DNA from: Flavobacterium aciduliphilum | GTDB taxonomy: Bacteria; Bacteroidota; Bacteroidia; Flavobacteriales; Flavobacteriaceae | Direction of reading: 5' to 3' | DNA length: 64,000 nt | Assembly: GCF_003268855.1 (NCBI RefSeq) | Contig: NZ_QLSZ01000005.1 | Location: 150,230 to 214,229 of the forward strand | Shown: one piece after another, positions 1-64,000 of the stretch | How positions within the stretch are numbered: the stretch's first letter is position 1 | Layout of the letters: each line of letters starts with the position of its first letter | Program-made: the position numbers and the translations under genes | Notes under the pieces: generated by a model | Seen by the model: the letters and a program-made list of their open reading frames with translations, nothing else | Told to the model about the DNA's origin: nothing | Databases searched by the model: none

Positions 1-334
1 TAAAATAAGGTACATAAAGATATACTGAATCAATTACAGGAGTATAAAAAGTAGGATTAGTAACCGCTAATGCAACTTGAGACACAAAACTGGCTTTTGT
101 TTTTCCAAAAACAGGATTGTTATAATATCCAAATTGATTAAGGGATAAATCGTTGGTTTGTACTGGGCCTAAATCTTGATTGTATGCATTGACATCAAAT
201 TGAGCCACATTCAATCCAAAGTGATCATCTCCCACAATATTTGATCCAATTTCGTTGATGTCTCTATCACAAGATGCGAAAAAAACGATTAAAACCCCAA
301 CTATAAATGCTTTTACTAAAATACTACCTTTCAT
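1..334 (-). CDS. DUF4270 family lipoprotein, N-terminal part (runs off the window)
   Basis: The reverse strand is open from the ATG at 334 to the window edge. It encodes about 111 residues starting MKGSILVKAFIVGVL. A hydrophobic leader ends in the lipobox-like FFASC followed by DRDINEIGSN, so the mature protein is probably lipid-anchored at the Cys. The text after it (NIVGDDHFGLNVAQFDV, NNPVFGKTKASFVSQ) resembles the start of DUF4270 proteins, which in Flavobacteriaceae commonly sit just downstream of the short glycogen synthase. It lies 13 bp after the upstream gene on the same strand and is probably co-transcribed with it. Function is unknown, and the C-terminal part is not visible. Confidence 0.75.
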   Translation of the reverse strand, partial: MKGSILVKAFIVGVLIVFFASCDRDINEIGSNIVGDDHFGLNVAQFDVNAYNQDLGPVQTNDLSLNQFGYYNNPVFGKTKASFVSQVALAVTNPTFYTPVIDSVYLYVPYF

Positions 335-347
335 GTTTTTTAAATAA

Positions 348-1154
348 TTACGATAACAAATTTTTATAGAAAGAAGCATACGAATTCGCAAACTCTTCTT
401 TTGGAACGAAAGGTAAAAAAGGTTTACCAGAAGATTCTATATATTTTGTTAAACTTGAAGCTAAATTTTCTGAGGCTATAATCACGCCGTCGGAATGATT
501 TATCGTGGTTTTTATTAAATTCTCGTAGTTGGGTACTTCCATATCGGTCAGCGCGGCATGAGGAATACCGTCATATTTTATTTTATTAATCATTTCAGTA
601 TCTAAAGTTCCATCAAAAGATTGTCCATAAACCGAAGTTATAATTTTAGTTTCAGAAAACAATGCTTCATCTTTATAAAAATGCTTTAAATACACAGGAA
701 GTAGAGAAGCCATCCACCCGTGAACATGAATAATATCGGGAACCCAGTTCAGTTTTTTTACTGTTTCAACCACACCTTTGGCAAAAAAAATAGTACGCTC
801 ATCATTATCGGGATACAACACCCCGTCTTCATCAGAGAACGTAGCTTTTCTTTTGAAATACTCATCATTGTCAATAAAATATACTTGTATTCGTTCCCTT
901 GGAATAGAGGCTACTTTAATAATTAATGGCATATCCACATCATTGACCACTAAATTCATTCCAGATAATCGAATCACTTCGTGCAATTGGTGTCGACGCT
1001 CATTAATATTTCCATATCTCGGCATGAAAATTCGAATTTGCCCCCCTTGATCATTCACCATTTTAGGCACATCATAAGACATTAAAGACACTTCATTTTC
1101 CGCTAAATAAGGCACCACTTCAGATGATACAAATAATATCCTCTTATCTTCCAT
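348..1154 (-). CDS. Glycogen/starch synthase catalytic-domain protein (GT5), short form
   Basis: A 268-residue protein starting MEDKRILFVSSEVVPYLAEN, the opening of GT5 glycogen synthases (ADP-glucose-dependent alpha-1,4-glucan synthesis). It also shows PDIIHVHGWMASLLPVYLK, the HxHGW-type motif of that domain. Only the N-terminal half of a normal ~480-residue GlgA is present. Homologues of this length occur in Flavobacteria, so this is probably a family form rather than a break, but activity is not certain. The Lys-x-Gly-Gly loop typical of GlgA is replaced by text around EVVPYLAENEVS. I placed the start at the internal ATG at 1154 because upstream in-frame residues look non-coding. It is divergent from panC and leads into the DUF4270 gene. 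Confidence 0.8.
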   Translation of the reverse strand: MEDKRILFVSSEVVPYLAENEVSLMSYDVPKMVNDQGGQIRIFMPRYGNINERRHQLHEVIRLSGMNLVVNDVDMPLIIKVASIPRERIQVYFIDNDEYFKRKATFSDEDGVLYPDNDERTIFFAKGVVETVKKLNWVPDIIHVHGWMASLLPVYLKHFYKDEALFSETKIITSVYGQSFDGTLDTEMINKIKYDGIPHAALTDMEVPNYENLIKTTINHSDGVIIASENLASSLTKYIESSGKPFLPFVPKEEFANSYASFYKNLLS

Positions 1155-1206
1155 TATAATTTGTATATAGTATTGGCAATAAAAATTATGCAAAATTACA
1201 AAATTT

Positions 1207-1237
1207 TATGTAGATATTTACTAAAGTAGTAAGTTTG
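1207..1237 (+). promoter_or_regulatory. Probable Bacteroidetes-type promoter of panC
   Basis: TATG (1207-1210), a 19-bp spacer, then TAAGTTTG (1230-1237) match the TTTG/TAnnTTTG pattern except for one base in the upstream box. Transcription would begin about 15-20 bp before the panC ATG at 1260. Inferred from pattern only. Confidence 0.4.
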
Positions 1238-1259
1238 TACCCTATTTAATACAATTCAA

Positions 1260-2108
1260 ATGGTAATTTTTAGCAAAAAAGCAGATGTAATAAGCGTTTT
1301 AGAGCAAAAAAAGCATCCAAATTCTACTATCGGATTCGTGCCAACCATGGGTGCATTACATCAAGGACACCTTTCTTTGCTAAAAAAATCATTGGAAGAA
1401 AACACCATTACTGTCATCAGTATTTTTGTGAACCCGACACAATTCAACAATCTCGAAGATTTAGAAAAATATCCGCGAACTCTAGAGCAAGACCTTAATC
1501 AAATTGGAACGATTTCAAAGGATATTATTGTATTTGCCCCCACAGTTGATGAAATATATGAAGGAAATACCGCTGCTAAACATTTTGAATTTGATGGTCT
1601 AGAACACCAAATGGAGGGCAAGTTTAGACCTGGTCATTTTGATGGAGTGGGAACCATCGTTAAACGTCTTTTTGAAATCATCTCTCCTACTAACGCCTAT
1701 TTTGGAGAAAAAGATTTTCAACAATTACAGATTGTGAAAAAACTTGTAAATAAATATCACATCCCAGTCACTATTGTTGGATGTCCTATTTTTAGAGAAG
1801 CAAATGGATTGGCGATGAGTTCTAGAAACGAGCGGTTGACAGCCACCGAACGTGAACTTGGTTCGCTAATCTATAAAACCTTATGCGAAGCCAAAAACCA
1901 ATTTTCAAAAAAATCGACGAAAAAAATCACTGATTTTGTTAAAAACACATTCGATAAAAATTCTCATTTTGAGTTTGAATATTTTGAAATTGCTGACGAA
2001 GAAACTCTTTTACCTTGTATACGAAAAAGTAAACATAAGAAATATCGTGCATTTATTGCAGTTTTTATCAACAAAATACGTTTGATAGATACAATTTCAC
2101 TAAATTAA
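1260..2108 (+). CDS. panC: Pantothenate synthetase
   Basis: A 282-residue, full-length PanC. It joins D-pantoate and beta-alanine using ATP in the cytoplasm, giving pantothenate for CoA synthesis. Visible family motifs are PTMGALHQGHLSLL at residues 28-41 (HxGH nucleotide-binding site), FVNPTQFN, MEGKFRPGHFDGVGTIV, FGEKDFQQL and MSSRN. The last residues are normal and end 14 bp before panD, the enzyme that makes beta-alanine, so the two consecutive steps are probably co-expressed. The ATG follows a plausible promoter at 1207-1237. Confidence 0.97.
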   Translation: MVIFSKKADVISVLEQKKHPNSTIGFVPTMGALHQGHLSLLKKSLEENTITVISIFVNPTQFNNLEDLEKYPRTLEQDLNQIGTISKDIIVFAPTVDEIYEGNTAAKHFEFDGLEHQMEGKFRPGHFDGVGTIVKRLFEIISPTNAYFGEKDFQQLQIVKKLVNKYHIPVTIVGCPIFREANGLAMSSRNERLTATERELGSLIYKTLCEAKNQFSKKSTKKITDFVKNTFDKNSHFEFEYFEIADEETLLPCIRKSKHKKYRAFIAVFINKIRLIDTISLN

Positions 2109-2122
2109 TTTAACTTTGCCCC

Positions 2123-2473
2123 ATGCAAATTCAGGTAGTAAAATCAAAGATTCATCGCGTCAAAGTTACAGGCGCTGATTTAAATTATATCGGGAGTATC
2201 ACTATTGATGAGGCTTTAATGGATGCTTCCAATATTATTGAAGGAGAAAAAGTCTCTATTGTAAACATCAATAATGGGGAGCGATTTGAGACGTATGCTA
2301 TTAAAGGGGAGCACAATTCGGGTGAAATTACACTTAACGGTCCTGCCGCACGAAAAGTGCAACCCGGCGACATCATTATCATTATTTCTTATGCCATATT
2401 AGAATTTGAAGAGGCTAAATCATTCAAACCTTGGCTGGTGTTTCCAAATGAAAATGACAACTCACTGAAATAA
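2123..2473 (+). CDS. panD: Aspartate 1-decarboxylase
   Basis: A 116-residue PanD, normal length. It decarboxylates L-aspartate to beta-alanine for the PanC reaction. The self-cleavage site that creates the pyruvoyl cofactor is visible as Gly24-Ser25 in [10 protein letters not shown], and Tyr58 (ETYAIKGEH), needed for catalysis in the family, is present. The family enzyme is a tetramer. A TAACTTTG -7-like box lies at 2111-2118, only four bases before the ATG, so a very short or leaderless transcript from here is possible in addition to read-through from panC. Confidence 0.97.
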
Positions 2474-2477
2474 TCTT

Positions 2478-3437
2478 TTGAAAAGTACGATTCGCAAATG
2501 GATATCCATTTTAATCCCTGTTTTCATAGGGCTTGGGATTGTCTTTTATCAATATCAACAATTCACCAAAGAACAGCTTACAGAAATTGAAGGGTATTTC
2601 AAAAACGCCCAGTACTTCTATGTTTTTCTTGCTGTTTTTGTAGGTTTTTTAGGAAATACGATTCGGGCCTATCGCTGGAAATACATGCTCGATCACTTGG
2701 GGTACCACTCTACTTTCAAAAATAACTTTATGGCTGTAAACGTAGGCTATCTCTTAAACTTAACCCTACCAAAATCGGGAGAAATTTCTAGAGCGGTTAT
2801 CGTAAAAAAGTATAATAAAATTCCGTTTGATAAAGGTTTTGGAACCATTGTCGCTGAGAGAATCATCGACATGTTGTTTCTTTTACTCTTCATGGTGTTA
2901 ACCATCGCCATTCAATATGATATCGTAAAGGCATTTATTTTAGATAAAATTCCGTTACATTTTATAGTACTCTTGCTATTTGTTGGAATCATTTGTTTTG
3001 TAGGTTTTATCTTATTATACAAATATTCAAAACTTAAAATAGTTGTACTATTCAAAGAAAAAATCGCAGGATTAAAAGAGGGCTTGATGAGTATTATTCA
3101 CATGAAAAAAAAAGGGCTGTACTTTTTTCATACCCTTTTAATATGGTTTTCCTACATCGTCACTTATTTAATTGCCACTAAAGCACTTCCAGAAACGACA
3201 AACCTATCCATGGGGGCGAGTATTACTGCTTTTGTTGTGGGAAGTATTGCCATCTCATTTACCAATAGTGGTTTTGGAGCATTCCCTTTTTTAACCTCAA
3301 AAGTCTTACTTTTCTATGCCATTGCAGAACCTGTTGGAGCTGCGTTTGGTTGGATTATATGGACCTCCCAAATGCTGCTTGTATTATTGTTGGGGCTCCT
3401 CTCTTTTTTGTTATTGCCTATTTTGAATAGAAAATAA
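2478..3437 (+). CDS. Flippase-like membrane protein (lysylphosphatidylglycerol synthase TM family, YbhN/UPF0104)
   Basis: A 319-residue integral membrane protein with about eight hydrophobic segments. GNTIRAYRWKYMLDHLG and LPKSGEISRAVIVKKYNKIPFDKGFGTIVAERIID are typical of the LPG_synthase_TM family, whose members are predicted lipid-related membrane proteins. There is no C-terminal aminoacyl-transferase domain, so lysyl-PG synthesis is not implied. The start is a TTG four bases after the panD stop; no ATG occurs in frame before the conserved YRWKYM stretch, so translation is probably coupled to panD. The substrate is unknown. Confidence 0.85.
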   Translation: MKSTIRKWISILIPVFIGLGIVFYQYQQFTKEQLTEIEGYFKNAQYFYVFLAVFVGFLGNTIRAYRWKYMLDHLGYHSTFKNNFMAVNVGYLLNLTLPKSGEISRAVIVKKYNKIPFDKGFGTIVAERIIDMLFLLLFMVLTIAIQYDIVKAFILDKIPLHFIVLLLFVGIICFVGFILLYKYSKLKIVVLFKEKIAGLKEGLMSIIHMKKKGLYFFHTLLIWFSYIVTYLIATKALPETTNLSMGASITAFVVGSIAISFTNSGFGAFPFLTSKVLLFYAIAEPVGAAFGWIIWTSQMLLVLLLGLLSFLLLPILNRK

Positions 3438-3490
3438 TTTAGTATCTTGCTTGATTTTAGACAACAATCGTCTGTAATACAACAACTCTT

Positions 3491-4642
3491 ATGAAAAAAA
3501 CTATAGTTCTACTTGCTCTAATCCTAGGATTTAATGGTTTTGCACAAATTATTAAAGATAGTATTTTATCAAAAAAACAAGACAAATACCGATACATTAC
3601 GGTTTCGCTTCCTAAATCCTTTAAAAAAGATTCTAAAAAAACCTATCCCTTACTTTTCTTACTTGATGGAGATTATCTTTTTGACCCTTTTAATGGCGCT
3701 ATAAGTTATGGAAATTATTGGGATGATTTACCTGAAGTAGTCCTTGTAGGTTTGGACCAAAATAAAGAAAATGAAAGAGCTGACGATTGTACTTTTGACG
3801 AAACCACAGGGCTTCCAGAAGGAAAAGGAGCTGATTTTTTCGAATTTATTGCTGGCGAATTATTGCCACAAATTCAATCTAAATACCACCTGTCAAACTT
3901 CAAAATCATTGCTGGACATGACATCACAGCAGGTTTCATGAATGTTTTTCTCTATAAAGATGCCCCTCTATTTAATGCTTATATTTCTATAAGTCCAGAA
4001 TTACAACTTGATATGGAAACCCATATTGCTGAGAGACTGTCTATTTTTAAGCAACCTATGTTTTATTATCAATCGGTGGGAGAAGGCGATATTAAAAGCA
4101 TGAAAGAGAAAATTGCTACGCTTGATGAAAACATCAAAGCACTTAAAAATCCGACATTAAATTATAAATATGACGAAATTAAAGGAGCTTCTCATTATTC
4201 GCTTGTTTTATTTTCGATTCCAAGTGCTTTATATCAAATCTTTAGTTGTTATCAACCGATATCAACCTCTGAATTTCAGGAAAAAATTGTCAAATTAGAA
4301 TCGGGTTATGTAGAGTATTTAAAGAATAAATACGACACCTTGGAAAAAGTTTTAAACCTTAAAATGCCCATCCGTATCAATGATTTCAGAGCAATAGAAG
4401 CCGCTATCTTAAAAAACAAAGCGTATGCTGAATTTGAACTATTGGCGCAACTTTCACACAAAATGTATCCTAAAACCATGTTGGGAGATTATCACATGGC
4501 GATGTACTACGAAAATATTGGCGACGCTAAAAATGCTGTTAAATATTATTTAAATGCCTTTCAACTTCAGCCAATTGGAGAACTCACCAAAGATCTTATG
4601 CTCGAAAAAGCAGATGCATTAAAAAGTCAGGTGAAAAAATAA
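3491..4642 (+). CDS. Secreted alpha/beta-hydrolase (esterase D-like) protein with Asp at the nucleophile position
   Basis: A 383-residue protein with signal peptide MKKTIVLLALILGFNGFAQ. Residues ~35-250 follow the putative-esterase (PF00756-like) fold: YPLLFLLDGDYLF, VVLVGLDQNKENERADDC, ADFFEFIAGELLPQI, and a possible catalytic His in GASHYSL. The nucleophile elbow, normally GHSxGG, reads GHDITAG at 142-148, with Asp144 in the Ser position. The C-terminal ~120 residues look helical and TPR-like (MYPKTMLGDYHMAMYYENIGDAKNAVKYY). Classical Ser-esterase activity is therefore doubtful; binding or non-catalytic roles are possible. It sits just before radA on the same strand. Confidence 0.75.
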   Translation: MKKTIVLLALILGFNGFAQIIKDSILSKKQDKYRYITVSLPKSFKKDSKKTYPLLFLLDGDYLFDPFNGAISYGNYWDDLPEVVLVGLDQNKENERADDCTFDETTGLPEGKGADFFEFIAGELLPQIQSKYHLSNFKIIAGHDITAGFMNVFLYKDAPLFNAYISISPELQLDMETHIAERLSIFKQPMFYYQSVGEGDIKSMKEKIATLDENIKALKNPTLNYKYDEIKGASHYSLVLFSIPSALYQIFSCYQPISTSEFQEKIVKLESGYVEYLKNKYDTLEKVLNLKMPIRINDFRAIEAAILKNKAYAEFELLAQLSHKMYPKTMLGDYHMAMYYENIGDAKNAVKYYLNAFQLQPIGELTKDLMLEKADALKSQVKK

Positions 4643-4667
4643 TTCTGTAGAACCTAAATATAGCTTA

Positions 4668-6026
4668 ATGACCAAACTCAAAACGTCATTTTTTTGTCAA
4701 AATTGCGGTACTCAATATGCGAAATGGCAAGGTCAATGTCATACCTGTAAGCAATGGAATACGCTTGCAGAAGAAATCATTCAAAAAGAAGAAAAAAAGA
4801 GTTGGAATCCTGTTTCTGAGTCAAAGAAAGCCGCAAAACCTTTAAAAATTGCCGAAATTGATTCGTCGCAAGAAGTGCGAATGGATACTTTGGACGGGGA
4901 ATTAAACCGAGTGCTTGGTGGCGGAATCGTACCTGGTTCGTTAACCTTATTAGGCGGTGAACCCGGTATCGGAAAAAGTACCTTACTGCTTCAAATTTCT
5001 TTAAAACTCCCATACAAAACCTTATATGTTTCTGGAGAAGAAAGCCAGAAACAAATTAAAATGCGTGCGGAACGAATTACACCCAATGGTGACAATTGTT
5101 ACATTCTGACCGAAACCAAAACGCAAAACATTTTCAGACAAATTCAAGACATTGAACCCGAAATTGTAATTATAGATTCCATTCAAACCCTACATACCGA
5201 TTATATTGAATCAACAGCCGGAAGCATCTCGCAAATTAGAGAATGTACCGCCGAATTGATCAAATTTGCTAAAGAAACCAATGTGCCTGTCATTTTAATC
5301 GGTCATATCACCAAAGATGGAACCATTGCAGGACCCAAAATTTTGGAACACATGGTCGATACAGTTCTCCAATTTGAAGGCGATCGAAATCATATTTACA
5401 GAATTTTACGCAGTTTAAAAAATCGATTCGGTTCTACTGCCGAACTCGGTATCTATGAAATGCAAGGTTCGGGATTGCGTGAAGTTGCCAATCCCTCCGA
5501 AATTTTGCTTTCTCATCGTGAAGAAGAACTCTCAGGTACCGCTATTGCAGCTACTTTAGAGGGAGTGCGTCCTTTGATGATTGAAATTCAAGCGCTCGTC
5601 TCAACTGCAGTATATGGAACCCCGCAACGCAGTACCACAGGATACAATGCCAAACGATTGAACATGATCTTGGCCGTTTTAGAAAAAAGAGCTGGCTTCC
5701 GACTCGGAACAAAAGATGTCTTTTTAAATATCACTGGAGGTATCACCGTAGACGATCCAGCCATTGACTTGGCGGTTGTAGCATCAATACTTTCGTCCAA
5801 TGAGGATATAGCCGTTGGAAAAGATGTTTGCTTTGCAGGGGAAGTTGGTCTTTCGGGAGAAATTCGACCCATAAATCGAGTGGAACAACGCATTCAAGAA
5901 GCCGAAAAGCTTGGTTTTGCCTCTATCTTAGTATCGAAATACAATAAAATTTCTTTAAAAAATACGCTGATAAAAATCGTTATGGTCTCAAAAATTGAAG
6001 AGGTTGTAGAACATTTATTTGGATAG
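4668..6026 (+). CDS. radA: DNA repair protein RadA
   Basis: A 452-residue protein of normal length. RadA/Sms helps process branched recombination intermediates and acts as a RecA-related ATPase. The zinc finger is C10-x2-C13...C24-x2-C27. The Walker A motif is GEPGIGKST at 97-105, the family-specific KNRFG motif is at 251-255, and the C-terminal third is the Lon-protease-like domain (GTAIAATLEGVRPLMIEIQA, GGITVDDPAIDLAVVASIL, FAGEVGLSGEIRPINR). It lacks the Lon catalytic Ser-Lys pair, as family members do. The following gene begins 9 bp downstream. Confidence 0.96.
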   Translation: MTKLKTSFFCQNCGTQYAKWQGQCHTCKQWNTLAEEIIQKEEKKSWNPVSESKKAAKPLKIAEIDSSQEVRMDTLDGELNRVLGGGIVPGSLTLLGGEPGIGKSTLLLQISLKLPYKTLYVSGEESQKQIKMRAERITPNGDNCYILTETKTQNIFRQIQDIEPEIVIIDSIQTLHTDYIESTAGSISQIRECTAELIKFAKETNVPVILIGHITKDGTIAGPKILEHMVDTVLQFEGDRNHIYRILRSLKNRFGSTAELGIYEMQGSGLREVANPSEILLSHREEELSGTAIAATLEGVRPLMIEIQALVSTAVYGTPQRSTTGYNAKRLNMILAVLEKRAGFRLGTKDVFLNITGGITVDDPAIDLAVVASILSSNEDIAVGKDVCFAGEVGLSGEIRPINRVEQRIQEAEKLGFASILVSKYNKISLKNTLIKIVMVSKIEEVVEHLFG

Positions 6027-6035
6027 CAGAAGTAC

Positions 6036-7994
6036 ATGAGAACCAAAAAACAAAAAATTCAGCTCTTTCTTAAAATTACTTTTGGCATCCTCGCTGTCGG
6101 TTTATCGCTGCTTTTCTTTTTTAGAAATTCTATTTTAGAGCGCGCACTAGCGCGAATAGATGCAAAACTAACTCGGGATTATCAGTGTGAATTTCATGTT
6201 AAAAGCGCAGAATTTCACGGAATTTCTAATATTGAGTTTCGCGACATTTCGTTAGTCCCAAAAAAAGCAGACACCTTGATATGCATCAAATACCTTAACA
6301 CTTCTGTAAATTTTTGGCATTTGTTATTGGGAACCGTTCAGCTTGGAAAACTTGAGATAAATCAGGGCTACATTCAATTAGTAAAAAATAAAAATGGCCT
6401 TAATTTTGATGCCTTCCTAAAACGTAAGAAAGAAGAAAAAACGGATGACCAACAAGTAAATTACGCTAAACTAGCCTATCGCATATTGTCCAAAACACTA
6501 AATTTAGTTCCTACCGATATGAATGTAAAAGGATTTGCCTTTCGCATGGATGATATGGGTAATCAAGTCATTTTTGATTTTTTACAATTGCAACTAGAAA
6601 ATAAAAAACTTCAATTCCTAATCCAAGTAAAAGAAGATGACACTAAGCAAAATTGGAGCATCAGTGGTTTTGCCGATCCAAGAGAACGAAAAGCTAATTT
6701 AACGTTTTTCAACACCCAAAATGACAGCATCCGATTGCCCTATCTAGCAAAAAAAATCCATTTAAAAACAAGTTTTAAAACCATACATTTCAATCTTGAA
6801 AATCTAGATATGAGTGGGGGCGAATTGCATATTGACGGTTTTACTTCTATTGAAGATTTTAAAATTAATCATGCCAAAATTGCTAAAAATGATGTACTCA
6901 TTAAAAAAGCGCGTTTCGATTATCGATTCGTTTTTGGTGCTCGATTTATGGCAATTGACAGCACATCGCAAGTGAAAATTAATGATATAAAATGTGTGCC
7001 GTATCTCTCTTATATTAATGATACCGATAAAATTGTAGCATTCAAGTGGAACATCCCAAAAATGAAAGCGCAAAATTTTATAACATCATTGCCAGAAGGT
7101 TTATTCAGTCATTTTAAAGGTATGGAAGCTCAAGGGAATTTTAGTTATCGTTTGAACTTTGAATTCAATAAAAGTAAGCCCGATCAGGTGGTGTTTGAAA
7201 GCAAATTGAAACCCGAAAATCTCAAAATTACCAAATATGGTGAAGCCGATTTGAACAAAATTAATTCGGAATTTACCTATCGCGCTATTGAAAAAGGAAT
7301 TGCACAACGTCCTATTTTAGTGGGACAATCTAATGTAAACTACACCCCTTTAGATGCGATTTCACCCTTTCTTCAAAAATGTGTCCTAACTAGTGAAGAC
7401 CCCTCTTTTTTTAGTCACCGCGGATTTATTACAGAGGCCTTTAAGCAATCGATTGCTAAAAATATTCGGACGAAAAAATTTGCACGAGGCGCCAGCACCA
7501 TCAGCATGCAATTAATCAAAAATGTTTTTTTGACTCGAGAGAAAACGTTGTCTCGCAAACTAGAAGAAATTTTATTGGTTTATATTTTAGAAAATAACCG
7601 AATTGCCAGCAAAGAACGCATGTTGGAAGTGTACTTCAACATTATCGAATGGGGCCCAAACATCTATGGAATTGGAGAAGCTTCTCATTTTTATTTCCAA
7701 AAAAAACCTTCCGATTTAACGCTGAAAGAATGTTTGTTTTTGGCAACTATTATTCCAAGACCTAAAGGTTTTATGTATCGCTTTGATGCCGAGCATCGAT
7801 TAAAATCGTTTGCCAACCAACAAAATGATTTTTTAACCCGATTGTTGTTGCGTAGAAATTTAATTACTCCAACAGACACCATTGGTTATCATTTGCCCCT
7901 TACGATTTCGGGGCCTGCTCAAACCTTTCTAAAAAGTAACATGTCTTCTACTCCAAACATCGATTCTACAGCCGTGGAAGATTTTGGGTTGTAA
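6036..7994 (+). CDS. AsmA-like / GT51 peptidoglycan glycosyltransferase fusion
   Basis: A 652-residue protein. One membrane anchor lies near residues 12-30. Residues ~30-400 read like an AsmA/TamB-type N-terminal region (CEFHVKSAEFHGISNIEFRD, LGKLEINQGYIQLVKNKNG). Residues ~435-610 form a GT51 transglycosylase: SEDPSFFSHRGF with catalytic Glu454, then GASTISMQLIKNVFLTREKT, RKLEEILLVYILE, and EVYFNIIEWGPNIYGIGEAS. No transpeptidase domain follows, so it resembles a monofunctional MtgA-type enzyme that polymerises lipid II on the periplasmic side. The long AsmA-like region before it is unusual compared with MtgA (~240 residues). Confidence 0.85.
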   Translation: MRTKKQKIQLFLKITFGILAVGLSLLFFFRNSILERALARIDAKLTRDYQCEFHVKSAEFHGISNIEFRDISLVPKKADTLICIKYLNTSVNFWHLLLGTVQLGKLEINQGYIQLVKNKNGLNFDAFLKRKKEEKTDDQQVNYAKLAYRILSKTLNLVPTDMNVKGFAFRMDDMGNQVIFDFLQLQLENKKLQFLIQVKEDDTKQNWSISGFADPRERKANLTFFNTQNDSIRLPYLAKKIHLKTSFKTIHFNLENLDMSGGELHIDGFTSIEDFKINHAKIAKNDVLIKKARFDYRFVFGARFMAIDSTSQVKINDIKCVPYLSYINDTDKIVAFKWNIPKMKAQNFITSLPEGLFSHFKGMEAQGNFSYRLNFEFNKSKPDQVVFESKLKPENLKITKYGEADLNKINSEFTYRAIEKGIAQRPILVGQSNVNYTPLDAISPFLQKCVLTSEDPSFFSHRGFITEAFKQSIAKNIRTKKFARGASTISMQLIKNVFLTREKTLSRKLEEILLVYILENNRIASKERMLEVYFNIIEWGPNIYGIGEASHFYFQKKPSDLTLKECLFLATIIPRPKGFMYRFDAEHRLKSFANQQNDFLTRLLLRRNLITPTDTIGYHLPLTISGPAQTFLKSNMSSTPNIDSTAVEDFGL

Positions 7995-8075
7995 TTTTTT
8001 TATGTCCCTTCCAACCTTTTCAGTTAAAAAGTTATCTATGTAAATGAGATGAATTTTTAACCAAACTACATTATT

Positions 8076-8828
8076 ATGAAAAAGAAGTTTTCACTAGAAA
8101 TAAAAACGCCTTGTCACGAGAATTTTAACAATATGATTTCGAATGCCAATGGTTCGTTTTGCAATTCATGTGCGAAAAACGTAATTGATTTAAGTACAAA
8201 AACCAATCGCGAAGTAGCACAATTTATTGCCGAAGCTAAGGACAAAAACATCTGTGTGAGATTAAATGTTTCCCAATTAGAACAAACTTTTGAATATGAA
8301 ACCCATCCAAAAAACAACAATTTTAAATATGCAGTTGCAGTTGCAGCATCAATTTTAGTAACTTCCAATAGTGTTGCTCAAGACAACAAACAACCTTTTA
8401 CTACGGTGCAAACCTGTGAAGCAAAACCGCCAAAACACCTACTAGGGAAAGTTGCGATTCAACAACAAAAAACGAAGGTAGTTACTGTAAAAGGATACGT
8501 TTTAGACAAAAAAACCAACAAACCCATTTCGGCAGAAAACTATCCAAACTTATCTATTTATGCCTACGGCGCTGCGAAAAGTACTTCAATCGATCCAAAA
8601 ACTGGAGCCTATTCGCTAGATGTTGAGCTCCATGAAAATACCAAAATCATTACGATATACATTAGTAATAATGATTTTCGTTATTCTAAAGAATTTACGA
8701 TAAATCCGAAAGAAAAAAACAAAATACTACCCATTTTAGTAGATCCAGAAAAAGAATTCCAAGCACTCAAAATAATGGGCGGCATGGGTGTGAATTATAG
8801 AACCAACAAAAAAAACAATCCCTCTTAA
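8076..8828 (+). CDS. Membrane protein with N-terminal Cys cluster and carboxypeptidase-regulatory-like C-terminus
   Basis: A 250-residue protein of a type common in Flavobacteriaceae and without assigned function. The N-terminal ~70 residues have no signal peptide and carry a Cys pattern: KTPCHENFNNM, GSFCNSCAKNVIDLS, and a Cys in NICVRL, possibly binding a metal. A hydrophobic segment (YAVAVAASILVTSNSVAQ, ~89-106) follows. The C-terminal region VVTVKGYVLDKKTNKPIS starts a beta-rich domain like the carboxypeptidase regulatory or CarboxypepD_reg fold. The topology would put the Cys domain in the cytoplasm and the beta domain outside. It lies 11 bp before the DUF4139 gene, suggesting a shared transcript. 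Confidence 0.6.
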   Translation: MKKKFSLEIKTPCHENFNNMISNANGSFCNSCAKNVIDLSTKTNREVAQFIAEAKDKNICVRLNVSQLEQTFEYETHPKNNNFKYAVAVAASILVTSNSVAQDNKQPFTTVQTCEAKPPKHLLGKVAIQQQKTKVVTVKGYVLDKKTNKPISAENYPNLSIYAYGAAKSTSIDPKTGAYSLDVELHENTKIITIYISNNDFRYSKEFTINPKEKNKILPILVDPEKEFQALKIMGGMGVNYRTNKKNNPS

Positions 8829-8839
8829 TTTAGTATTTT

Positions 8840-10657
8840 ATGAAAAAGATTTTCCTTGCTTTTCTAGTTTCGGCTGTGGCCTTAGCACAAAAACCAATTT
8901 TTACATCGGCTAAAGTCAAAGCGGCAACGGTGTATTTCAATGCAGCCGAATTGCAGCAAACTACTTCGGTCAATCTTCCTGTGGGAACGAGCGAAATTGT
9001 GATTAAAAATGTCGCCGATTATTTGAATGAAAACACAGTTCAAATTGGCGCGCCATCTTCAGTTACCGTGTTGTCGGTGCAGTTTACGCAGAATTACATG
9101 TCAGAATACGAAATTGACGAAAGCAATCCTGCTATTAAAAAAGTGCGCGATAGCATAACGAGAGTGCAAAAAGAAATCAACAAAGTGCAAATTGAGAAGG
9201 TTTCCAATAGTAAAACTACCGAATTGTTAGACAAAAATCAGATGGTTGCGGGAGCCAATACTGGGTTGAATGTAACCGAATTGATAAAATTAGCGGATTA
9301 TTACAAAATCAAACGAACAGAATTGAGTACTACCTATCTTGTTTTAGAAGAAAAAGAGACTCTTTTAAACAAGAAGCTACAAGCCTTAAACGAAAAATTA
9401 GCCGTCAATACTCAAAAAGAAGAAAAAACTTCTAAAGGAAAATTAGTCCTTCAAGTCATGAACGAAGTAGCCGGAAACGTGAATTTGGATATCAATTACA
9501 TTACCAACACAGCCTCATGGAATCCGTTTTATGATTTGAGAGTTGACAGTGTGAAAGATCCCATCAACATGATGTACAAAGCACAAGTAACACAAAATTC
9601 GGGCATCGATTGGAAGAAGGTAAAACTTACCTTATCCAGCGGCAATCCAAATCAGAATAATCAAGCCCCTTTGTTGAGTTCTTGGTTTTTGAGGTATGGA
9701 AATTTATACAAAGCCCATGAGGAGTTGTACGATAGAAAAAATGTGATTCAATCATTAACAGGAAAAGTTACCGGATTGCAAATAGAACCTTCACAGGGAA
9801 TCAAAAAAGAAACAAGAATTCAATTGCGAGGCAGCAGAACAATAACAGACGATAATCAATCATTAGTAGTTATAGACAATCAAATTTCAACTGCCGAAGT
9901 CATGAAACAATTACCGCAAGAGTCAATAAAATCAGTCAATGTGCTTAAAGGTGATCAAGCAGCGGCATTATACGGAGATCAAGGTGCCCATGGTGTAATT
10001 ATAGTAACAACTAAACAAATGGATGACTACACTTCCATCAACGAGAACCAACTCAACGTTTCTTTCGATATAGATATTCCGTATGATATTTTATCCAATG
10101 GAAAAGCACATTCCGTAGCCTTAAAAGAAATTAAATTACCTGCTACGTACAAATATTATGCAGCGCCACGAGTAGATAAAGAAGCCTTTTTATTAGCAGA
10201 AATTAATGAGTATTCAAAATACAATTTGTTGCCTGGAGAAGCCAACATTATCTTTGAAGGATTGTATGTAGGTAAAACGAGCATCAACCCTAATCAAACT
10301 GCCGATACCTTAAACTTAAGCATGGGACGCGATAAAAAAATTGTGGTTAAACGTGAAAAAGTAGCCGATAAATCGGGAACTCGATTCTTATCTTCTTATA
10401 AAGAACAAACGTTTACGTACGATTTAACCATCAGAAACAATAAAAAAGAAGAAGTACAAATGCTATTGAAAGACCAATATCCGTTGAGCACGGACAAAGA
10501 CATCACGATAGAAGTATTAGAAGACGGAAAAGCCAAAGTAAACACTGAAACAGGCATCATGACTTGGGATTTAAAACTTCCTCCAAACGAAACAAAAAAA
10601 ATCAGAATCAGTTATAAAGTGAAATACCCTAAGGATAAAGTGATTGAGAATTTATAA
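8840..10657 (+). CDS. DUF4139 (MuiA-like) secreted protein with inserted TonB-plug-like domain
   Basis: A 605-residue protein with signal peptide MKKIFLAFLVSAVALAQ. Residues ~20-120 match the DUF4140 N-terminal domain (TSAKVKAATVYFNAAELQQ, GTSEIVIKNVADYLNENTVQ), followed by a Glu/Lys-rich coiled coil to ~205. From ~215 the DUF4139 domain begins (YITNTASWNPFYDLRVDS, IDWKKVKLTLSSGNPNQN). At ~300-395 it is interrupted by a segment typical of SusC/TonB-receptor plugs (LTGKVTGLQI, RIQLRGSRTI, VLKGDQAAALYGDQGAHGVI). DUF4139 then resumes (FDIDIPYDILSNGKAHSVAL, LPATYKYYAAPRVDKEAFL). Probably periplasmic or surface-exposed; its role is unknown. Confidence 0.8.
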   Translation: MKKIFLAFLVSAVALAQKPIFTSAKVKAATVYFNAAELQQTTSVNLPVGTSEIVIKNVADYLNENTVQIGAPSSVTVLSVQFTQNYMSEYEIDESNPAIKKVRDSITRVQKEINKVQIEKVSNSKTTELLDKNQMVAGANTGLNVTELIKLADYYKIKRTELSTTYLVLEEKETLLNKKLQALNEKLAVNTQKEEKTSKGKLVLQVMNEVAGNVNLDINYITNTASWNPFYDLRVDSVKDPINMMYKAQVTQNSGIDWKKVKLTLSSGNPNQNNQAPLLSSWFLRYGNLYKAHEELYDRKNVIQSLTGKVTGLQIEPSQGIKKETRIQLRGSRTITDDNQSLVVIDNQISTAEVMKQLPQESIKSVNVLKGDQAAALYGDQGAHGVIIVTTKQMDDYTSINENQLNVSFDIDIPYDILSNGKAHSVALKEIKLPATYKYYAAPRVDKEAFLLAEINEYSKYNLLPGEANIIFEGLYVGKTSINPNQTADTLNLSMGRDKKIVVKREKVADKSGTRFLSSYKEQTFTYDLTIRNNKKEEVQMLLKDQYPLSTDKDITIEVLEDGKAKVNTETGIMTWDLKLPPNETKKIRISYKVKYPKDKVIENL

Positions 10658-10704
10658 ACTTTTCTTGTTTATCAGAATTCTAGAATGAGAACTTTTCTAA
10701 TAGA

Positions 10705-10742
10705 GCATTAGGTTTATTTAAACCTGATGCTTTATTTCTTTT
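10705..10742 (+). terminator. Rho-independent terminator after the DUF4139 gene
   Basis: GCATTAGGTTT (10705-10715), loop ATTT, then AAACCTGATGC (to 10730) form an 11-bp stem with one mismatched pair. The T-rich tail TTTATTTCTTTT follows. Confidence 0.75.
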
Positions 10743-10892
10743 ATAGAATTAGAAGATTGAATAACAGAAAAAATCTAAAAAAGGACACAAAACAGGTTAA
10801 ACAAAAAACCAAGAAATTCTTTACGTTTAATCACACCCCTTTTTAAAATAAAATACTAGTAAAAAAAGGCAAGCATTAGATTATTAAAAAAT

Positions 10893-11486
10893 TTACTTAT
10901 TCTTGCTCATACACTGTTTTCGACTTTTGTATTGTTTTAAATAATCGCCTTTAGGCTTACCATCATCAAAAGAACTATACAACAGCGGAAATGGATAAGC
11001 CGCTTTACTTCGAGCTTCCTCATTGGTCCACCCTTCATATTCGATTCGATAAATTGCCGAATACATTTGCGCACGACCTATACCATGAAAACAGTGAATT
11101 AAAACAGGATAATTTTTCTTGTTATCCATAATTTTAAAAAACAAATCTAAATTCTTCTGATTAGGTACTTGATCGGAGCCATCGTTAAAATAATTTACCC
11201 CAGGGATCTTTGAGACAGCCAATTTTTCTGCTTTGAGTTCGCTTGGTACTTCAGGATTGTTCACATCATCTCCCGTACCTGGAAAACGAAGATCTACAAT
11301 AGATTTAATATGGTATTTTTTTACATAATCGGCAATTTCATCTGGTGGAATGGCCCCACTTTTATAGACTTTACCTTCTGTAATAGTCATAAAATTGTGG
11401 TTTATGTGTCGGTCGTAAATATATTTTCCGGTCAATGCCACTACAACAAGTAACACACCAAGGCTGATTTTCTTTTTTACACTCAT
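10893..11486 (-). CDS. Membrane-anchored tyrosine/dual-specificity phosphatase-like protein
   Basis: A 197-residue protein. One N-terminal membrane segment (SLGVLLVVVALTGKYIY) is followed by a phosphatase domain with the active-site loop HCFHGIGRAQ (CX5R), and with YHIKSIVDLRFPG upstream, where the general-acid region of this fold lies. It starts within the stop codon of the upstream LTA-synthase-like gene (TAATG overlap), so the two are translationally coupled. The domain should face the periplasm, where it might remove phosphate from a lipid or glycan product of its partner. That pairing role is inference from context; the substrate is unknown. Confidence 0.8.
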   Translation of the reverse strand: MSVKKKISLGVLLVVVALTGKYIYDRHINHNFMTITEGKVYKSGAIPPDEIADYVKKYHIKSIVDLRFPGTGDDVNNPEVPSELKAEKLAVSKIPGVNYFNDGSDQVPNQKNLDLFFKIMDNKKNYPVLIHCFHGIGRAQMYSAIYRIEYEGWTNEEARSKAAYPFPLLYSSFDDGKPKGDYLKQYKSRKQCMSKNK

Positions 11487-13405
11487 TATTTATCTAATTT
11501 TTTGTCAATGATACGCGCCATGAAATCTTGTAAAAAGGCTTGACATTTTTTTTCTAACAAATTCATCGCAGCAGTTCTGTGTTTTATTAAATTGTGCTTT
11601 AATTCCTTGTCATTCTTATCATAAAAACCAACCGCTTTTTCACCATCCAAAGTGCAAATATAATTGCCACTCATCATTTGATACTGATCTGAAGAATAGC
11701 GCATCACAAAAGGAGTAGGAGCTTCTTTGCTGATGAGGCTTCGTCCCCAACTTCTAAAAGGTTTTTCATAACCTATCATATCCAACAATGTGGGATAAAT
11801 ATCTATTTGTTGCGCCCAATCTTTATTGATTCCTTTATATCGTTCACTTGGCGTAAAAAACAAAATAGGTACTGTATGAAAATTTTGATCTTTACCGTAC
11901 TCAGGATAATAAATTAAATTATCATGATCGGCTACCAATACAAAAATCGTATTGGAATACCAAGGTTGTTTTTTGGCTGCTTTAAAAAATTGTTTTAATG
12001 AATAATCGGTATACCCAATACATTGATGGATTGGGTTGTCTCCTTTTGGAAATTTGCCTTCATATTTTTCTGGAATCACATAGGGTTCATGCGAAGAAAC
12101 CGAAAAAAGAGTTGCCATGAAAGGCGATTTCTTTCGACTCAAAGTTGTATTAAAATACTGAAAAAAGGGTTCGTCCCAAATGCCCCATGACCCATCAAAA
12201 TCGTCATCGTTATTGTATTCATTCTTTCCATAATAATGATCAAAACCAAGGATGTTGCTAAAGCCTAAAAAACCCATGGATCCATTGGGAGCCCCATGAA
12301 AAAATGACGTATCATAGCCCTCACTTTTGAGCACTGAAACTAAAGATTCTATCTTTTGCTTCGGATAAGGCGACGAGGTAAACGCATCTTTAAACGAAGG
12401 AATTCCTGCCAAAACCGATGACATCCCGTGAATAGACTTATACCCATTCGCGTAAGCATTGGTAAAAATCAGGCTGTGTTGAGCCAAAGAATCGACAAAC
12501 GGCGCATATCCTTTATAATTTGGTATTTTATTGTCTTTGTTAAAAGCACTGATGTATTCTTTACCGAAACTTTCCAATATAAATATAACAATATTGGGTT
12601 TAATTTTAGGATTTTTGTTGTAGTGTTTCACAGGAATAACTAGTGAATCAATTGTTTGTTGATTTACCAAGTGTACTTTTTTAAATGTATTGGTATTCCA
12701 AGTTCTGATAATAGCAAATGGCGTATTGAGTACAAAATCAGCTTGAGAAGCATCAGTAACATATTTACTTGCATCGAGCATGTTGATGGGTCGAGTACTT
12801 TTTTTAAAATCGCCTCGAATACCTCCCACACACAAAGTAGCCACAAGCAAAAGACTAAGTATCGACACTGTGAAAAACCGTGGGGATGGTTGATGTTTAA
12901 TATGTCTAACTTTTACTTTTTTGTAGCCATACACCCAGAGAAAAGCACAACAGAAAAACAACAAAAAGACATGCCAATATTCAACTACAAAATTTAGAAA
13001 CAACCGTGTTTTGTTGCTTTCATGCTCCAAGGTATCGAGCGAGGCTCTCGTACTTCTGTTAAAAGTATATTTGTAATAAATAAAATCAATAAAATTGGCA
13101 GCATAAGCCAAAAGATTGGTCACAAAGTATAGATAAAACAACCCTTTTTGAAAGGATTGACGCGTGTTGATAAGTAGAGGCAACAAAGACAAAACAATGA
13201 AAAGCGCATTGATATATAAAATAGTGGTTGTATCAAATGCGATACCGTGATAGGCTAGCTTTAAAAAATCGGAAATTGAATCTATTTTAATTAAATCCTT
13301 GTTATAAATAAAGAAAAGCAATCGTGCAATCATATAAAACACGTATGCCAATCCGATTCTATACAATAAGGCTTTATATTCGTTGATTCGTAAATGTTTT
13401 TTCAT
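11486..13405 (-). CDS. LTA synthase family protein (membrane sulfatase/phosphotransferase)
   Basis: A 639-residue protein with five predicted N-terminal membrane segments and an extracytoplasmic sulfatase-fold domain. Motifs: NIVIFILESFGKEYI (first metal-binding Glu), NGYKSIHGMSSVLAG at the position of the catalytic Thr/Ser, VLVADHDN (Asp-His metal ligands) and FHTVPILFF. Related enzymes move phosphoglycerol or phosphoethanolamine from phospholipid to glycans or lipid A. In a Gram-negative organism lipoteichoic acid is not expected, so the acceptor is unknown. A -7-like TAGTTTTG lies upstream on the minus strand (13430-13437). It is coupled to the phosphatase gene at 10893-11486. Confidence 0.85.
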   Translation of the reverse strand: MKKHLRINEYKALLYRIGLAYVFYMIARLLFFIYNKDLIKIDSISDFLKLAYHGIAFDTTTILYINALFIVLSLLPLLINTRQSFQKGLFYLYFVTNLLAYAANFIDFIYYKYTFNRSTRASLDTLEHESNKTRLFLNFVVEYWHVFLLFFCCAFLWVYGYKKVKVRHIKHQPSPRFFTVSILSLLLVATLCVGGIRGDFKKSTRPINMLDASKYVTDASQADFVLNTPFAIIRTWNTNTFKKVHLVNQQTIDSLVIPVKHYNKNPKIKPNIVIFILESFGKEYISAFNKDNKIPNYKGYAPFVDSLAQHSLIFTNAYANGYKSIHGMSSVLAGIPSFKDAFTSSPYPKQKIESLVSVLKSEGYDTSFFHGAPNGSMGFLGFSNILGFDHYYGKNEYNNDDDFDGSWGIWDEPFFQYFNTTLSRKKSPFMATLFSVSSHEPYVIPEKYEGKFPKGDNPIHQCIGYTDYSLKQFFKAAKKQPWYSNTIFVLVADHDNLIYYPEYGKDQNFHTVPILFFTPSERYKGINKDWAQQIDIYPTLLDMIGYEKPFRSWGRSLISKEAPTPFVMRYSSDQYQMMSGNYICTLDGEKAVGFYDKNDKELKHNLIKHRTAAMNLLEKKCQAFLQDFMARIIDKKLDK

Positions 13406-13518
13406 TCTTGAAAGACATCAATTTTAGTGCAAAACTACTAAATCCTAAAACTATAATATAAAATATATTGTTAATATATAAATTATTGGTTAATTTGCAT
13501 CAAATAATGTTGTTTATA

Positions 13519-15294
13519 ATGAGTACGATAACACGTCTTTTCGATTTTCCCTATCATCAATTAGAAAAAAATAATTTATCCGATTGTTTGGTTACCAAAT
13601 ATAATGGAAAATGGGTAAAGACCTCAACAAAAGAATATATTACTAAATCGAATGTAATTTCACGTGCTTTGCTTCGATTGGGTGTTGAAAAAAACGACAA
13701 AATTGCTATCATTTCGTCTACAAATCGCACGGAGTGGAATATTATGGATATCGGGGTGTTACAAACAGGAGCGCAAACAGTCCCTATTTACCCCACCATT
13801 TCAGAAGACGATTATGAATATATTTTAAATCATTGCGAAGCAAAATATTGTATCGTTTCTGATGTAGAAGTCTTATACAAAGTAAACTTGATTCGTGAAA
13901 AGCTTACTTTTTTAAAAGAAGTCTATTCGTTTAATGAAATTGAAGGGTGCAAAAATTGGAAAGAACTCTTAAAACTAGGAGAAGACGAAAGCAATCAACT
14001 AGAGGTAGAAGACAGAAAAAACAACGTACAATCTGACGAATTAGCCACAATTATCTATACTTCTGGAACCACAGGAAAACCAAAAGGTGTCATGCTCTCT
14101 CACAACAATATTGTTTCAAACGTGTTGGATAGTGCTTCTCGAATCCCTTTTAAAGAAAGCAGCAGTAAAGCGTTAAGTTTTTTGCCGATTTGCCATATTT
14201 TTGAACGGGTCATTTTGTATATCTATCAATATTATTCGGTATCCATTTACTTTGCCGAAAGCATAGACAAATTATCCGACAATATAAAAGAAGTACAACC
14301 TACAGTTTTTTCGGTTGTGCCTCGTTTACTCGAAAAAGTATACGATAAAATCATCGAAAAAGGCTCTGCGTTAACAGGAATTAAGAGAAAATTATTCTTT
14401 TGGGCGGTAGATCTCGGTCTGCAATATGAACCTTATGGCGCCAATGGAATCTGGTACAACTTTAAATTGGGCATCGCTCGAAAATTAATTTTTAGCCAAT
14501 GGCAAAAAGGTCTCGGTGGAAATTTAACCGTGATGGTTTCTGGAAGTGCCGCTTTACAAACTCGTCTCACTCGTATTTTTGCAGCCGCACAAATGCCTGT
14601 TATGGAAGGGTATGGTTTAACTGAAACTTCACCCGTAATTACTGTAAACGACAAGAGAAACCGCTTGTTTAAAATAGGAACAGTTGGAAAACCAATTCAC
14701 AATGTCACAGTAAAAATTGCTGAAGATGGCGAAATTTTATGCAAGGGACCCAATGTAATGCTAGGGTATTTCAAAGACAAAACCCTTACAAAAGAAGTAC
14801 TTGTCGAGGGCTATTTTCATACGGGAGATATTGGCGAAATTGATGCGGAAGGATTTTTAAAAATCACCGATAGAAAAAAAGAAATGTTTAAAACTTCGGG
14901 AGGAAAATACATCGCACCTCAAGTTATTGAAAACACTATGAAACAATCCTTATTTATTGAGCAAATCATGGTGATTGGCGATGGTGAAAAAATGCCTGCC
15001 GCTTTTATTCAACCGAATTTTGAATACACCAAACAATGGGCTTCTTCACTTGGTATAGAATTGGGTGCAACTCATGAATCATTAATTACACATCCAAAAG
15101 TGTTGCAAAAATTCCAAGAAGAAATCGAACACTACAATGAAAAATTTGGAAATTGGGAAAAAATCAAAAAATTTGAATTGACATCAAATGTTTGGAGTAT
15201 TGATGGAGGCGAATTAACTCCAACCTTAAAATTAAAACGTATAATAATCAAAGAAAAGTATAAGGCTCTTTACGAGAAAATTTACAACGAATAA
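13519..15294 (+). CDS. Long-chain fatty-acid--CoA ligase (AMP-binding)
   Basis: A 591-residue member of the acyl-CoA synthetase family, which activates fatty acids with ATP and CoA. The P-loop-like motif IIYTSGTTGKPKGVMLSHNN is clear, as are VVPRLLEKVYDKI, MEGYGLTETSPVI, GYFHTGDIGEIDAEGFLKIT and DRKKEMFKTSGGKYIAPQ. The length and these motifs match the FadD15-like long-chain group found in Bacteroidetes. I chose the ATG at 13519 (MSTITRLFDFPYHQLEKNNL) because homologues start this way; an earlier in-frame ATG at 13468 would add residues in an AT-rich stretch that looks non-coding. Cytoplasmic, possibly membrane-associated. Confidence 0.92.
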   Translation: MSTITRLFDFPYHQLEKNNLSDCLVTKYNGKWVKTSTKEYITKSNVISRALLRLGVEKNDKIAIISSTNRTEWNIMDIGVLQTGAQTVPIYPTISEDDYEYILNHCEAKYCIVSDVEVLYKVNLIREKLTFLKEVYSFNEIEGCKNWKELLKLGEDESNQLEVEDRKNNVQSDELATIIYTSGTTGKPKGVMLSHNNIVSNVLDSASRIPFKESSSKALSFLPICHIFERVILYIYQYYSVSIYFAESIDKLSDNIKEVQPTVFSVVPRLLEKVYDKIIEKGSALTGIKRKLFFWAVDLGLQYEPYGANGIWYNFKLGIARKLIFSQWQKGLGGNLTVMVSGSAALQTRLTRIFAAAQMPVMEGYGLTETSPVITVNDKRNRLFKIGTVGKPIHNVTVKIAEDGEILCKGPNVMLGYFKDKTLTKEVLVEGYFHTGDIGEIDAEGFLKITDRKKEMFKTSGGKYIAPQVIENTMKQSLFIEQIMVIGDGEKMPAAFIQPNFEYTKQWASSLGIELGATHESLITHPKVLQKFQEEIEHYNEKFGNWEKIKKFELTSNVWSIDGGELTPTLKLKRIIIKEKYKALYEKIYNE

Positions 15295-15377
15295 TTGTAT
15301 GTAGACTTGCTTTTTAGAGTTAGATCTTCCTCCTTTTTCAACAAAACGTTTAATATAATTTTACTACTTTAGCACCC

Positions 15378-16139
15378 ATGAATAGTGTAGTAATTATAGG
15401 TTCGGGAAATGTAGCACAACATCTTATCAAAGCGGTTGAAAAGGCCCCCGATTTGGACTTGGTGCAAGTGTTTTCTAGATCGCATTCGGGATTAAAACAC
15501 CTTGTCCCTCAAGAAAAAATTACTTCAAACTACGAAGAACTTAAAGACGCTACGATATACCTAATCTGCGTATCAGACAATGCGATTCCTAGTGTGTCTT
15601 ATGCTCTGCCGTTTCAAGGAAAATTAGTAGCACATACTTCGGGTAGTGTGACGCTACAAGAGATGAGCACTCAAAATAGAAGAGCGGTTTTATATCCACT
15701 ACAAACATTTTCTAAACAAAAAGAACTTGATTTTACAAAGGTCCCCCTTTGTTTAGAAAGCGAGTATGAGACCGATTATGAAATTCTCGAAAAAATAGCT
15801 TCTGCCCTCTCCCATACGGTATACAAGATTGATTCTACACAACGTCAGGCATTGCATGTTGCTGCTGTTTTCGTTTGTAATTTTGTCAATCATTTGTATA
15901 AAATAGGAAACGATATTTGTGATGAATACGACATTCCTTTTGCTATATTGCGTCCACTTATTATGGAAACTGCTTCAAAAATAACCGTTTTGTCGCCCAA
16001 CGAAGCGCAAACAGGACCTGCCAAAAGAAATGACACTACTACAATAAATAAGCATCTGAATGGGTTAACAAAACCAAACCAAAAAGAACTTTACAAAATA
16101 CTAACAAAATCTATCATTGATGATGTCGAAAAACTATAA
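15378..16139 (+). CDS. Rossmann-like DUF2520 oxidoreductase-type protein
   Basis: A 253-residue protein. The N-terminus VVIIGSGNVAQHLIKAVE is a GxGxxA dinucleotide-binding loop. The C-terminal ~110 residues (DSTQRQALHVAAVFVCNFVNHLY, FAILRPLIMETASKI, AQTGPAKRNDTTTINKHL) match DUF2520. The family resembles ketopantoate-reductase-type dehydrogenases but has no proven reaction. Its 3' end overlaps kdsC, beginning a four-gene run (DUF2520, kdsC, ubiA-like, maf) that keeps this order in many Flavobacteria. A TACTTTAG -7-like box lies five bases before the ATG. Confidence 0.88.
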   Translation: MNSVVIIGSGNVAQHLIKAVEKAPDLDLVQVFSRSHSGLKHLVPQEKITSNYEELKDATIYLICVSDNAIPSVSYALPFQGKLVAHTSGSVTLQEMSTQNRRAVLYPLQTFSKQKELDFTKVPLCLESEYETDYEILEKIASALSHTVYKIDSTQRQALHVAAVFVCNFVNHLYKIGNDICDEYDIPFAILRPLIMETASKITVLSPNEAQTGPAKRNDTTTINKHLNGLTKPNQKELYKILTKSIIDDVEKL

Positions 16140-16650
16140 AGAACTATTAAACCAAATTACAACATTTGTTTTTGATGTAGACGGCGTACTTACCGATAGC
16201 TCGGTACACATCACTCCTACTGGAGAAATGTTACGAATCATGAACATCCGTGATGGATTTGCGATGAAAGCTGCCTTGGAAAGTGGTTATCGCGTATGCA
16301 TCATCTCGGGAGGCAATAACGAAGGGGTTCGAATTCGTTTGCGCAATTTAGGCATTTACGACATTCATTTGGCGAGTCCAAACAAAGTTGATACGTTCAA
16401 CGAATATATTGAATTGTATGGCATTCAACCTGAAAATGTATTATACATGGGCGATGATATTCCCGACTATCATGTGATGCAATTGGTAGGATTGCCAACA
16501 TGCCCCCAAGATGCGAGCCCAGAAATTAAAACTCTTTCAAAATATATTTCACATAAAAATGGTGGAAAAGGCGCCGTTAGAGATGTCATTGAACAAGTGA
16601 TGAAAGTACAAGGAAAATGGCATTTGTATTATAATGGTAAACACGATTAA
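16123..16650 (+). CDS. kdsC: KdsC-like HAD phosphatase (3-deoxy-D-manno-octulosonate 8-phosphate phosphatase)
   Basis: A 175-residue HAD-family protein of KdsC size. Motif I is FDVDGVLTD (nucleophile Asp18 and Asp20), motif II is IISGG, and motif IV is YMGDDIPD, with the C0-type minimal cap. KdsC dephosphorylates Kdo-8-phosphate, a lipid A core precursor; the related phosphatase of sialic-acid-like sugars is an alternative since no kdsA neighbour is seen. Two ATGs (16120, 16123) and a TTG are available; I prefer MSKNYKELL at 16123. The start lies inside the preceding gene, so translation is probably coupled. Confidence 0.85.
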   Translation: MSKNYKELLNQITTFVFDVDGVLTDSSVHITPTGEMLRIMNIRDGFAMKAALESGYRVCIISGGNNEGVRIRLRNLGIYDIHLASPNKVDTFNEYIELYGIQPENVLYMGDDIPDYHVMQLVGLPTCPQDASPEIKTLSKYISHKNGGKGAVRDVIEQVMKVQGKWHLYYNGKHD

Positions 16651-16656
16651 AGTAAC

Positions 16657-17583
16657 ATGAACTATTTACGATTCATTCGCTATAAAAATTTACTTCTTTT
16701 AGCCTTAATGCAATTGGTATTTCGATTGGGTTATCTAGAACTTATCAAAATCCCTTTGTCTTTATTTTATTGGCAATATGCTCTATTGATGGCTTCTACA
16801 GTATTAATAGCAGCTGGAGGTTATATCATTAACGATATTTTTGATCAAGACATTGACGGAATAAATAGACCCCATCAAAATTATATTGGGTCATTGATTT
16901 CAGAAAACAATGCCTACACCCTCTATGCAGTGCTCACTATTATGGGTGTGGGTTGTGGGTTTCTATTAGCCAATTCCGTGGACCATGCCAACTTTGTCAT
17001 TATCTTTGTTCTTGTCGCTACCTTGCTATATTTCTATGCCAGTTATTTGAAACGAATAGCCTTACTAGGTAATATTCTCATTGCAGCCTTGCTGGCTTTT
17101 AGTGTTATTATTATTGGCATTTTTGATATTTTCCCCAATACTTTTGATGTCAATCGGGCGCAAATGGCGGTGGCTTTTTCCATTTTGCTAGATTATGCAA
17201 AATTTGCCTTTTGTCTTAATTTAGTTCGCGAAATCGTCAAAGATATCGAAGACATAAGTGGTGATGCAACCTATGGTTTACAAACCTTACCTATTCTAAT
17301 TGGAGCTACCAAAACCCGAATTATTGCTTTTGTATTGCTTATACTCCCTGCACTTTATTTACTATACTACACCTACAATTATCTTTTTGCAAATGGATTG
17401 TACTATGCCATTGCGTATATGGTTTTGCTCGTACTTTCACCGCTATTTGTATGTGCAATAAAAATTATACACGCCCGCGAAAAGCAAGAATACCATCAAA
17501 TCAGTACGCTTTTAAAGTGGATTTTATTTTTCGGAATCATTTCTGTTGCAGTCATTACATTAAACATTATCCACCATGCCTAA
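16657..17583 (+). CDS. UbiA-family prenyltransferase (geranylgeranylglycerol-phosphate transferase-like)
   Basis: A 308-residue integral membrane protein with about nine hydrophobic segments. The first Asp-rich motif is NDIFDQDID (N59-D67) and the second is REIVKDIEDISGDATYGLQT, both needed to bind Mg2+ and prenyl diphosphate in UbiA enzymes. Flavobacterial homologues in this gene order are usually called geranylgeranylglycerol-phosphate geranylgeranyltransferase-like. The acceptor cannot be read from the sequence. It starts 6 bp after kdsC and overlaps maf by 8 bp. Confidence 0.88.
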   Translation: MNYLRFIRYKNLLLLALMQLVFRLGYLELIKIPLSLFYWQYALLMASTVLIAAGGYIINDIFDQDIDGINRPHQNYIGSLISENNAYTLYAVLTIMGVGCGFLLANSVDHANFVIIFVLVATLLYFYASYLKRIALLGNILIAALLAFSVIIIGIFDIFPNTFDVNRAQMAVAFSILLDYAKFAFCLNLVREIVKDIEDISGDATYGLQTLPILIGATKTRIIAFVLLILPALYLLYYTYNYLFANGLYYAIAYMVLLVLSPLFVCAIKIIHAREKQEYHQISTLLKWILFFGIISVAVITLNIIHHA

Positions 17584-18166
17584 TAAAATAAAAATCATAC
17601 TCGCATCAGGTTCGCCAAGACGGCAACAATTTTTAAAAGATTTGGATTTAGATGCCTTTTTCGATTTGGAAATACGAGTAAAAGAAATCGAAGAACACTA
17701 TCCCAAGGATTTAAAAGCAGCCGAAATCACCAACTATTTAGCGCTATTAAAAGCACAAGCTTTTGACAATGAACTTGCTCCAAACGAGGTGTTAATCACT
17801 AGCGACACAATTGTTTGGCACAAAGAACAAGCCCTTGGCAAACCCAAAGATTATGAAGATGCTGTGCGTATTCTACAATCCTTGTCTGAGGCTACACACC
17901 AAGTAATCACATCGGTTTGTTTTAAAACTAACGAAAAAACAGCGCTCATACACGAAGTGACAGAAGTAACTTTTTCAAAATTAACTCCTTCACAAATTCA
18001 CTATTATTTAGACCACTACAAACCCTTTGATAAAGCGGGGGCTTATGGGATTCAAGATTGGATTGGATTAATTGGGATTTCAAAAATTGATGGTTCTTAT
18101 ACAAATGTGGTAGGGTTGCCAACAGAAAAAGTATATCATTATTTAACAACACATTTCATAAAATAA
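17576..18166 (+). CDS. maf: Maf-family nucleoside triphosphate pyrophosphatase
   Basis: A 196-residue protein of normal Maf length. Motifs: LASGSPRRQQFL (phosphate-binding SGSPRR), SDTIVWHKEQALGKPKDYEDA (catalytic Asp in SDT, then the KPxD motif) and FDKAGAYGIQDW. The family hydrolyses non-canonical or modified NTPs (m7GTP, dTTP/UTP type depending on subgroup) to monophosphates and is linked to septum inhibition in Bacillus. The QDW after GAYGI is typical. Overlaps the ubiA-like gene by 8 bp, so it belongs to the same operon. Confidence 0.93.
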   Translation: MPNKIKIILASGSPRRQQFLKDLDLDAFFDLEIRVKEIEEHYPKDLKAAEITNYLALLKAQAFDNELAPNEVLITSDTIVWHKEQALGKPKDYEDAVRILQSLSEATHQVITSVCFKTNEKTALIHEVTEVTFSKLTPSQIHYYLDHYKPFDKAGAYGIQDWIGLIGISKIDGSYTNVVGLPTEKVYHYLTTHFIK

Positions 18167-18210
18167 TCGTAACTTTCGACTTGTAAAATGATTTTTAATA
18201 GACTATTACT

Positions 18211-18456
18211 ATGGAAACCGAACAAGAAATCAATGCGAAAATTATGAAAGTGACTATGGTAATTCATGAAAACTATCCCGAATTATCAAAATATTTAAAC
18301 GAAATGCCTATCACAGTTCCTGTGGATTCAAATCCCGAGGTGAATGTGAAAAACCTTCAAAAATATTATGATACTTTGCTTACCTTGTTTCGGAATTATG
18401 TTGCCGAGCATCAGTTAAAATATGTAAACCAACATAACGATCAAGGGCATTTATAA
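18211..18456 (+). CDS. Small conserved-looking protein, unknown function
   Basis: An 81-residue acidic protein (METEQEINAKIMKVTMVIHE...) predicted mostly helical, with no signal peptide or membrane segment. YPELSKYLNEMPITVPVD is followed by a helix LQKYYDTLLTLFRNYVAEH. I do not recognise a named domain. It lies between maf and a small membrane peptide plus symporter, 11 bp before the next start, so it may belong to the transporter transcript. Intact start and stop and compact spacing support it being a real gene. Confidence 0.7.
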   Translation: METEQEINAKIMKVTMVIHENYPELSKYLNEMPITVPVDSNPEVNVKNLQKYYDTLLTLFRNYVAEHQLKYVNQHNDQGHL

Positions 18457-18467
18457 AAACTAAAAAC

Positions 18468-18569
18468 ATGGCAAAAGATTTTACTTGGAAAACGAGCTAC
18501 TCTTGGTTGTTAATTATCAATATTGTGTATGTCGTTTTTTTCTACATTTTAATGCAAATTTTTTCCTAA
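18468..18569 (+). CDS. Tiny single-pass membrane peptide upstream of the sodium symporter
   Basis: A 33-residue ORF, ATG at 18468, TAA at 18567-18569. It reads MAKDFTWKTSYSWLLIIN then IVYVVFFYILMQIFS: a short polar head and one membrane-spanning helix. It is spaced 11 bp from the gene before and 3 bp from the symporter after, so it fills the gap exactly as a translated cistron would. Some sodium:solute symporters work with small membrane partners; this could be one, but that is inference. No homology could be checked. Confidence 0.6.
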   Translation: MAKDFTWKTSYSWLLIINIVYVVFFYILMQIFS

Positions 18570-18572
18570 ACC

Positions 18573-20288
18573 ATGAAACAACTCGACTGGATTATTCTCT
18601 CCATTACGTTACTCTTTATTGTTTTTTATGGCGTTTATAAAACCCGTGGAAGTAGAAATGTAGAAGAATATATTCTAGCCAATAAAGAAACACCGTGGTG
18701 GCTCGTAGGCCTTTCTGTAATGGCGACTCAAGCCAGTGCCATTACCTTTTTGTCTACACCAGGACAAGCTTATCACGACGGAATGGGTTTTATACAGTTT
18801 TATTTTGGATTGCCTCTTGCGATGGTAGTCATCAGCTTGGTATTTATTCCTATCTACCATAAAGCTAAAATATTTACCGCTTATGAATACCTCGAAGGTC
18901 GTTTTGACATTAAAACACGTTCCTTGGCTTCTCTGCTTTTTTTATTGCAACGAGGATTAGCCGCAGGCATTACCATATATGCACCCGCCATCATTTTATC
19001 GACACTACTGGGCTGGAATTTAACTTTGCTCAACATCATTATTGGGGTTTTAGTCATTTCATACACTTTTATTGGCGGTACCCGAGCAGTCAATGTCACG
19101 CACAAACAACAAATGTTTATCATTATGCTTGGGATGGCGCTTGCATTTTACCTCATTTTACACCTATTGCCAAATGAAATGACGTTTTCTAATGCGTTGC
19201 ATATCGCTGGAGCCAATGATAAAATGACCCTTTTAGATTTTTCTTTTGATACCGAAACACGATATACTTTTTGGAGTGGCATCACTGGAGGTTTTTTCTT
19301 GATGCTCTCTTATTTTGGAACCGACCAAACGCAAGTGGGACGCTATTTGTCAGGCAAAACCGTTCGAGAAAGTCAAATGGGGTTGATCATGAATGGTTTT
19401 TTAAAAGTCCCCATGCAGTTTTTTATTCTATTAACAGGTGTGATGGTGTTTGTCTTTTATCAGTTTAATCCCGTGCCGCTCAATTTCAATCCGAACAATA
19501 GCGAATTGGTGAAACATTCCAAATATCAAGAAGCCTATGCGACTCTAGAAAAACGTTTGGCAGCCTTAGGCGAAGAAAAGAAAGAATACAACCTTTTGTA
19601 TATTGACCATTTAAATCAGAATTTTGACAACCCTATTCTAAGAAACAAACTCATAGATTTGGCAGGTCGTGAAAAAGATTTGCGCGATCAAGCCAAAGAA
19701 CTCATCGGAAAGGCCGATCGAAAAGCCGAAACTAATGATAAGGATTATGTTTTTCTTCATTTCATTTTACATTACCTCCCTACAGGTCTGATAGGCTTGT
19801 TACTCGCCGTAATCCTATCGGCAGCGATGTCGTCTTCGGCTTCAGAATTAACTGCCTTAGCCTCGACTACCGCTATAGATATCTACAAAAGGAATTTAAA
19901 AAATGAAAAATCAGACAAACACTATCTAAGAGCCACCCAGCTCTTTACCTTATTTTGGGGATGCGTCGCTATTCTGTTTGCTTGCATTTGCACCTTATTT
20001 GAAAATCTAATCCAATTGGTCAACATCTTAGGGTCGGTTTTTTATGGCACGCTACTGGGTATTTTTTTAGTCGCTTTTTTGCTCAAGTATGTCCGTGGGA
20101 ATGCGGTCTTTTGGAGTGCCGTTTTAAGTCAAATTTCAATTTTTTTAATCTATTATTTTTTCATTCATCAGTATCCAAGTGGTCAAGAACGATTGGGGTA
20201 TTTATGGCTTAATTTTATTGGAGCAGTACTTACTATTGGTTTTTCCCTTATCTTTCAATTTGTTCAAAATCGTAAAATAACAATTTAA
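18573..20288 (+). CDS. Sodium:solute symporter (SSS family)
   Basis: A 571-residue membrane protein. It shows the SSS pattern: YILANKETPWWLVGLSVMAT near the start, ASAITFLSTPGQAYHDGMGF, EYLEGRFDIKTRSLASLLFL, and VILSAAMSSSASELTALAST late in the protein, the region of the second sodium site. About thirteen hydrophobic segments are visible. A hydrophilic, charge-rich stretch of ~90 residues (around 305-395, YATLEKRLAALGEEKKEYNL to ADRKAETNDK) separates two membrane blocks and is longer than in classical members. The solute is unknown. Confidence 0.92.
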   Translation: MKQLDWIILSITLLFIVFYGVYKTRGSRNVEEYILANKETPWWLVGLSVMATQASAITFLSTPGQAYHDGMGFIQFYFGLPLAMVVISLVFIPIYHKAKIFTAYEYLEGRFDIKTRSLASLLFLLQRGLAAGITIYAPAIILSTLLGWNLTLLNIIIGVLVISYTFIGGTRAVNVTHKQQMFIIMLGMALAFYLILHLLPNEMTFSNALHIAGANDKMTLLDFSFDTETRYTFWSGITGGFFLMLSYFGTDQTQVGRYLSGKTVRESQMGLIMNGFLKVPMQFFILLTGVMVFVFYQFNPVPLNFNPNNSELVKHSKYQEAYATLEKRLAALGEEKKEYNLLYIDHLNQNFDNPILRNKLIDLAGREKDLRDQAKELIGKADRKAETNDKDYVFLHFILHYLPTGLIGLLLAVILSAAMSSSASELTALASTTAIDIYKRNLKNEKSDKHYLRATQLFTLFWGCVAILFACICTLFENLIQLVNILGSVFYGTLLGIFLVAFLLKYVRGNAVFWSAVLSQISIFLIYYFFIHQYPSGQERLGYLWLNFIGAVLTIGFSLIFQFVQNRKITI

Positions 20289-20297
20289 AAAATATTT

Positions 20298-21584
20298 ATG
20301 GTCCTTTTTTGGTTTCGAAGAGATTTAAGACTCGATGATAATGTAGGGTTGTATCATGCCCTAAATAGTGGCGCTCCTGTTTTACCTATTTTTATATTTG
20401 ACAGCAGTATTTTAGACCAGTTGGAGCCCAATGATGCCCGAGTGACTTTCATTGCACAACAATTGGAAAAAATCCAATCGCAACTGCAACGTATCGGAAA
20501 ATCACTGGCTGTGTTTCATGGAAAACCTCTCGATATTTTCAAAAAGCTACTTGCCGAAAACACCTTTGAAGCCGTCTACACGAATCACGATTATGAACCT
20601 TATGCTCGCAAAAGAGATGTAGAATTGTATCAGCTCTTCAAAACACACGATGTTGCCTTTAAAACAAGTAAAGACCAAGTGATTTTTGAAAAAAATGATA
20701 TTAGTAAAGACGATGGAAGTCCCTATGTGGTGTATACGCCTTATTCAAAAAAATGGAAAGAGACCTTACAAAAAAACCAATGGAGCGCATTACCTTCTGA
20801 GGAAGTTCTTGACCGGATTGCCTCCCACAATTATCCTTTTTTATCCTTATCGGATATCGGATTTGTGGTGTCTTCGATTAAAATTCCTGACTACAATGTT
20901 TCGCATGATTTGATTGTTCATTATGAAGCCACTCGAAATTTTCCTGCGCTAAACAAAACCTCCTTTTTGGGAATATACCTCCGATTTGGCGCGGTTTCCA
21001 TTCGAAAAATTGTGACCAAAGCATTAGAACATCAAAACGATACGTTCTTAAAAGAGCTCATTTGGCGTGAATTTTTTATGCAGATACTATGGCATTTTCC
21101 CCATACGGTACACGCGAGTTTCAAACCCAAATATGATGCCATTGCCTGGGAAAATAATGAAACTCTATTTAAAAAATGGTGTGAAGGAAAAACAGGCTAT
21201 CCTTTTGTGGATGCTGGCATGCGCGAACTCAATGCTACGGGGCACATGCACAACAGAGTTCGCATGATTGTAGCCAGTTTTTTGTGCAAACATCTGCTCA
21301 TCGATTGGCGTTGGGGCGAAGCTTATTTTGCCAGCAAGTTATTAGATTATGATCAATCGAGCAATGTAGGGAATTGGCAATGGGCTGCTGGAAGTGGCGT
21401 CGATGCAGCACCCTATTTTAGGATTTTTAATCCTACAGAACAAATCAAAAAATTTGATTCTGACTACAAATACATCAAAAAATGGGTGCCCGAATGGAAT
21501 ACGGCTCGGTACCCTAAACCGATTGTAGACCATAAAGAAGCACGAGAAAAATGCTTGCAAACCTATAAAGCGGCTGTGGGTTAA
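20298..21584 (+). CDS. Deoxyribodipyrimidine photo-lyase / cryptochrome family
   Basis: A 428-residue photolyase of class I type. The N-terminal alpha/beta antenna domain begins VLFWFRRDLRLDDNVGLYHAL, and the FAD-binding helical domain shows FLKELIWREFFMQILWHFP, GKTGYPFVDAGMREL, TGHMHNRVRMIVASFL and GNWQWAAGSGVDAAPYFRIF. The family repairs cyclobutane pyrimidine dimers with blue light; the conserved WREF and GNWQWxAG stretches fit a functional enzyme. A CPD photolyase is most likely, and a cryptochrome-like role cannot be excluded. It follows the symporter by 9 bp. Confidence 0.92.
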   Translation: MVLFWFRRDLRLDDNVGLYHALNSGAPVLPIFIFDSSILDQLEPNDARVTFIAQQLEKIQSQLQRIGKSLAVFHGKPLDIFKKLLAENTFEAVYTNHDYEPYARKRDVELYQLFKTHDVAFKTSKDQVIFEKNDISKDDGSPYVVYTPYSKKWKETLQKNQWSALPSEEVLDRIASHNYPFLSLSDIGFVVSSIKIPDYNVSHDLIVHYEATRNFPALNKTSFLGIYLRFGAVSIRKIVTKALEHQNDTFLKELIWREFFMQILWHFPHTVHASFKPKYDAIAWENNETLFKKWCEGKTGYPFVDAGMRELNATGHMHNRVRMIVASFLCKHLLIDWRWGEAYFASKLLDYDQSSNVGNWQWAAGSGVDAAPYFRIFNPTEQIKKFDSDYKYIKKWVPEWNTARYPKPIVDHKEAREKCLQTYKAAVG

Positions 21585-21594
21585 TTGCGTTGGA

Positions 21595-22254
21595 TTAGAA
21601 TTTGAGATTGGAAATGAGCTCAAAATTTAAGGTTCTAAAATCGGAAATTACCACATCGGCTCGAGAATAATCTTGAAGTTTTGAATGTGGACTATCATAC
21701 CCAATGCAGAATATTCCCGCACCTTTGGCGGCATGAATGCCATTGGTACTGTCTTCAATGACCACACACTGAGTTGCCGTATTTTGTGAAAGACGCACCG
21801 CTTCTTCAAAAATAGCGGGGTGGGGTTTTGATTGAGGGAACTCTTCACCAGACAAGATATGTGTAAAATAGGGATGTAATGCAAAACGTGTAAATACTTT
21901 CTCGATGGTTACTTTTGCCGAACTGGAGGCCAAAATTAGTTGCATTCCCTTTTGATGCAAGTCTACTATCAACTCATGAACGCCATCTAGAAGTTGTAAT
22001 TCATTAGCCTGATCAAAAGCTTCGTTAAACAACCTGCGTTTGGTATCAATCAACGTATCTACAGACTCGTTTATATCGAAAAGCGCTTGTAGTTTTTGAT
22101 AGACATTTTTAGTTGAATTACCCGTAAATGAGGCATACAACTCGTTTGACACCTCAATTCCTAATTGCTCAAAATGTTGTTGAAAAGCAAAATGATGGAG
22201 TGGTTCGGTATCGACAATCACACCATCCATATCAAAAATTACAGTGCGTATCAT
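21595..22254 (-). CDS. HAD-superfamily hydrolase (beta-phosphoglucomutase-like subfamily IA)
   Basis: A 219-residue HAD protein starting MIRTVIFDMDGVIVDTEPLH, motif I with nucleophile Asp, then ILASSSAK (motif II), SGEEFPQSKPHP (motif III Lys) and VVIEDSTNGIHAAKGAG (motif IV). The helical cap sits between motifs I and II. It could be a sugar-phosphate phosphatase or phosphoglucomutase; there is no sugar operon nearby to decide. The ATG at 22254 overlaps the stop of tcdA (ATGA), so these two are translationally coupled; an upstream extension inside tcdA is not credible. Confidence 0.88.
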   Translation of the reverse strand: MIRTVIFDMDGVIVDTEPLHHFAFQQHFEQLGIEVSNELYASFTGNSTKNVYQKLQALFDINESVDTLIDTKRRLFNEAFDQANELQLLDGVHELIVDLHQKGMQLILASSSAKVTIEKVFTRFALHPYFTHILSGEEFPQSKPHPAIFEEAVRLSQNTATQCVVIEDSTNGIHAAKGAGIFCIGYDSPHSKLQDYSRADVVISDFRTLNFELISNLKF

Positions 22255-22973
22255 TTTTTGTGTTTTATCAAATAGCGCACCACTGTTTCTGCGGCATGCA
22301 ACCCAAAGAGACAGGGCATCCAACTATTGGTTCCGTAAAACGATTTTTTAAAATTGGTTCCATCAGTCATTTTTAAGCTGCTTTCGTCGGGACGCTCATA
22401 GGAATAAACTACTTTCACACCAGAGGAAATGCCTTCTTTCTTTAATCGTTTTCGAATGACTTTAGCCAACGGGCAATAGTCTGTTTTTCGGATATCGGTT
22501 ACTTTTACCTTGGAGGCTTCAAATTTTCCTCCTGCACCCATACTACTAATGACTTTGACCCCTTTTCGTTTCGCCGCTAGAATTAAGTTTAATTTTGGCG
22601 TAATGCTGTCTATACAATCAAAAACATAATCAAATTGTGGCGTGACCAATTCGAAAGCACGCTCGGGAGATAAAAACTCTTCGATTCGGGTTAAATGCAA
22701 TTCAGGATTAATATCCATGAGGCGATCGCCCACCACATGCACTTTTGGCATCCCTACAGTAGAATGTAACGCGGGTAATTGTCTATTGATGTTCGTGATG
22801 TCTACCACATCACCATCCACAATGGTCATGTTGCCCACTCCTGCACGAGCTAAAAACTCGGCTGCAAAAGACCCAACACCTCCTAATCCGACTACTAAAA
22901 CATTTGCTTTAGTTAAATTTTCTAACCCTTCTTCTTTAAAAAGAAGTGCCGCACGTTCTTGCCACTTTGCCAT
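22251..22973 (-). CDS. tcdA: tRNA threonylcarbamoyladenosine dehydratase
   Basis: A 240-residue E1/ThiF-fold protein. The ATP loop is VVGLGGVGSFAAEFLARAGVG, followed by DGDVVDITNINRQLPALHST and DCIDSITPKLNLILAAKRKGV. Length and the absence of extra catalytic domains fit TcdA (YgdL), which cyclises t6A37 in tRNAs to ct6A. MoeB/ThiF are less likely given the YSYERPDESSLK region and no molybdopterin or thiamine neighbours. It lies in a minus-strand run with a TatD-like hydrolase and a HAD phosphatase. tsaD, which acts earlier in t6A synthesis, is 11 kb away in this window. Confidence 0.9.
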   Translation of the reverse strand: MAKWQERAALLFKEEGLENLTKANVLVVGLGGVGSFAAEFLARAGVGNMTIVDGDVVDITNINRQLPALHSTVGMPKVHVVGDRLMDINPELHLTRIEEFLSPERAFELVTPQFDYVFDCIDSITPKLNLILAAKRKGVKVISSMGAGGKFEASKVKVTDIRKTDYCPLAKVIRKRLKKEGISSGVKVVYSYERPDESSLKMTDGTNFKKSFYGTNSWMPCLFGLHAAETVVRYLIKHKK

Positions 22974-22985
22974 GATTCTCTGTTT

Positions 22986-23645
22986 TTATTTTATTTGGTT
23001 CGTTTGGAACACTTGATTAAAATTATGTTGTATTTGATTTTGTATCACTGTCACCGATTGTTTTTTATAGCGTGCCGCTACCTCATAGACGGTTTCAATA
23101 GAGGCGCTGGTCGTATCGGTTTCTAAAAAAAATCGGTCGTTGGGCACCGCTTCAAATACCGCTTCCAATTCGGGATTTTGCAATAAATATTTCCCAAAAG
23201 AAAGGTAAAATCCCTGTTCTACTAACTGTTTTGCCAAGGGCTTGCTTTTTGAAAATCCATGAATAATCATCGGAACGGTGGGATTGTATTTCTTTTTTAC
23301 GTGCAATAATTCCTCAAAAGCGGCTACAATATGCAATACCAAAGGTTTTTGATGCTGTTCTGCCCATTGAAGATGTTGCTCAAAAACACGCAACTGCAGG
23401 TCAAAAGGTATCGAAATCCTTTTATCCAATCCGCATTCACCAAGCGCCAAACATTCGGGTTGCGTGAGTTGTTGTTCTATAATTCTCACATCTTCTGCCA
23501 TTCGAGCTTCATCGATATACCACGGATGAATGCCAATAGAATAGCAAGGCAAGGACGCGTCGAATTCCCAAGGATATTGATTGACCAATTCAACCACATG
23601 GGGTGTATTAGTGCCTTGATGCGTATGAAGATTGAAAAATTGCAT
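22986..23645 (-). CDS. TatD family metal-dependent hydrolase
   Basis: A 219-residue amidohydrolase-fold protein. The N-terminal metal motif is FNLHTHQG (HxH), then ALGECGLDKR (metal-bridging Glu), LVLHIVAAFEELL (His ligand), IIHGFSKSK and FFLETDTTSASIETVYE (last Asp). It is shorter than classic TatD (~260) and has Asn-Leu before HxH instead of Asp-x, as in a Bacteroidetes subgroup. The family includes 3'-5' DNA exonucleases. I used the ATG at 23645 rather than the TTG two codons upstream. The next gene starts 12 bp downstream. Confidence 0.88.
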   Translation of the reverse strand: MQFFNLHTHQGTNTPHVVELVNQYPWEFDASLPCYSIGIHPWYIDEARMAEDVRIIEQQLTQPECLALGECGLDKRISIPFDLQLRVFEQHLQWAEQHQKPLVLHIVAAFEELLHVKKKYNPTVPMIIHGFSKSKPLAKQLVEQGFYLSFGKYLLQNPELEAVFEAVPNDRFFLETDTTSASIETVYEVAARYKKQSVTVIQNQIQHNFNQVFQTNQIK

Positions 23646-23748
23646 CCGCAAAAATAATCGAAAACTTTTAAAGTGAAAAAAAGAAAAGATTCAAAAAAAC
23701 GGCTTTAAGTTTGTAGTTTTGTACTTTCTAAAGTCTCGAACCTCGTCC

Positions 23749-24975
23749 ATGCTAAAAAACGCCTTCCGCAAATACATCAACAATTTTAAAGGTTTTTCTA
23801 GAGAAATTTGGATTCTCACTTTCATTACCTTTATCAATCGTGCGGGAACGATGGTCTTGCCCTTTCTTTCAAAATATTTAAAAGAAGATTTACATTTTAC
23901 CTATGCACAAGTGGGTTGGATTATGGTATGTTTTGGGTCGGGCTCCATGATTGGGTCGTGGTTGGGAGGCAAACTCTCTGATAAAATTGGGTTTTACAAA
24001 ATCATGATTTTTAGTTTGTTTACGAGTGGATTGGCCTTTTTTGTACTGCAATTCATCACAACATTCTCTGCGTTGTGTATCAGTATTTTTATTCTGATGA
24101 TTATTGCCGATATGTTTCGTCCAGCTATGTTTGTTTCGCTCGGTGCCTATGCCCCTGCCGAAGATCGCACACGGGCGTTAACTTTGGTGCGTCTTGCCAT
24201 CAATCTAGGCTTTGCGGCGGGACCCGCTTTAGGAGGACTCATCATTATGAATGTTGGCTATAACGGGCTGTTTTGGGTAGATGGTGCTACGTGTATTCTC
24301 GCCATTTCTATTTTTGGCTTGACCGTAGCAAATAAAAATACAAACGTTGTGCCCCATGATGAAAAACAACGCTTGGATTCCAACAGACCTTCTGTGTTTA
24401 AAGACCTTCCGTTTTGGATTTTTCTATTTTGTTGTGTCATTACGGGTGTGCTTTTCTTTCAATTGTTTACAACCATTCCGTTGTATCATAAAGAACAATT
24501 TAATTTAACCGAATTTCAAACGGGCTTGTTGCTTACCCTCAATGGCGTTTTGGTTTTTTTCCTCGAAATGCCCATTGTGAGCTATGTAGAACGCAAAAAA
24601 ATAGACAAAGCCTTGATGGTTACTTTGGGGTGTTTGTTGATGGCGGTGAGTCTATTCTTGCTTCTCATTCATACCTGGACAGGCATTTTGCTGGTGATGA
24701 TGGTATGCATGACTTTTGCCGAAATGTTTTCGTTTCCCTTTTCCAATTCCTTTGCGATGAGTAGAGCCCCAAAAGGGCATGAAGGCCGCTATATGGCTAT
24801 TTTTACGATGAGTTATAGTTTGGCGCATATTATTAGTGCCAAACTGGGCATGTTTATTATTGACACACTAGGCTATCAAGCCAATTGGTTTTTTATGGGA
24901 TTACTAGGTTTGATAGGCGTTCTTTTGGGGTATTATGTGGTGTATTTGATTCGACAAGAGAAAAAAATAGCCTAA
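23749..24975 (+). CDS. MFS transporter
   Basis: A 408-residue protein with twelve predicted membrane segments. The MFS signature loop between helices 2 and 3 reads GSWLGGKLSDKIGFYKIM, and the helix 4-5 region has ALTLVRLAINLGFAAGPALGG. It is probably a drug or metabolite exporter of the DHA1 type; the substrate is unknown. I chose the ATG at 23749 (MLKNAFRKYINNFKGFSREIW); ten further codons upstream are open. Two -7-like boxes (TAAGTTTG at 23706 and TAGTTTTG at 23714) lie before it. Its last codons (QEKKIA-stop) are repeated at 28266, which marks the edge of the accessory island. Confidence 0.9.
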   Translation: MLKNAFRKYINNFKGFSREIWILTFITFINRAGTMVLPFLSKYLKEDLHFTYAQVGWIMVCFGSGSMIGSWLGGKLSDKIGFYKIMIFSLFTSGLAFFVLQFITTFSALCISIFILMIIADMFRPAMFVSLGAYAPAEDRTRALTLVRLAINLGFAAGPALGGLIIMNVGYNGLFWVDGATCILAISIFGLTVANKNTNVVPHDEKQRLDSNRPSVFKDLPFWIFLFCCVITGVLFFQLFTTIPLYHKEQFNLTEFQTGLLLTLNGVLVFFLEMPIVSYVERKKIDKALMVTLGCLLMAVSLFLLLIHTWTGILLVMMVCMTFAEMFSFPFSNSFAMSRAPKGHEGRYMAIFTMSYSLAHIISAKLGMFIIDTLGYQANWFFMGLLGLIGVLLGYYVVYLIRQEKKIA

Positions 24976-25053
24976 CCTTTCTACCCTTTTTTAAGACCAA
25001 CGCACCTTGACAGCGTGGTAACATTAGATTTCAGAGTTATAACTCTACTTTTT
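24957..25053 (+). repeat. Left copy of a ~97-bp direct repeat that includes the MFS 3' end
   Basis: The stretch from the last codons of the MFS gene (AGAGAAAAAAATAGCCTAAC) to ACTCTACTTTTT recurs at 28266-28360 with about ten differences, in the same orientation. A shorter echo, AGAGAATAGCCTAA, occurs at about 25395-25408. Confidence 0.8.
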
Positions 25054-25345
25054 AGAACTACATCTCTATTTTTCAGAACTACATCTCTACTTTTTAGAAC
25101 TATAACTCTACTTTTCAGAACTACAACTCTCCTTTTTAGATTTAAAAATTCTTTCACTCATGTTCTAGATTCCAGAACCCCTATTCTAGATTTCAGAACT
25201 CATGTTCTAGATTTCAGAACTCATGTTCTGGATTTCAGAGCTCATGTTTTAGATTTCAGAGCCCTTGCTATAGATTTCAGAACTCATGTTCTAGATTTCA
25301 GAACTCTTGTTCTGGATTTCAGAACTCATGTTCTGGATTTCAAGG
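25027..25345 (+). repeat. 21-bp tandem repeat (minisatellite), about 14 units in two subtypes
   Basis: Between the MFS gene and the next gene (24976-25556) there is no convincing coding sequence. Instead 21-bp units run head to tail. Five early units (25027-25131) have the core TTTTTAGAACTACATCTCTA; a 36-bp irregular unit (25132-25167) follows; then eight units (25168-25335) of the type GATTTCAGAAC + TCATGTTCTA or G, and a partial ninth. Many units contain AGAAC-TCAT-GTTCT, an inverted repeat with a 5-bp stem. Because 21 is divisible by 3 one frame stays open (repeating LDFRTHV), but there is no good start context and this is probably not a protein. The role is unknown. Confidence 0.85.
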
Positions 25346-25470
25346 CATACACTAGTAAATACTTCGTCAGAAATCTCTATCTCATTAAATCTTACAGAGA
25401 ATAGCCTAAAAAAGACACAGTTCATTTATAACTATACGTAAAATTTTCTATTTTTGGAATGAATAAAGCC

Positions 25471-25526
25471 TGACGTTTGTCAGACATATACACCCAAATA
25501 AGGGTCTGATTGTGTCAGACATATAA
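25471..25526 (+). other. Two adjacent hairpins sharing the motif TGTCAGACATATA
   Basis: CTGAC-GTTT-GTCAG (25471-25484) and GTCTGA-TTGTG-TCAGAC (25505-25521) are perfect inverted repeats. The 13-mer TGTCAGACATATA occurs at 25479-25491 and again at 25514-25526. They lie just before the first cassette edge (25532). They could be a terminator/operator pair or a recombination-related site; the sequence does not decide. Confidence 0.5.
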
Positions 25527-25556
25527 ACGAGTTACCAGCAATTATAAACACACCAT

Positions 25557-26348
25557 ATGAAATTACTTGACGAAAAAGAATTTAAAAGTTATATTGAAGA
25601 AAATTTTGAATCTATTTATAAAGATGTAGATGATTCTACAATTTCTCAACAAATTCCTGGCACTTGTGATTCTTGCTCAAGAGATGTTTTCTTGAAAATA
25701 TATTCTGAAACTTTCAACCAAGCATATTATAGTGACAATGGATTACCGAGATTTGTAAATATTTTCGTTGAATGTCCAAACTGTAGAAAAAAGAGTTTCA
25801 TTTTTGCTGTTCAATTTGTTGATGAAAAAAGAATTCCACATGTCACAGGTGGTAGTAGTTTAGTCTATAAATTTTCATTATATAGATTATATCGGTTACC
25901 TATTCAAAATGAAAATTACATAAACGAAGATATACCTGCAAAATATGACTCACTCAGAAAAACAGCAACAGAGGCTAGCTATTGTTTAACTAATTCAAAA
26001 TTTATTGCTTCTGCAATTTTATTTAGGAGAGCTATACAAATTCTAGCTAAAAGTGTCCTGGGTGCAAAAGGGAAAACTTTGTTTAATCAGTTGGAATGGT
26101 TAAAATCTAATCAAAATCTTCTAGCTATAGACCTAACGGAAATATTTCATGAGAATGCACAAATAATAAAAGACATTGGTAATCAAGGTGCACATCCCGA
26201 TGACGACATAACCCTACATGATTTTACAAAAGAAGACGCAAATGGACTTCATGATTTATTCATTTCTATTATACATGAAATTTTTGTTAAACCAGAAAAA
26301 ATGAAAGCATTACAAGAAGAACTAAAAAAGAACCGAAAGCTAAAATAA
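25557..26348 (+). CDS. DUF4145 domain protein with zinc-ribbon (cassette 1)
   Basis: A 263-residue protein without signal peptide. The N-terminal half has two Cys pairs, CDSC and CPNC, forming a probable zinc ribbon. The C-terminal half (YDSLRKTATEASYCLTNSKF, ILFRRAIQILAKSVLGAKGK, IKDIGNQGAHPDDDIT) matches DUF4145, a helical domain often seen in accessory loci and fused to restriction-type proteins; its function is not established. The gene starts 15 bp after the cassette edge at 25532 and ends one base before the opposite edge at 26350, so the unit consists almost entirely of this ORF. Confidence 0.8.
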   Translation: MKLLDEKEFKSYIEENFESIYKDVDDSTISQQIPGTCDSCSRDVFLKIYSETFNQAYYSDNGLPRFVNIFVECPNCRKKSFIFAVQFVDEKRIPHVTGGSSLVYKFSLYRLYRLPIQNENYINEDIPAKYDSLRKTATEASYCLTNSKFIASAILFRRAIQILAKSVLGAKGKTLFNQLEWLKSNQNLLAIDLTEIFHENAQIIKDIGNQGAHPDDDITLHDFTKEDANGLHDLFISIIHEIFVKPEKMKALQEELKKNRKLK

Positions 26349-26349
26349 C

Positions 26350-26529
26350 TGCTGGTAACAGCCGTTTGCACCAATGGCGTGGCTCGGGATTTATCAGAAT
26401 GCGGAAGTAATTATCTTTTTTCTTTCTATAGCGCTTTTTCTTTCTAACTTTTCGGTATATTTGTTATCGTCAGTGTGTGAAAATCGCCACTGGCGCAAGC
26501 GACAGGACGTTAGCGGTAAGTTAGCACCA
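26350..26529 (+). repeat. attC-like palindromic site between cassettes 1 and 2
   Basis: The spacer is gene-free and folds on itself. Outer arms are TGCTGGTAAC (26350-26359) and GTTAGC (26509-26514 or 26520-26525). Inner arms TTGCACCAATGGCG (26366-26379) and CGCCACTGGCGCAA (26485-26498) pair at 12 of 14 positions. A variable loop of ~105 bases lies between. TAACAGCCGT (26356-26365) and ACGTTAGC (26507-26514) recur exactly in the next site. Two GTTAGC copies 11 bp apart at the right edge leave the exact junction ambiguous. Confidence 0.6.
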
Positions 26530-26547
26530 ATTTTAAACTCACATTAA

Positions 26548-27036
26548 ATGAGACAAATTCTTTTCCTATTCACATTCTTTCTATTTTGGAGTTGTGATAC
26601 TAAAAAGTATCCGTTAGATATGCCAAATGACTTTGCAATTAAAATAGATTTTGGCCATCAAAAATATAATTCAAAAACTGGAATTCTTACAAGGGAATTT
26701 ATGAGAAGTCCTGATAAGCATATTAGAATAAATCTGACTGTTGAACAGAAAATGGAAATTTATGACTATTATAAAAAAGTAGATTTTTTATCTTTCCCTT
26801 CAGAATTTGAATGTGACACATTAAAACCTGGTGGAGTTATTCCATGCTATGATTTTGAAATAGAAATAACATCAAATAAAATTGTCAAAAGTTCAAGAAC
26901 AAGTGATTATTGTCAAAATAAAATCGAAAAAGAAAAAGAGAAGAAATTAATTGTATTAGAACATATGATTTTGAAAATCATCGAAAATGATGAAGGATAT
27001 AAAAAAATGCCTGATAGTGACTATATAAGTTTATAA
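26548..27036 (+). CDS. Small lipoprotein of unknown function (cassette 2)
   Basis: A 162-residue protein with a short hydrophobic leader ending in the lipobox-like FLFWSC (Cys16), so it is probably exported and lipid-anchored. The mature part has no domain I recognise; it contains a Cys pair (FECDTLKPGGVIPCYDF) that could form a disulfide and a basic C-terminal helix (CQNKIEKEKEKKLIVLEH). It stands alone between two attC-like sites, 18 bp after the GTTAGCACCA edge and 5 bp before TGGTGCTAAC, which is the compact form typical of a gene cassette. Confidence 0.75.
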   Translation: MRQILFLFTFFLFWSCDTKKYPLDMPNDFAIKIDFGHQKYNSKTGILTREFMRSPDKHIRINLTVEQKMEIYDYYKKVDFLSFPSEFECDTLKPGGVIPCYDFEIEITSNKIVKSSRTSDYCQNKIEKEKEKKLIVLEHMILKIIENDEGYKKMPDSDYISL

Positions 27037-27041
27037 AAAAC

Positions 27042-27180
27042 TGGTGCTAACAGCCGTGTCTCGCAATTGCGAATTTTGTGGTAAGTTCACGTTTACGTTT
27101 CGCAAGAATTTTTATCTTTAACAGAAAATAATTCGTTCCGAAGTTCGCAACTGACGCCAAGCGTGGAAACGTTAGCAGTA
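27042..27180 (+). repeat. attC-like palindromic site between cassettes 2 and 3
   Basis: Outer arms TGGTGCTAAC (27042-27051) and GTTAGCAGTA (27171-27180) share GCTAAC/GTTAGC. Inner arms TTGCGAA (27067-27073) and TTCGCAA (27144-27150) pair perfectly, with further partial pairing (GCCGTG with AAGCGTGG region). It shares TAACAGCCGT and ACGTTAGC exactly with the preceding site while the loop sequence differs, as attC sites do. Confidence 0.6.
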
Positions 27181-27197
27181 ATTGTCAATCAAGATTC

Positions 27198-27644
27198 ATG
27201 AGAAAAAAACATTTAATATTGACGTTTGTATTTTCTCTCTCTTTTTTCTCTTGTGGAAATGGAGAATTCGAACAATTTTATGCCAATTACGAAGACTTTA
27301 AAAAGATACCAAATAAGAGACTTACGGGTTGGTTTCCTGAAATTATAACTCGTGATAGCTATGAAATCAAAAATTCGTCTCATTTGGATATTTGTGCATT
27401 CTGTTCAATAAAATACAGAAATAAAAAAAGTATAGATTCTATATTTAGTATTTACAAATCAGTTCCTGTTTCAAACTTTAAAATAGTTTTAGAAAAATAT
27501 TCCGAGAAAACTCCAGAGTGGTTTCCGAATATAGATTCCGAAAGAAAATTTTATAATGTAATAAAACTTAATAATCACGTTTGGGCCTTAAGAGAGAAAA
27601 ATAAAAAACAAGTGTTTACAATTTCTTTGCTAATGAATGAATAG
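27198..27644 (+). CDS. Small lipoprotein of unknown function (cassette 3)
   Basis: A 148-residue protein; the leader MRKKHLILTFVFSLSFFSC ends in a lipobox-like FFSC, so lipid anchoring after export is likely. The mature part is Lys/Tyr/Phe-rich with two Cys in DICAFCSIKY. I do not recognise a domain. It begins 17 bp after the GTTAGCAGTA edge and stops 4 bp before TACTGCCAAC. Like cassette 2 it carries an exported protein, so surface functions may be what this array supplies, but this rests on two genes. Confidence 0.75.
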   Translation: MRKKHLILTFVFSLSFFSCGNGEFEQFYANYEDFKKIPNKRLTGWFPEIITRDSYEIKNSSHLDICAFCSIKYRNKKSIDSIFSIYKSVPVSNFKIVLEKYSEKTPEWFPNIDSERKFYNVIKLNNHVWALREKNKKQVFTISLLMNE

Positions 27645-27666
27645 CAACTACTGCCAACATCGGTTA

Positions 27667-27843
27667 CTATTTAGTAAACTCTCATTTCAGCGTGGACATG
27701 AAGGGTTTGTTTCGTTTATTGCTAAAACACAATTAATTGAACATTACAAAAAATCATTAGGAGCTATAAATTTTGGAGGGCAGTTAATGATTATTAACAA
27801 TAAAGCAGCATTAAGTTTAATTGGTAAATATTTTAAAAATTAG
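27667..27843 (+). pseudogene. 3' remnant of an acetyltransferase-like gene
   Basis: A frame ending at TAG 27841-27843 reads RGHEGFVSFIAKTQLIEHYK then KSLGAINFGGQLMIINN and ALSLIGKYFKN. This looks like the last ~50 residues of the GNAT-like proteins that precede MGLIKEP-type small genes in Bacteroidetes. No acetyl-CoA-binding part lies upstream: the frame runs straight back into the 3' edge of cassette 3. It is therefore a truncated copy joined to the array end. The family call is from memory of such pairs and is only moderately sure. Confidence 0.5.
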
Positions 27844-27847
27844 TAAA

Positions 27848-28015
27848 ATGGGATTAATTAAAGAACCTTTAAACATAGATTTTGTAGTTGAAAACAGACC
27901 ACTAACAAAGGAAGAAGAAAAACAAATTAGTGAATATATAATTTCTCAAAAAAAGAAAAGAGAATCAAAAAACAACACTAATTCTAGAATTTCAAAAACT
28001 AAACAAAAAGTATAA
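27848..28015 (+). CDS. Small charged protein (MGLIKEP type), partner of the truncated upstream gene
   Basis: A 55-residue protein starting MGLIKEPLNIDFVVENRPLT and ending in a Lys/Asn-rich tail. Similar small proteins follow GNAT-like genes in other Bacteroidetes, as recalled. The ATG at 27848 is 4 bp after the stop of the upstream remnant; an earlier in-frame ATG lies within that remnant. It could be an antitoxin-like or accessory subunit left without its partner. No fold can be assigned. Confidence 0.55.
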   Translation: MGLIKEPLNIDFVVENRPLTKEEEKQISEYIISQKKKRESKNNTNSRISKTKQKV

Positions 28016-28265
28016 ATGTACTTCTGTTAATAGCTAGGATTCGTTGGGCTTGCAAAAAACCATAAATAAAACGAATGAGGTAAACCCCAGCTCCTCAAAT
28101 ATCTCCTGAGTTTTCGTAATTTTTTATACAAGATTACCCCTATAGTATGCTTCAATATACGTTGATGGCAAAGAAATTGTTGAAGTAGAAATAGTTCAAA
28201 TTCTAATTGTAAATGTTATGAATCTTAAATTCAATTTTAAAATATAGTAGTTGTGGTAAATAACT

Positions 28266-28383
28266 AGAGAAAAAATAGTCTAACCTTTCTACACCTTTTT
28301 AAAACCAACGCACCATGACTGCGAGGTAACACTAGATTTCAGAGTTACAACTCTACTTTTCAGATTTAGAATTCTTTCACTCA
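28266..28383 (+). repeat. Right copy of the MFS-3'-end direct repeat
   Basis: 28266-28360 matches 24957-25053 (about 89 percent by eye), including the MFS stop-codon region. 28361-28383 (CAGATTTAGAATTCTTTCACTCA) continues as a match to about 25137-25160, skipping the early tandem units. It therefore carries only one and a half 21-bp-type units and looks like the unexpanded form. Confidence 0.75.
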
Positions 28384-28466
28384 AAATTTTGCATGTAGGT
28401 ACCGTTTCACAGATAAACAGAACTTGGGCTGGTTTGTCGTAAGAAACCCAAAAGTAAACCTTACAA

Positions 28467-28498
28467 TTTGGATTTATTTTTTGACTTTTTTAAATTTG
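28467..28498 (+). promoter_or_regulatory. Promoter of the SRPBCC gene
   Basis: TTTG (28467-28470), 20-bp spacer, TAAATTTG (28491-28498): a full match to the Bacteroidetes TTTG/TAnnTTTG pattern, 25 bp before the ATG at 28524. Confidence 0.6.
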
Positions 28499-28523
28499 AC
28501 TATTCGATTTTAATTGAAACACT

Positions 28524-28994
28524 ATGGCATTTTATCAATTTACACAAACACAAAAGATACCTGCAACTATTGATGCTGTGTGGGACTTTATATCAAATCC
28601 AGCAAACTTAAAGGATATTACACCAAGCTATATGGGTTTTAAAGTAACAAGCAATAGCGGAAGCAACAAAATGTATGCAGGAATGATTATTACTTACATC
28701 GTGAAACCAGTATTTGGCATCCCTATGAAATGGATGACCGAAATAAGCCATGTAAAAGATAAAGAATACTTTGTAGACGAACAACGCATGGGACCCTACA
28801 AACTGTGGCATCATCAACATAAAATAACGGTTATTGATGGTGGCGTTTTAATGACTGATATTGTTACTTATATTCCACCCTTTGGAATTATTGGGGCGTT
28901 AGCAAATGCTCTTTTTATTAAAAACCAACTTAAAAAAATCTTTGAATTCAGAACAAAAGCTGTTGAAGAAAAATTCGGTGTGTTTAAACCCTAA
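28524..28994 (+). CDS. SRPBCC-fold (START/polyketide-cyclase-like) protein
   Basis: A 156-residue cytoplasmic protein. The opening YQFTQTQKIPATIDAVWDFI followed by NPANLKDITPSYMGFKV is the typical start of SRPBCC proteins, which form a helix-grip cavity for hydrophobic ligands. WMTEISHVKDKEYFVDEQRM and MTDIVTYIPPFGIIG continue the fold, and the C-terminal helix FEFRTKAVEEKFG closes it. The ligand is unknown. It stands alone just outside the island's right edge with its own promoter and is probably part of the conserved chromosome. Confidence 0.85.
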   Translation: MAFYQFTQTQKIPATIDAVWDFISNPANLKDITPSYMGFKVTSNSGSNKMYAGMIITYIVKPVFGIPMKWMTEISHVKDKEYFVDEQRMGPYKLWHHQHKITVIDGGVLMTDIVTYIPPFGIIGALANALFIKNQLKKIFEFRTKAVEEKFGVFKP

Positions 28995-29129
28995 AAATTA
29001 ACATTTAGCTTTGCGATATGATACATGTTGTAATCTATACGATTGTCAGTTCTGTATTTTACGCTAAAGTTTTAAGTCAAATTAGGTAGGAACGTAAATG
29101 TATTTTATGTTCAATAGACAAGGTAGTCG

Positions 29130-32100
29130 CTACTTTTTTTTATTGTTTTCTATTTCAATATAAGCAGGGAGCATCTCTTGTTTTTCGGGTTGTGGCGGAT
29201 CTTTAGGAACTCTATCGATGATTATTTTTTTCTTAAATATTTTGTTGACTAATTCCTTGAACGTATCAAAATCTACTTCATAAGAAAGTCCTGCACCTTG
29301 GGTGTAGCCAATTCCTTGTCCGATGTAATTGATATCGTTTTCTCTATTAAAAACCCTCAAATTTAATGTCCCATCTTCGTTAACACGATATTGCAATTCG
29401 AAATTTCCCACTACAGCCGTTTCTGAAACCCCCCCAGTAGGAACACCTACTTTTCCATTTATACTAATTCTATCGCTAATAACGGTCGATACCGTGGCGA
29501 CAACTCGACCCGTTTCTGTTGGGTTTACCGTATTTTTATTAGTGGCAGAATACGTTACATCGACATTAATTTTATCGCCTTCTCCATTAAATAAATCCCT
29601 GAAAAGCCCACTCGCTTTTTCATAGAAACTGTTGGTAACTTGTGACTGACTCAATCCTTCTGGACTTAAAAATCCTCCTGTAGAAAGCAAATATAACGCT
29701 TGCTTTTGTCGAGTATCACTATCGGCTAATTTGGTCTCAATTTCCGAGCGGAGCACCGAACTAACATTAGGAAAATTGATGTTAAAATCGGGTTCTGGAT
29801 TTAATATTGTTCCCTTCAATCCGATGACCACTTCTACGGGAATAATTTTGTTAAAGGAAGCATTGTCTACCAATACAGCTGGATTTGCCATAATATTTTT
29901 AGATACTGCTTCTAGATTGAGCGTAGCATTGTAGGGATTTCCAGACCAAGAAATATAGCCAAATTTTTTAACATCAAATTTTTTATCAATAAGTCCCCCG
30001 TATTTAAAGTTATAGGACCCTTCCCAAACAGTAAAGTCCCCAAACATCTCAAACTTTCCAAGGGTATTGATATTCATGTTTAACGTTCCTTTTCCTTTTC
30101 CTCGCATACCATGTCCCGATTCTCGGTTGAGGATGACTTCAATATTGGCATTCGTTTCAATATCAAAATCAAAATTCATTTGAAGTCCGTTGTAGTTTCG
30201 AATAAATTCAACTTCTTTCTTTTTAATTCCTAGTTTTTCTTCTCGAGTTAGAAAGTGTATGTAGTCGTTGTCGCTTACCGCTTCGGCATCATTTATGGGG
30301 ATTTTAATATCAGTCCCTTTGGAAGATTTGGCTTTTACATTAATCTCTAACGCATTTGTGGGGCCTTTGATTGTAGCATTTCCCTCTATAAAAGCGGTTC
30401 CAAAGTAAGCTACATCTTCATGATCTTTGGTGTCTAAAGCTAAAATTCTATCGGAGTCAATGGCTAAATCGAGTTCCCAATCGCCAAATTGCTTGTGTTT
30501 TACAAAACCTTGAATACTTCCCTCGGTATTAAATTTTGTATCGTTTACCTTTGATTTATAAATGATAAACTTATTCTGTGTTACGTCAACAATGGAGTGC
30601 TGAGCAACTTTATAATCTACATTCAAATAGGGAATTGTGACTCCAGCATCGTCTACAAACAAGCGTCCTTTATAATCGATATCATTAACATCTCCACTCA
30701 AATTGGCATTTCCAGATACATTCCCTCGAATGTTGGATAAAACGGTGCCTCCAAACTTACTTAAAACACCTAAGTTGAATTTCTGGAAATTTAAATCCAA
30801 GTCAATTAATGTTGCATCATTTACTATTTCAAGGTTTCCGTTGGCGGTAAAGGATTTTATATTTTCATTTTCAATTTGAGAAGAAATTGCAAAATTTGAA
30901 AAATCATTATTCCCTTTAATATCCAAATTCATAGTCCCTAACACATTGTCATTCACATAAAAATTATTTATGTTGAGGGCTGCTGTAGGCTGATAGACCG
31001 CATTATTTTGTTTCAAATAGGCATTCCCATTTAATTTTCCTTCAAAACGGAATTGATTGATTTCTGGGGTAATTTTGTTCAAATTTACATCATGAAAGGT
31101 AACCTGAATGTCTTTATTTTTGGTTCCGTTTACAGTCCCTTTCAATAAAATAGATTGATTTTCGTGCGAAAGCATCACATCTTCAAAGGTAAACTGCTTG
31201 AAATCTTTATCAAAAACGACTTTGTTTTTTTCGTTTTCTTCTTTATTAATGTACCATAAATAGTCTTTAAACATCACTTCAGATTGATTAAAACCAATGA
31301 TATTGTGATTGTTTTTATCTAAAGTATGATACAGGTTTAAATTATAATAATCGTTGCCCGAAACTCCGCCTTTAAATTCTGTTCTAAAAGATAAAGTATC
31401 TCGTGCCGTAGCGTTAATCAAGGAAAAATCCCTGAATTTATAGTATTTTGTTTTTATACTATCCATTTGTACGTAGGTATTGTACAAAGGGTTTTTATTA
31501 TCTATTTCAAGCGCTACTTTATCAAAATGCACTTGATAAGCATCGATTGTTTTGGCGTTAAAGTTAAGTTTGAAATTGTTATTGTCTGCATATATGATTC
31601 CATCGAGAGTAGCACCATCATCTAGTGTAATTTGCGGATATAGAATTTCTATGATTTCGCTAAACTTAGAAAAATCAAATTTCATATACTGTCCTTTTTT
31701 AAGAAGTATTGGTTTGTAATTAGTATATAAACTACCTAGTGAATTTTCAATCATCCCGGGAATTTGATTGAAATCGAATTTTCCTTTTATAAATCCTTTC
31801 AATTGATTGGGCGATGCCATCGTAATGGTTCGCTCTTGGTTGGCATCAAAAGTTGATTGCACCCGTAAATCATCAAAAAAATAAATATCCTTACTGTTTT
31901 GATAGGAAGCATTGCTTAGATGTGCTTCCCCTACAGCATTATTTAGGCTTGTTCCTGTTATATTTAAAACCACATCACCCTTAAAAACAGCTATTTCATC
32001 ATTTACAAAATGCAACTTACTTAGATTTGCATAATCGGTTTTAGCGTGAAAACTATAGATGTTTTCCTTTTTACTTAAATCGATTACTCCATCAAAGTCT

Positions 32101-33605
32101 AGAAATAAATTAGGGTCATTGCAATTTACTTTACCCTTAAAAATGGGTTTTTTAAAACTCCCATCGGCAATAATATTTTGATAGGAATAGGAATTATAAT
32201 CCAATCGAGAAATAGTTCCTGAGAACTTTGTATCGAGGTATTTTTCTACAAATCCCTTACCGTCTACATCCATATTCATTGATACTTTACCAATTGTTTT
32301 TCTATTGATTAAAGTACCCACATCAAAGGCATCAAAAACTACATTTCCTTTATATTCCGCATTGTCAATATTGTCAATATGCACCATACTCAAATTGGAT
32401 ATGATGGTGCCCAATGCGGTGTGAAGTGTGAAATCGGTATTGATTTTCTGAGTCGTCACTTCAATATCCCCAGCAAAAGTAAATTGACCGAGTTTTTTTA
32501 ATGATGAGGGTAGTTTTTTCCCCAACACATTGGGTAATAATTTAGAAAGGTTCTCATAATTGGAAGTGACTTTACGAAACGACCCTTTCATAAAAAACGT
32601 GCCTTGATTCTTTCTAGCAAATAAATTTCTAAAGTTTACATTCCCTGCAATAATCGATTTTTTATCATCAATAAGAAGTAAATGTTTAGCATAAAAATTA
32701 TTTAATGTTCCGTCTATTTTCCCTTTAAGGGTAAAATATTTGTTTCTGCCTATTTCTTTATAAAAATACCAAACATCATTAGACGCTATTTTGGCATGGC
32801 GTGTGGTTACATCAAAAAGCACTTTGTTATTAAAATCTCTAAAATCTTTTCGATCATATCGTAAAATTACCTTTCCCGAAAAACTCGACTCAGCGGTTTT
32901 TAAATCGAGTTGTTCCAAACGTATGTTCTTTTTTGTGTAGGTAAATTGCGATTTTAAATGAGTTACAAAAACCCCACGATGGTCAAGAAAAGACATATCG
33001 TTTATATTGAAATAAACATTAGGCCCTTTGATTCTAAAACGATTAATCTCGGCATCAATTTTAGTAAAATCAACATCTAAAGGCACCTCGCGATTGTAAT
33101 CTATTTCTCTAAAACGACAAGATTGTAGCAAAATCTTATTGGTAATCATCCTGAATTTTCCTGAAGCCGGTTTGCCGTCATCAAATGCCGCAACGAATTT
33201 GTCTAAATTAGTATCAACATCTCCTTTGTAGGTTTTGACATTCACAAATAAGTCATTGGCTCGAATGGTTCCAAAAAACAATTTCCCATCAATCAGTTTT
33301 TTTGCATCAATAATGTTGGTATTGATTCTTTTAGAAAAAATTAAGGTGTCTTTTTTCTCATCTTTAATCAATACTTTTTTGAGTTGTACGCCTCCAAAAA
33401 TATTGATTTCCACTTCATCAACCTCTATATGAACGCCAAATTGCTTATTTAAATCTGCCGTGACGTAGTGCGCTATTTTGGTTTGTACAAAAGGAAGCGA
33501 TAGGATAATACCCAAGAAAACAAGAAGCAAGAACAAAAACAAGAACGTGCGCCACACAATCTTTTTGATCCTCTTCAAACGGGTATTTTCTTTTTTTTCT
33601 TTCAA
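29130..33605 (-). CDS. tamB: Translocation/assembly module protein TamB (DUF490)
   Basis: A 1491-residue protein, one of the largest here. An N-terminal membrane anchor (IVWRTFLFLFLLLVFLGIIL) is followed by AsmA-like text (VQTKIAHYVTADLNKQFGVH, IFGGVQLKKVLIKDEKKDTL) and a very long beta-rich body of repeating strands. The C-terminal DUF490 region is clear (KIPINDAEAVSDND, GTLNMNINTLGKFEMFGDF, WEGSYNFKYGGLIDKKFDVK, SWSGNPYNATLNLEAVSKNI). TamB-type proteins bridge the periplasm and move phospholipid or assist outer-membrane insertion. It is divergent from tsaD. Confidence 0.93.
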   Translation of the reverse strand: MKEKKENTRLKRIKKIVWRTFLFLFLLLVFLGIILSLPFVQTKIAHYVTADLNKQFGVHIEVDEVEINIFGGVQLKKVLIKDEKKDTLIFSKRINTNIIDAKKLIDGKLFFGTIRANDLFVNVKTYKGDVDTNLDKFVAAFDDGKPASGKFRMITNKILLQSCRFREIDYNREVPLDVDFTKIDAEINRFRIKGPNVYFNINDMSFLDHRGVFVTHLKSQFTYTKKNIRLEQLDLKTAESSFSGKVILRYDRKDFRDFNNKVLFDVTTRHAKIASNDVWYFYKEIGRNKYFTLKGKIDGTLNNFYAKHLLLIDDKKSIIAGNVNFRNLFARKNQGTFFMKGSFRKVTSNYENLSKLLPNVLGKKLPSSLKKLGQFTFAGDIEVTTQKINTDFTLHTALGTIISNLSMVHIDNIDNAEYKGNVVFDAFDVGTLINRKTIGKVSMNMDVDGKGFVEKYLDTKFSGTISRLDYNSYSYQNIIADGSFKKPIFKGKVNCNDPNLFLDFDGVIDLSKKENIYSFHAKTDYANLSKLHFVNDEIAVFKGDVVLNITGTSLNNAVGEAHLSNASYQNSKDIYFFDDLRVQSTFDANQERTITMASPNQLKGFIKGKFDFNQIPGMIENSLGSLYTNYKPILLKKGQYMKFDFSKFSEIIEILYPQITLDDGATLDGIIYADNNNFKLNFNAKTIDAYQVHFDKVALEIDNKNPLYNTYVQMDSIKTKYYKFRDFSLINATARDTLSFRTEFKGGVSGNDYYNLNLYHTLDKNNHNIIGFNQSEVMFKDYLWYINKEENEKNKVVFDKDFKQFTFEDVMLSHENQSILLKGTVNGTKNKDIQVTFHDVNLNKITPEINQFRFEGKLNGNAYLKQNNAVYQPTAALNINNFYVNDNVLGTMNLDIKGNNDFSNFAISSQIENENIKSFTANGNLEIVNDATLIDLDLNFQKFNLGVLSKFGGTVLSNIRGNVSGNANLSGDVNDIDYKGRLFVDDAGVTIPYLNVDYKVAQHSIVDVTQNKFIIYKSKVNDTKFNTEGSIQGFVKHKQFGDWELDLAIDSDRILALDTKDHEDVAYFGTAFIEGNATIKGPTNALEINVKAKSSKGTDIKIPINDAEAVSDNDYIHFLTREEKLGIKKKEVEFIRNYNGLQMNFDFDIETNANIEVILNRESGHGMRGKGKGTLNMNINTLGKFEMFGDFTVWEGSYNFKYGGLIDKKFDVKKFGYISWSGNPYNATLNLEAVSKNIMANPAVLVDNASFNKIIPVEVVIGLKGTILNPEPDFNINFPNVSSVLRSEIETKLADSDTRQKQALYLLSTGGFLSPEGLSQSQVTNSFYEKASGLFRDLFNGEGDKINVDVTYSATNKNTVNPTETGRVVATVSTVISDRISINGKVGVPTGGVSETAVVGNFELQYRVNEDGTLNLRVFNRENDINYIGQGIGYTQGAGLSYEVDFDTFKELVNKIFKKKIIIDRVPKDPPQPEKQEMLPAYIEIENNKKK

Positions 33606-33714
33606 TTTTATTCAGGGCTATCGATAAGAACCTTTAAAATAATTACCTTTGTAATCGTTGTAAAAATAATCGTTTTATAGCGGTTTATCAAATATTATTC
33701 AAAAAATATGCCTC

Positions 33715-34737
33715 ATGAAACCCCATGATGTTTACATTCTTGCGATTGAAAGTTCTTGCGATGACACCGCAGCCGCGATATTAAAGAACAACACGGTATT
33801 GTCAAATGTGGTGGCAGGTCAAAAGATACACGAAGAATACGGAGGCGTTGTCCCCGAGTTGGCGTCACGTGCTCATCAGCAAAACATAGTTCCAGTGGTT
33901 GATGCAGTACTTAAACAAGCGAAAATAACGCTACAAGAACTCCATGCTGTTGCTTTTACTCAAGGTCCCGGATTGATGGGGTCGCTACTAGTGGGCACTT
34001 CCTTTGCAAAATCGTTAGCCTTAGCCCTAGGAATTCCTTTGCTTGCTGTGAATCACATGCATGCCCACATTTTAGCCCATTTTATCAAAGAAGAAGGATT
34101 TGACCAGCCTGAATTTCCCTTCTTAGCCTTAACTATTTCTGGTGGACATACCCAAATTGTGAAAGTAACTGGTTTTTTTGACATGGAAATTATTGGTGAA
34201 ACCACAGACGATGCTGTTGGCGAAGCCTTCGATAAATCGGCAAAAATTTTAGGTCTACCCTATCCAGGTGGTCCACTCATTGATAAATTGGCAAAAGAAG
34301 GCAATCCTAAAGCCTTTCATTTTACCAAACCTAAAGTAGACGGATTGAATTTTAGTTTTTCAGGGCTCAAAACCCAAATTTTATATTTCATCCAGAAACA
34401 AACAGCCGTAAATCCCGAATTTATTGAAACTTATAAAGCCGACATTTGTGCCTCCATTCAGCATACTATTATTGAAATTCTAATGGAAAAAATCAAATTG
34501 GCTGTCCAAGAAACTGGCATTACACAAATTGCTATTGGAGGAGGTGTATCGGCTAATTCAGGCATTCGGGCGGCATTAAAAGCAACTGAATCAAAATATG
34601 GATGGAAAACCTTTATTCCAAAGTTTGAATACACAACCGACAATGCTGCTATGATTGGGATTGTAGGATATCAAAAATATAAAGAGCAACAATTTAACGA
34701 TGCAACCGTCGCATCAAAAGCAAGAATCGCGTTTTAA
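33715..34737 (+). CDS. tsaD: tRNA N6-adenosine threonylcarbamoyltransferase
   Basis: A 340-residue protein of normal TsaD (Kae1/Gcp) length, catalysing transfer of threonylcarbamoyl to A37 of ANN-decoding tRNAs. Metal-binding His residues are in NHMHAHILAH (H114, H118). The ATP-binding ASKHA core shows LAIESSCDDTAAAIL, FTQGPGLMGSLLVG, LTISGGHTQIVKV, AVGEAFDKSAKILGLPYPGG and IGGGVSANSGIRAAL, and the last Asp motif is TTDNAAMIG. It overlaps none of its neighbours and is followed 2 bp later by rsmE. A TACCTTTG -7-like box lies at 33644-33651. Confidence 0.97.
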   Translation: MKPHDVYILAIESSCDDTAAAILKNNTVLSNVVAGQKIHEEYGGVVPELASRAHQQNIVPVVDAVLKQAKITLQELHAVAFTQGPGLMGSLLVGTSFAKSLALALGIPLLAVNHMHAHILAHFIKEEGFDQPEFPFLALTISGGHTQIVKVTGFFDMEIIGETTDDAVGEAFDKSAKILGLPYPGGPLIDKLAKEGNPKAFHFTKPKVDGLNFSFSGLKTQILYFIQKQTAVNPEFIETYKADICASIQHTIIEILMEKIKLAVQETGITQIAIGGGVSANSGIRAALKATESKYGWKTFIPKFEYTTDNAAMIGIVGYQKYKEQQFNDATVASKARIAF

Positions 34738-34739
34738 TT

Positions 34740-35447
34740 ATGCAATTGTTTTACAACCCAACGATTTCAGAACACCAAAATTCATTTGTTTTTGACAAAG
34801 ACGAAAGCAAACATATTATTAAAGTTTTACGAAAAAAAGAAGGCGATATTTTATATGTTACTAACGGTTTAGGTAAGCTATTTACTACGGAAATCATTTT
34901 GGCATCTGACTCAAAGTGTACGGTTAAAATTAACGATACTACGACGCAAGAAGCTCCAAAATATCGACTGCATATTGCTGTGGCTCCAACAAAAATGAAC
35001 GAGCGTCTGGAATGGTTTTTAGAAAAAGCTACTGAAATTGGGATTCAAGAAATCACGCCTATTATTTGTGAGCATTCCGAACGAAAAGTGATTAAAATTG
35101 AACGCTTCGAAAAAATCATCGAATCGGCCATGAAACAATCGCTACATTCCTTTTTACCCAAAATACATGCGCCTGTTTCTTTTAAAGATTTTATTAAAAA
35201 AATACATGCTGGGCAGAAATTTATTGCTCATTGCGAAGATACGCCTAAAAACAGCCTTAAAACCCGTCTCGAATTAGGAAAAGATGTATTAATTTTAATA
35301 GGGCCAGAAGGTGATTTTTCTGTTAAAGAAATTGAAATGGCCTTGCAACATGATTTTATTCCTGTATCTTTGGGAGAGACTAGACTCAGAACCGAAACAG
35401 CTGCCCTAGTAGCCTGTCATAGTGTTGTATTATTAAATGAATCATAA
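34740..35447 (+). CDS. rsmE: 16S rRNA (uracil1498-N3)-methyltransferase
   Basis: A 235-residue SPOUT-fold methyltransferase of RsmE length. The C-terminal knot carries LIGPEGDFSVKEIEMAL and VSLGETRLRTETAALVACH, the SAM-binding motifs. The N-terminal PUA-like domain shows FDKDESKHIIKVLRKKEGD. It methylates U1498 of 16S rRNA. It starts two bases after the tsaD stop, so both tRNA and rRNA modification genes share a transcript. Confidence 0.95.
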   Translation: MQLFYNPTISEHQNSFVFDKDESKHIIKVLRKKEGDILYVTNGLGKLFTTEIILASDSKCTVKINDTTTQEAPKYRLHIAVAPTKMNERLEWFLEKATEIGIQEITPIICEHSERKVIKIERFEKIIESAMKQSLHSFLPKIHAPVSFKDFIKKIHAGQKFIAHCEDTPKNSLKTRLELGKDVLILIGPEGDFSVKEIEMALQHDFIPVSLGETRLRTETAALVACHSVVLLNES

Positions 35448-35448
35448 C

Positions 35449-36636
35449 ATGAAAAAAATCATACTTTTATTTTGTTTTTTGGTATGTGTTTGGGGTAATG
35501 CGCAAAATCAAACTCTATTTTTAGATAAAAACTATCAAGAGGTTTTACGAGAAGCTCAACAATCTAACAAGCCCATTGCTTTGATGTTTTATGCTACATG
35601 GTGTCAACATTGCAAAAAAATGAAAAATGAGGTTTTCACGGATGCTGATGTTGCAACCTACTATAGTTCTCATTTCGTTTGTATGGCTATTGATAGTGAA
35701 TCGAAAGACGGTACGCAACTAAAAGAATACTTTCAAAAAAAATTTAATGTAAAATATTATCCTACTATTGCATATTTAGATGCTCATGAGAATTTACTGA
35801 ACTGCATTTCGGGTGAGTTTAAAAAAGAAGATTTTATAAAAGAAGGGCTACTAGCCTTAACTCCCGAAACTCAATTTGGCACCATTAAAAACGAATTTTA
35901 CAAAGACGTAAGTCAGGGAGAAAATTGTTTGCGTTACATCGTTTTTGCACGAAAAGCAGGATTGGACGCAACTAGCATTGCCCAAACGTATCTAAAAACC
36001 AAAAAAGAAGACGATTATTTTACCGAATTGAATTGGAAAATAATGGCTAATGGTATTAACAATATTGAAGCTAAAGAAGTATCTTTTATCAATTTGCACA
36101 AAGAGGATTTTGCTAAAGTATCGTCTCCGATTCGAGTGGAAAAAAAGCTTGTGTTTCTAGCATCCGATAATTTGAGACCTTTAGCCGAGCTTACCGATAC
36201 CCTTAATTATTTTAGAATCAGACCTATTGCTGCTGCTTTTCATATACGAAAAGTTGATTCGTTACTATTTAAGTTTGATTTAACGATTTGTGCCAATGCC
36301 AAAAACTGGAAAAAATATCAAAAATACGCAGAAACATCTGTATCTGATTTTGCTTGGAAAGATTCCAATACTTTAATTCAAATAGCAACCGATTTCAAGG
36401 ATTTTATTGCTGAACCTAAAGCATTAGAACTTGCCATTTCATGGACACAACAAGCGATAACACTTGGCCCTGCTATGAACAAATATGTTTTACTTACACA
36501 ATTGTATATGAAAACAAAAGCCTATACTAAAGCTCTTGAGAGTGCAGAACAAGGTAAAAGTATCGCAACTTCTTTTGGCTGGAAGACAGACGAAATTGAC
36601 CGACTCATAACAGAAATTAAAACCAAAAAGAAATGA
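35449..36636 (+). CDS. Secreted thioredoxin-fold protein
   Basis: A 395-residue protein with signal peptide MKKIILLFCFLVCVWGNAQ. A thioredoxin-like domain covers ~20-140: IALMFYATWCQHCKKMKNEVF gives the redox pair CQHC, followed by FVCMAIDSESKDGTQLKEYF and YYPTIAYLDAHENLL (cis-Pro). The rest is helical with TPR-like pieces (AISWTQQAITLGPAMNKYV). Periplasmic, probably a disulfide reductase or oxidase with an unknown partner. I prefer the ATG at 35449 to the one at 35437 because it gives a clean leader. It overlaps the next gene's start. Confidence 0.85.
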   Translation: MKKIILLFCFLVCVWGNAQNQTLFLDKNYQEVLREAQQSNKPIALMFYATWCQHCKKMKNEVFTDADVATYYSSHFVCMAIDSESKDGTQLKEYFQKKFNVKYYPTIAYLDAHENLLNCISGEFKKEDFIKEGLLALTPETQFGTIKNEFYKDVSQGENCLRYIVFARKAGLDATSIAQTYLKTKKEDDYFTELNWKIMANGINNIEAKEVSFINLHKEDFAKVSSPIRVEKKLVFLASDNLRPLAELTDTLNYFRIRPIAAAFHIRKVDSLLFKFDLTICANAKNWKKYQKYAETSVSDFAWKDSNTLIQIATDFKDFIAEPKALELAISWTQQAITLGPAMNKYVLLTQLYMKTKAYTKALESAEQGKSIATSFGWKTDEIDRLITEIKTKKK

Positions 36637-37280
36637 TGAAACGCTTTACAATTGCTGCCCTATTATTTTTCTGTTTTTCAGTGGGCTTTTCACAACAAAT
36701 CGCACTATTGAAATATAATGGCGGGGGTGATTGGTATGCCAATCCTACCTCGTTGCCTAATTTGATTAAATTTTGCAATCAAAATTCAAATATGACGCTT
36801 TCATCAAAACCAGCTACGGTTGAACCAGGAAGCCCCGATATTTTTTCTTATCCTTATGTACATGCTACGGGTCATGGGAATATTCTTTTTAGTGATGCTG
36901 AAATTTTAAATCTTCGCAATTATATGCTTTCAGGAGGCTTTATGCATTTTGATGACAATTATGGAATGGATGAGTATTTGAGACGTGAAGTGAAACGTAT
37001 TTTTCCTACTGAAAATTTGGTCGAAATCCCTGCCAATCACCCTATATTTCAAAAACCGTATGTTTTTCCAAGTGGTTTGCCTAAGATTCACGAACATGAC
37101 GGCAAAAGACCTCAAGCTTTTGGAATTTTTATCGAAAATCGGTTGGTGTTTTTATACACTTACGAATGTGATTTAGGAGACGGTTGGGAAGATGCCGAAG
37201 TACACAACGATCCTAAAGAAGTACGAGAAAAAGCTTTGAAAATGGGAGCAAACATTTTGTACTATATTTTTACCAATTAA
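36636..37280 (+). CDS. DUF4159 domain secreted protein
   Basis: A 214-residue protein with signal peptide MKRFTIAALLFFCFSVGFSQ. The mature region (ALLKYNGGGDWYANPTSLPN, YPYVHATGHGNILFSDAEIL, LRNYMLSGGFMHFDDNYGMD) matches DUF4159, a glutamine-amidotransferase-like fold seen in export-related Bacteroidetes proteins. No catalytic Cys is seen at the usual place, so an enzymatic role is uncertain. Two ATGs in tandem (36633 and 36636) overlap the stop of the preceding gene; I use the second. The stop overlaps the next gene's ATG. Confidence 0.82.
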   Translation: MKRFTIAALLFFCFSVGFSQQIALLKYNGGGDWYANPTSLPNLIKFCNQNSNMTLSSKPATVEPGSPDIFSYPYVHATGHGNILFSDAEILNLRNYMLSGGFMHFDDNYGMDEYLRREVKRIFPTENLVEIPANHPIFQKPYVFPSGLPKIHEHDGKRPQAFGIFIENRLVFLYTYECDLGDGWEDAEVHNDPKEVREKALKMGANILYYIFTN

Positions 37281-38374
37281 TGATGATGACTTCTAAAACC
37301 CTAGCTCATGGAATGGTTCGCGCCGTAGGAATCCTTGTTCTGATTGGACTAGGTTTGTTTGTTGTATATCAAATTCAAACGGTACTGGTTTATCTCGTAG
37401 TCGCAATGATTGTGTCTTTGATTGCAAACCCTATAACAGAATTTTTAAGAAAAAAACTAAAAGTTCCCAATACACTCGCAGTAGCCGTTACTTTATTATT
37501 CTTTTTAGCCTTACTTTTAGGATTATTTTCCTTGTTTGTCCCTCTTATCACCGCTCAAGGGAATAATCTTTCATTACTAGATACCCAAGCCATTCAAAAC
37601 AAAACCATTCAATTATACACACAAATTGATCAGTATTTGAGCCGTCATCATATTGATTTGGGACGAATTCTCAAAGAAAGCAATCTTACTTCCAAACTAA
37701 AATTTAATTATTTCACCGATTTTGTGAATACCGTTTTTTCAACCATTAGTTCCTTTGGAATGGGGATAGTGAGTGTCTTTTTTATTAGTTTTTTCTTCTT
37801 GAGAGATAAAGTGAAATGGATTGTTGGAATAAAAAAAATACTTCCCGATAAAAACGAAACCAAAATTCTCAATTCTATTGATAAGATTCGAACCTTATTG
37901 ACAAGATATTTTATTGGTTTGCTGGTACAACTTACGATTATTTGTCTCTTATATTTAATAGTATTGCTTATTTTTGGTGTAGAAAATGCTTTTGTTATCG
38001 CTTTTCTTTGCGCCCTCTTGAACGTGATTCCTTATATTGGCCCCTTTATAGGAAGTGTTTTAGCAGGTATCCTCACAATGTTAAACAACATTAATCATGA
38101 TTTTCAAACGGTTACACTTCCCACCACAATATATGTGCTCCTTGGTTTTTTCATAGTGCAAATGATTGACAACAATGTATCGTCTCCCATTATTTTTTCA
38201 AAAAGCATTCATTCTCATCCTCTGGAAATATTTTTAGTTATTCTCATCGTAGGAATTTTATTTGGTATCACTGGAATGATAATTGCAGTACCTCTATATA
38301 CCATTTTAAAAGTAATTGGCAAAGAGTTTTTTCCTGATAACAAAATCATTCAGGTACTAACCAAAAACCTCTAA
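37280..38374 (+). CDS. AI-2E family transporter
   Basis: A 364-residue membrane protein with about seven to eight hydrophobic segments. ILVLIGLGLFVVYQIQTVLV, NTLAVAVTLLFFLALLLG, FFISFFFLRDKVKW, and the family-typical ALLNVIPYIGPFIGSVLAG and MIIAVPLYTILKVIGKEFF are visible. Family members have been linked to AI-2 export and to sodium/proton exchange; the actual substrate here is not known. Its ATG shares the A of the previous TAA, so it is coupled to the DUF4159 gene. Confidence 0.9.
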   Translation: MMMTSKTLAHGMVRAVGILVLIGLGLFVVYQIQTVLVYLVVAMIVSLIANPITEFLRKKLKVPNTLAVAVTLLFFLALLLGLFSLFVPLITAQGNNLSLLDTQAIQNKTIQLYTQIDQYLSRHHIDLGRILKESNLTSKLKFNYFTDFVNTVFSTISSFGMGIVSVFFISFFFLRDKVKWIVGIKKILPDKNETKILNSIDKIRTLLTRYFIGLLVQLTIICLLYLIVLLIFGVENAFVIAFLCALLNVIPYIGPFIGSVLAGILTMLNNINHDFQTVTLPTTIYVLLGFFIVQMIDNNVSSPIIFSKSIHSHPLEIFLVILIVGILFGITGMIIAVPLYTILKVIGKEFFPDNKIIQVLTKNL

Positions 38375-38385
38375 CTCTTTGGATT

Positions 38386-39567
38386 ATGAATTACGATGCA
38401 TTGCTACGTCAAGAGGTACAAGATTTTATTCAAGAAAACACTACTCGTGAGATTTCTGCATTGGCTTTGCAGAAGAATCCGTTTCCAGACCTTGATTATA
38501 AACTCATTTTGAATCAAATAGAGGCGCGTGCTAAATGCCAACAAAAATTACCTACGTGGCATCAAGCAACAGGACTTATTTTTCCTAGTAAAGTATCGAT
38601 TGAGCAAACGTCTTCAGAAATTGCGGCTGCTTACAAATCGCAATTGGTTTCTGGCAATCGTTTGATTGACATGACAGGAGGCTTTGGCGTTGACAGTTAC
38701 TATTTTGCCAAACAAATGAACGCTGTGATTCATTGCGAACTTGATGAGAATTTGTCGCAATGGGTTGCCCACAATTACAAAAAACTAGGTTCAACTAACA
38801 TCACTTGTGTGGCTAACGATGGACTAACTTATTTAGAGCAACAACAAGAACGTTTTGATTGGATATATATCGATCCCTCTCGTCGAAATGAGGTGAAAGG
38901 AAAAGTTTTTCTATTAAAAGATTGCACCCCCGATGTGGTTTCTTTAATGGATTGCTATTTTCAGTACTCGAATCAGATCTTGATAAAAACGGCTCCCCTT
39001 TTAGATCTTAAAGCTGGATTAAAGGATTTTCAGTTTGTAAAATGTATTCATATCGTAGCGGTAGAAAATGAGGTGAAAGAATTATTGTGGGAATTGGAAT
39101 ATCACTATTCAGGTGCGGTGACCATCAAAACGCGAAACTTTACAAAAAATCATTGCGACACTTTTGATTTTGAGATGACATCCGAAACATTGACATCATT
39201 AGCACTACCTCAGCAATACTTGTATGAACCCAATAGTGCGCTGATGAAGTCGGGAGGGTTTGTAGCTTTGGCAAATCATTATAATATCCCTAAATTACAT
39301 TCGCATTCACATCTTTTTACAAGTGATTCATATATTGATTTTCCTGGAAGACGGTTTGAAATTGTTTCTGTTTTTCCTTACACTAAAAAAGATATGGCCA
39401 CCCACTTTACTTTTAAAAAAGCGAACATCAGCATTCGAAATTTTCCTGAATCGGTTGAAACTATTCGAAAGAAATGGAACATTAGTGATGGAGGTACTTT
39501 ATATAGTTTCTTTACAACCGATAAAAATGATCAAAAAATAGTGTTACTTTGCCACAAAATTAACTGA
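38386..39567 (+). CDS. Class I SAM-dependent methyltransferase with THUMP-like domain (PG_1098 family)
   Basis: A 393-residue cytoplasmic protein. The SAM site is NRLIDMTGGFGVDSYYFAKQ, then VIHCELDENLSQWVAHNYKK and the catalytic-type WIYIDPSRRNEVKGKVFLL (DPSRR). The C-terminal region resembles the THUMP-like / ferredoxin-like domain of the PG_1098 family. It is probably an RNA methyltransferase; the target is unknown. No neighbour gives the substrate. It starts 11 bp after the AI-2E transporter. Confidence 0.85.
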   Translation: MNYDALLRQEVQDFIQENTTREISALALQKNPFPDLDYKLILNQIEARAKCQQKLPTWHQATGLIFPSKVSIEQTSSEIAAAYKSQLVSGNRLIDMTGGFGVDSYYFAKQMNAVIHCELDENLSQWVAHNYKKLGSTNITCVANDGLTYLEQQQERFDWIYIDPSRRNEVKGKVFLLKDCTPDVVSLMDCYFQYSNQILIKTAPLLDLKAGLKDFQFVKCIHIVAVENEVKELLWELEYHYSGAVTIKTRNFTKNHCDTFDFEMTSETLTSLALPQQYLYEPNSALMKSGGFVALANHYNIPKLHSHSHLFTSDSYIDFPGRRFEIVSVFPYTKKDMATHFTFKKANISIRNFPESVETIRKKWNISDGGTLYSFFTTDKNDQKIVLLCHKIN

Positions 39568-39576
39568 AATGTTTCT

Positions 39577-40140
39577 ATGAAAAAGATTTTTTGTTTTCTT
39601 TTCTTACTGAATTCTCTGTGTTTTTGGGCTCAAACAGATTGTGATTATGCTGTGAATACCAAAGACAGTTTGGGCATCTATAAAGCCACGCAAGACTATG
39701 TTGTACACGAACGTATTTTTGGAAATACGCAAACTTCAATTTTCTTTTCTTTGATTAATGCCGATGGGGTTTTGTCTTTAAATTTTCAATTGTTGCAAAA
39801 AAGTAAAGATTTTGTTCCCGCTCATTGTTTCGATAAAAATTCTAAAATTTATTTGCAACTTAATAACGGTAAAATTGTAACTTTAGTTGGAATTAGTCAA
39901 GAAAGTTGCGGCAACAATTTAAGAACCAATGAGGGCAACAATCGTTTATTAACAGGTTATTTTCTTTTTAAAAAAGACACGTTCGAACATTTAAAAAACT
40001 GTCCCATCACGATGATTCGAGTACTTTACTCAGGAGAACAAATAGACTATGTTATGAAAGACACTCTTGTTTCAGAAGTTGATAAAAAAACATACCATCC
40101 TGATCATTTCTTTATGGATTATCTCAAATGTGTAGAGTGA
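39577..40140 (+). CDS. Secreted protein of unknown function
   Basis: A 187-residue protein with signal peptide MKKIFCFLFLLNSLCFWAQ. The mature part begins TDCDYAVNTKDSLGIYK and contains a run FFSLINADGVLSLNFQLL and a Cys in SCGNNLRTNEGNNR. I do not recognise a domain. It lies 9 bp after the methyltransferase gene and its last 22 bases overlap the convergent dipeptidase gene. Confidence 0.75.
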   Translation: MKKIFCFLFLLNSLCFWAQTDCDYAVNTKDSLGIYKATQDYVVHERIFGNTQTSIFFSLINADGVLSLNFQLLQKSKDFVPAHCFDKNSKIYLQLNNGKIVTLVGISQESCGNNLRTNEGNNRLLTGYFLFKKDTFEHLKNCPITMIRVLYSGEQIDYVMKDTLVSEVDKKTYHPDHFFMDYLKCVE

Positions 40141-40832
40141 GCACAAGACCATTTAAAATTGGCCAATTTGTCTTGATAACTGTCTTGTAAGTTGTAATGC
40201 CACCATTCTGAATCGAACGCTTTAAAATGATGCTTAAGCATTACTTTTTTTAAATAAGCTCTATTTTTTCTGACTTTTCTGGGTAAATCTTGAAAATGAT
40301 GCGACGCTTCGGAGCCAAAAAAATCAAACGAAGTTCCCATATCGAGTTCCTTTCCCTCTGCATCAACCAAAGTAATATCAACGGCTCCTCCTCTATTGTG
40401 AATGGACCCTTTTTTTGGATCGGCTACAAAATCGGGATTGGGTACGAGTTCCCACATTTTTTTCTGAATATCAAGTGGCCGATAACAATCAAATAATTTG
40501 ATGCGATACCCTTTTTCAAGAAATTCGGCATTAGCTTCAATGAGGTTTTTTACAGTTTTCAGCCTAAGAAAACATTCATCGCACTCATAAACTTGAGCTT
40601 TAAGAAAATTATCTGCCGTGGCATATTTCATATCCCAAACAAAATCGGTGCTAAAATCTTTGAGTTTAACAAAAGTACTATCGTTGATCCCCGCATAAAG
40701 TGCCATAGAAGTTCCTTTCAAATAATTATTTTTTAGAACTTCTTTTTTAGAAATGGCTGTTTCACCTGTTCTACAAGCATGTAAAGTCACAAATAAAATA
40801 CCAAGTAAAAAAAAACATCTGGGAGATTTCAT
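40119..40832 (-). CDS. D-alanyl-D-alanine dipeptidase (M15, DdpX/VanX family), lipoprotein
   Basis: A 237-residue M15D peptidase with a lipobox-type leader (FFLLGILFVTLHAC). Zinc-binding and catalytic motifs are intact: SIHNRGGAVDITLVD (His and Asp ligands) and EWWHYN (catalytic Glu and His). Also DFSTDFVWDMKYATADNFLK and LFDCYRPLDIQKKMWELVP. The family cleaves D-Ala-D-Ala; as an exported lipoprotein it more likely recycles periplasmic D-Ala-D-Ala than confers glycopeptide resistance. No VanA/VanH-type gene is nearby. Confidence 0.9.
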   Translation of the reverse strand: MKSPRCFFLLGILFVTLHACRTGETAISKKEVLKNNYLKGTSMALYAGINDSTFVKLKDFSTDFVWDMKYATADNFLKAQVYECDECFLRLKTVKNLIEANAEFLEKGYRIKLFDCYRPLDIQKKMWELVPNPDFVADPKKGSIHNRGGAVDITLVDAEGKELDMGTSFDFFGSEASHHFQDLPRKVRKNRAYLKKVMLKHHFKAFDSEWWHYNLQDSYQDKLANFKWSCAHSTHLR

Positions 40833-40847
40833 AACTTACGTTAACTA

Positions 40848-41441
40848 TTATTTTTGATCATTAATAAATATTTGAGGCATGTTGGTTTGCATCATATCAT
40901 TAATTAAAAAACCATGATCTATAGCTAATTTTCGAAAAACGCTTTCAGCTTGTGTACCATACCCCCTTCTAGTATAGGAATAAAGTAAAATCACTTTTCT
41001 TTTATTCTGAAGCGTAATTTTAACATAACGATACATGTTGAACTCGATTTGGCTTAAACCCATTTTGTTTTCAGTACTGATGACATAATCCAGCACCAAT
41101 TGTCTACCATCTTGACTGGGTGAAAGAGTATAATTGCACAAATTATCCGTTTGTTTTCTAATAATGAGTTCGTTAATTTTTGTAGTTGCGGCATCATGAA
41201 TGCTTGTGTTTGTAACAACTACCTGAACTGTCATCATTTGATTAAACTTATTTAGCAATTCATTCTCAGGAATGTATTGTTGAATGTAGGTGTTTTCATC
41301 TGGCTTGTATGACTTTGCCAATAAAAAGACAGTATTTTGAAAATGTATAGGACCTGATACACCAATTCTGTCTTTAGGAAGCTGCTGAAGAGGAGTAAAA
41401 GAGAAACTGAGAAAAGAGAAAAATAACCAAAATGTTTTCAT
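40848..41441 (-). CDS. Exported protein of unknown function
   Basis: A 197-residue protein starting MKTFWLFFSFLSFSFTPLQQ, a signal peptide. The remainder (RIGVSGPIHFQNTVFLLAKS, LLNKFNQMMTVQVVVTNTSI, FNMYRYVKITLQNKRKVILL) is beta-rich, with no domain I recognise. I placed the start at 41441, skipping eight codons that do not look coding. It lies 15 bp upstream of the dipeptidase gene on the same strand, so they may be co-transcribed. Confidence 0.75.
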   Translation of the reverse strand: MKTFWLFFSFLSFSFTPLQQLPKDRIGVSGPIHFQNTVFLLAKSYKPDENTYIQQYIPENELLNKFNQMMTVQVVVTNTSIHDAATTKINELIIRKQTDNLCNYTLSPSQDGRQLVLDYVISTENKMGLSQIEFNMYRYVKITLQNKRKVILLYSYTRRGYGTQAESVFRKLAIDHGFLINDMMQTNMPQIFINDQK

Positions 41442-41619
41442 TTTATAGTGTAATTTGTGATACATTCAAAAATATTTTTTTTCAAAATGTAATTTATCTA
41501 TTTTAAATTATCTGTTCTTGCTTTTTGTATTGTGAACACAAAAGTACACTCAATTTATACAATCTACTTTTCAATATCTTATTGATTGAATCTAAAAAAC
41601 GGTTTATTTATAAAAAGCA

Positions 41620-43818
41620 CTATTTTTTTATGACTCTAAATACCGCATCTTTATTATCTTCAAATTTGAGCTTGAAAAAATAGGTTCCTTCTGCAAAGGA
41701 AGAAATATCTATATTTTTATCCAATCCTGCTTCATTATTTTGATATAATAGTTGTCCCATAACGTTATAAACGGCAACATCAAGAACATCTGTTTTCGAA
41801 TGAATGTTAACCATGCCTTTTGTTGGATTAGGTTGGTAACTAAAATCAATATACCCCGAATGATCGTTGACACTTAAATTTGGTATACAAGAAATAGTAG
41901 CAACAAATCCTAAATAGTTGAGGTATTGATCGGAAACATATTTTACAGTTAATGAACCGTCTGGCGCTGATGACGTATATGTTCCAGGTAAATCAGGACC
42001 TGTTAAACCTCCAAAAGTAATATCGGTTGCCGCGGTTGAATTCCCATCGTAGATGTACAAAAAGTCATAATCTTGTTCAAATTCGAATTCGGAAAAGGAA
42101 ATTGAGATGGCGTTGTTTGGAACATTTGGTATTATAGTTCTTACAACCGTTTCCGAATCACTATAATTTGCACTAATTCCTCCCGAGTCTGTAAAAACAA
42201 TCCCACTACAAAAATCGGCTGCCGTGACAAACATCATGGTTCTCCCACCAGATATTAATCCAGAAGTACAATCTGGACGCACTTGAACTACATAATACGT
42301 ATCCGGCAAAAGATTTGACACTGTATAAGTAGTTGAAGTAACAGAAATCCAATTTGATGCAGTAGTTCCAAAAGGATATACTGCAATTTGCCATGTGGTA
42401 AATGTTCCTGACTCCACCCAGTTTATTACAGCGGTCGTCGTCGTGACATTATCAACAGACACTTCTGAAATCGTATTGATACAAGTATTGACACAATCTG
42501 TACTCAAACAAGTTCCACCATTAACAGCACTTAAAATTCTATTTTTAGGTTGTGTCCCAAATCCGTTCGTCAATTTTATTCCAACATTTGAAACCAAATG
42601 ACAATAACTCATAATAGTCCCTTTTGTGGTAGAACTAGGAAGTGTTGCAGGATTGGTCATACATGAATACCCTTCTGCACTAGATCCCATAGCATAAGGC
42701 GCACAATTGTCTATAGCAGTGTTATTCCCATTCCATACACAGGCATGAGTATGTGGAGAGCCTAACAAATGCCCAAATTCATGCGTAACTACTTCAACTT
42801 CCCATGAATAGGTTGTAAAGGGTACTACTGTAGTGCTATTCAAATCGGAATAACTGAAATTGTTTTGAGAACAAAGACCATTAATCCCAACGGCTACGCC
42901 ACCAAGCCCTCCGGGGTCTATTCCTACCAACTGCCCTACGTCGCCATTAAAAACCGGCCTTACCTCGTTAAACTTATACAAATAATCTGTTGAGGAAGTT
43001 CCAACACCTTCGTAAGGATCTTGAGTTGTCCAAATGTACATTGATTTTAGTGCTACCGATATGCCATCATTGGCATAAATTGTTTGTACATTATTAAACA
43101 GAGAGGTCATCCAATTGGTGGTGGTGGTGGTATTGCTGTTATTTTGTTGAAAAAGATCATAATCAATTTCAAAATACATCGTCACACATCTTGTACTAGT
43201 GACACTTTTATTAAGAATCGGAGTTACTGGAACAGATTCCTTATCTTCATAATCACATGTAAACATATTAGCTACTTTTAGTTTAGCATCTGAATATATA
43301 ATATAGTCATTAGTAGTTCCTTTTTTACTCGATTTACTAATTACTAAGTTAGTAAATTCATCATTTGAGATGACGCCATTCATCTCGTCTTTAAAAAAGT
43401 TTATACTTGCTATTGACGTATAATCTCCATTTACAATCCCTCTATAATATACTCCTTTTTGATATGGAATGTTTTTTTGTTTATCCGTATCAATCTGAAA
43501 CCCTTCTGCAAATAAATTAACTTGATATAAATCGAGTAGCACTGTACTTCCATTATAAGGAATAGCCAATTGAAGATAGTCGTACCGATTTGTTACAACA
43601 TCATTCACTATATTTTTGTCAATAGTCGCTCCTGTAGCATTGTCAACTACTTTTTTCACACTACTGTCTACAAGGTTAGCTGACTCATGCAGGGGTGTAT
43701 AGGGTCTAAAAAAAACTTTTTGTTGTTGTTGTAAATCCAACACTTTTTGAGCCACTTCATTCTGAGAAAACAACGTGAAAACACAAAAAAAGCCAATAAT
43801 GGATGCCATTTTTTTCAT
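41620..43818 (-). CDS. Secreted zinc metalloprotease (reprolysin-like) with Fn3, CUB and T9SS sorting domain
   Basis: A 732-residue exported protein (leader MKKMASIIGFFCVFTLFSQ). The protease core has the extended zinc motif HEFGHLLGSPHTH and later MSYCHL (Met-turn). A fibronectin type III module follows (TTTTAVINWVESGTFTTWQI), then a CUB-like domain (FEFEQDYDFLYIYDG) and a C-terminal sorting domain (FSYQPNPTKGMVNIHS ... VMGQLLYQ ... GTYFFKLKF). Type IX secretion would place it outside the cell. I preferred 43818 over the in-frame start at 43917, which would overlap the YraN gene and lacks a signal peptide. Confidence 0.88.
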   Translation of the reverse strand: MKKMASIIGFFCVFTLFSQNEVAQKVLDLQQQQKVFFRPYTPLHESANLVDSSVKKVVDNATGATIDKNIVNDVVTNRYDYLQLAIPYNGSTVLLDLYQVNLFAEGFQIDTDKQKNIPYQKGVYYRGIVNGDYTSIASINFFKDEMNGVISNDEFTNLVISKSSKKGTTNDYIIYSDAKLKVANMFTCDYEDKESVPVTPILNKSVTSTRCVTMYFEIDYDLFQQNNSNTTTTTNWMTSLFNNVQTIYANDGISVALKSMYIWTTQDPYEGVGTSSTDYLYKFNEVRPVFNGDVGQLVGIDPGGLGGVAVGINGLCSQNNFSYSDLNSTTVVPFTTYSWEVEVVTHEFGHLLGSPHTHACVWNGNNTAIDNCAPYAMGSSAEGYSCMTNPATLPSSTTKGTIMSYCHLVSNVGIKLTNGFGTQPKNRILSAVNGGTCLSTDCVNTCINTISEVSVDNVTTTTAVINWVESGTFTTWQIAVYPFGTTASNWISVTSTTYTVSNLLPDTYYVVQVRPDCTSGLISGGRTMMFVTAADFCSGIVFTDSGGISANYSDSETVVRTIIPNVPNNAISISFSEFEFEQDYDFLYIYDGNSTAATDITFGGLTGPDLPGTYTSSAPDGSLTVKYVSDQYLNYLGFVATISCIPNLSVNDHSGYIDFSYQPNPTKGMVNIHSKTDVLDVAVYNVMGQLLYQNNEAGLDKNIDISSFAEGTYFFKLKFEDNKDAVFRVIKK

Positions 43819-43874
43819 ACTGATGCCATTTTTAAGTGGTAAAGTTAGCAAAAATGAACAATCCTTTAAAAATA

Positions 43875-44234
43875 TTAAAAATAAAAAAACGCAGCTTCTA
43901 TGTGTTCCAACTGACAATCGTGAGTTGTTTTATGAATAGCTATAACATCAAAACGAACCTCAACGTCTAAATCCTTACTAATAATGTATTCGTTGATGGC
44001 TTTGACAAGCAATTGTATCTTTTTGGGTTTGACAAATTCTTGTGGCAAGCCAAATTCTATGGAAGATCTTGTTTTTACCTCAACAACAGCTAAAACAGAA
44101 TCCTTTTGTGCAATAATATCTATTTCTGCTTTTTGATACGTCCAGTTCCTCTCGAGAATTTTATATCCTTGGTTTTGCAAATAATCAACGGCTTGAGCTT
44201 CTCCAAATTTTCCAAGTTCGTTATGTGTTGCCAT
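43875..44234 (-). CDS. YraN family protein (UPF0102)
   Basis: A 119-residue protein of normal length. The restriction-endonuclease-like fold shows LGKFGEAQAVDYLQNQGYKI, AEIDIIAQKDSVLAVVEVKT (D-ExK-like pattern) and FGLPQEFVKPKKIQLLV. The family is universal in bacteria and may be a nuclease linked to DNA processing; its exact role is not settled. I chose the ATG at 44234 (MATHNELGKFGE), skipping twelve codons of upstream frame. Follows the S66 peptidase gene with slight spacing. Confidence 0.88.
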   Translation of the reverse strand: MATHNELGKFGEAQAVDYLQNQGYKILERNWTYQKAEIDIIAQKDSVLAVVEVKTRSSIEFGLPQEFVKPKKIQLLVKAINEYIISKDLDVEVRFDVIAIHKTTHDCQLEHIEAAFFYF

Positions 44235-44259
44235 TTTTTTAGGGTGCAATAGCTGTTGG

Positions 44260-45222
44260 CTAATAGTCAAATATCACTTTACTTTCCAAATCATTCACTT
44301 CTATAGAAACCTGTTTCCCAAAAATTAATGCCCTATTATCGGCAATATGTCCTGCAGGAAAATTATAGATGATTGGTATATTGTATATTTTGGTGACATC
44401 ATCAATAATTTCCAGCGCATTTTTCCCCCAAGGGACTTCATTGTCGTGCATTTTGGTCATTCCGCCTACAATGATTCCTTTCAAACGTTCCAAACAACCG
44501 TTGCGTTTTAAATTCATCATCATTCGATCAATGTGGTATAAATACTCATCTAAATCTTCAATAAAAAGAATTTTAGCATCACAATTTACCGCCGACGGAG
44601 AACCCAATAAACTAAATAGAATAGAAAGATTTCCTCCAACCAATTCCCCTTGAGCGCTACCATAACGATTCAAATTCTCACAAGGAAGCGTATAGCTTAG
44701 TTTTTCTCCAAACAATGCTTTTCGTAATGTTTCTTTTGCTTCTGCAGTGGCAGTACCATTGACGGGCATAATTCCATGAATGGAAGCGATTCCTAAATTA
44801 TTCAAATGACTGTGCAACACCGTAACATCACTAAAACCAACAATCCACTTGGGATTTTGTTTGAATTTTGAAAAGTCTAACAAATCAATCATTCGCACCG
44901 TTCCATAACCTCCTCTAACACACCAAATTGCTTTGATATTAGGATTATCCATCATGGCTTGAAAATCTTCAGCACGTTCTTGGTCGGTTCCAGCCAATTG
45001 ATTTTTTTCCAATCCTATGGTTTTTCCGAGTTTTACTTCGAGTCCCCAACTTTGGAGCAATGTTATGGCGGGTTGCAGATTGTCTTCAATATTTTTACGA
45101 GCTGTAGCAACAATAGCAACGGTGTCGCCTTTTTTTACATTCGGTGGAAAAATCATTTTTTTTTGTGCTAGAAGATTACTTGAAAGTATTAAAATTAGAA
45201 TACAACATAAACGCTTTTTCAT
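44260..45222 (-). CDS. LD-carboxypeptidase (peptidase S66)
   Basis: A 320-residue exported protein with leader MKKRLCCILILILSSNLLAQ. The S66 core shows AIVATARKNIEDNLQPAITL, WCVRGGYGTVRMIDLLD and the nucleophile Ser in VGFSDVTVLHSHL, with LVGGNLSILFSLLG and GIIVGGMTKM further on. The family cleaves the L,D-bond between meso-DAP and D-Ala in muropeptides (LdcA) or inactivates microcin C7 (MccF). A periplasmic location makes the muropeptide role more likely. Confidence 0.88.
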   Translation of the reverse strand: MKKRLCCILILILSSNLLAQKKMIFPPNVKKGDTVAIVATARKNIEDNLQPAITLLQSWGLEVKLGKTIGLEKNQLAGTDQERAEDFQAMMDNPNIKAIWCVRGGYGTVRMIDLLDFSKFKQNPKWIVGFSDVTVLHSHLNNLGIASIHGIMPVNGTATAEAKETLRKALFGEKLSYTLPCENLNRYGSAQGELVGGNLSILFSLLGSPSAVNCDAKILFIEDLDEYLYHIDRMMMNLKRNGCLERLKGIIVGGMTKMHDNEVPWGKNALEIIDDVTKIYNIPIIYNFPAGHIADNRALIFGKQVSIEVNDLESKVIFDY

Positions 45223-45304
45223 GTTCTGATTTAAAACGGAATGACAAATATATAAATAAAGTTCTATTGAAACCTATTGCCCTAGCCCAGATAGAAACGG
45301 CATC

Positions 45305-45358
45305 CTCCGTTTGGGTAAAACAAAGACTTTTTTGACTATAACTTTTTGCCAAACGGAG
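45305..45358 (+). promoter_or_regulatory. 10-bp perfect inverted repeat upstream of metG
   Basis: CTCCGTTTGG (45305-45314) and CCAAACGGAG (45349-45358), 34-bp spacer. There is no T-run after it, so a terminator is unlikely; an operator or leader structure is possible. It lies 121 bp before the metG ATG. Confidence 0.4.
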
Positions 45359-45479
45359 ATATAGTGAATAGCTGGACACAAGCTCCTAAAAAAGCAAAAC
45401 GACTAAGTAAATCGCTTCAAATAAAAATAAAACTATCAAATCTATTCCTTATTTTTGCGTCTTATATTCAGAATTTACG

Positions 45480-47570
45480 ATGTTAGAAAATCCAACCCGA
45501 GGCTATGCCGAACAGAGCGAAGCTAAAAGATATACCATTACGGCAGCGTTGCCATATACTAACGGACCTATTCATATTGGGCATTTGGCTGGAGTTTATG
45601 TTCCTTCCGATATTTATGCCCGTTATTTACGATTGCAAGGCAATGATGTAGCTTTCATTTGCGGAAGCGACGAACACGGTGTTGCCATTTCGATGAAAGC
45701 CAAGAAAGAAGGCATCACACCACAACAGGTTATTGACAAATACGACGGCATCATCCGTCAGTCGTTTATTGATTTTGGGATTTCTTTTGATAATTATTCA
45801 CGAACTTCATACCAAATTCATCACGATACGGCTCAAGCTTTTTTCAAAAAATTGTATGAAAACAACGATTTTATTGAAGAAGTAACCGAACAATTGTATG
45901 ATGCTAAAGCAGACCAATTCTTGGCAGACCGCTTTGTTACAGGAACGTGTCCTAAATGTGATAATCCCGAAGCCTATGGCGACCAATGTGAAAAATGCGG
46001 TTCGACCTTGAATGCGACCGATTTAATCCATCCAAAATCAACAATAACAGGAGAAACACCTATTTTAAAATCGACTAAACACTGGTTTTTACCCTTAGAA
46101 CGATACCAAGATTTTTTACAGAAGTGGATTTTAGAAGACCATGCCAAAGATTGGAAAACGAATGTCTTGGGTCAAGTAAAATCATGGTTAGACGATGGAT
46201 TAAAACCTCGTGCAGTAACACGGGATTTAGATTGGGGCATTGATGTTCCTGTGAAAGGTGCCGAAGGGAAGAAATTATATGTGTGGTTTGATGCACCTAT
46301 TGGATACATTTCAGCCACCAAAGAATGGGCAGCACGTGTAGGAAAAAATTGGGAAGATTATTGGAAATCCAACGATACTAAATTGGTTCACTTCATAGGG
46401 AAAGACAATATTGTATTCCATTGTATTATTTTTCCAGCGATGTTGAAAGCCGAAGGAACCTATATTTTACCCGACAATGTGCCTGCGAATGAGTTTTTAA
46501 ATTTGGAAGGAAACAAATTGTCTACTTCAAAAAACTGGGCGGTTTGGTTGCACGAATATTTACAAGATTTTCCTGATAAACAAGATGTGTTGCGTTATAC
46601 TTTAACTGCCAATGCTCCCGAAACGAAAGACAACGACTTTACTTGGAAAGATTTTCAAGCGCGAAACAATAATGAATTAGCGGCCATTTTTGGAAATTTC
46701 ATCAATCGTGTAGTGGTTTTGACAAATAAATATTATAACGGAATTGTTCCAACACCAAACGAATTTACTGAAATAGACGAACAAACCTTAGCCGAATTGA
46801 AGGCGTATCCTGCCGTTATTTCTTCATCTATTGAAAGATATCGATTTAGAGAAGCACAAGGGGAATTGATGAATGTAGCTCGATTGGGGAACAAATACTT
46901 GGCTGATGAAGAGCCTTGGAAAATGGTAAAAGAAAATCCTGAACGCGTAAAAACACAAATGTATATAGCGCTTCAAATTGGCGCAGCTTTGAGAGTTTTG
47001 TCAGAGCCTTTTTTACCGTTTACAGCTTGCAAACTATCAGGGATTTTAAAAACCGATTTGAATTTACGTTGGAAAGATGTTTCAGAACGAACTGATTTAG
47101 TTCCTGCTGGTCATCAAATAGGTCAAGCTGAAATCTTGTTTGCTCAAATAGAAGATGCCGACATTCAAAAACAAATAGACAAACTTGAAGCTACGAAAGT
47201 GGCCAATAAAGCAGAAAATAAAGTGATAGAACCACAAAAAGAAACAGCCACTTTTGAAGATTTTTCTAAATTAGATTTGCGTGTGGGAACTATTTTGGAA
47301 GCCGAAAAAATGCCCAAAGCCAACAAACTTTTAGTATTAAAAGTCGATACAGGAATTGACGTTCGTACCATCGTTTCAGGAATTGCCGAGCATTTTTCTC
47401 CTGAAGAAGTGGTAGGTAAACGCGTGACAGTTTTAGTAAACTTAGCGCCAAGAGCCTTACGCAGTGTGGAAAGTCAAGGGATGATTTTGATGACAAATAA
47501 CGCCGAAGGTAAATTGGTTTTTGTCAATCCAGATGCTGATGGCGTGAACAATGGTGCTTTAATTAGTTAA
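45480..47570 (+). CDS. metG: Methionine--tRNA ligase
   Basis: A 696-residue MetRS with a C-terminal tRNA-binding domain. Class I signatures are HIGH at 32-35 ([10 protein letters not shown]) and KLSTSKN, the KMSKS equivalent. The zinc knuckle is [19 protein letters not shown]. The last ~110 residues ([40 protein letters not shown]) form the EMAP/Trbp111-like tRNA-binding domain. Between MLENP and KRYTIT ten extra residues ([10 protein letters not shown], 45495-45524) look like an insertion. TATTTTTG at 45450 is a -7-like box. Confidence 0.97.
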
Positions 47571-47826
47571 TGAAAAGCTACACTGGCATTATAGTTAGTT
47601 TGATTCTATTTCTTTTTTCTTTGTTGGAAATTTATAATTTTTCAGCATTGACAAAGATCAGGTAGCATTTAAAGCAATAATGACAAGAAACTCATCTAGT
47701 AATTTTTGTTTAGACCTGATAGAAAGATGTTCCTATTTAACTTCTATAATTAATTTGTTTTATTTCATTGCTTTTACATCATCTTCAGTGTTGTTGTATT
47801 TGATTTATAAAAAAATAAAATCATGA
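47570..47826 (+). pseudogene. Small two-segment membrane protein gene broken by one frameshift
   Basis: ATG at 47570 overlaps the metG stop (TAATG). The first frame reads [20 protein letters not shown] then IYNFSALTKIR-stop. A second frame, open from 47638 to TGA 47824-47826, reads SIDKDQVAFKAIMTRNSSSN and ends FIAFTSSSVLLYLIYKKIKS. Joining them by a one-base change near TTTTT at 47638-47642 gives ~85 residues with an N-terminal and a C-terminal membrane helix. The joined gene ends in an ATGA overlap with the next gene, which supports it as a former or frameshifted cistron. Family unknown. Confidence 0.55.
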
Positions 47827-48512
47827 ACCTAAAAGTAGTTGCTTTTGATGCCGACGACACCTTGTTTGTCAACGAACCTTATTTTCAAGAGACGGAAGAA
47901 AAATTTTGCGCATTAATGCAAGATTATTTATCACATCAAGGATTGTCTCAGGAACTGTTTAAAACAGAGATCGCCAATTTGGATTTATACGGATACGGAA
48001 TAAAGGGCTATACGCTTTCTATGATTGAAGCAGCAATAACCCTTTCCAACCATACTCTTTCGGTAGAAACTATTGAAAAAATAATTCAATACGGAAAAGA
48101 ATTGCTTCAAAAACCCATCGAATTATTAGAGGGTGTGGAAGAAACCTTACAAGCTTTACATGGAAAATACAAATTAATTGTAGCTACAAAAGGCGATTTA
48201 AAAGACCAGCAACGCAAGTTACACGATTCGGGTTTGGGGCATTATTTTCATCATATAGAGGTTATGGCCGATAAACAAGTAGTCAATTATGAAAAATTAT
48301 TGAAACGTTTAGAAATCAATGCCGACGAATTTTTTATGATTGGAAATTCCTTAAAATCAGATGTCCTTCCTGTATTAGCTCTCGGTGGTTATGCGGTACA
48401 TGTTCCCTACCATACTAATTGGGAACACGAAAAAATAGCGCATCAGGTGGTTCATCCTAATTTTAGAACATTAAATAAAATTACAGAAGTTATTCCAATT
48501 TTAGTACAATAA
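47823..48512 (+). CDS. HAD family hydrolase (YjjG-like)
   Basis: A 229-residue HAD protein. Motif I is VVAFDADDTLFVNEPYF (Asp nucleophile within DADDT, a variant of DxDxT), motif II is LIVATKGD, motif III/IV is FFMIGNSLKSDVLPVLALGG. The helical C1 cap lies between. Probably a broad nucleotide or sugar phosphatase; the substrate is not clear. It is preceded by an ATGA overlap with the frameshifted small gene. Confidence 0.85.
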   Translation: MNLKVVAFDADDTLFVNEPYFQETEEKFCALMQDYLSHQGLSQELFKTEIANLDLYGYGIKGYTLSMIEAAITLSNHTLSVETIEKIIQYGKELLQKPIELLEGVEETLQALHGKYKLIVATKGDLKDQQRKLHDSGLGHYFHHIEVMADKQVVNYEKLLKRLEINADEFFMIGNSLKSDVLPVLALGGYAVHVPYHTNWEHEKIAHQVVHPNFRTLNKITEVIPILVQ

Positions 48513-48544
48513 ATTTCACCTTTTTTCTTGTACATTCTTTTATC

Positions 48545-49171
48545 ATGAAACAGAAGTTAGACTTAGATTCTTGGAATCGAAAAGAACATTTTCTATTTTT
48601 CAAACAAATGGAAGAACCCTTTTTTGGCATTGTCACAACGATAAACTGTACCAAAGCCTATCATAAAGCAAAAGAATTGGGCGTTTCTTTTTTTACTTAT
48701 TATCTACACAAAACACTTATGGCAAGCAATGCCATTGAATCGTTTCGATATAGAATTATTGATGATGAAGTATACCTGTTTGACCAAATTGATGCCTCTT
48801 CTACCATTTTGCGCGAAGACAATACTTTTGGGTTTTCGCTTATAAAATACGACCCCGACTTGCATGTTTTCGCTGAAAACTTAGCAAAAGAAATCGAACG
48901 GGTTAAACAAACACAAGGGCTTTTTACAAGATCGTTTTCTGAAAATTTGATTCATTTTTCCACCCTACCATGGGTAAGTGTCACAGGAGTTTCTCATGCT
49001 CGAAGTTTTACTTGGCCAGATAGCTGTCCAAAAATAAGCTTTGATAAATTATTGGATGATGATGGAATTAAAACCATGTCTATGTCAATTCACGTTCATC
49101 ATGGCTTGATGGATGGCGTGCATTTAGGTCAATTTGTGAATTATTTTCAAGAAATAATGGATGCGGATTAG
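48545..49171 (+). CDS. CAT-like acyltransferase (chloramphenicol acetyltransferase fold)
   Basis: A 208-residue protein of the classical CAT size. The active-site region is SIHVHHGLMDGVHLGQFVNY, containing the family's HHxxxDG, where the second His is the base. FSENLIHFSTLPWVSVTGVS and FGFSLIKYDPDLHVFAENLA also match. The opening DLDSWNRKEHFLFFKQMEEP is the standard CAT N-terminus. Many Bacteroidetes carry such genes with no resistance phenotype, so the natural acyl acceptor is unknown. It ends on top of the convergent secreted-protein gene (4-bp overlap). Confidence 0.85.
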   Translation: MKQKLDLDSWNRKEHFLFFKQMEEPFFGIVTTINCTKAYHKAKELGVSFFTYYLHKTLMASNAIESFRYRIIDDEVYLFDQIDASSTILREDNTFGFSLIKYDPDLHVFAENLAKEIERVKQTQGLFTRSFSENLIHFSTLPWVSVTGVSHARSFTWPDSCPKISFDKLLDDDGIKTMSMSIHVHHGLMDGVHLGQFVNYFQEIMDAD

Positions 49172-49644
49172 AAAAAATATGTCCAATTCTGACCGTCACT
49201 GATCACAATTACTGATTTTAACGTTCCTGTCGTTGGAAGGGTTAAAGGGGCTGTTGTAGCAGAGCTAGAGTCTTTAGCATAGAATGACCCTCCGAAAGTA
49301 TAAATTTTTGCTGCCGCAGAGGTTGAGATATTTCGCATGATATAAATTCGTCCAGGAACTGTTACAGCATCTGGCAAAATAAACTCCGGACTCCCTGAAG
49401 TAGGATTTAAAGACAAATATACTCCATCGCTTATTGGTGTTGCACTTCCTGATGACCCTCCATTAAATACTCCTGAGCCAGAAACATTCACATTAGCAAT
49501 TCCAATTTCTTTGACGTTCAAATTTCCATTAATATCAAGGGTACTTAAAGGTGTTGTTGTATTAATACCAACCTGAGAATAGCCAAAAGAAATGCTACAA
49601 ACAAATAGAACTAGTGTTAGAATATATCTTAAATGAAATCTCAT
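49168..49644 (-). CDS. Secreted protein, structural-repeat type (VGINTTTPLSTLDING)
   Basis: A 158-residue exported protein (leader MRFHLRYILTLVLFVCSISF). The opening VGINTTTPLSTLDINGNLNV is common in flavobacterial secreted proteins and resembles phage-tail-fibre-type beginnings. The rest is Gly/Ser/Thr-rich and beta-like. No catalytic motif is seen. A CGAAAACGTTTTCG palindrome lies 78 bp upstream, the same position and flanks as before the SusE/F-like gene at 62138, so both may share a regulator. Confidence 0.75.
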   Translation of the reverse strand: MRFHLRYILTLVLFVCSISFGYSQVGINTTTPLSTLDINGNLNVKEIGIANVNVSGSGVFNGGSSGSATPISDGVYLSLNPTSGSPEFILPDAVTVPGRIYIMRNISTSAAAKIYTFGGSFYAKDSSSATTAPLTLPTTGTLKSVIVISDGQNWTYFF

Positions 49645-49722
49645 TAGTACTATTTTTAAATGATTAAATAAAATTTTAATAAAAGTATCAAAAAAAATTA
49701 ATGTTCCTAATTAATAATAAAT

Positions 49723-49740
49723 CGAAAACGTTTTCGTGTT
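49723..49740 (-). promoter_or_regulatory. Candidate operator: 14-bp palindrome CGAAAACGTTTTCG
   Basis: The palindrome occupies 49723-49736. Read toward the gene it sits in AACACGAAAACGTTTTCG; the first 16 bases recur exactly at 62037-62052. Both are 78-83 bp before an ATG of a secreted-protein gene. Shape is like a LacI-family site, but the factor is unknown. The rest of 49645-50003 is AT-rich with no gene. Confidence 0.55.
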
Positions 49741-49950
49741 AAAAACTTCTGTTTTATGGTTAAAAATTTTACCTTGAAAGGGAATAAATGAATTCTTTAA
49801 AAGTTTTTCAATAACAAAATCCGAAATTATGTTGAAACCTACTCAATATATATTTGGATTATTAAAAAAAATTAAAATAATTATTCAGTGCCATACTATG
49901 TTTCAAACTCCATTGAAAAAAAAGATATATTATAATAAATCGTTTATATC

Positions 49951-49980
49951 AAAAAAAGCGGTAGTTCTCACTACCGCTTT
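49951..49980 (-). terminator. Terminator of ssb
   Basis: AAAGCGGTAG (49955-49964), loop TTCTCA, CTACCGCTTT (49971-49980): perfect 10-bp stem. On the minus strand it is followed by a run of T (the A-run at 49951-49957), as expected after ssb. Confidence 0.8.
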
Positions 49981-50003
49981 ACAGAAAAAAGAATCACTTA
50001 GTA

Positions 50004-50330
50004 TTACTTTGCACCAATAAGTAGTAATTCATTCGCAACTATTTCTGTGACATAACGTTTATTGCCATCTTTGTCGTCATAGCTACGATGGGTTAACTTC
50101 CCTTCAATGGCAATTTCTTTGCCTTTTGTAACGAATTTTTCAACAATTTCTGCCGTTTTCCCCCAAGCAGTTACTTTGTGCCATTCTGTTTGCTCCACTT
50201 TATCTCCGTTTTCTCTGTAATAAACTTCGTGAGTGGCAATTGTAAAATTAGCGACTTTTTTTCCTTTTTCAAGATTTTTAATTTCAGGTTCTTGTCCTAC
50301 ATTTCCGATTAATTGAACTTTGTTTCTCAT
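50004..50330 (-). CDS. ssb: Single-stranded DNA-binding protein (short form)
   Basis: A 108-residue protein with the OB fold of SSB: VQLIGNVGQEPEIKNLEKGK, VANFTIATHEVYYRENGDKV, TEWHKVTAWGKTAEIVEKFV, AIEGKLTHRSYDDKDGNKRY. The usual C-terminal disordered region and acidic tip (DDIPF-type), which binds partner proteins, are missing; the protein ends ANELLLIGAK. Such short paralogues exist next to a full SSB elsewhere in the genome in many Bacteroidetes. The last codons lead straight into a strong terminator. Confidence 0.92.
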   Translation of the reverse strand: MRNKVQLIGNVGQEPEIKNLEKGKKVANFTIATHEVYYRENGDKVEQTEWHKVTAWGKTAEIVEKFVTKGKEIAIEGKLTHRSYDDKDGNKRYVTEIVANELLLIGAK

Positions 50331-50497
50331 GGCGTGTAAAAATTAAATGATTATTGTTATTATTTTTGTCTTATGCCAATAGCTTTTGTAAATGATTAGC
50401 AAGAGTAATTCACATTTCGACGAGGCAAAGTTGTAACAGCTAGCTTCTTTTATTCGGTAGATAACCACTTAATTTCGATTGTAATTATTTGTAACCG

Positions 50498-50528
50498 TTT
50501 GTAAATGGGTTTTTTTTTACTATATTTG
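50498..50528 (+). promoter_or_regulatory. Promoter of the zinc-ribbon gene
   Basis: TTTG (50498-50501), exactly 19 bp, TATATTTG (50521-50528): full match to the Bacteroidetes pattern, 22 bp before the ATG at 50551. Confidence 0.7.
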
Positions 50529-50550
50529 ATTGATTTTAAAAGAATTGTAT

Positions 50551-50901
50551 ATGGAAAAAACGTGTTTAGAATGTCATGAAAAAATTGTAGGTCGAGAAGA
50601 TAAAAAATTTTGTAGTGATGGGTGTCGCAATGCCTACAACAATAAAATAAACAAAGATAGCACCAACTATATGCGTAATGTAAATAACAAATTACGTAAA
50701 AATTACAGAATATTGGCAGCTCAAAATCAAGAGGGAAAATCGAAAACCACCAAAAACAAATTACTAAGCAAAGGGTTTGATTTTGATTTTTTTACCAATA
50801 TATTACACACCAATAACGGAAATACATATTTTTTTGTTTACGATCAAGGGTATCGAAAACTTGATGATGATTACATCATGTTAGTAAAAAAAGATTTTTA
50901 A
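50551..50901 (+). CDS. Small zinc-ribbon protein, unknown function
   Basis: A 116-residue basic protein. The N-terminal zinc ribbon is CLECHEKIVGREDKKFCSDG with C-x2-C...C-x3-C spacing, then a Lys/Asn-rich helix region (KDSTNYMRNVNNKLRKNYRI) and a C-terminal FDFDFFTNILHTNNGNTYFF. It could bind nucleic acid. No domain beyond the ribbon is recognised. I used the ATG at 50551 since it follows a near-ideal promoter; seven more upstream codons are open but fall inside the untranslated leader. Confidence 0.75.
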   Translation: MEKTCLECHEKIVGREDKKFCSDGCRNAYNNKINKDSTNYMRNVNNKLRKNYRILAAQNQEGKSKTTKNKLLSKGFDFDFFTNILHTNNGNTYFFVYDQGYRKLDDDYIMLVKKDF

Positions 50902-50962
50902 TCTTAAACGTATGAATTATAAACCCATACCTAAACAAATACATCCCTCAAAATAAAACTTC

Positions 50963-51778
50963 ATGACACAGATTAGTATATTAGGTTGTGGCTGGCTCGG
51001 ATTGCCCCTAGCAAAGGCACTGCAAAAAAAAGGATTCCGAATCAAAGGGTCTACCACAACATTTGAAAAATTGAATATCCTAGACTCAGAAGGAATAGAA
51101 GCTTATCAAATTCAACTTACAAACGAGGAAATTTTGGGACCCATAGCGTCTTTCCTTGAGGATTCGGAGATTCTTATTGTTGATATTCCACCAAAATTAC
51201 GAAATCAAAGCGAAGAAAATTTTGTAAAAAAAATAAAAAACGTACTAATCGCTATAAAGAAATCTTCTATAAAAAAAGTCCTCTTTGTAAGCTCTACAAG
51301 TGTTTTTGCTGACCATACTTCTTGGAAAAAAAGCATTGCTGAAGATGACATTCCAAATCCCGATACCGAAAGTGGTCAACAACTATGGACATGTGAAAAA
51401 TTATTTTTTGAACAAAACACTTTTACTACTACAATTGTTCGATTTGGAGGTTTGATAGGTGCCCAACGTCATCCTGTTTATATGCTCTCTGGTAAAAAAA
51501 ATATTGTAAACCCTTTAGCACCCATAAATCTTATCCATTTAGATGATTGTATAGAAATTCTCATACAGATTATAGAACAAAACGCATGGTCAGAACTAAT
51601 TCACGGCGTGGCTCCTTTTCATCCTTCACGAAAAGAGTATTATCAGAATGTTGCGAAAGAATTGCATCTCAGTCAACCAGAATTTAATGAAAACATCGAA
51701 TCTGTTGGAAAATGTATAACAAGTTTAAAACTAAACTCTATTTTAAACTATAAATTTAAAAAGCCTTTTTTGAAATAA
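50963..51778 (+). CDS. NAD(P)-binding SDR-type protein (YeeZ-like)
   Basis: A 271-residue protein with a Rossmann loop ISILGCGWLGLPLAKALQKK (GxGxxG). EILIVDIPPKL, IKKVLFVSSTSVFADHT and the later TTTIVRFGGLIGAQRHPVYM match the atypical SDR group related to YeeZ; the classical YxxxK is not seen, so dehydrogenase activity is uncertain. Possibly a sugar-nucleotide-type epimerase relative. The 3' end overlaps ribF by 23 bp on the opposite strand. Confidence 0.82.
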   Translation: MTQISILGCGWLGLPLAKALQKKGFRIKGSTTTFEKLNILDSEGIEAYQIQLTNEEILGPIASFLEDSEILIVDIPPKLRNQSEENFVKKIKNVLIAIKKSSIKKVLFVSSTSVFADHTSWKKSIAEDDIPNPDTESGQQLWTCEKLFFEQNTFTTTIVRFGGLIGAQRHPVYMLSGKKNIVNPLAPINLIHLDDCIEILIQIIEQNAWSELIHGVAPFHPSRKEYYQNVAKELHLSQPEFNENIESVGKCITSLKLNSILNYKFKKPFLK

Positions 51779-52688
51779 CTTCTAGAGCACTGATTTTATC
51801 TTTTTGTATTTGTTCTTTCAAGAGTTCAAAAGAGTCAAATTTTTCTTCATTTCTAATAAAATGGAGCACTTCTATTGTTAAAAATGTTCCGTAAATATCT
51901 TTATCAAAATCGAAAAAGTGTACCTCAATCGTTTGATGTTTTCCGTTTAATGTGGGACGAAATCCAATATTCATCATTCCATATCTTTCGATTCCATCGA
52001 TAGTGCTTTTCACGACATACACCCCGATTTTTGGAATTAATTTATACGTTTCTTTAATGTTGATATTGGCAGTAGGAAAACCAATAGTTCGACCCAGTTG
52101 ATTTCCTTGAACCACTTCTCCTGAAAGCAAATAGGAATATCCTAAATAAGAATTAGCTAAAGCAATATTTCCTTCTAAAATCGCATTGCGAATCAAGGTC
52201 GAACTCACAACATTTTCCTGTATTTCTTGAGCTGTAATCTGAGACACCTCAAAACCATATTGTACTCCATAATCTATCAAATCATCAATAGTTGCCGACC
52301 TATCTTTACCAAAACGATGATCATAACCGATAATCATTTTTTTTATTTCTAGTTGATTGACCAAGACATCTCTAACAAAATCATCAGCAGTCATCATAGA
52401 AAACATTTTATCAAAAGGATGAATGATTAAAACATCAAGACCTATTTTCTCTAGAAGCTGTTTTTTTTCAGCTAGGGTTGTAAGCAATTGCAGTTCTGAT
52501 TCCGATTGCAACACCATACGAGGATGTGGAAAAAAAGTAATAACCAAACTGTTACAATCAAGTTCTTTGGAATTTTGAATAATTTTTTCCAATATCTTTT
52601 TATGGCCTATATGTACTCCATCAAAAGCTCCTAGTGTAAGAACAGACTGCCCTTGATGGTAATCAAAAATAGAATTGTAGGTTTTCAA
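51756..52688 (-). CDS. ribF: Bifunctional riboflavin kinase / FAD synthetase
   Basis: A 310-residue RibF of normal size making FMN then FAD. The N-terminal FAD synthetase part has LGAFDGVHIGHKKILEKI (HxGH), VITFFPHPRMVLQ and IIGYDHRFGKDRSATI. The riboflavin kinase part shows GRTIGFPTANINIKETYKLI and GMMNIGFRPTLNGKHQTIEV, the expected substrate-binding residues. TACATTTG on the minus strand (52707-52714) is a plausible -7 box. Confidence 0.96.
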   Translation of the reverse strand: MKTYNSIFDYHQGQSVLTLGAFDGVHIGHKKILEKIIQNSKELDCNSLVITFFPHPRMVLQSESELQLLTTLAEKKQLLEKIGLDVLIIHPFDKMFSMMTADDFVRDVLVNQLEIKKMIIGYDHRFGKDRSATIDDLIDYGVQYGFEVSQITAQEIQENVVSSTLIRNAILEGNIALANSYLGYSYLLSGEVVQGNQLGRTIGFPTANINIKETYKLIPKIGVYVVKSTIDGIERYGMMNIGFRPTLNGKHQTIEVHFFDFDKDIYGTFLTIEVLHFIRNEEKFDSFELLKEQIQKDKISALEVISKKAF

Positions 52689-52782
52689 CTTTTAAGAATT
52701 ATTTTACAAATGTACTTTTTTTAGGTAGATTTCTTAAAATATCATTAAAAATAGTTCCAAAAAGGGTGTAATTAGGTAATTA

Positions 52783-52814
52783 TTTGACATGTAGAAATAA
52801 AAAACATATATTTG
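52783..52814 (+). promoter_or_regulatory. Promoter of the metalloprotease gene
   Basis: TTTG (52783-52786), 20-bp spacer, TATATTTG (52807-52814), 31 bp before the ATG at 52846. Confidence 0.6.
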
Positions 52815-52845
52815 TTTCCTTAATTTCTATTAAATCAACTAAAAA

Positions 52846-55218
52846 ATGAAAAAACCATTATTATTTTTGGCATTAGCCCTCTCTTTTGGGCAAGTAATCG
52901 CTCAAAAAAGTTCCGTTTGGCATAAGGCTACTTTGAATGTGGCTTCTAAATTTGCTAAAGTAAGAACTGACATTAATGAAGAAAGTGCCCAATATTTCTC
53001 TCTCGATATTGATACTTTCAGACAATCTTTAACCAACGCAAAAAATAAATTCTCTAATTTGCCTGGTGTTGTTGTAGAATTTCCAAACATGAATGGTGAG
53101 ATTGAAAAATTTCAAGTGTGGGAAAATTCTAATATGGAACCTTCTTTTCAAGCTCAATTTCCACAAATTAGAGCTTATGTAGGGAAAGGGATTAGCGACA
53201 AAGGAGCAACCATCAACTTTAGTGTTTCACCAAAAGGGGTGCAAACCATGTTATTCAGAGCAGACAATGCCACTGAATTCATTGAAGCATATGATAAAGG
53301 TGCCCATGCTTACATGGTTTTTAATAACACATGCAAAACAGGTCATAAAGCACCATTTACATGTGGAACACCCGAAGCTGCACTAAATGCTGATTTATTT
53401 CAAAATCCTACTATTACTGCAAAATCAAGTGCGGGGAGTTACAAAACAATGCGTTTAGCGTTGTCTTGTACTGGAGAATATGCAGCGTCTTTTGGGGCCA
53501 CTACTTCAGGAACAGCTTCAGATAAGGCTCTAGTTTTAGCTGCTATGAATGCTACCATGACACGTGTAAATGGTGTTTTTGAAAAAGATTTTGCTGTGCA
53601 TTTAAACATGATTGACAACACAAGTGTGATCTATTACGATAGTACTACTGACCCTTATTCTGATGCAGCCAATATGAACAATTGGAATACTGAGTTAATG
53701 AATACACTACACTCTGTTTTAGGAGATGCTGCTTTTGATATCGGACATATGTTCGGAGCTTCAGGTGGTGGAGGAAATGCAGGATGTATAGGTTGTGTAT
53801 GTACTAATGTTTTATCAACAGGTGGTGGAGCAACATCAAGTTATAAAGGAAGTGGAATTACTTCACCAGGGTCAGGTTTACCTCAAGGAGATTCTTTCGA
53901 CATTGACTATGTGGCTCACGAAATGGGACACCAATTAGGAGGAAATCATACGTTTACGTTTTCTGGAGAAGGAAACAGTGCTGGAACAAAATTGGCTAAC
54001 TATCAAGTAGAACCTGGAAGTGGTTCTACAATTATGGGGTATGCTGGAATTACATCTTATGATGTTCAAGCGCATTCAGACCCCTATTTTTCATATAAAA
54101 GTATCGCTCAAGTACAAACGAATTTAAACACAAAAACATGTCCTGTTTCTACTTCATTGACGGGTACAAATGCAGCTCCTGTTGTAAATGCTGGTGCTGA
54201 TTACACTATTCCAATCGGAACGGCTTTTATGCTTTCAGGAACAGCTACCGATGCCGATGCGTCAGATGTGCTAACATACTTGTGGGAAGAAAGTGATTTT
54301 GACACCACATCTACAACTTTAACAGGTACAGGAAGTAGAGTATTAGCAACTAAAACAACAGGTCCTAACTTCAGAACTTTCAAGCCTAGCACTAACAATT
54401 TCCGTTATTTTCCTCAAATGGGTAAAATTATGTCAGGGGTTTTAACTGTAACTACTGCAGGAAATTCAAACTGGGAAACTTGTTCTACAGTAGCAAGAAC
54501 ATTAAATTTCTCATTGACAGCAAGAGACAATCGTGCAGGAATGGGACAAACAGGTGTTGATGCTATGATTGTAACAGTAAACGCTACTGGTGGTGCTTTT
54601 TCAGTTACTTCGCAGGGAACTACTGGAATTTCTTATGCTGGAAACTCCACACAAACTGTTACTTGGAACCCAGGTAGTACTGCTTCTGCCCCATTTAATT
54701 CACCAACTGTTGATATTTTAATGACTACTAATGCTTCTACAGCATTAGAAGTTTTTAATTCTACTACACCATCCTCACCAAACCCTACAACATGGACAAC
54801 TATTGCATCTGGAGTGCCTAATACTGGGTCTTATGACGTAACTATTCCTAATGTAGCATCATCTACATCAACTTGTAGATTTATGGTAAAAGCTGTAGGA
54901 AATATCTTTTTGGCTGTAAATAGCAAAAACTTTACAGTAACTCCAGCTCTTGCTAATGAAACCTTTGAATTCACTAACTTCTCACTATATCCAAATCCAA
55001 GTCACGGTAGTTTTAACGTAAAATTTGATTCTACTTCTGAAAAGGATATTACTGTTTCAATCTTCGATATTAGAGGCAGAGAAGTTTTCAATAAATCATA
55101 TCAAAACAATGGTGTTTTTGACCAAGACATCAATTTAAGCCAAGTTGAATCAGGTGTTTATATGGTTAACATTGTTGATGGAGGCAAAAAAATGGTTAAA
55201 AAATTAGTTATCGAATAA
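52846..55218 (+). CDS. Secreted reprolysin-family metalloprotease with T9SS sorting domain
   Basis: A 790-residue exported protein (leader MKKPLLFLALALSFGQVIAQ). The protease domain carries AHEMGHQLGGNHTFTFSG, the HExxHxxGxxH zinc motif, and TIMGYAGI as Met-turn. A PKD/cadherin-like segment follows (NAGADYTIPIGTAFMLSGTA). The last ~75 residues are a type A sorting domain: FSLYPNPSHGSFNVKF, ISIFDIRG-like SIFDIRGREVF and SGVYMVNIVDGGKKMVKKLV. It is the second such protease here, with a different domain order from the one at 41620. It has its own promoter and terminator. Confidence 0.9.
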   Translation: MKKPLLFLALALSFGQVIAQKSSVWHKATLNVASKFAKVRTDINEESAQYFSLDIDTFRQSLTNAKNKFSNLPGVVVEFPNMNGEIEKFQVWENSNMEPSFQAQFPQIRAYVGKGISDKGATINFSVSPKGVQTMLFRADNATEFIEAYDKGAHAYMVFNNTCKTGHKAPFTCGTPEAALNADLFQNPTITAKSSAGSYKTMRLALSCTGEYAASFGATTSGTASDKALVLAAMNATMTRVNGVFEKDFAVHLNMIDNTSVIYYDSTTDPYSDAANMNNWNTELMNTLHSVLGDAAFDIGHMFGASGGGGNAGCIGCVCTNVLSTGGGATSSYKGSGITSPGSGLPQGDSFDIDYVAHEMGHQLGGNHTFTFSGEGNSAGTKLANYQVEPGSGSTIMGYAGITSYDVQAHSDPYFSYKSIAQVQTNLNTKTCPVSTSLTGTNAAPVVNAGADYTIPIGTAFMLSGTATDADASDVLTYLWEESDFDTTSTTLTGTGSRVLATKTTGPNFRTFKPSTNNFRYFPQMGKIMSGVLTVTTAGNSNWETCSTVARTLNFSLTARDNRAGMGQTGVDAMIVTVNATGGAFSVTSQGTTGISYAGNSTQTVTWNPGSTASAPFNSPTVDILMTTNASTALEVFNSTTPSSPNPTTWTTIASGVPNTGSYDVTIPNVASSTSTCRFMVKAVGNIFLAVNSKNFTVTPALANETFEFTNFSLYPNPSHGSFNVKFDSTSEKDITVSIFDIRGREVFNKSYQNNGVFDQDINLSQVESGVYMVNIVDGGKKMVKKLVIE

Positions 55219-55240
55219 TTAATTTTTACTTAAAAAAATG

Positions 55241-55268
55241 AAAAGCACCTAATAAGGTGCTTTTTTTA
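55241..55268 (+). terminator. Terminator after the metalloprotease gene
   Basis: AAAGCACCT (55242-55250), loop AATA, AGGTGCTTT (55255-55263) and a T-run to 55267. Confidence 0.85.
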
Positions 55269-55399
55269 TTAAGGGGTAATGTTCCAAAGTTAGTGATAAA
55301 CAATTTTATTAAACTTAACTATTTGTAAACCAGATAATCTCAGCTCCGCAAAGAGTTCCTGTAAAAAGCTCCGCATTTTATGATAAAAAACAATTAAAT

Positions 55400-55824
55400 A
55401 TGAAAAGAAACATTTTTTATTTCCTTATTTTAAGTTTGTTTTTAAGTTGTAAAACAGATAGTTATTTAATTAAATATTCAATAACAAAATACAAAGAAGT
55501 TGGTACTAATTATCAATACTCAAAAGAAATGTTTTGGTTTAAGAAAAAAAATACCAACCAATTATTACTTATGAATACAATAATGATACACTTGAATCGG
55601 TTGCCATATACAAATCTGAAGGAAAATTATTTTATGATAAATTAGAAATAGAAAAAGAACCTTTACTTATGGAATTGTATGGAGTTTCGAAGATAAAAAA
55701 AACAAAAATAGATCGTACTATTTTTTATGAGGATAATAAGACTTATCCCATCAAAGAACAAAAAAAAGATAGTATTTTTTGTTTATCAAACAAAAATCTA
55801 TTAATAATAAAGTTAATTCAATAA
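55400..55824 (+). pseudogene. Small lipoprotein gene with a frameshift at an A8 run
   Basis: The first frame (ATG 55400) starts MKRNIFYFLILSLFLSCKTD, a lipobox leader, and continues to YSKEMFWFKKK. It then shifts: after the run of eight A at 55544-55551 the meaningful frame is one base back, reading YQPIITYEYNNDTLESVAIY and ending at TAA 55822-55824 (NKNLLIIKLIQ). Joined, it would be ~142 residues. This could be a decayed gene, a phase-variable one, programmed slippage on A8, or a sequence error. Domain unknown. Confidence 0.6.
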
Positions 55825-55891
55825 TTGAAATATTTAACAACCCCAGATAGCTCGGATTTGCACCTTAAACCCGCGCCATCGGATAGCGCAT

Positions 55892-56306
55892 TTAACTTGG
55901 TAATTTCTTTTTGAATATTAAACTCAACCCTATTAATATAGGTAGTGAAAGCCATGCAGTAAATACAAAAATTAATCCCCCATCACTTTGTCCAAAACAA
56001 ATTGAATTTGATGTCGTAAAAAAAGGACTAATGCCGATTTGCAAAGAAATATATTCTACAATATTAAATAGAAGCAAATTAGATTGAGTTGGTTTACGAT
56101 ATTTTTCAAGACATTTGAAATACATCATAGGAGAAACTATTGCTAAAACGCTAAATATTAATATTATGGATTTCCAATAGGTTTCACAGTTTACTCCAAA
56201 ATTATTAAATAACATTTGAAATAGAAAGAATGGAATTATAGTGAACGCTGGAATAAAAACTCCAATTAAAAAAAATTATAGTTGGCTTTAAAAAGTTAAA
56301 ATTCAT
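55892..56306 (-). pseudogene. Small membrane protein gene with a frameshift at a T8 (A8) run
   Basis: The ATG at 56306 opens MNFNFLKPTIIFF and stops. The rest of the protein is in the neighbouring frame (GVFIPAFTIIPFFLFQMLFN onward, to IGLSLIFKKKLPS). The break coincides with eight A on the plus strand (56268-56275). Joined it would be ~138 residues with about four membrane helices. An internal ATG at 56215 allows a 107-residue product without the first helix. Family unknown. Confidence 0.55.
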
Positions 56307-56375
56307 TTTACTTTCGTTTTTCCAAATTGTAGCAAATTATTTCCTATATTTTCCTAAAAGTTTATTCAAAACGTC

Positions 56376-57056
56376 CTATTTCCCATTGAAGGCATTCATC
56401 GTTTCGGAAAGGCCTGACAAAACAAAAGAGTTGATTACGGCTGCAGCAACTTCATAACGGCTTTTTAATTGTTCTTGTTCTTCTGCTTGCCATTCACCCA
56501 ACACATAGTCTACCTGTTGTCCTTTTTTAAATTGATCACTAATTCCAAATCGGAACCGGGGGTATTCTGTTGAATTCAATATCAATTGTATGTTTTTGAG
56601 ACCGTTGTGTCCGCCATCACTGCCTTTGGGTTTGATTCGGATGGTACCAAAAGGTAAATTTAAATCGTCGGTGATGACTAAAATATTTTCTTTAGGAATA
56701 TTTTCTTTGTCCATCCAATATTTAAGGGCTTTTCCACTCAAATTCATATAGGTATTGGGTTTTAACAAAAGAACTGTTCTCCCTTTTATTTTGTAGGTAG
56801 CTAGTGCTCCCAATTTGACGGTCTCAAAAGAAACAGCCTCTTGTTGGGCTATAAAATCTACAATTTTGAAACCAATATTGTGACGGGTATTTACATATTC
56901 TACCCCTATATTACCCAATCCAACAATGAGAAATTTTTTCATTTCTTGATTATTATTGTGTTCCATTTCATTAAATTCTGAGGCTCGAGAAAAGGGTGCT
57001 CTTGGCGCTTCCTTTTTTTCTACCTTTTTATTTCGCTGAAATATTTTTAAACCCAT
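56376..57056 (-). CDS. pth: Peptidyl-tRNA hydrolase
   Basis: A 226-residue Pth. The core begins at MKKFLIVGLGNIGVEYVNTR and has the catalytic His in NTRHNIGFKIVD, then LLKPNTYMNLSGKALKYWMD, DDLNLPFGTIRIKPKGSDGG and HNGLKNIQLILNSTEYPRFR. It releases tRNA from prematurely ended peptidyl-tRNA. A 38-residue N-terminal extension (MGLKIFQRNKKVEKKEAPRA...) precedes the usual start; translation from the ATG before KKFLIV (56942) would give the standard 188-residue enzyme. Which is used cannot be told. Confidence 0.93.
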   Translation of the reverse strand: MGLKIFQRNKKVEKKEAPRAPFSRASEFNEMEHNNNQEMKKFLIVGLGNIGVEYVNTRHNIGFKIVDFIAQQEAVSFETVKLGALATYKIKGRTVLLLKPNTYMNLSGKALKYWMDKENIPKENILVITDDLNLPFGTIRIKPKGSDGGHNGLKNIQLILNSTEYPRFRFGISDQFKKGQQVDYVLGEWQAEEQEQLKSRYEVAAAVINSFVLSGLSETMNAFNGK

Positions 57057-57110
57057 TTCATGATAGGCTATTTAATGCTCTGCTTATGGTGATTATCCTA
57101 ATGTTAAAAG

Positions 57111-57140
57111 AAAGAGTCAGAAGGAATCTGACTCTTTTAT
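57111..57140 (-). terminator. Terminator of glyS
   Basis: AAAGAGTCAGA (57111-57121), loop of five, TCTGACTCTTT (57127-57137): perfect 11-bp stem with T-rich flanks on both strands, so it may act in both directions. Confidence 0.8.
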
Positions 57141-57153
57141 ATAGAAATGACGA

Positions 57154-58695
57154 TTACATTTTCATCAACCAATTTCGCATAGACACCTCATTGGAAATAA
57201 TAGATCTTAGTTCCGAAATCTTTACACGATCTTGTTGCATTGAATCTCTATGACGAATGGTTACAGTTTGGTCTTCTAGCGTTTGATGGTCTACTGTAAC
57301 GCAGAACGGAGTTCCTAGTGCATCTTGTCTTCTGTAGCGTCTTCCCACGGCATCTTTTTCATCATACGCTACATTAAAATCCCATTTTAAATCATCAATA
57401 ATTTGTTGTGCAACTTCTGGCAATCCGTCTTTTTTCACCAAAGGTAGAACGGCTACTTTTGTAGGTGCCAAAACGCTTGGCAAACGCAAAACGGTTCGTG
57501 AAGAGCCATCTTCCAACGTTTCTTCTTGTAGCGCTGTAGCAAAAACGGCCAAAAACATTCTGTCAAGTCCAACCGACGTTTCCACCACATAGGGCACATA
57601 ACTTGAGTTGGTTTCGTTGTCAAAATATTGCAATTTTTTTCCAGAATACTGCTCATGCGCTTTTAAATCGAAATCCGTACGCGAGTGAATTCCTTCCAAT
57701 TCTTTAAATCCGAATGGGAAATTAAACTCAATATCGGCAGCAGCATTAGCATAGTGAGCCAATTTTTCATGGTCATGAAAACGGTAGTTTTCTTTTCCTA
57801 AACCTAAAGACACGTGCCATTTTAAGCGGGTTTCTTTCCAATACTTATACCACTTCATTTCCTCGCCTGGTTTTACAAAAAATTGCATTTCCATTTGTTC
57901 AAATTCACGCATGCGGAAAATAAACTGACGGGCTACAATCTCATTTCGAAAGGCTTTTCCAGTTTGTGCTATTCCAAAAGGAATTTTCATTCGTCCTGTT
58001 TTTTGAACATTTATAAAATTGACAAAAATTCCTTGTGCCGTTTCAGGACGAAGGTACAAATCCATAGCGTTTTCGGCTGAAGCACCCAGTTTTGTTCCAA
58101 ACATCAAATTGAATTGTTTGACATCTGTCCAATTTTTCGAACCGCTTTCGGGACACGCAATATCTAATTCTTCTATAAGCGCTTTTACATCATCTAAATC
58201 ACCCGAATCGAGAGAACGTGCCATGCGCTCAAGAACTTCTTTCTTTTTAGAAAGATACTCCATCACGCGGGGATTGGTAGTTTTATATTGTTCTTCGTCA
58301 AAAGCAGCGCCAAAACGCTCTCGAGCTTTGTCGATTTCTTTTTGTGCTTTTTGGTTTAATTTCTCGGCATAATCCTCAATTAAAACGTCTGCACGATATC
58401 TTTTTTTAGAATCTTTATTATCAATCAAAGGGTCGTTAAATGCATCTACGTGACCAGAGGCTTTCCAAGTAGTAGGATGCATCAAAATTGCAGCATCTAA
58501 TCCCACAATATTTTCGTGCATTTGCACCATGGATTTCCACCAATATTCACGAATGTTTTTCTTTAACTCGACACCATTTTGAGCATAGTCGTATACGGCA
58601 CTGAGTCCGTCATAAATTTCGCTAGAAGGGAATATAAATCCGTATTCTTTTGCATGCGAAATAACATTTTTAAATAAATCTTCTTGTTTTGCCAT
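57154..58695 (-). CDS. glyS: Glycine--tRNA ligase
   Basis: A 513-residue class II synthetase of the dimeric (alpha2) type. Motifs: SSEIYDGLSAVYDYAQNGVE near the start, YLRPETAQGIFVNFINVQKT, FGIAQTGKAFRNEI (motif 2), FEQMEMQFFVKPGEEMKWYK and VETSVGLDRMFLAVFAT (motif 3), with an anticodon-binding domain from ~400. It charges tRNA-Gly. I started at the ATG at 58695 (MAKQEDLFKN). TATTTTTG lies only seven bases upstream, so the transcript leader is very short. Confidence 0.97.
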   Translation of the reverse strand: MAKQEDLFKNVISHAKEYGFIFPSSEIYDGLSAVYDYAQNGVELKKNIREYWWKSMVQMHENIVGLDAAILMHPTTWKASGHVDAFNDPLIDNKDSKKRYRADVLIEDYAEKLNQKAQKEIDKARERFGAAFDEEQYKTTNPRVMEYLSKKKEVLERMARSLDSGDLDDVKALIEELDIACPESGSKNWTDVKQFNLMFGTKLGASAENAMDLYLRPETAQGIFVNFINVQKTGRMKIPFGIAQTGKAFRNEIVARQFIFRMREFEQMEMQFFVKPGEEMKWYKYWKETRLKWHVSLGLGKENYRFHDHEKLAHYANAAADIEFNFPFGFKELEGIHSRTDFDLKAHEQYSGKKLQYFDNETNSSYVPYVVETSVGLDRMFLAVFATALQEETLEDGSSRTVLRLPSVLAPTKVAVLPLVKKDGLPEVAQQIIDDLKWDFNVAYDEKDAVGRRYRRQDALGTPFCVTVDHQTLEDQTVTIRHRDSMQQDRVKISELRSIISNEVSMRNWLMKM

Positions 58696-58791
58696 AATGG
58701 TGCAAAAATATAAAAAGAGAAACAAAATTTCCTATTTTATTGTTGTGGAATCGTTGTTTTTTATATTTTTATACCATAAACGCCAAAATAT

Positions 58792-59472
58792 ATGATTAAA
58801 AGCATCGTTAATCTCTTCTTTCCTAAAACCTGTTGTGGCTGTAACGCCTATTTATTGCATCAAGAGATTATTTTGTGTGGGAGGTGTCGCCATGAGATTC
58901 CGCTAACCCATCACCATGAAAACGAAACCAATGAAGTGGTTCAAAAATTTTATGGTAGAGTCGCCCTTGAATTTGGCGCGGCTCAATTCTATTTTCACAA
59001 AAAAGGCATTGTTCAAGGATTGATACATCATTTAAAATATAAAGGACAACAAGAAATTGGGACCGTTTTGGGGTATTGGTATGCGGAAGATTTAAAACCT
59101 ATAGTCACAAGCAAAAAAATAACCTGCATCATTCCCGTGCCGTTGCACAAAAGACGACTGCGAACCAGAGGATACAACCAAGTAACAACCTATGGTAAAG
59201 CCCTTTCAGAAAAACTGGAAATTCCTTACAACGAAACCCTTTTATTTCGTAAGTTGTATTCCAAAACACAGACTAAAAAATCGTTGCTTAAAAGAAGTGA
59301 AGTCGAATCGTCTTTGTTTGAAGTAGATTGTAACGAATCCCATCACAACCAACATTTTCTTTTGGTAGACGACGTAATTACAACAGGTGCTACGCTTGAA
59401 GCTTGTGCAAAAGCCTTGCTTAAAATTCCGGGCGCTCGTGTGAGTATCGTTTGTATTGCTCTCTCACAATGA
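58792..59472 (+). CDS. ComF family phosphoribosyltransferase-like protein
   Basis: A 226-residue protein of ComF type. The N-terminal zinc finger is FPKTCCGCNAYLLHQ ... LCGRCRHEIP (four Cys). The PRTase loop is LLVDDVITTGATLEACAKAL, and IIPVPLHKRRLRTRGYNQVT is the family's signature. ComF relatives function in DNA uptake in competent bacteria; a role in natural transformation here is plausible but unproven. The gene is divergent from glyS. Confidence 0.9.
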   Translation: MIKSIVNLFFPKTCCGCNAYLLHQEIILCGRCRHEIPLTHHHENETNEVVQKFYGRVALEFGAAQFYFHKKGIVQGLIHHLKYKGQQEIGTVLGYWYAEDLKPIVTSKKITCIIPVPLHKRRLRTRGYNQVTTYGKALSEKLEIPYNETLLFRKLYSKTQTKKSLLKRSEVESSLFEVDCNESHHNQHFLLVDDVITTGATLEACAKALLKIPGARVSIVCIALSQ

Positions 59473-59551
59473 GTATTTTCGTTAATATTAAAAAAAGATT
59501 TTAATTCGTCTAAATATAATTGTTATTTTGCGTGGTGAAAACTTTGATTAG

Positions 59552-61150
59552 ATGCAAAAATTAGCTTTAAAATATTCCCTTTTTATTATACTTCTCGGTT
59601 TGGTAAGTTGTGCCAAAAAAGGAACGATTTCTGGAGGTGCTAAAGACACGATAGCTCCAAAAATAATAAGCAGTATTCCTAAAAATTTTAGCAAAAATGT
59701 TACCGCAAAAGAAATCAAAATTACCTTTGATGAGTATGTAAAACTCAAAGACCTCAACAAACAACTTATTGTTTCACCTCCAATGAAACAACAACCCGAT
59801 GTTTTGCCCTACACTGCAAGCAAAACGGTAACTATAAAAATCAAAGATACTTTACAACCCAATACAACATATAGTTTTAATTTTGGCAACAGTATTCAAG
59901 ACAATAATGAAGGGAATGCTTACCAACAGTTTAAATATGTGTTTTCAACAGGCAACACATTAGATTCTTTGCAATTGGGTGTTAAAGTTAAGGATGCCCG
60001 AGAAAAAAATGTAGATAATTTTGTATCCATTATGCTCTATGAAGTCGACAACAACTATTCAGATTCTTTAGTATACAAACAAGCGCCAAGATATATCACG
60101 AATACATTGGACAGCATTAAAATTGCAAAGATTGAAAACATCAAAGCGGGTAAGTACAAACTCATTGCCCTCAAAGACAAAAATGGAAATAACAAATACG
60201 ATCCAAAACTAGACAAAATAGGATTTATAAAAGACTTTATTACCATTCCAAATGATACGGTTTACGAATTAGAATTGTTTAAAGAAGCGGTCCCTTTCAA
60301 AGCACTTAATGTGTCACAAGCCACTAAAAACAAATTCACTATTGGCTATGAAGGAAATTCCAAAGAAGTGAAAATTGATGTTAAAAAAAATGGGGTGTCT
60401 CTTCCTTTTTTAGTGACCAAGTTTCCTCAGAAAGATTCACTTCAAGTGTGGTGTCATGTGGTAAAAGGAGATTCTCTAAAAATAGATGTTAGTAAAAAAG
60501 CGTTTCATAAAACGTATGATGTAGCCGTTCGCGATTTAAAAAAAGATTCTATTGGTTTTAGTGCCGATTATACGACTACTTTGCATTATCGCGATACGTA
60601 TGCGATTCGAAGCAATACGCCTCTTACCAAATGGGATGTTACTAAAATAAAACTACTCAGAAAAGACTCGACCGCAGTGAAATTTGATGTCGCTTATGAC
60701 GAATATTACCAAAAGCTGCGTTTTTTATTTGAAAAAGAACCGCTACAAAAATACAAGTTGAAACTCTTAAAAGGTGCTTTGACCGATTTTAATGACAAAA
60801 CAAACGATTCTCTTTCATTTTCGTTCAATACCAATAACATCTCCGATTATGGAAACCTAAAAATTGTACTCGAAAATGTGAAACGCTTTCCTATTCTTGT
60901 TGAACTCACGAATGCTAAGGGAGAAATAAAAGCGCGGGAATATTCAGAAAGCAGCAATATCATAAATTTTGAAGCTTTAGAACCCTATAAATATACCTTG
61001 AGAGTGATTTATGACGATAACAAGGACACGTTTTGGACACCTGGAAATTTCATGGAACAAAAACAAAGCGAAGAGGTTTATTATTTCCCAAAAGAAATCG
61101 ATGTTAGAGGCAATTGGGATGTAGAACAACCGATCAATTTGAGTAATTAG
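59552..61150 (+). CDS. Ig-like (Big_5) domain lipoprotein
   Basis: A 532-residue lipoprotein: leader ending in LLGLVSC followed by AKKGTISGGAKDTIAPKIIS. A Big_5 Ig-like domain starts there (IPKNFSKNVTAKEIKITFDE, TVTIKIKDTLQPNTTYSFNF). The remaining ~400 residues are beta-rich, including a possible carboxypeptidase-regulatory-like part (IENIKAGKYKLIALKDKNGN NKYD pattern). Such proteins are common on the Bacteroidetes cell surface; a specific role is not known. Its 3' end overlaps the convergent amidase gene by 4 bp. Confidence 0.85.
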   Translation: MQKLALKYSLFIILLGLVSCAKKGTISGGAKDTIAPKIISSIPKNFSKNVTAKEIKITFDEYVKLKDLNKQLIVSPPMKQQPDVLPYTASKTVTIKIKDTLQPNTTYSFNFGNSIQDNNEGNAYQQFKYVFSTGNTLDSLQLGVKVKDAREKNVDNFVSIMLYEVDNNYSDSLVYKQAPRYITNTLDSIKIAKIENIKAGKYKLIALKDKNGNNKYDPKLDKIGFIKDFITIPNDTVYELELFKEAVPFKALNVSQATKNKFTIGYEGNSKEVKIDVKKNGVSLPFLVTKFPQKDSLQVWCHVVKGDSLKIDVSKKAFHKTYDVAVRDLKKDSIGFSADYTTTLHYRDTYAIRSNTPLTKWDVTKIKLLRKDSTAVKFDVAYDEYYQKLRFLFEKEPLQKYKLKLLKGALTDFNDKTNDSLSFSFNTNNISDYGNLKIVLENVKRFPILVELTNAKGEIKAREYSESSNIINFEALEPYKYTLRVIYDDNKDTFWTPGNFMEQKQSEEVYYFPKEIDVRGNWDVEQPINLSN

Positions 61151-61914
61151 TCAATAATTTCAAAAGAATCTCTATCCCTCAAGAATGAGAGTTTTTCACG
61201 GCTATTGTACATCTCCTCTGTAGTAATCGAAATGAGATAAACCCCATCTTTTTCTTGAGGTGTTAAAAGATAATTTCCGAGAAAATCAAGAGCTTGTGTG
61301 TGTCCGTTATATTCCAAATTATTGGGATCAACGCCTACTCTATTTACCCCAATTACATAACACATATTTTCTATGGCACGTGCCTTAAGTAAGGCATCCC
61401 AAGCTGCAATGCGTATACTTGGCCAATTGGCTACATAAAGAAGTACATCATAGTTTTCTGTATTTCTAGAAAATACAGGAAAACGAAGATCGTAGCAGAT
61501 AAGTGGACAAAACTTCAACCCCCTATAAGTGATAATTTGTTTGTGCATCCCTTTAGCATAATACTCATCTTCATGAGCTAATGAAAATAAATGGCGTTTG
61601 TCATAATGTGTCACCTTTCCATTGGGTTCAACGAAAAGCAATCGATTTGTATAATTTCCATCGGTTTCAATCACAACACTTCCAACCAAAGCGGCATTTA
61701 TTTTTAACGCCCATTGTTTCATCCATAAAACCGTCTCTTGTTCCATAGTTTCAGCCACATTTTTAGGATGCATGGTAAATCCAGAGGTAAACATTTCGGG
61801 CAATACCACGAGATCAACCTTTTCAGAAAGCGTAACGAAAAAATCTTCCAATCTTTTTCGATTTTGTGTAGGATTTTCCCAAATTAATACGGTTTGAATC
61901 AAAGCAATTTTCAT
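61147..61914 (-). CDS. Nitrilase-superfamily amidohydrolase (omega-amidase-like)
   Basis: A 255-residue C-N hydrolase. The catalytic triad regions are LVVLPEMFTSGF (Glu), THYDKRHLFS (Lys) and FCPLICYDLRFPVFSR (Cys). It resembles YafV/omega-amidase, which removes ammonia from 2-oxoglutaramate-type amides in metabolite repair. I use the ATG at 61914 (MKIALIQTVLIWENPTQN); the longer ORF start adds a poorly coding stretch. Cytoplasmic. Confidence 0.9.
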   Translation of the reverse strand: MKIALIQTVLIWENPTQNRKRLEDFFVTLSEKVDLVVLPEMFTSGFTMHPKNVAETMEQETVLWMKQWALKINAALVGSVVIETDGNYTNRLLFVEPNGKVTHYDKRHLFSLAHEDEYYAKGMHKQIITYRGLKFCPLICYDLRFPVFSRNTENYDVLLYVANWPSIRIAAWDALLKARAIENMCYVIGVNRVGVDPNNLEYNGHTQALDFLGNYLLTPQEKDGVYLISITTEEMYNSREKLSFLRDRDSFEIID

Positions 61915-62036
61915 AAATGATTTTATAAGATTTGTCAAAATTAACAAATAATCATAAAGTCGCTATAAAAGACAAAAACATACTTTATTCATTTGGCCAA
62001 AAGAAAAGGAATTATACTGTAATTGAAAAACTTATC

Positions 62037-62054
62037 AACACGAAAACGTTTTAG
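62037..62054 (+). promoter_or_regulatory. Candidate operator, second copy of AACACGAAAACGTTTT
   Basis: Identical over 16 bases to the site before the secreted protein at 49644, including strand relative to the gene. The palindrome core (CGAAAACGTTTTAG, 62041-62054) is 12 of 14 self-complementary. It is 83 bp before the ATG at 62138. Confidence 0.55.
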
Positions 62055-62137
62055 TAAATCAAAAGCTCTTTTTTTTTTATTTTGAATGATTTTTTTAAAT
62101 AATTTTATGACATTATTAACAAAAAAACCAAATCAAT

Positions 62138-64000
62138 ATGATTAAAAAAATCTTTTTTTACACTATTGCATTGTTTTTGTTTTCATTAAATAGTGGCGCA
62201 CAGTCCATCTCAATGATTGGAGATGCTGTGAGCGGATGGAGCACGGACGTTGCAATGAGCACGACTGATAATGTGAATTATACATTATCAAATTTTACTT
62301 TCTCAAATGGAGGAGCAAAATTTAGACAAGACTCAAGTTGGAATACCAATTGGGGATCAAGTTCATTCCCTTCAGGGACTGCGACTTCTAATGGAAGCAA
62401 CATTCCTGTTACTGCAGGAATATACAATGTTGCATTCAATAGAACCACAGGGGTTTATAGTTTTACTACAGTATCAACTGGTTTTGATGCAATTAGTATT
62501 TCTGGTTCGGCTGGACCTGGTTCAAATCAAGATGTTTCAATGTACACTGTTGATGGAGTAAATTATTCTCTTGATAACTATACATTAACTACAGGCTCAT
62601 TAATTTTTAGAAAAGACAATTCCTCTTCAACAACATGGGCATCATCTAGTTTCCCTAGTGGTACTGCCACACAAGGAGGGGATCCTATTTCTGTAACAAC
62701 TGCAGGAACTTATGACATCAAATTCAATAAAACAACTGGAGCCTACAGCTTTAGTTTTGCTAATATTGGAATTATTGGTAGCGCAACAAGTGGTGGATGG
62801 AACACTGACACTTTAATGAGTACTACTGACGGTGTAAATTATTTGCTTTCAGGAGTTACTTTAACTTCTGGAGAATTAAAGTTCAGACAAAATCAAACTT
62901 GGGCAGTAAATTGGGGTTCTAATTCATTCCCTAATGGAACAGCAACTTTAAATGGAAATAATATTCCTATTACAGCTGGAACATACTCTATTACATTTAA
63001 CAGAATTACTGGTGCTTTTTCTTTCAGAGCTGGATATCCTATTGTTACGTTGTATACATCAGGAGGTTCGGAACTTGAATTAATCACTTTAAATGGCACT
63101 AACTATTATTTAAATAATGCAACAGTTAGTACTGGAAATTATGTATTTAGACAAGATAATTCCAATTCAGTTACATGGGGAGCCAATGCATTCCCTACTG
63201 GTACAGCAACACAAGGCGGAGCTTCTATTCCAGTTGTAGGTGGTGATTACAACATTACATTCAACAAAAGTACTGGTGAATTTAGTTTTAATTATCTAGT
63301 AATTAGTGTTATTGGTAGTGCTACTGCTGGAGGATGGTCTACAGACACAAATCTTTCAACTACTGACGGTGTAAACTATAAATTATCGGGATTAACTTTA
63401 ACTACAGGTGATATTAAATTCCGTCAAGGAAATGATTGGTCTGTGAATTGGGGAGGAAATGTTTTCCCAGGAGGAACAGCAACTTTAAATAGTTCAAATA
63501 TTGGTGTGACAAGTGCCTCAAATTTTACAGTAACATTTAATAGAACTACAGGAGCCTATTATTTTTATGATGAGGTAAATCTTCAAGTAGCTTCTCCAGT
63601 TAATTTATGTAAAGGAACAGTAGCAACTTCTTTAACAAATTATGTTTATAATGTACCAGGTAGTACTTTAAAATGGTACACGAACAGCAGTACCACTTCA
63701 ATCCCAAGATATGTGTTAATTACAACTGGTGCTCCAACTCCATCTACTTCTGTGTTGGGTACTAAAACATATTATGTCTCACAAACAATAAATGGTGTGG
63801 AAGGTGCTAAAGTTGCTGTTGTTGTAAATGTATTGGCAATTCCAACTACTCCAACTACTTTAACAGGTACTGCTGCAGTAGGACCACTTGTAGGCACAAC
63901 AACATCGGCTACTTTCACAACAACAGCCGTTAGTGGAGCAACTTCATATTTATGGACTGTTCCTGCTGGAGTTACTATTGTTTCTGGACAAGGAACAACA
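62138..64000 (+). CDS. Large secreted protein with five SusE/SusF-like repeats (C-terminus off window)
   Basis: Open from the ATG to the window end (621 codons, no stop). Leader MIKKIFFYTIALFLFSLNSG. Five tandem modules of ~90-95 residues follow (starting near 62201, 62487, 62764, 63037 and 63300). Each contains GVNY.L, ..FRQ...W..NWG, FP.GTAT and TFNR.TGAYSF-type lines, as in SusE/SusF-type starch-binding outer-membrane proteins. After ~residue 485 an Ig-like region starts (LQVASPVNLCKGTVATSLTN, TLKWYT). Likely surface-exposed and secreted via type IX. Ligand binding to glucans is an inference from family resemblance. Confidence 0.8.
   Translation, partial: MIKKIFFYTIALFLFSLNSGAQSISMIGDAVSGWSTDVAMSTTDNVNYTLSNFTFSNGGAKFRQDSSWNTNWGSSSFPSGTATSNGSNIPVTAGIYNVAFNRTTGVYSFTTVSTGFDAISISGSAGPGSNQDVSMYTVDGVNYSLDNYTLTTGSLIFRKDNSSSTTWASSSFPSGTATQGGDPISVTTAGTYDIKFNKTTGAYSFSFANIGIIGSATSGGWNTDTLMSTTDGVNYLLSGVTLTSGELKFRQNQTWAVNWGSNSFPNGTATLNGNNIPITAGTYSITFNRITGAFSFRAGYPIVTLYTSGGSELELITLNGTNYYLNNATVSTGNYVFRQDNSNSVTWGANAFPTGTATQGGASIPVVGGDYNITFNKSTGEFSFNYLVISVIGSATAGGWSTDTNLSTTDGVNYKLSGLTLTTGDIKFRQGNDWSVNWGGNVFPGGTATLNSSNIGVTSASNFTVTFNRTTGAYYFYDEVNLQVASPVNLCKGTVATSLTNYVYNVPGSTLKWYTNSSTTSIPRYVLITTGAPTPSTSVLGTKTYYVSQTINGVEGAKVAVVVNVLAIPTTPTTLTGTAAVGPLVGTTTSATFTTTAVSGATSYLWTVPAGVTIVSGQGTT

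Follow-up and report, generated by a model that had tools for sequence, protein, structure and literature searches.

The stretch from 25480 to 27708 of the window, by which we mean the whole 64,000-nucleotide piece of DNA analyzed here, appears to be a satellite array of gene cassettes lying behind an orphan attI-like site, and its cassettes are likely moved by a tyrosine recombinase of non-IntI type encoded on another contig of the genome, C10. We give this reading a probability of roughly 0.8. As judged from sequence comparisons, an integron-like cassette system is widespread in Flavobacterium and its relatives, and the recombinase that works it is likely to be a different one from the known integron integrase; the system appears to work like an integron but fails the defining IntI test. 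The integron-like cassette array proposed in a preliminary description of this DNA is supported by copies of the sites, by the recombinase at the main array, and by cassettes that are shared with breakpoints at GTT.

The window array consists of three units in tandem (25531-26359, 26520-27051, and 27171-27658), all of which begin with GTTA. Their ends had been described as paired; the pairing is present in the sequence and is longer than first claimed, with 14 of 15 nt matching in unit 1 (GTTACCAGCAATTAT / GTTACCAGCAGTTAT) and in unit 2 (GTTAGCACCAATTTT / GTTAGCACCAGTTTT), and 12 of 15, read by eye, in unit 3. Position 11 is mismatched, A against G, in all three. One point had to be corrected: the units had been taken to end at the inverse core AAC, whereas cassettes 1 and 2 continue past it, via a hairpin, to the following GTT. 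With these edges, cassette 1 spans 25531-26519 on the plus strand, as do all the features that follow; its gene (25557-26348) encodes a 263-aa protein with a DUF4145 domain and a weak match to the PADLOC model PD-T7-4, and its attC-like site (26350-26517) has the order R'' TAAC, L'', L', R' GTTA. Cassette 2 (26520-27170) holds a gene for 162 aa (26548-27036) and an attC-like site (27042-27179) with near copies in many genomes of the genus. Cassette 3 runs from 27171 to a presumed right edge at 27708 and holds a gene for 148 aa (27198-27644); neither this gene nor that of cassette 2 has a family match. The 3' site of cassette 3 (27656 to about 27708) has no match to R1, our covariance model of these sites, and is either short or decayed. 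The cassette start is doubled between units 1 and 2, at the 3' edge of cassette 1, with GTT at 26509 and at 26520; 26509-26529 reads GTTAGCGGTAA followed by GTTAGCACCA, possibly a trace left by an imprecise event or by the loss of a cassette. We took 26520 as the true start of cassette 2 because the homologous cassette in another species (genome G158) begins there.

Just upstream of the first cassette lies the attI-like site (25480-25530), with half-sites TCAGAC at 25480-25485 (direct), GTCTGA at 25504-25509 (inverted), and TCAGAC at 25515-25520 (direct); ATATAAACGA fills the stretch from the third half-site to cassette 1. No recombinase similarity or remnant was found in the 64-kb window by tblastn at E<=0.1. 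A direct repeat of 117 nt, 83% identical, stands on both sides of the attI/cassette block (24962-25078 and 28270-28386) and includes the last part of the transporter gene upstream; it may be a sign of the way in which the block arrived. Between the transporter gene and the attI-like site, at 25037-25345, there are also repeats of about 21 nt (GATTTCAGAACTCATGTTCTA and variants). Among 30 fetched loci compared in search of an empty version of the window locus, none had an MFS-gene match beside the SRPBCC gene.

That the ends match within a unit and differ between units, as first described for the window, is a general property of these cassettes. We compared ends in 271 cassettes from 21 arrays (of 278 cassettes, the G179 array being left out), with position 11 unscored; at least 12 of the 14 scored positions match between a cassette's own ends in 227 of the 271, but in only 1517 of the 73,170 cross-pairings between different cassettes. 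All 227 self-matching cassettes have A at position 11 of the 5' end, and in none of them does this A have a complementary partner (A/G in 213, A/C in 12, A/T in 2); the usual opposition is A.C on the top strand and T.G on the bottom strand. The R box of these 227 cassettes departs from the classical GTTRRRY, with T (44%) or C (12%) at position 5 and C (39%) at position 6, which bears out the earlier suggestion of a distinct attC family. The IntI arrays of this phylum do not have A/G among their most frequent position-11 pairs, a hint drawn from a set in which the two strands, and chance pairs as well, are mixed. Taken singly, exact inverted pairs of 10 nt (GTT...AAC) do not exceed chance in the window: there are six, compared to a mean of 5.0 in 40 shuffles of dinucleotide blocks and 14 in the reversed window. 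Our case does not, therefore, rest on such isolated pairs; what goes beyond chance is the tandem order with hairpins and the recurrence of the same pattern in many other cassettes.

In each attC-like site, a pair of complementary arms, between which a spacer is left unpaired, links the inverse core AAC to the core GTT. R1 was seeded with 11 sites, nine of them from relatives and the other two from the window; the seed leaves out two candidates (L011 and L017) that we judged to be chance matches lacking arms. Site 1 scores 84.9 bits (E 1e-18) and site 2 scores 144.8 bits (E 6e-34) against this model, which was built partly from these same two sites. In the R1 alignment, 90.7% of cells are paired, compared to 24-49% when the partners are slid by 1-3 columns, and both sides have changed in 6 of 19 pairs. 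When the window sites are folded freely as single strands, the structures obtained are mixed. Of 258 distinct sites, 250 allowed an alignment of the inner arms; among these, the L' (3') arm has unpartnered bases in 115 and the L'' (5') arm in 47, there mostly at the far end.

The prediction that the same ends would be found elsewhere in the genome and in relatives was correct. Contig C10 of the same genome carries 11 R1 sites (22556-36882), and 174 of the 199 genus genomes have R1 matches (E<=0.01, scoring up to 16 candidates in each), as do, at E<=1e-4, 81 of 149 genomes of the class, representing 60 of 99 genera. The largest arrays in the stretches that we fetched have 55 sites (G134), 43 (G163), 28 (G060 and G148), and 24 (G082). 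The 281 cassettes measured have a median length of 740 nt. Their longest ORF lies on the array strand in 257 and on the other strand in 16, and it is shorter than 50 aa in the remaining 8.

In the reading that we favor, the attC-like site would fold as a single strand. The helix between the cassette ends would run for 10 bp, be interrupted by A facing C (on the bottom strand, a T.G wobble), and continue for another 4 bp; beyond an unpaired spacer, the inner arms would make up a second helix. By joining G|TT in the folded site to attI or to a further attC, the recombinase would insert, remove, or reorder cassettes, and the fixed mismatch at position 11 may help in distinguishing the strands. 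The array in the window probably arose at an attI that later lost its recombinase gene, and if so it could now be served only in trans. The sequences themselves show the anatomy, the distribution, the matching of ends, the breakpoints, and the absence of the IntI insert. Catalysis by this recombinase, its action on folded single strands, strand choice through position 11, and the loss of a recombinase gene from the window are the parts of the model that we infer.

Folding would be unneeded if the same recombinase acted on double-stranded DNA, with the hairpin arms serving as no more than a pair of inverted core sites. Fewer than half of the sites have an extra base in the arms, which, like the mixed structures from free folding of the window sites, counts against folding on one strand. 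There is no unpartnered base in the 3' arm of 135 of 250 sites or in the 5' arm of 203, and the best structural match of the recombinase is XerA-like rather than IntI alone. The ends of a cassette, however, match each other and not those of neighboring cassettes, over 15 nt with a fixed unpaired position. A folded site explains this match, whereas two double-stranded cores do not require it. The spacers are also unequal (1-3 versus 5-7 nt). We regard action on double-stranded DNA as improbable, with odds of a little less than one in ten.

The integrase missing from the window had been expected elsewhere, and of an IntI type. The first part of this expectation held and the second did not. Just before the C10 sites, on the same strand, a gene at 39168-40205 encodes a 345-aa tyrosine recombinase; the first C10 cassette begins about 120 nt after its stop codon, with ends that match at only 11 of 15 positions. 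This platform is flanked by genes for a phosphofructokinase and a pseudouridine synthase, and its cassettes carry two restriction systems, one HaeII-like and one type IIG-like, the latter divided between two frames, as well as a helicase. The helicase, in the stretch 22556-40205 of C10 (L115, L116), matches the PADLOC model PDC-S68.

Relatives of this recombinase are found at E<=1e-60 in 99 of the 199 genomes of the genus. R1 sites occur in 71 of the 73 genomes with a full-type recombinase (E<=1e-100), versus 103 of the 126 others (Fisher p 0.0014); sites and recombinase are thus often apart, as they are in the window. At 19 of 30 recombinase loci in the genus there is a same-strand R1 site within 1.5 kb downstream, and several of the other 11 lie near a contig end. 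More distant relatives, 38-44% identical, head arrays in G088, G154, and G066 (L284-L286), and in G165 (L290) an array stands behind a broken copy; another seven (L287-L289, L291-L294) have no array in the 14-15 kb downstream. These seven, together with the array-bearing genomes that lack a full-type recombinase, count against our explanation.

In a wider set, a matching end pair begins 20-300 nt after the recombinase at 50 of 127 loci, compared to 25 of 586 control windows; the 50 include Seonamhaeicola, Winogradskyella, Rufibacter, and Cyclobacterium, and also two IntI loci (L274, L281) and two that lack the position-11 A/G (L202, L214). A model of the recombinase family, A7, finds members in 116 of 395 genomes of the phylum at E<=1e-60, not all of which need be cassette recombinases. 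Two complete Chryseobacterium plasmids, NZ_CP041688.1 (L320) and NZ_CP094530.1 (L321), encode a recombinase 62% identical to the recombinase protein P0002 and have a similar attI block. R1 sites and matching end pairs follow it on the first plasmid, and neither was found on the second. The first plasmid also repeats a short palindromic unit, GTTGGGAAAAATCGC. Among phage records we found 12 distant integrases, none covering 80% of the query. Cassette-like end pairs were seen near recombinase relatives on contigs labelled as other phyla (L160, L161) and upstream of one on a contig labelled Firmicutes (L175, 611-4467); in the latter the control also gives pairs, making these weak evidence of cassettes.

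By sequence and structure comparison, the recombinase lacks the insert that defines IntI and forms a clade apart from the IntI proteins compared. Three recombinase proteins score 204-209 bits against the integron integrase model TIGR02249, each in two stretches and all under its cut-off of 265. P0002 aligns to residues 6-179 and 242-318 of the integron integrase structure 2A3V and skips 180-241. In a tree of 119 rows, in which the bootstrap had not settled, the 43 rows nearest A7 form one group (99/98) and 10 IntI proteins of the phylum another (100/100).

These comparisons also bear on whether the arrays belong to an ordinary IntI integron that is missing its integrase, a plain CALIN, with the recombinase at the main arrays a bystander. 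The window array does resemble a CALIN in having attC-like sites and no recombinase gene within 64 kb, and canonical IntI does exist elsewhere in the phylum: 105 of 395 genomes have a protein over the cut-off, which also serves as the positive control for our search of the genus. Not one of the 199 genus genomes does, however, and we rejected canonical IntI as the recombinase of the genus; the 108 phylum genomes listed in the IntI search include one of the same class and none of the same order, family, or genus. Moreover, a recombinase and an attI-like block head the arrays in many genomes, the attC ends differ from GTTRRRY, and, unlike a CALIN, the window array has an attI-like site of its own and is related to main arrays headed by a non-IntI recombinase. 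We consider a plain CALIN very improbable.

It seems slightly less probable still that the host XerC/XerD, or some other recombinase, carries out the exchange and that the gene heading the arrays is not the catalyst. The genome has other tyrosine recombinases, and arrays without the array-heading gene are common. All three recombinase proteins scanned fall far below the cut-offs for both XerC and XerD. They do pass the cut-off of 220 of the model NF040815 (220.9-226.1 bits), and XerA (5HXY) is the best match in the PDB; they differ from XerA-like recombinases in an extra N-terminal domain and in adjoining attI and arrays. NCBI names NF040815 'site-specific tyrosine recombinase/integron integrase', and part of the system may therefore already be known to annotators. 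Against a role for Xer, the array-heading recombinase steadily adjoins attI in a fixed orientation, and the attI half-sites differ from genome to genome, as expected of a private recombinase and not of a conserved Xer.

At 22 of 23 loci, a distance of 92-122 nt separates the recombinase stop codon from the start of the first cassette, and the block before this cassette ends in TATANACNA or close to it. The block contains 5-nt half-sites, direct, inverted, and direct. Half-sites within one site match at 4.17 of 5 positions in both comparisons, versus 2.86 and 3.16 of 5 between sites with different half-sites; 12 different half-sites occur among the 23 attI-like sites, the window included, in a count that leaves out L072 because its first detected cassette is not at the attI-like block. 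The half-sites thus covary within sites. The window site has a perfect set (CAGAC) with the recombinase absent. The C10 attI of the same genome fits the half-site pattern poorly, and this, together with the 11 of 15 matches in the ends of the first C10 cassette, counts against our explanation.

The extra N-terminal domain of the recombinase is about 70 aa long, with invariant W38, S39, and W45, and these 70 aa match no Pfam family at the usual cut-off. DUF5710 weakly matches 4 of 31 members (best E 0.00096), with the position within the protein not given. For a model of this domain, the top Foldseek match is the HARP domain of SMARCAL1 (4O66; E 0.6, probability 0.54), which is not significant, and 4O66 is not among the 50 VIA-align matches listed. 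HARP binds forked DNA. We lean, with some reserve, towards regarding the whole as a second kind of integron: one that captures genes through folded DNA with its own recombinase lineage, has a HARP-like N-terminus in place of the IntI insert, a 15-nt R arm with a strand-marking mismatch, and a co-evolving attI, and serves as the main capture system of Bacteroidia, with arrays of at least 50 cassettes, defense cargo, and a presence on plasmids.

The likeness to IntI chromosomal integrons such as the Vibrio cholerae superintegron is extensive. Both have a tyrosine recombinase adjoining an attI-like site; tandem one-gene cassettes, mostly in one orientation, with accessory and defense cargo; and attC-like sites with R and L arms, an unpaired spacer, and a boundary at G|TT. 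The recombinase here differs in lacking the IntI insert and in having the extra N-terminal domain, and the R arm differs in matching over 15 nt with a fixed unpaired position 11. The extra bases differ as well: according to the portion of PMC2727003 that we drew on, the extrahelical bases of IntI sites are by definition on the R''-L'' arm, whereas here they are mostly on L'. Archaeal integrons, as described in part of PMC9668308, likewise have attI directly downstream of the integrase gene and tandem arrays, but their integrases have the IntI-specific domain that is absent here. A survey of complete genomes, in the section used here, reports one complete integron in Bacteroidetes, that of Salinibacter ruber, and calls the absence of integrons from some large clades intriguing (PMC9024848). 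Since the arrays described here are often headed by a recombinase without the IntI-recognition domain, an IntI-based search would miss them. In the excerpts of open-access papers that we consulted, we found no description of such arrays or of the recombinase as a cassette recombinase, and the excerpts of PMC8352920, PMC8618304, PMC5458099, and PMC2426708 gave no lead on such arrays. If the recombinase acts on folded sites, single-strand cassette recombination would have been solved in a second way; what the IntI insert does, and what extrahelical bases do, would become testable by comparison, and a large unread store of cassette genes, restriction systems included, would open.

Cassettes have also been copied and shared. 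Within the arrays of G134, G060, G148, G163, and G105, some cassettes at separate positions are 98-100% identical to each other. Identity extends from GTT to GTT in the clearest example (G060, 1230 nt, 100%), and in other duplicates it also covers some of the conserved hairpin before the start. Between species, 26520-27174 of the window (unit 2) is 93% identical to the G158 cassette, and both flanks are unrelated. The breakpoints predicted at G|TTA are thus seen in duplicated and cross-species cassettes alike, which break at GTT. Unit 1 (25532-26360) has a counterpart in G750 that is 78% identical to it but differs in its flanks and its hairpin and has a decayed start. Least probable of the ideas that we considered is that the hairpins are merely terminators or palindromic repeats, immobile and lying between small genes that are unrelated; their position between genes and the chance level of single 10-nt end pairs in the window would lend this some color. 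It is contradicted by the 227 of 271 cassettes with matching ends and by the cassette shared with G158. Cassette copies that break at GTT, the attI and recombinase at one end of arrays, and the lack of any Rfam family at the gathering threshold in four stretches (L053, L284, L115, L116) from two array genomes and a third also speak against it. Two weak matches to known RNA families in the window region are far under the gathering scores.

Some sites stand outside the arrays or depart from the common type. On contig C1 of the same genome (G000), away from both of its arrays, there are lone R1 matches at 558688-558825 (plus strand, 57.9 bits) and 316711-316842 (minus strand, 28.8 bits), possibly single scattered cassettes. 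A second hairpin type (AACATCATGTTGACGCAAGCGGGG ... CCCCGC-type arm ... GTTA) ends some cassettes in G016 (L019, L018), one of which has a toxin-antitoxin-like gene pair.
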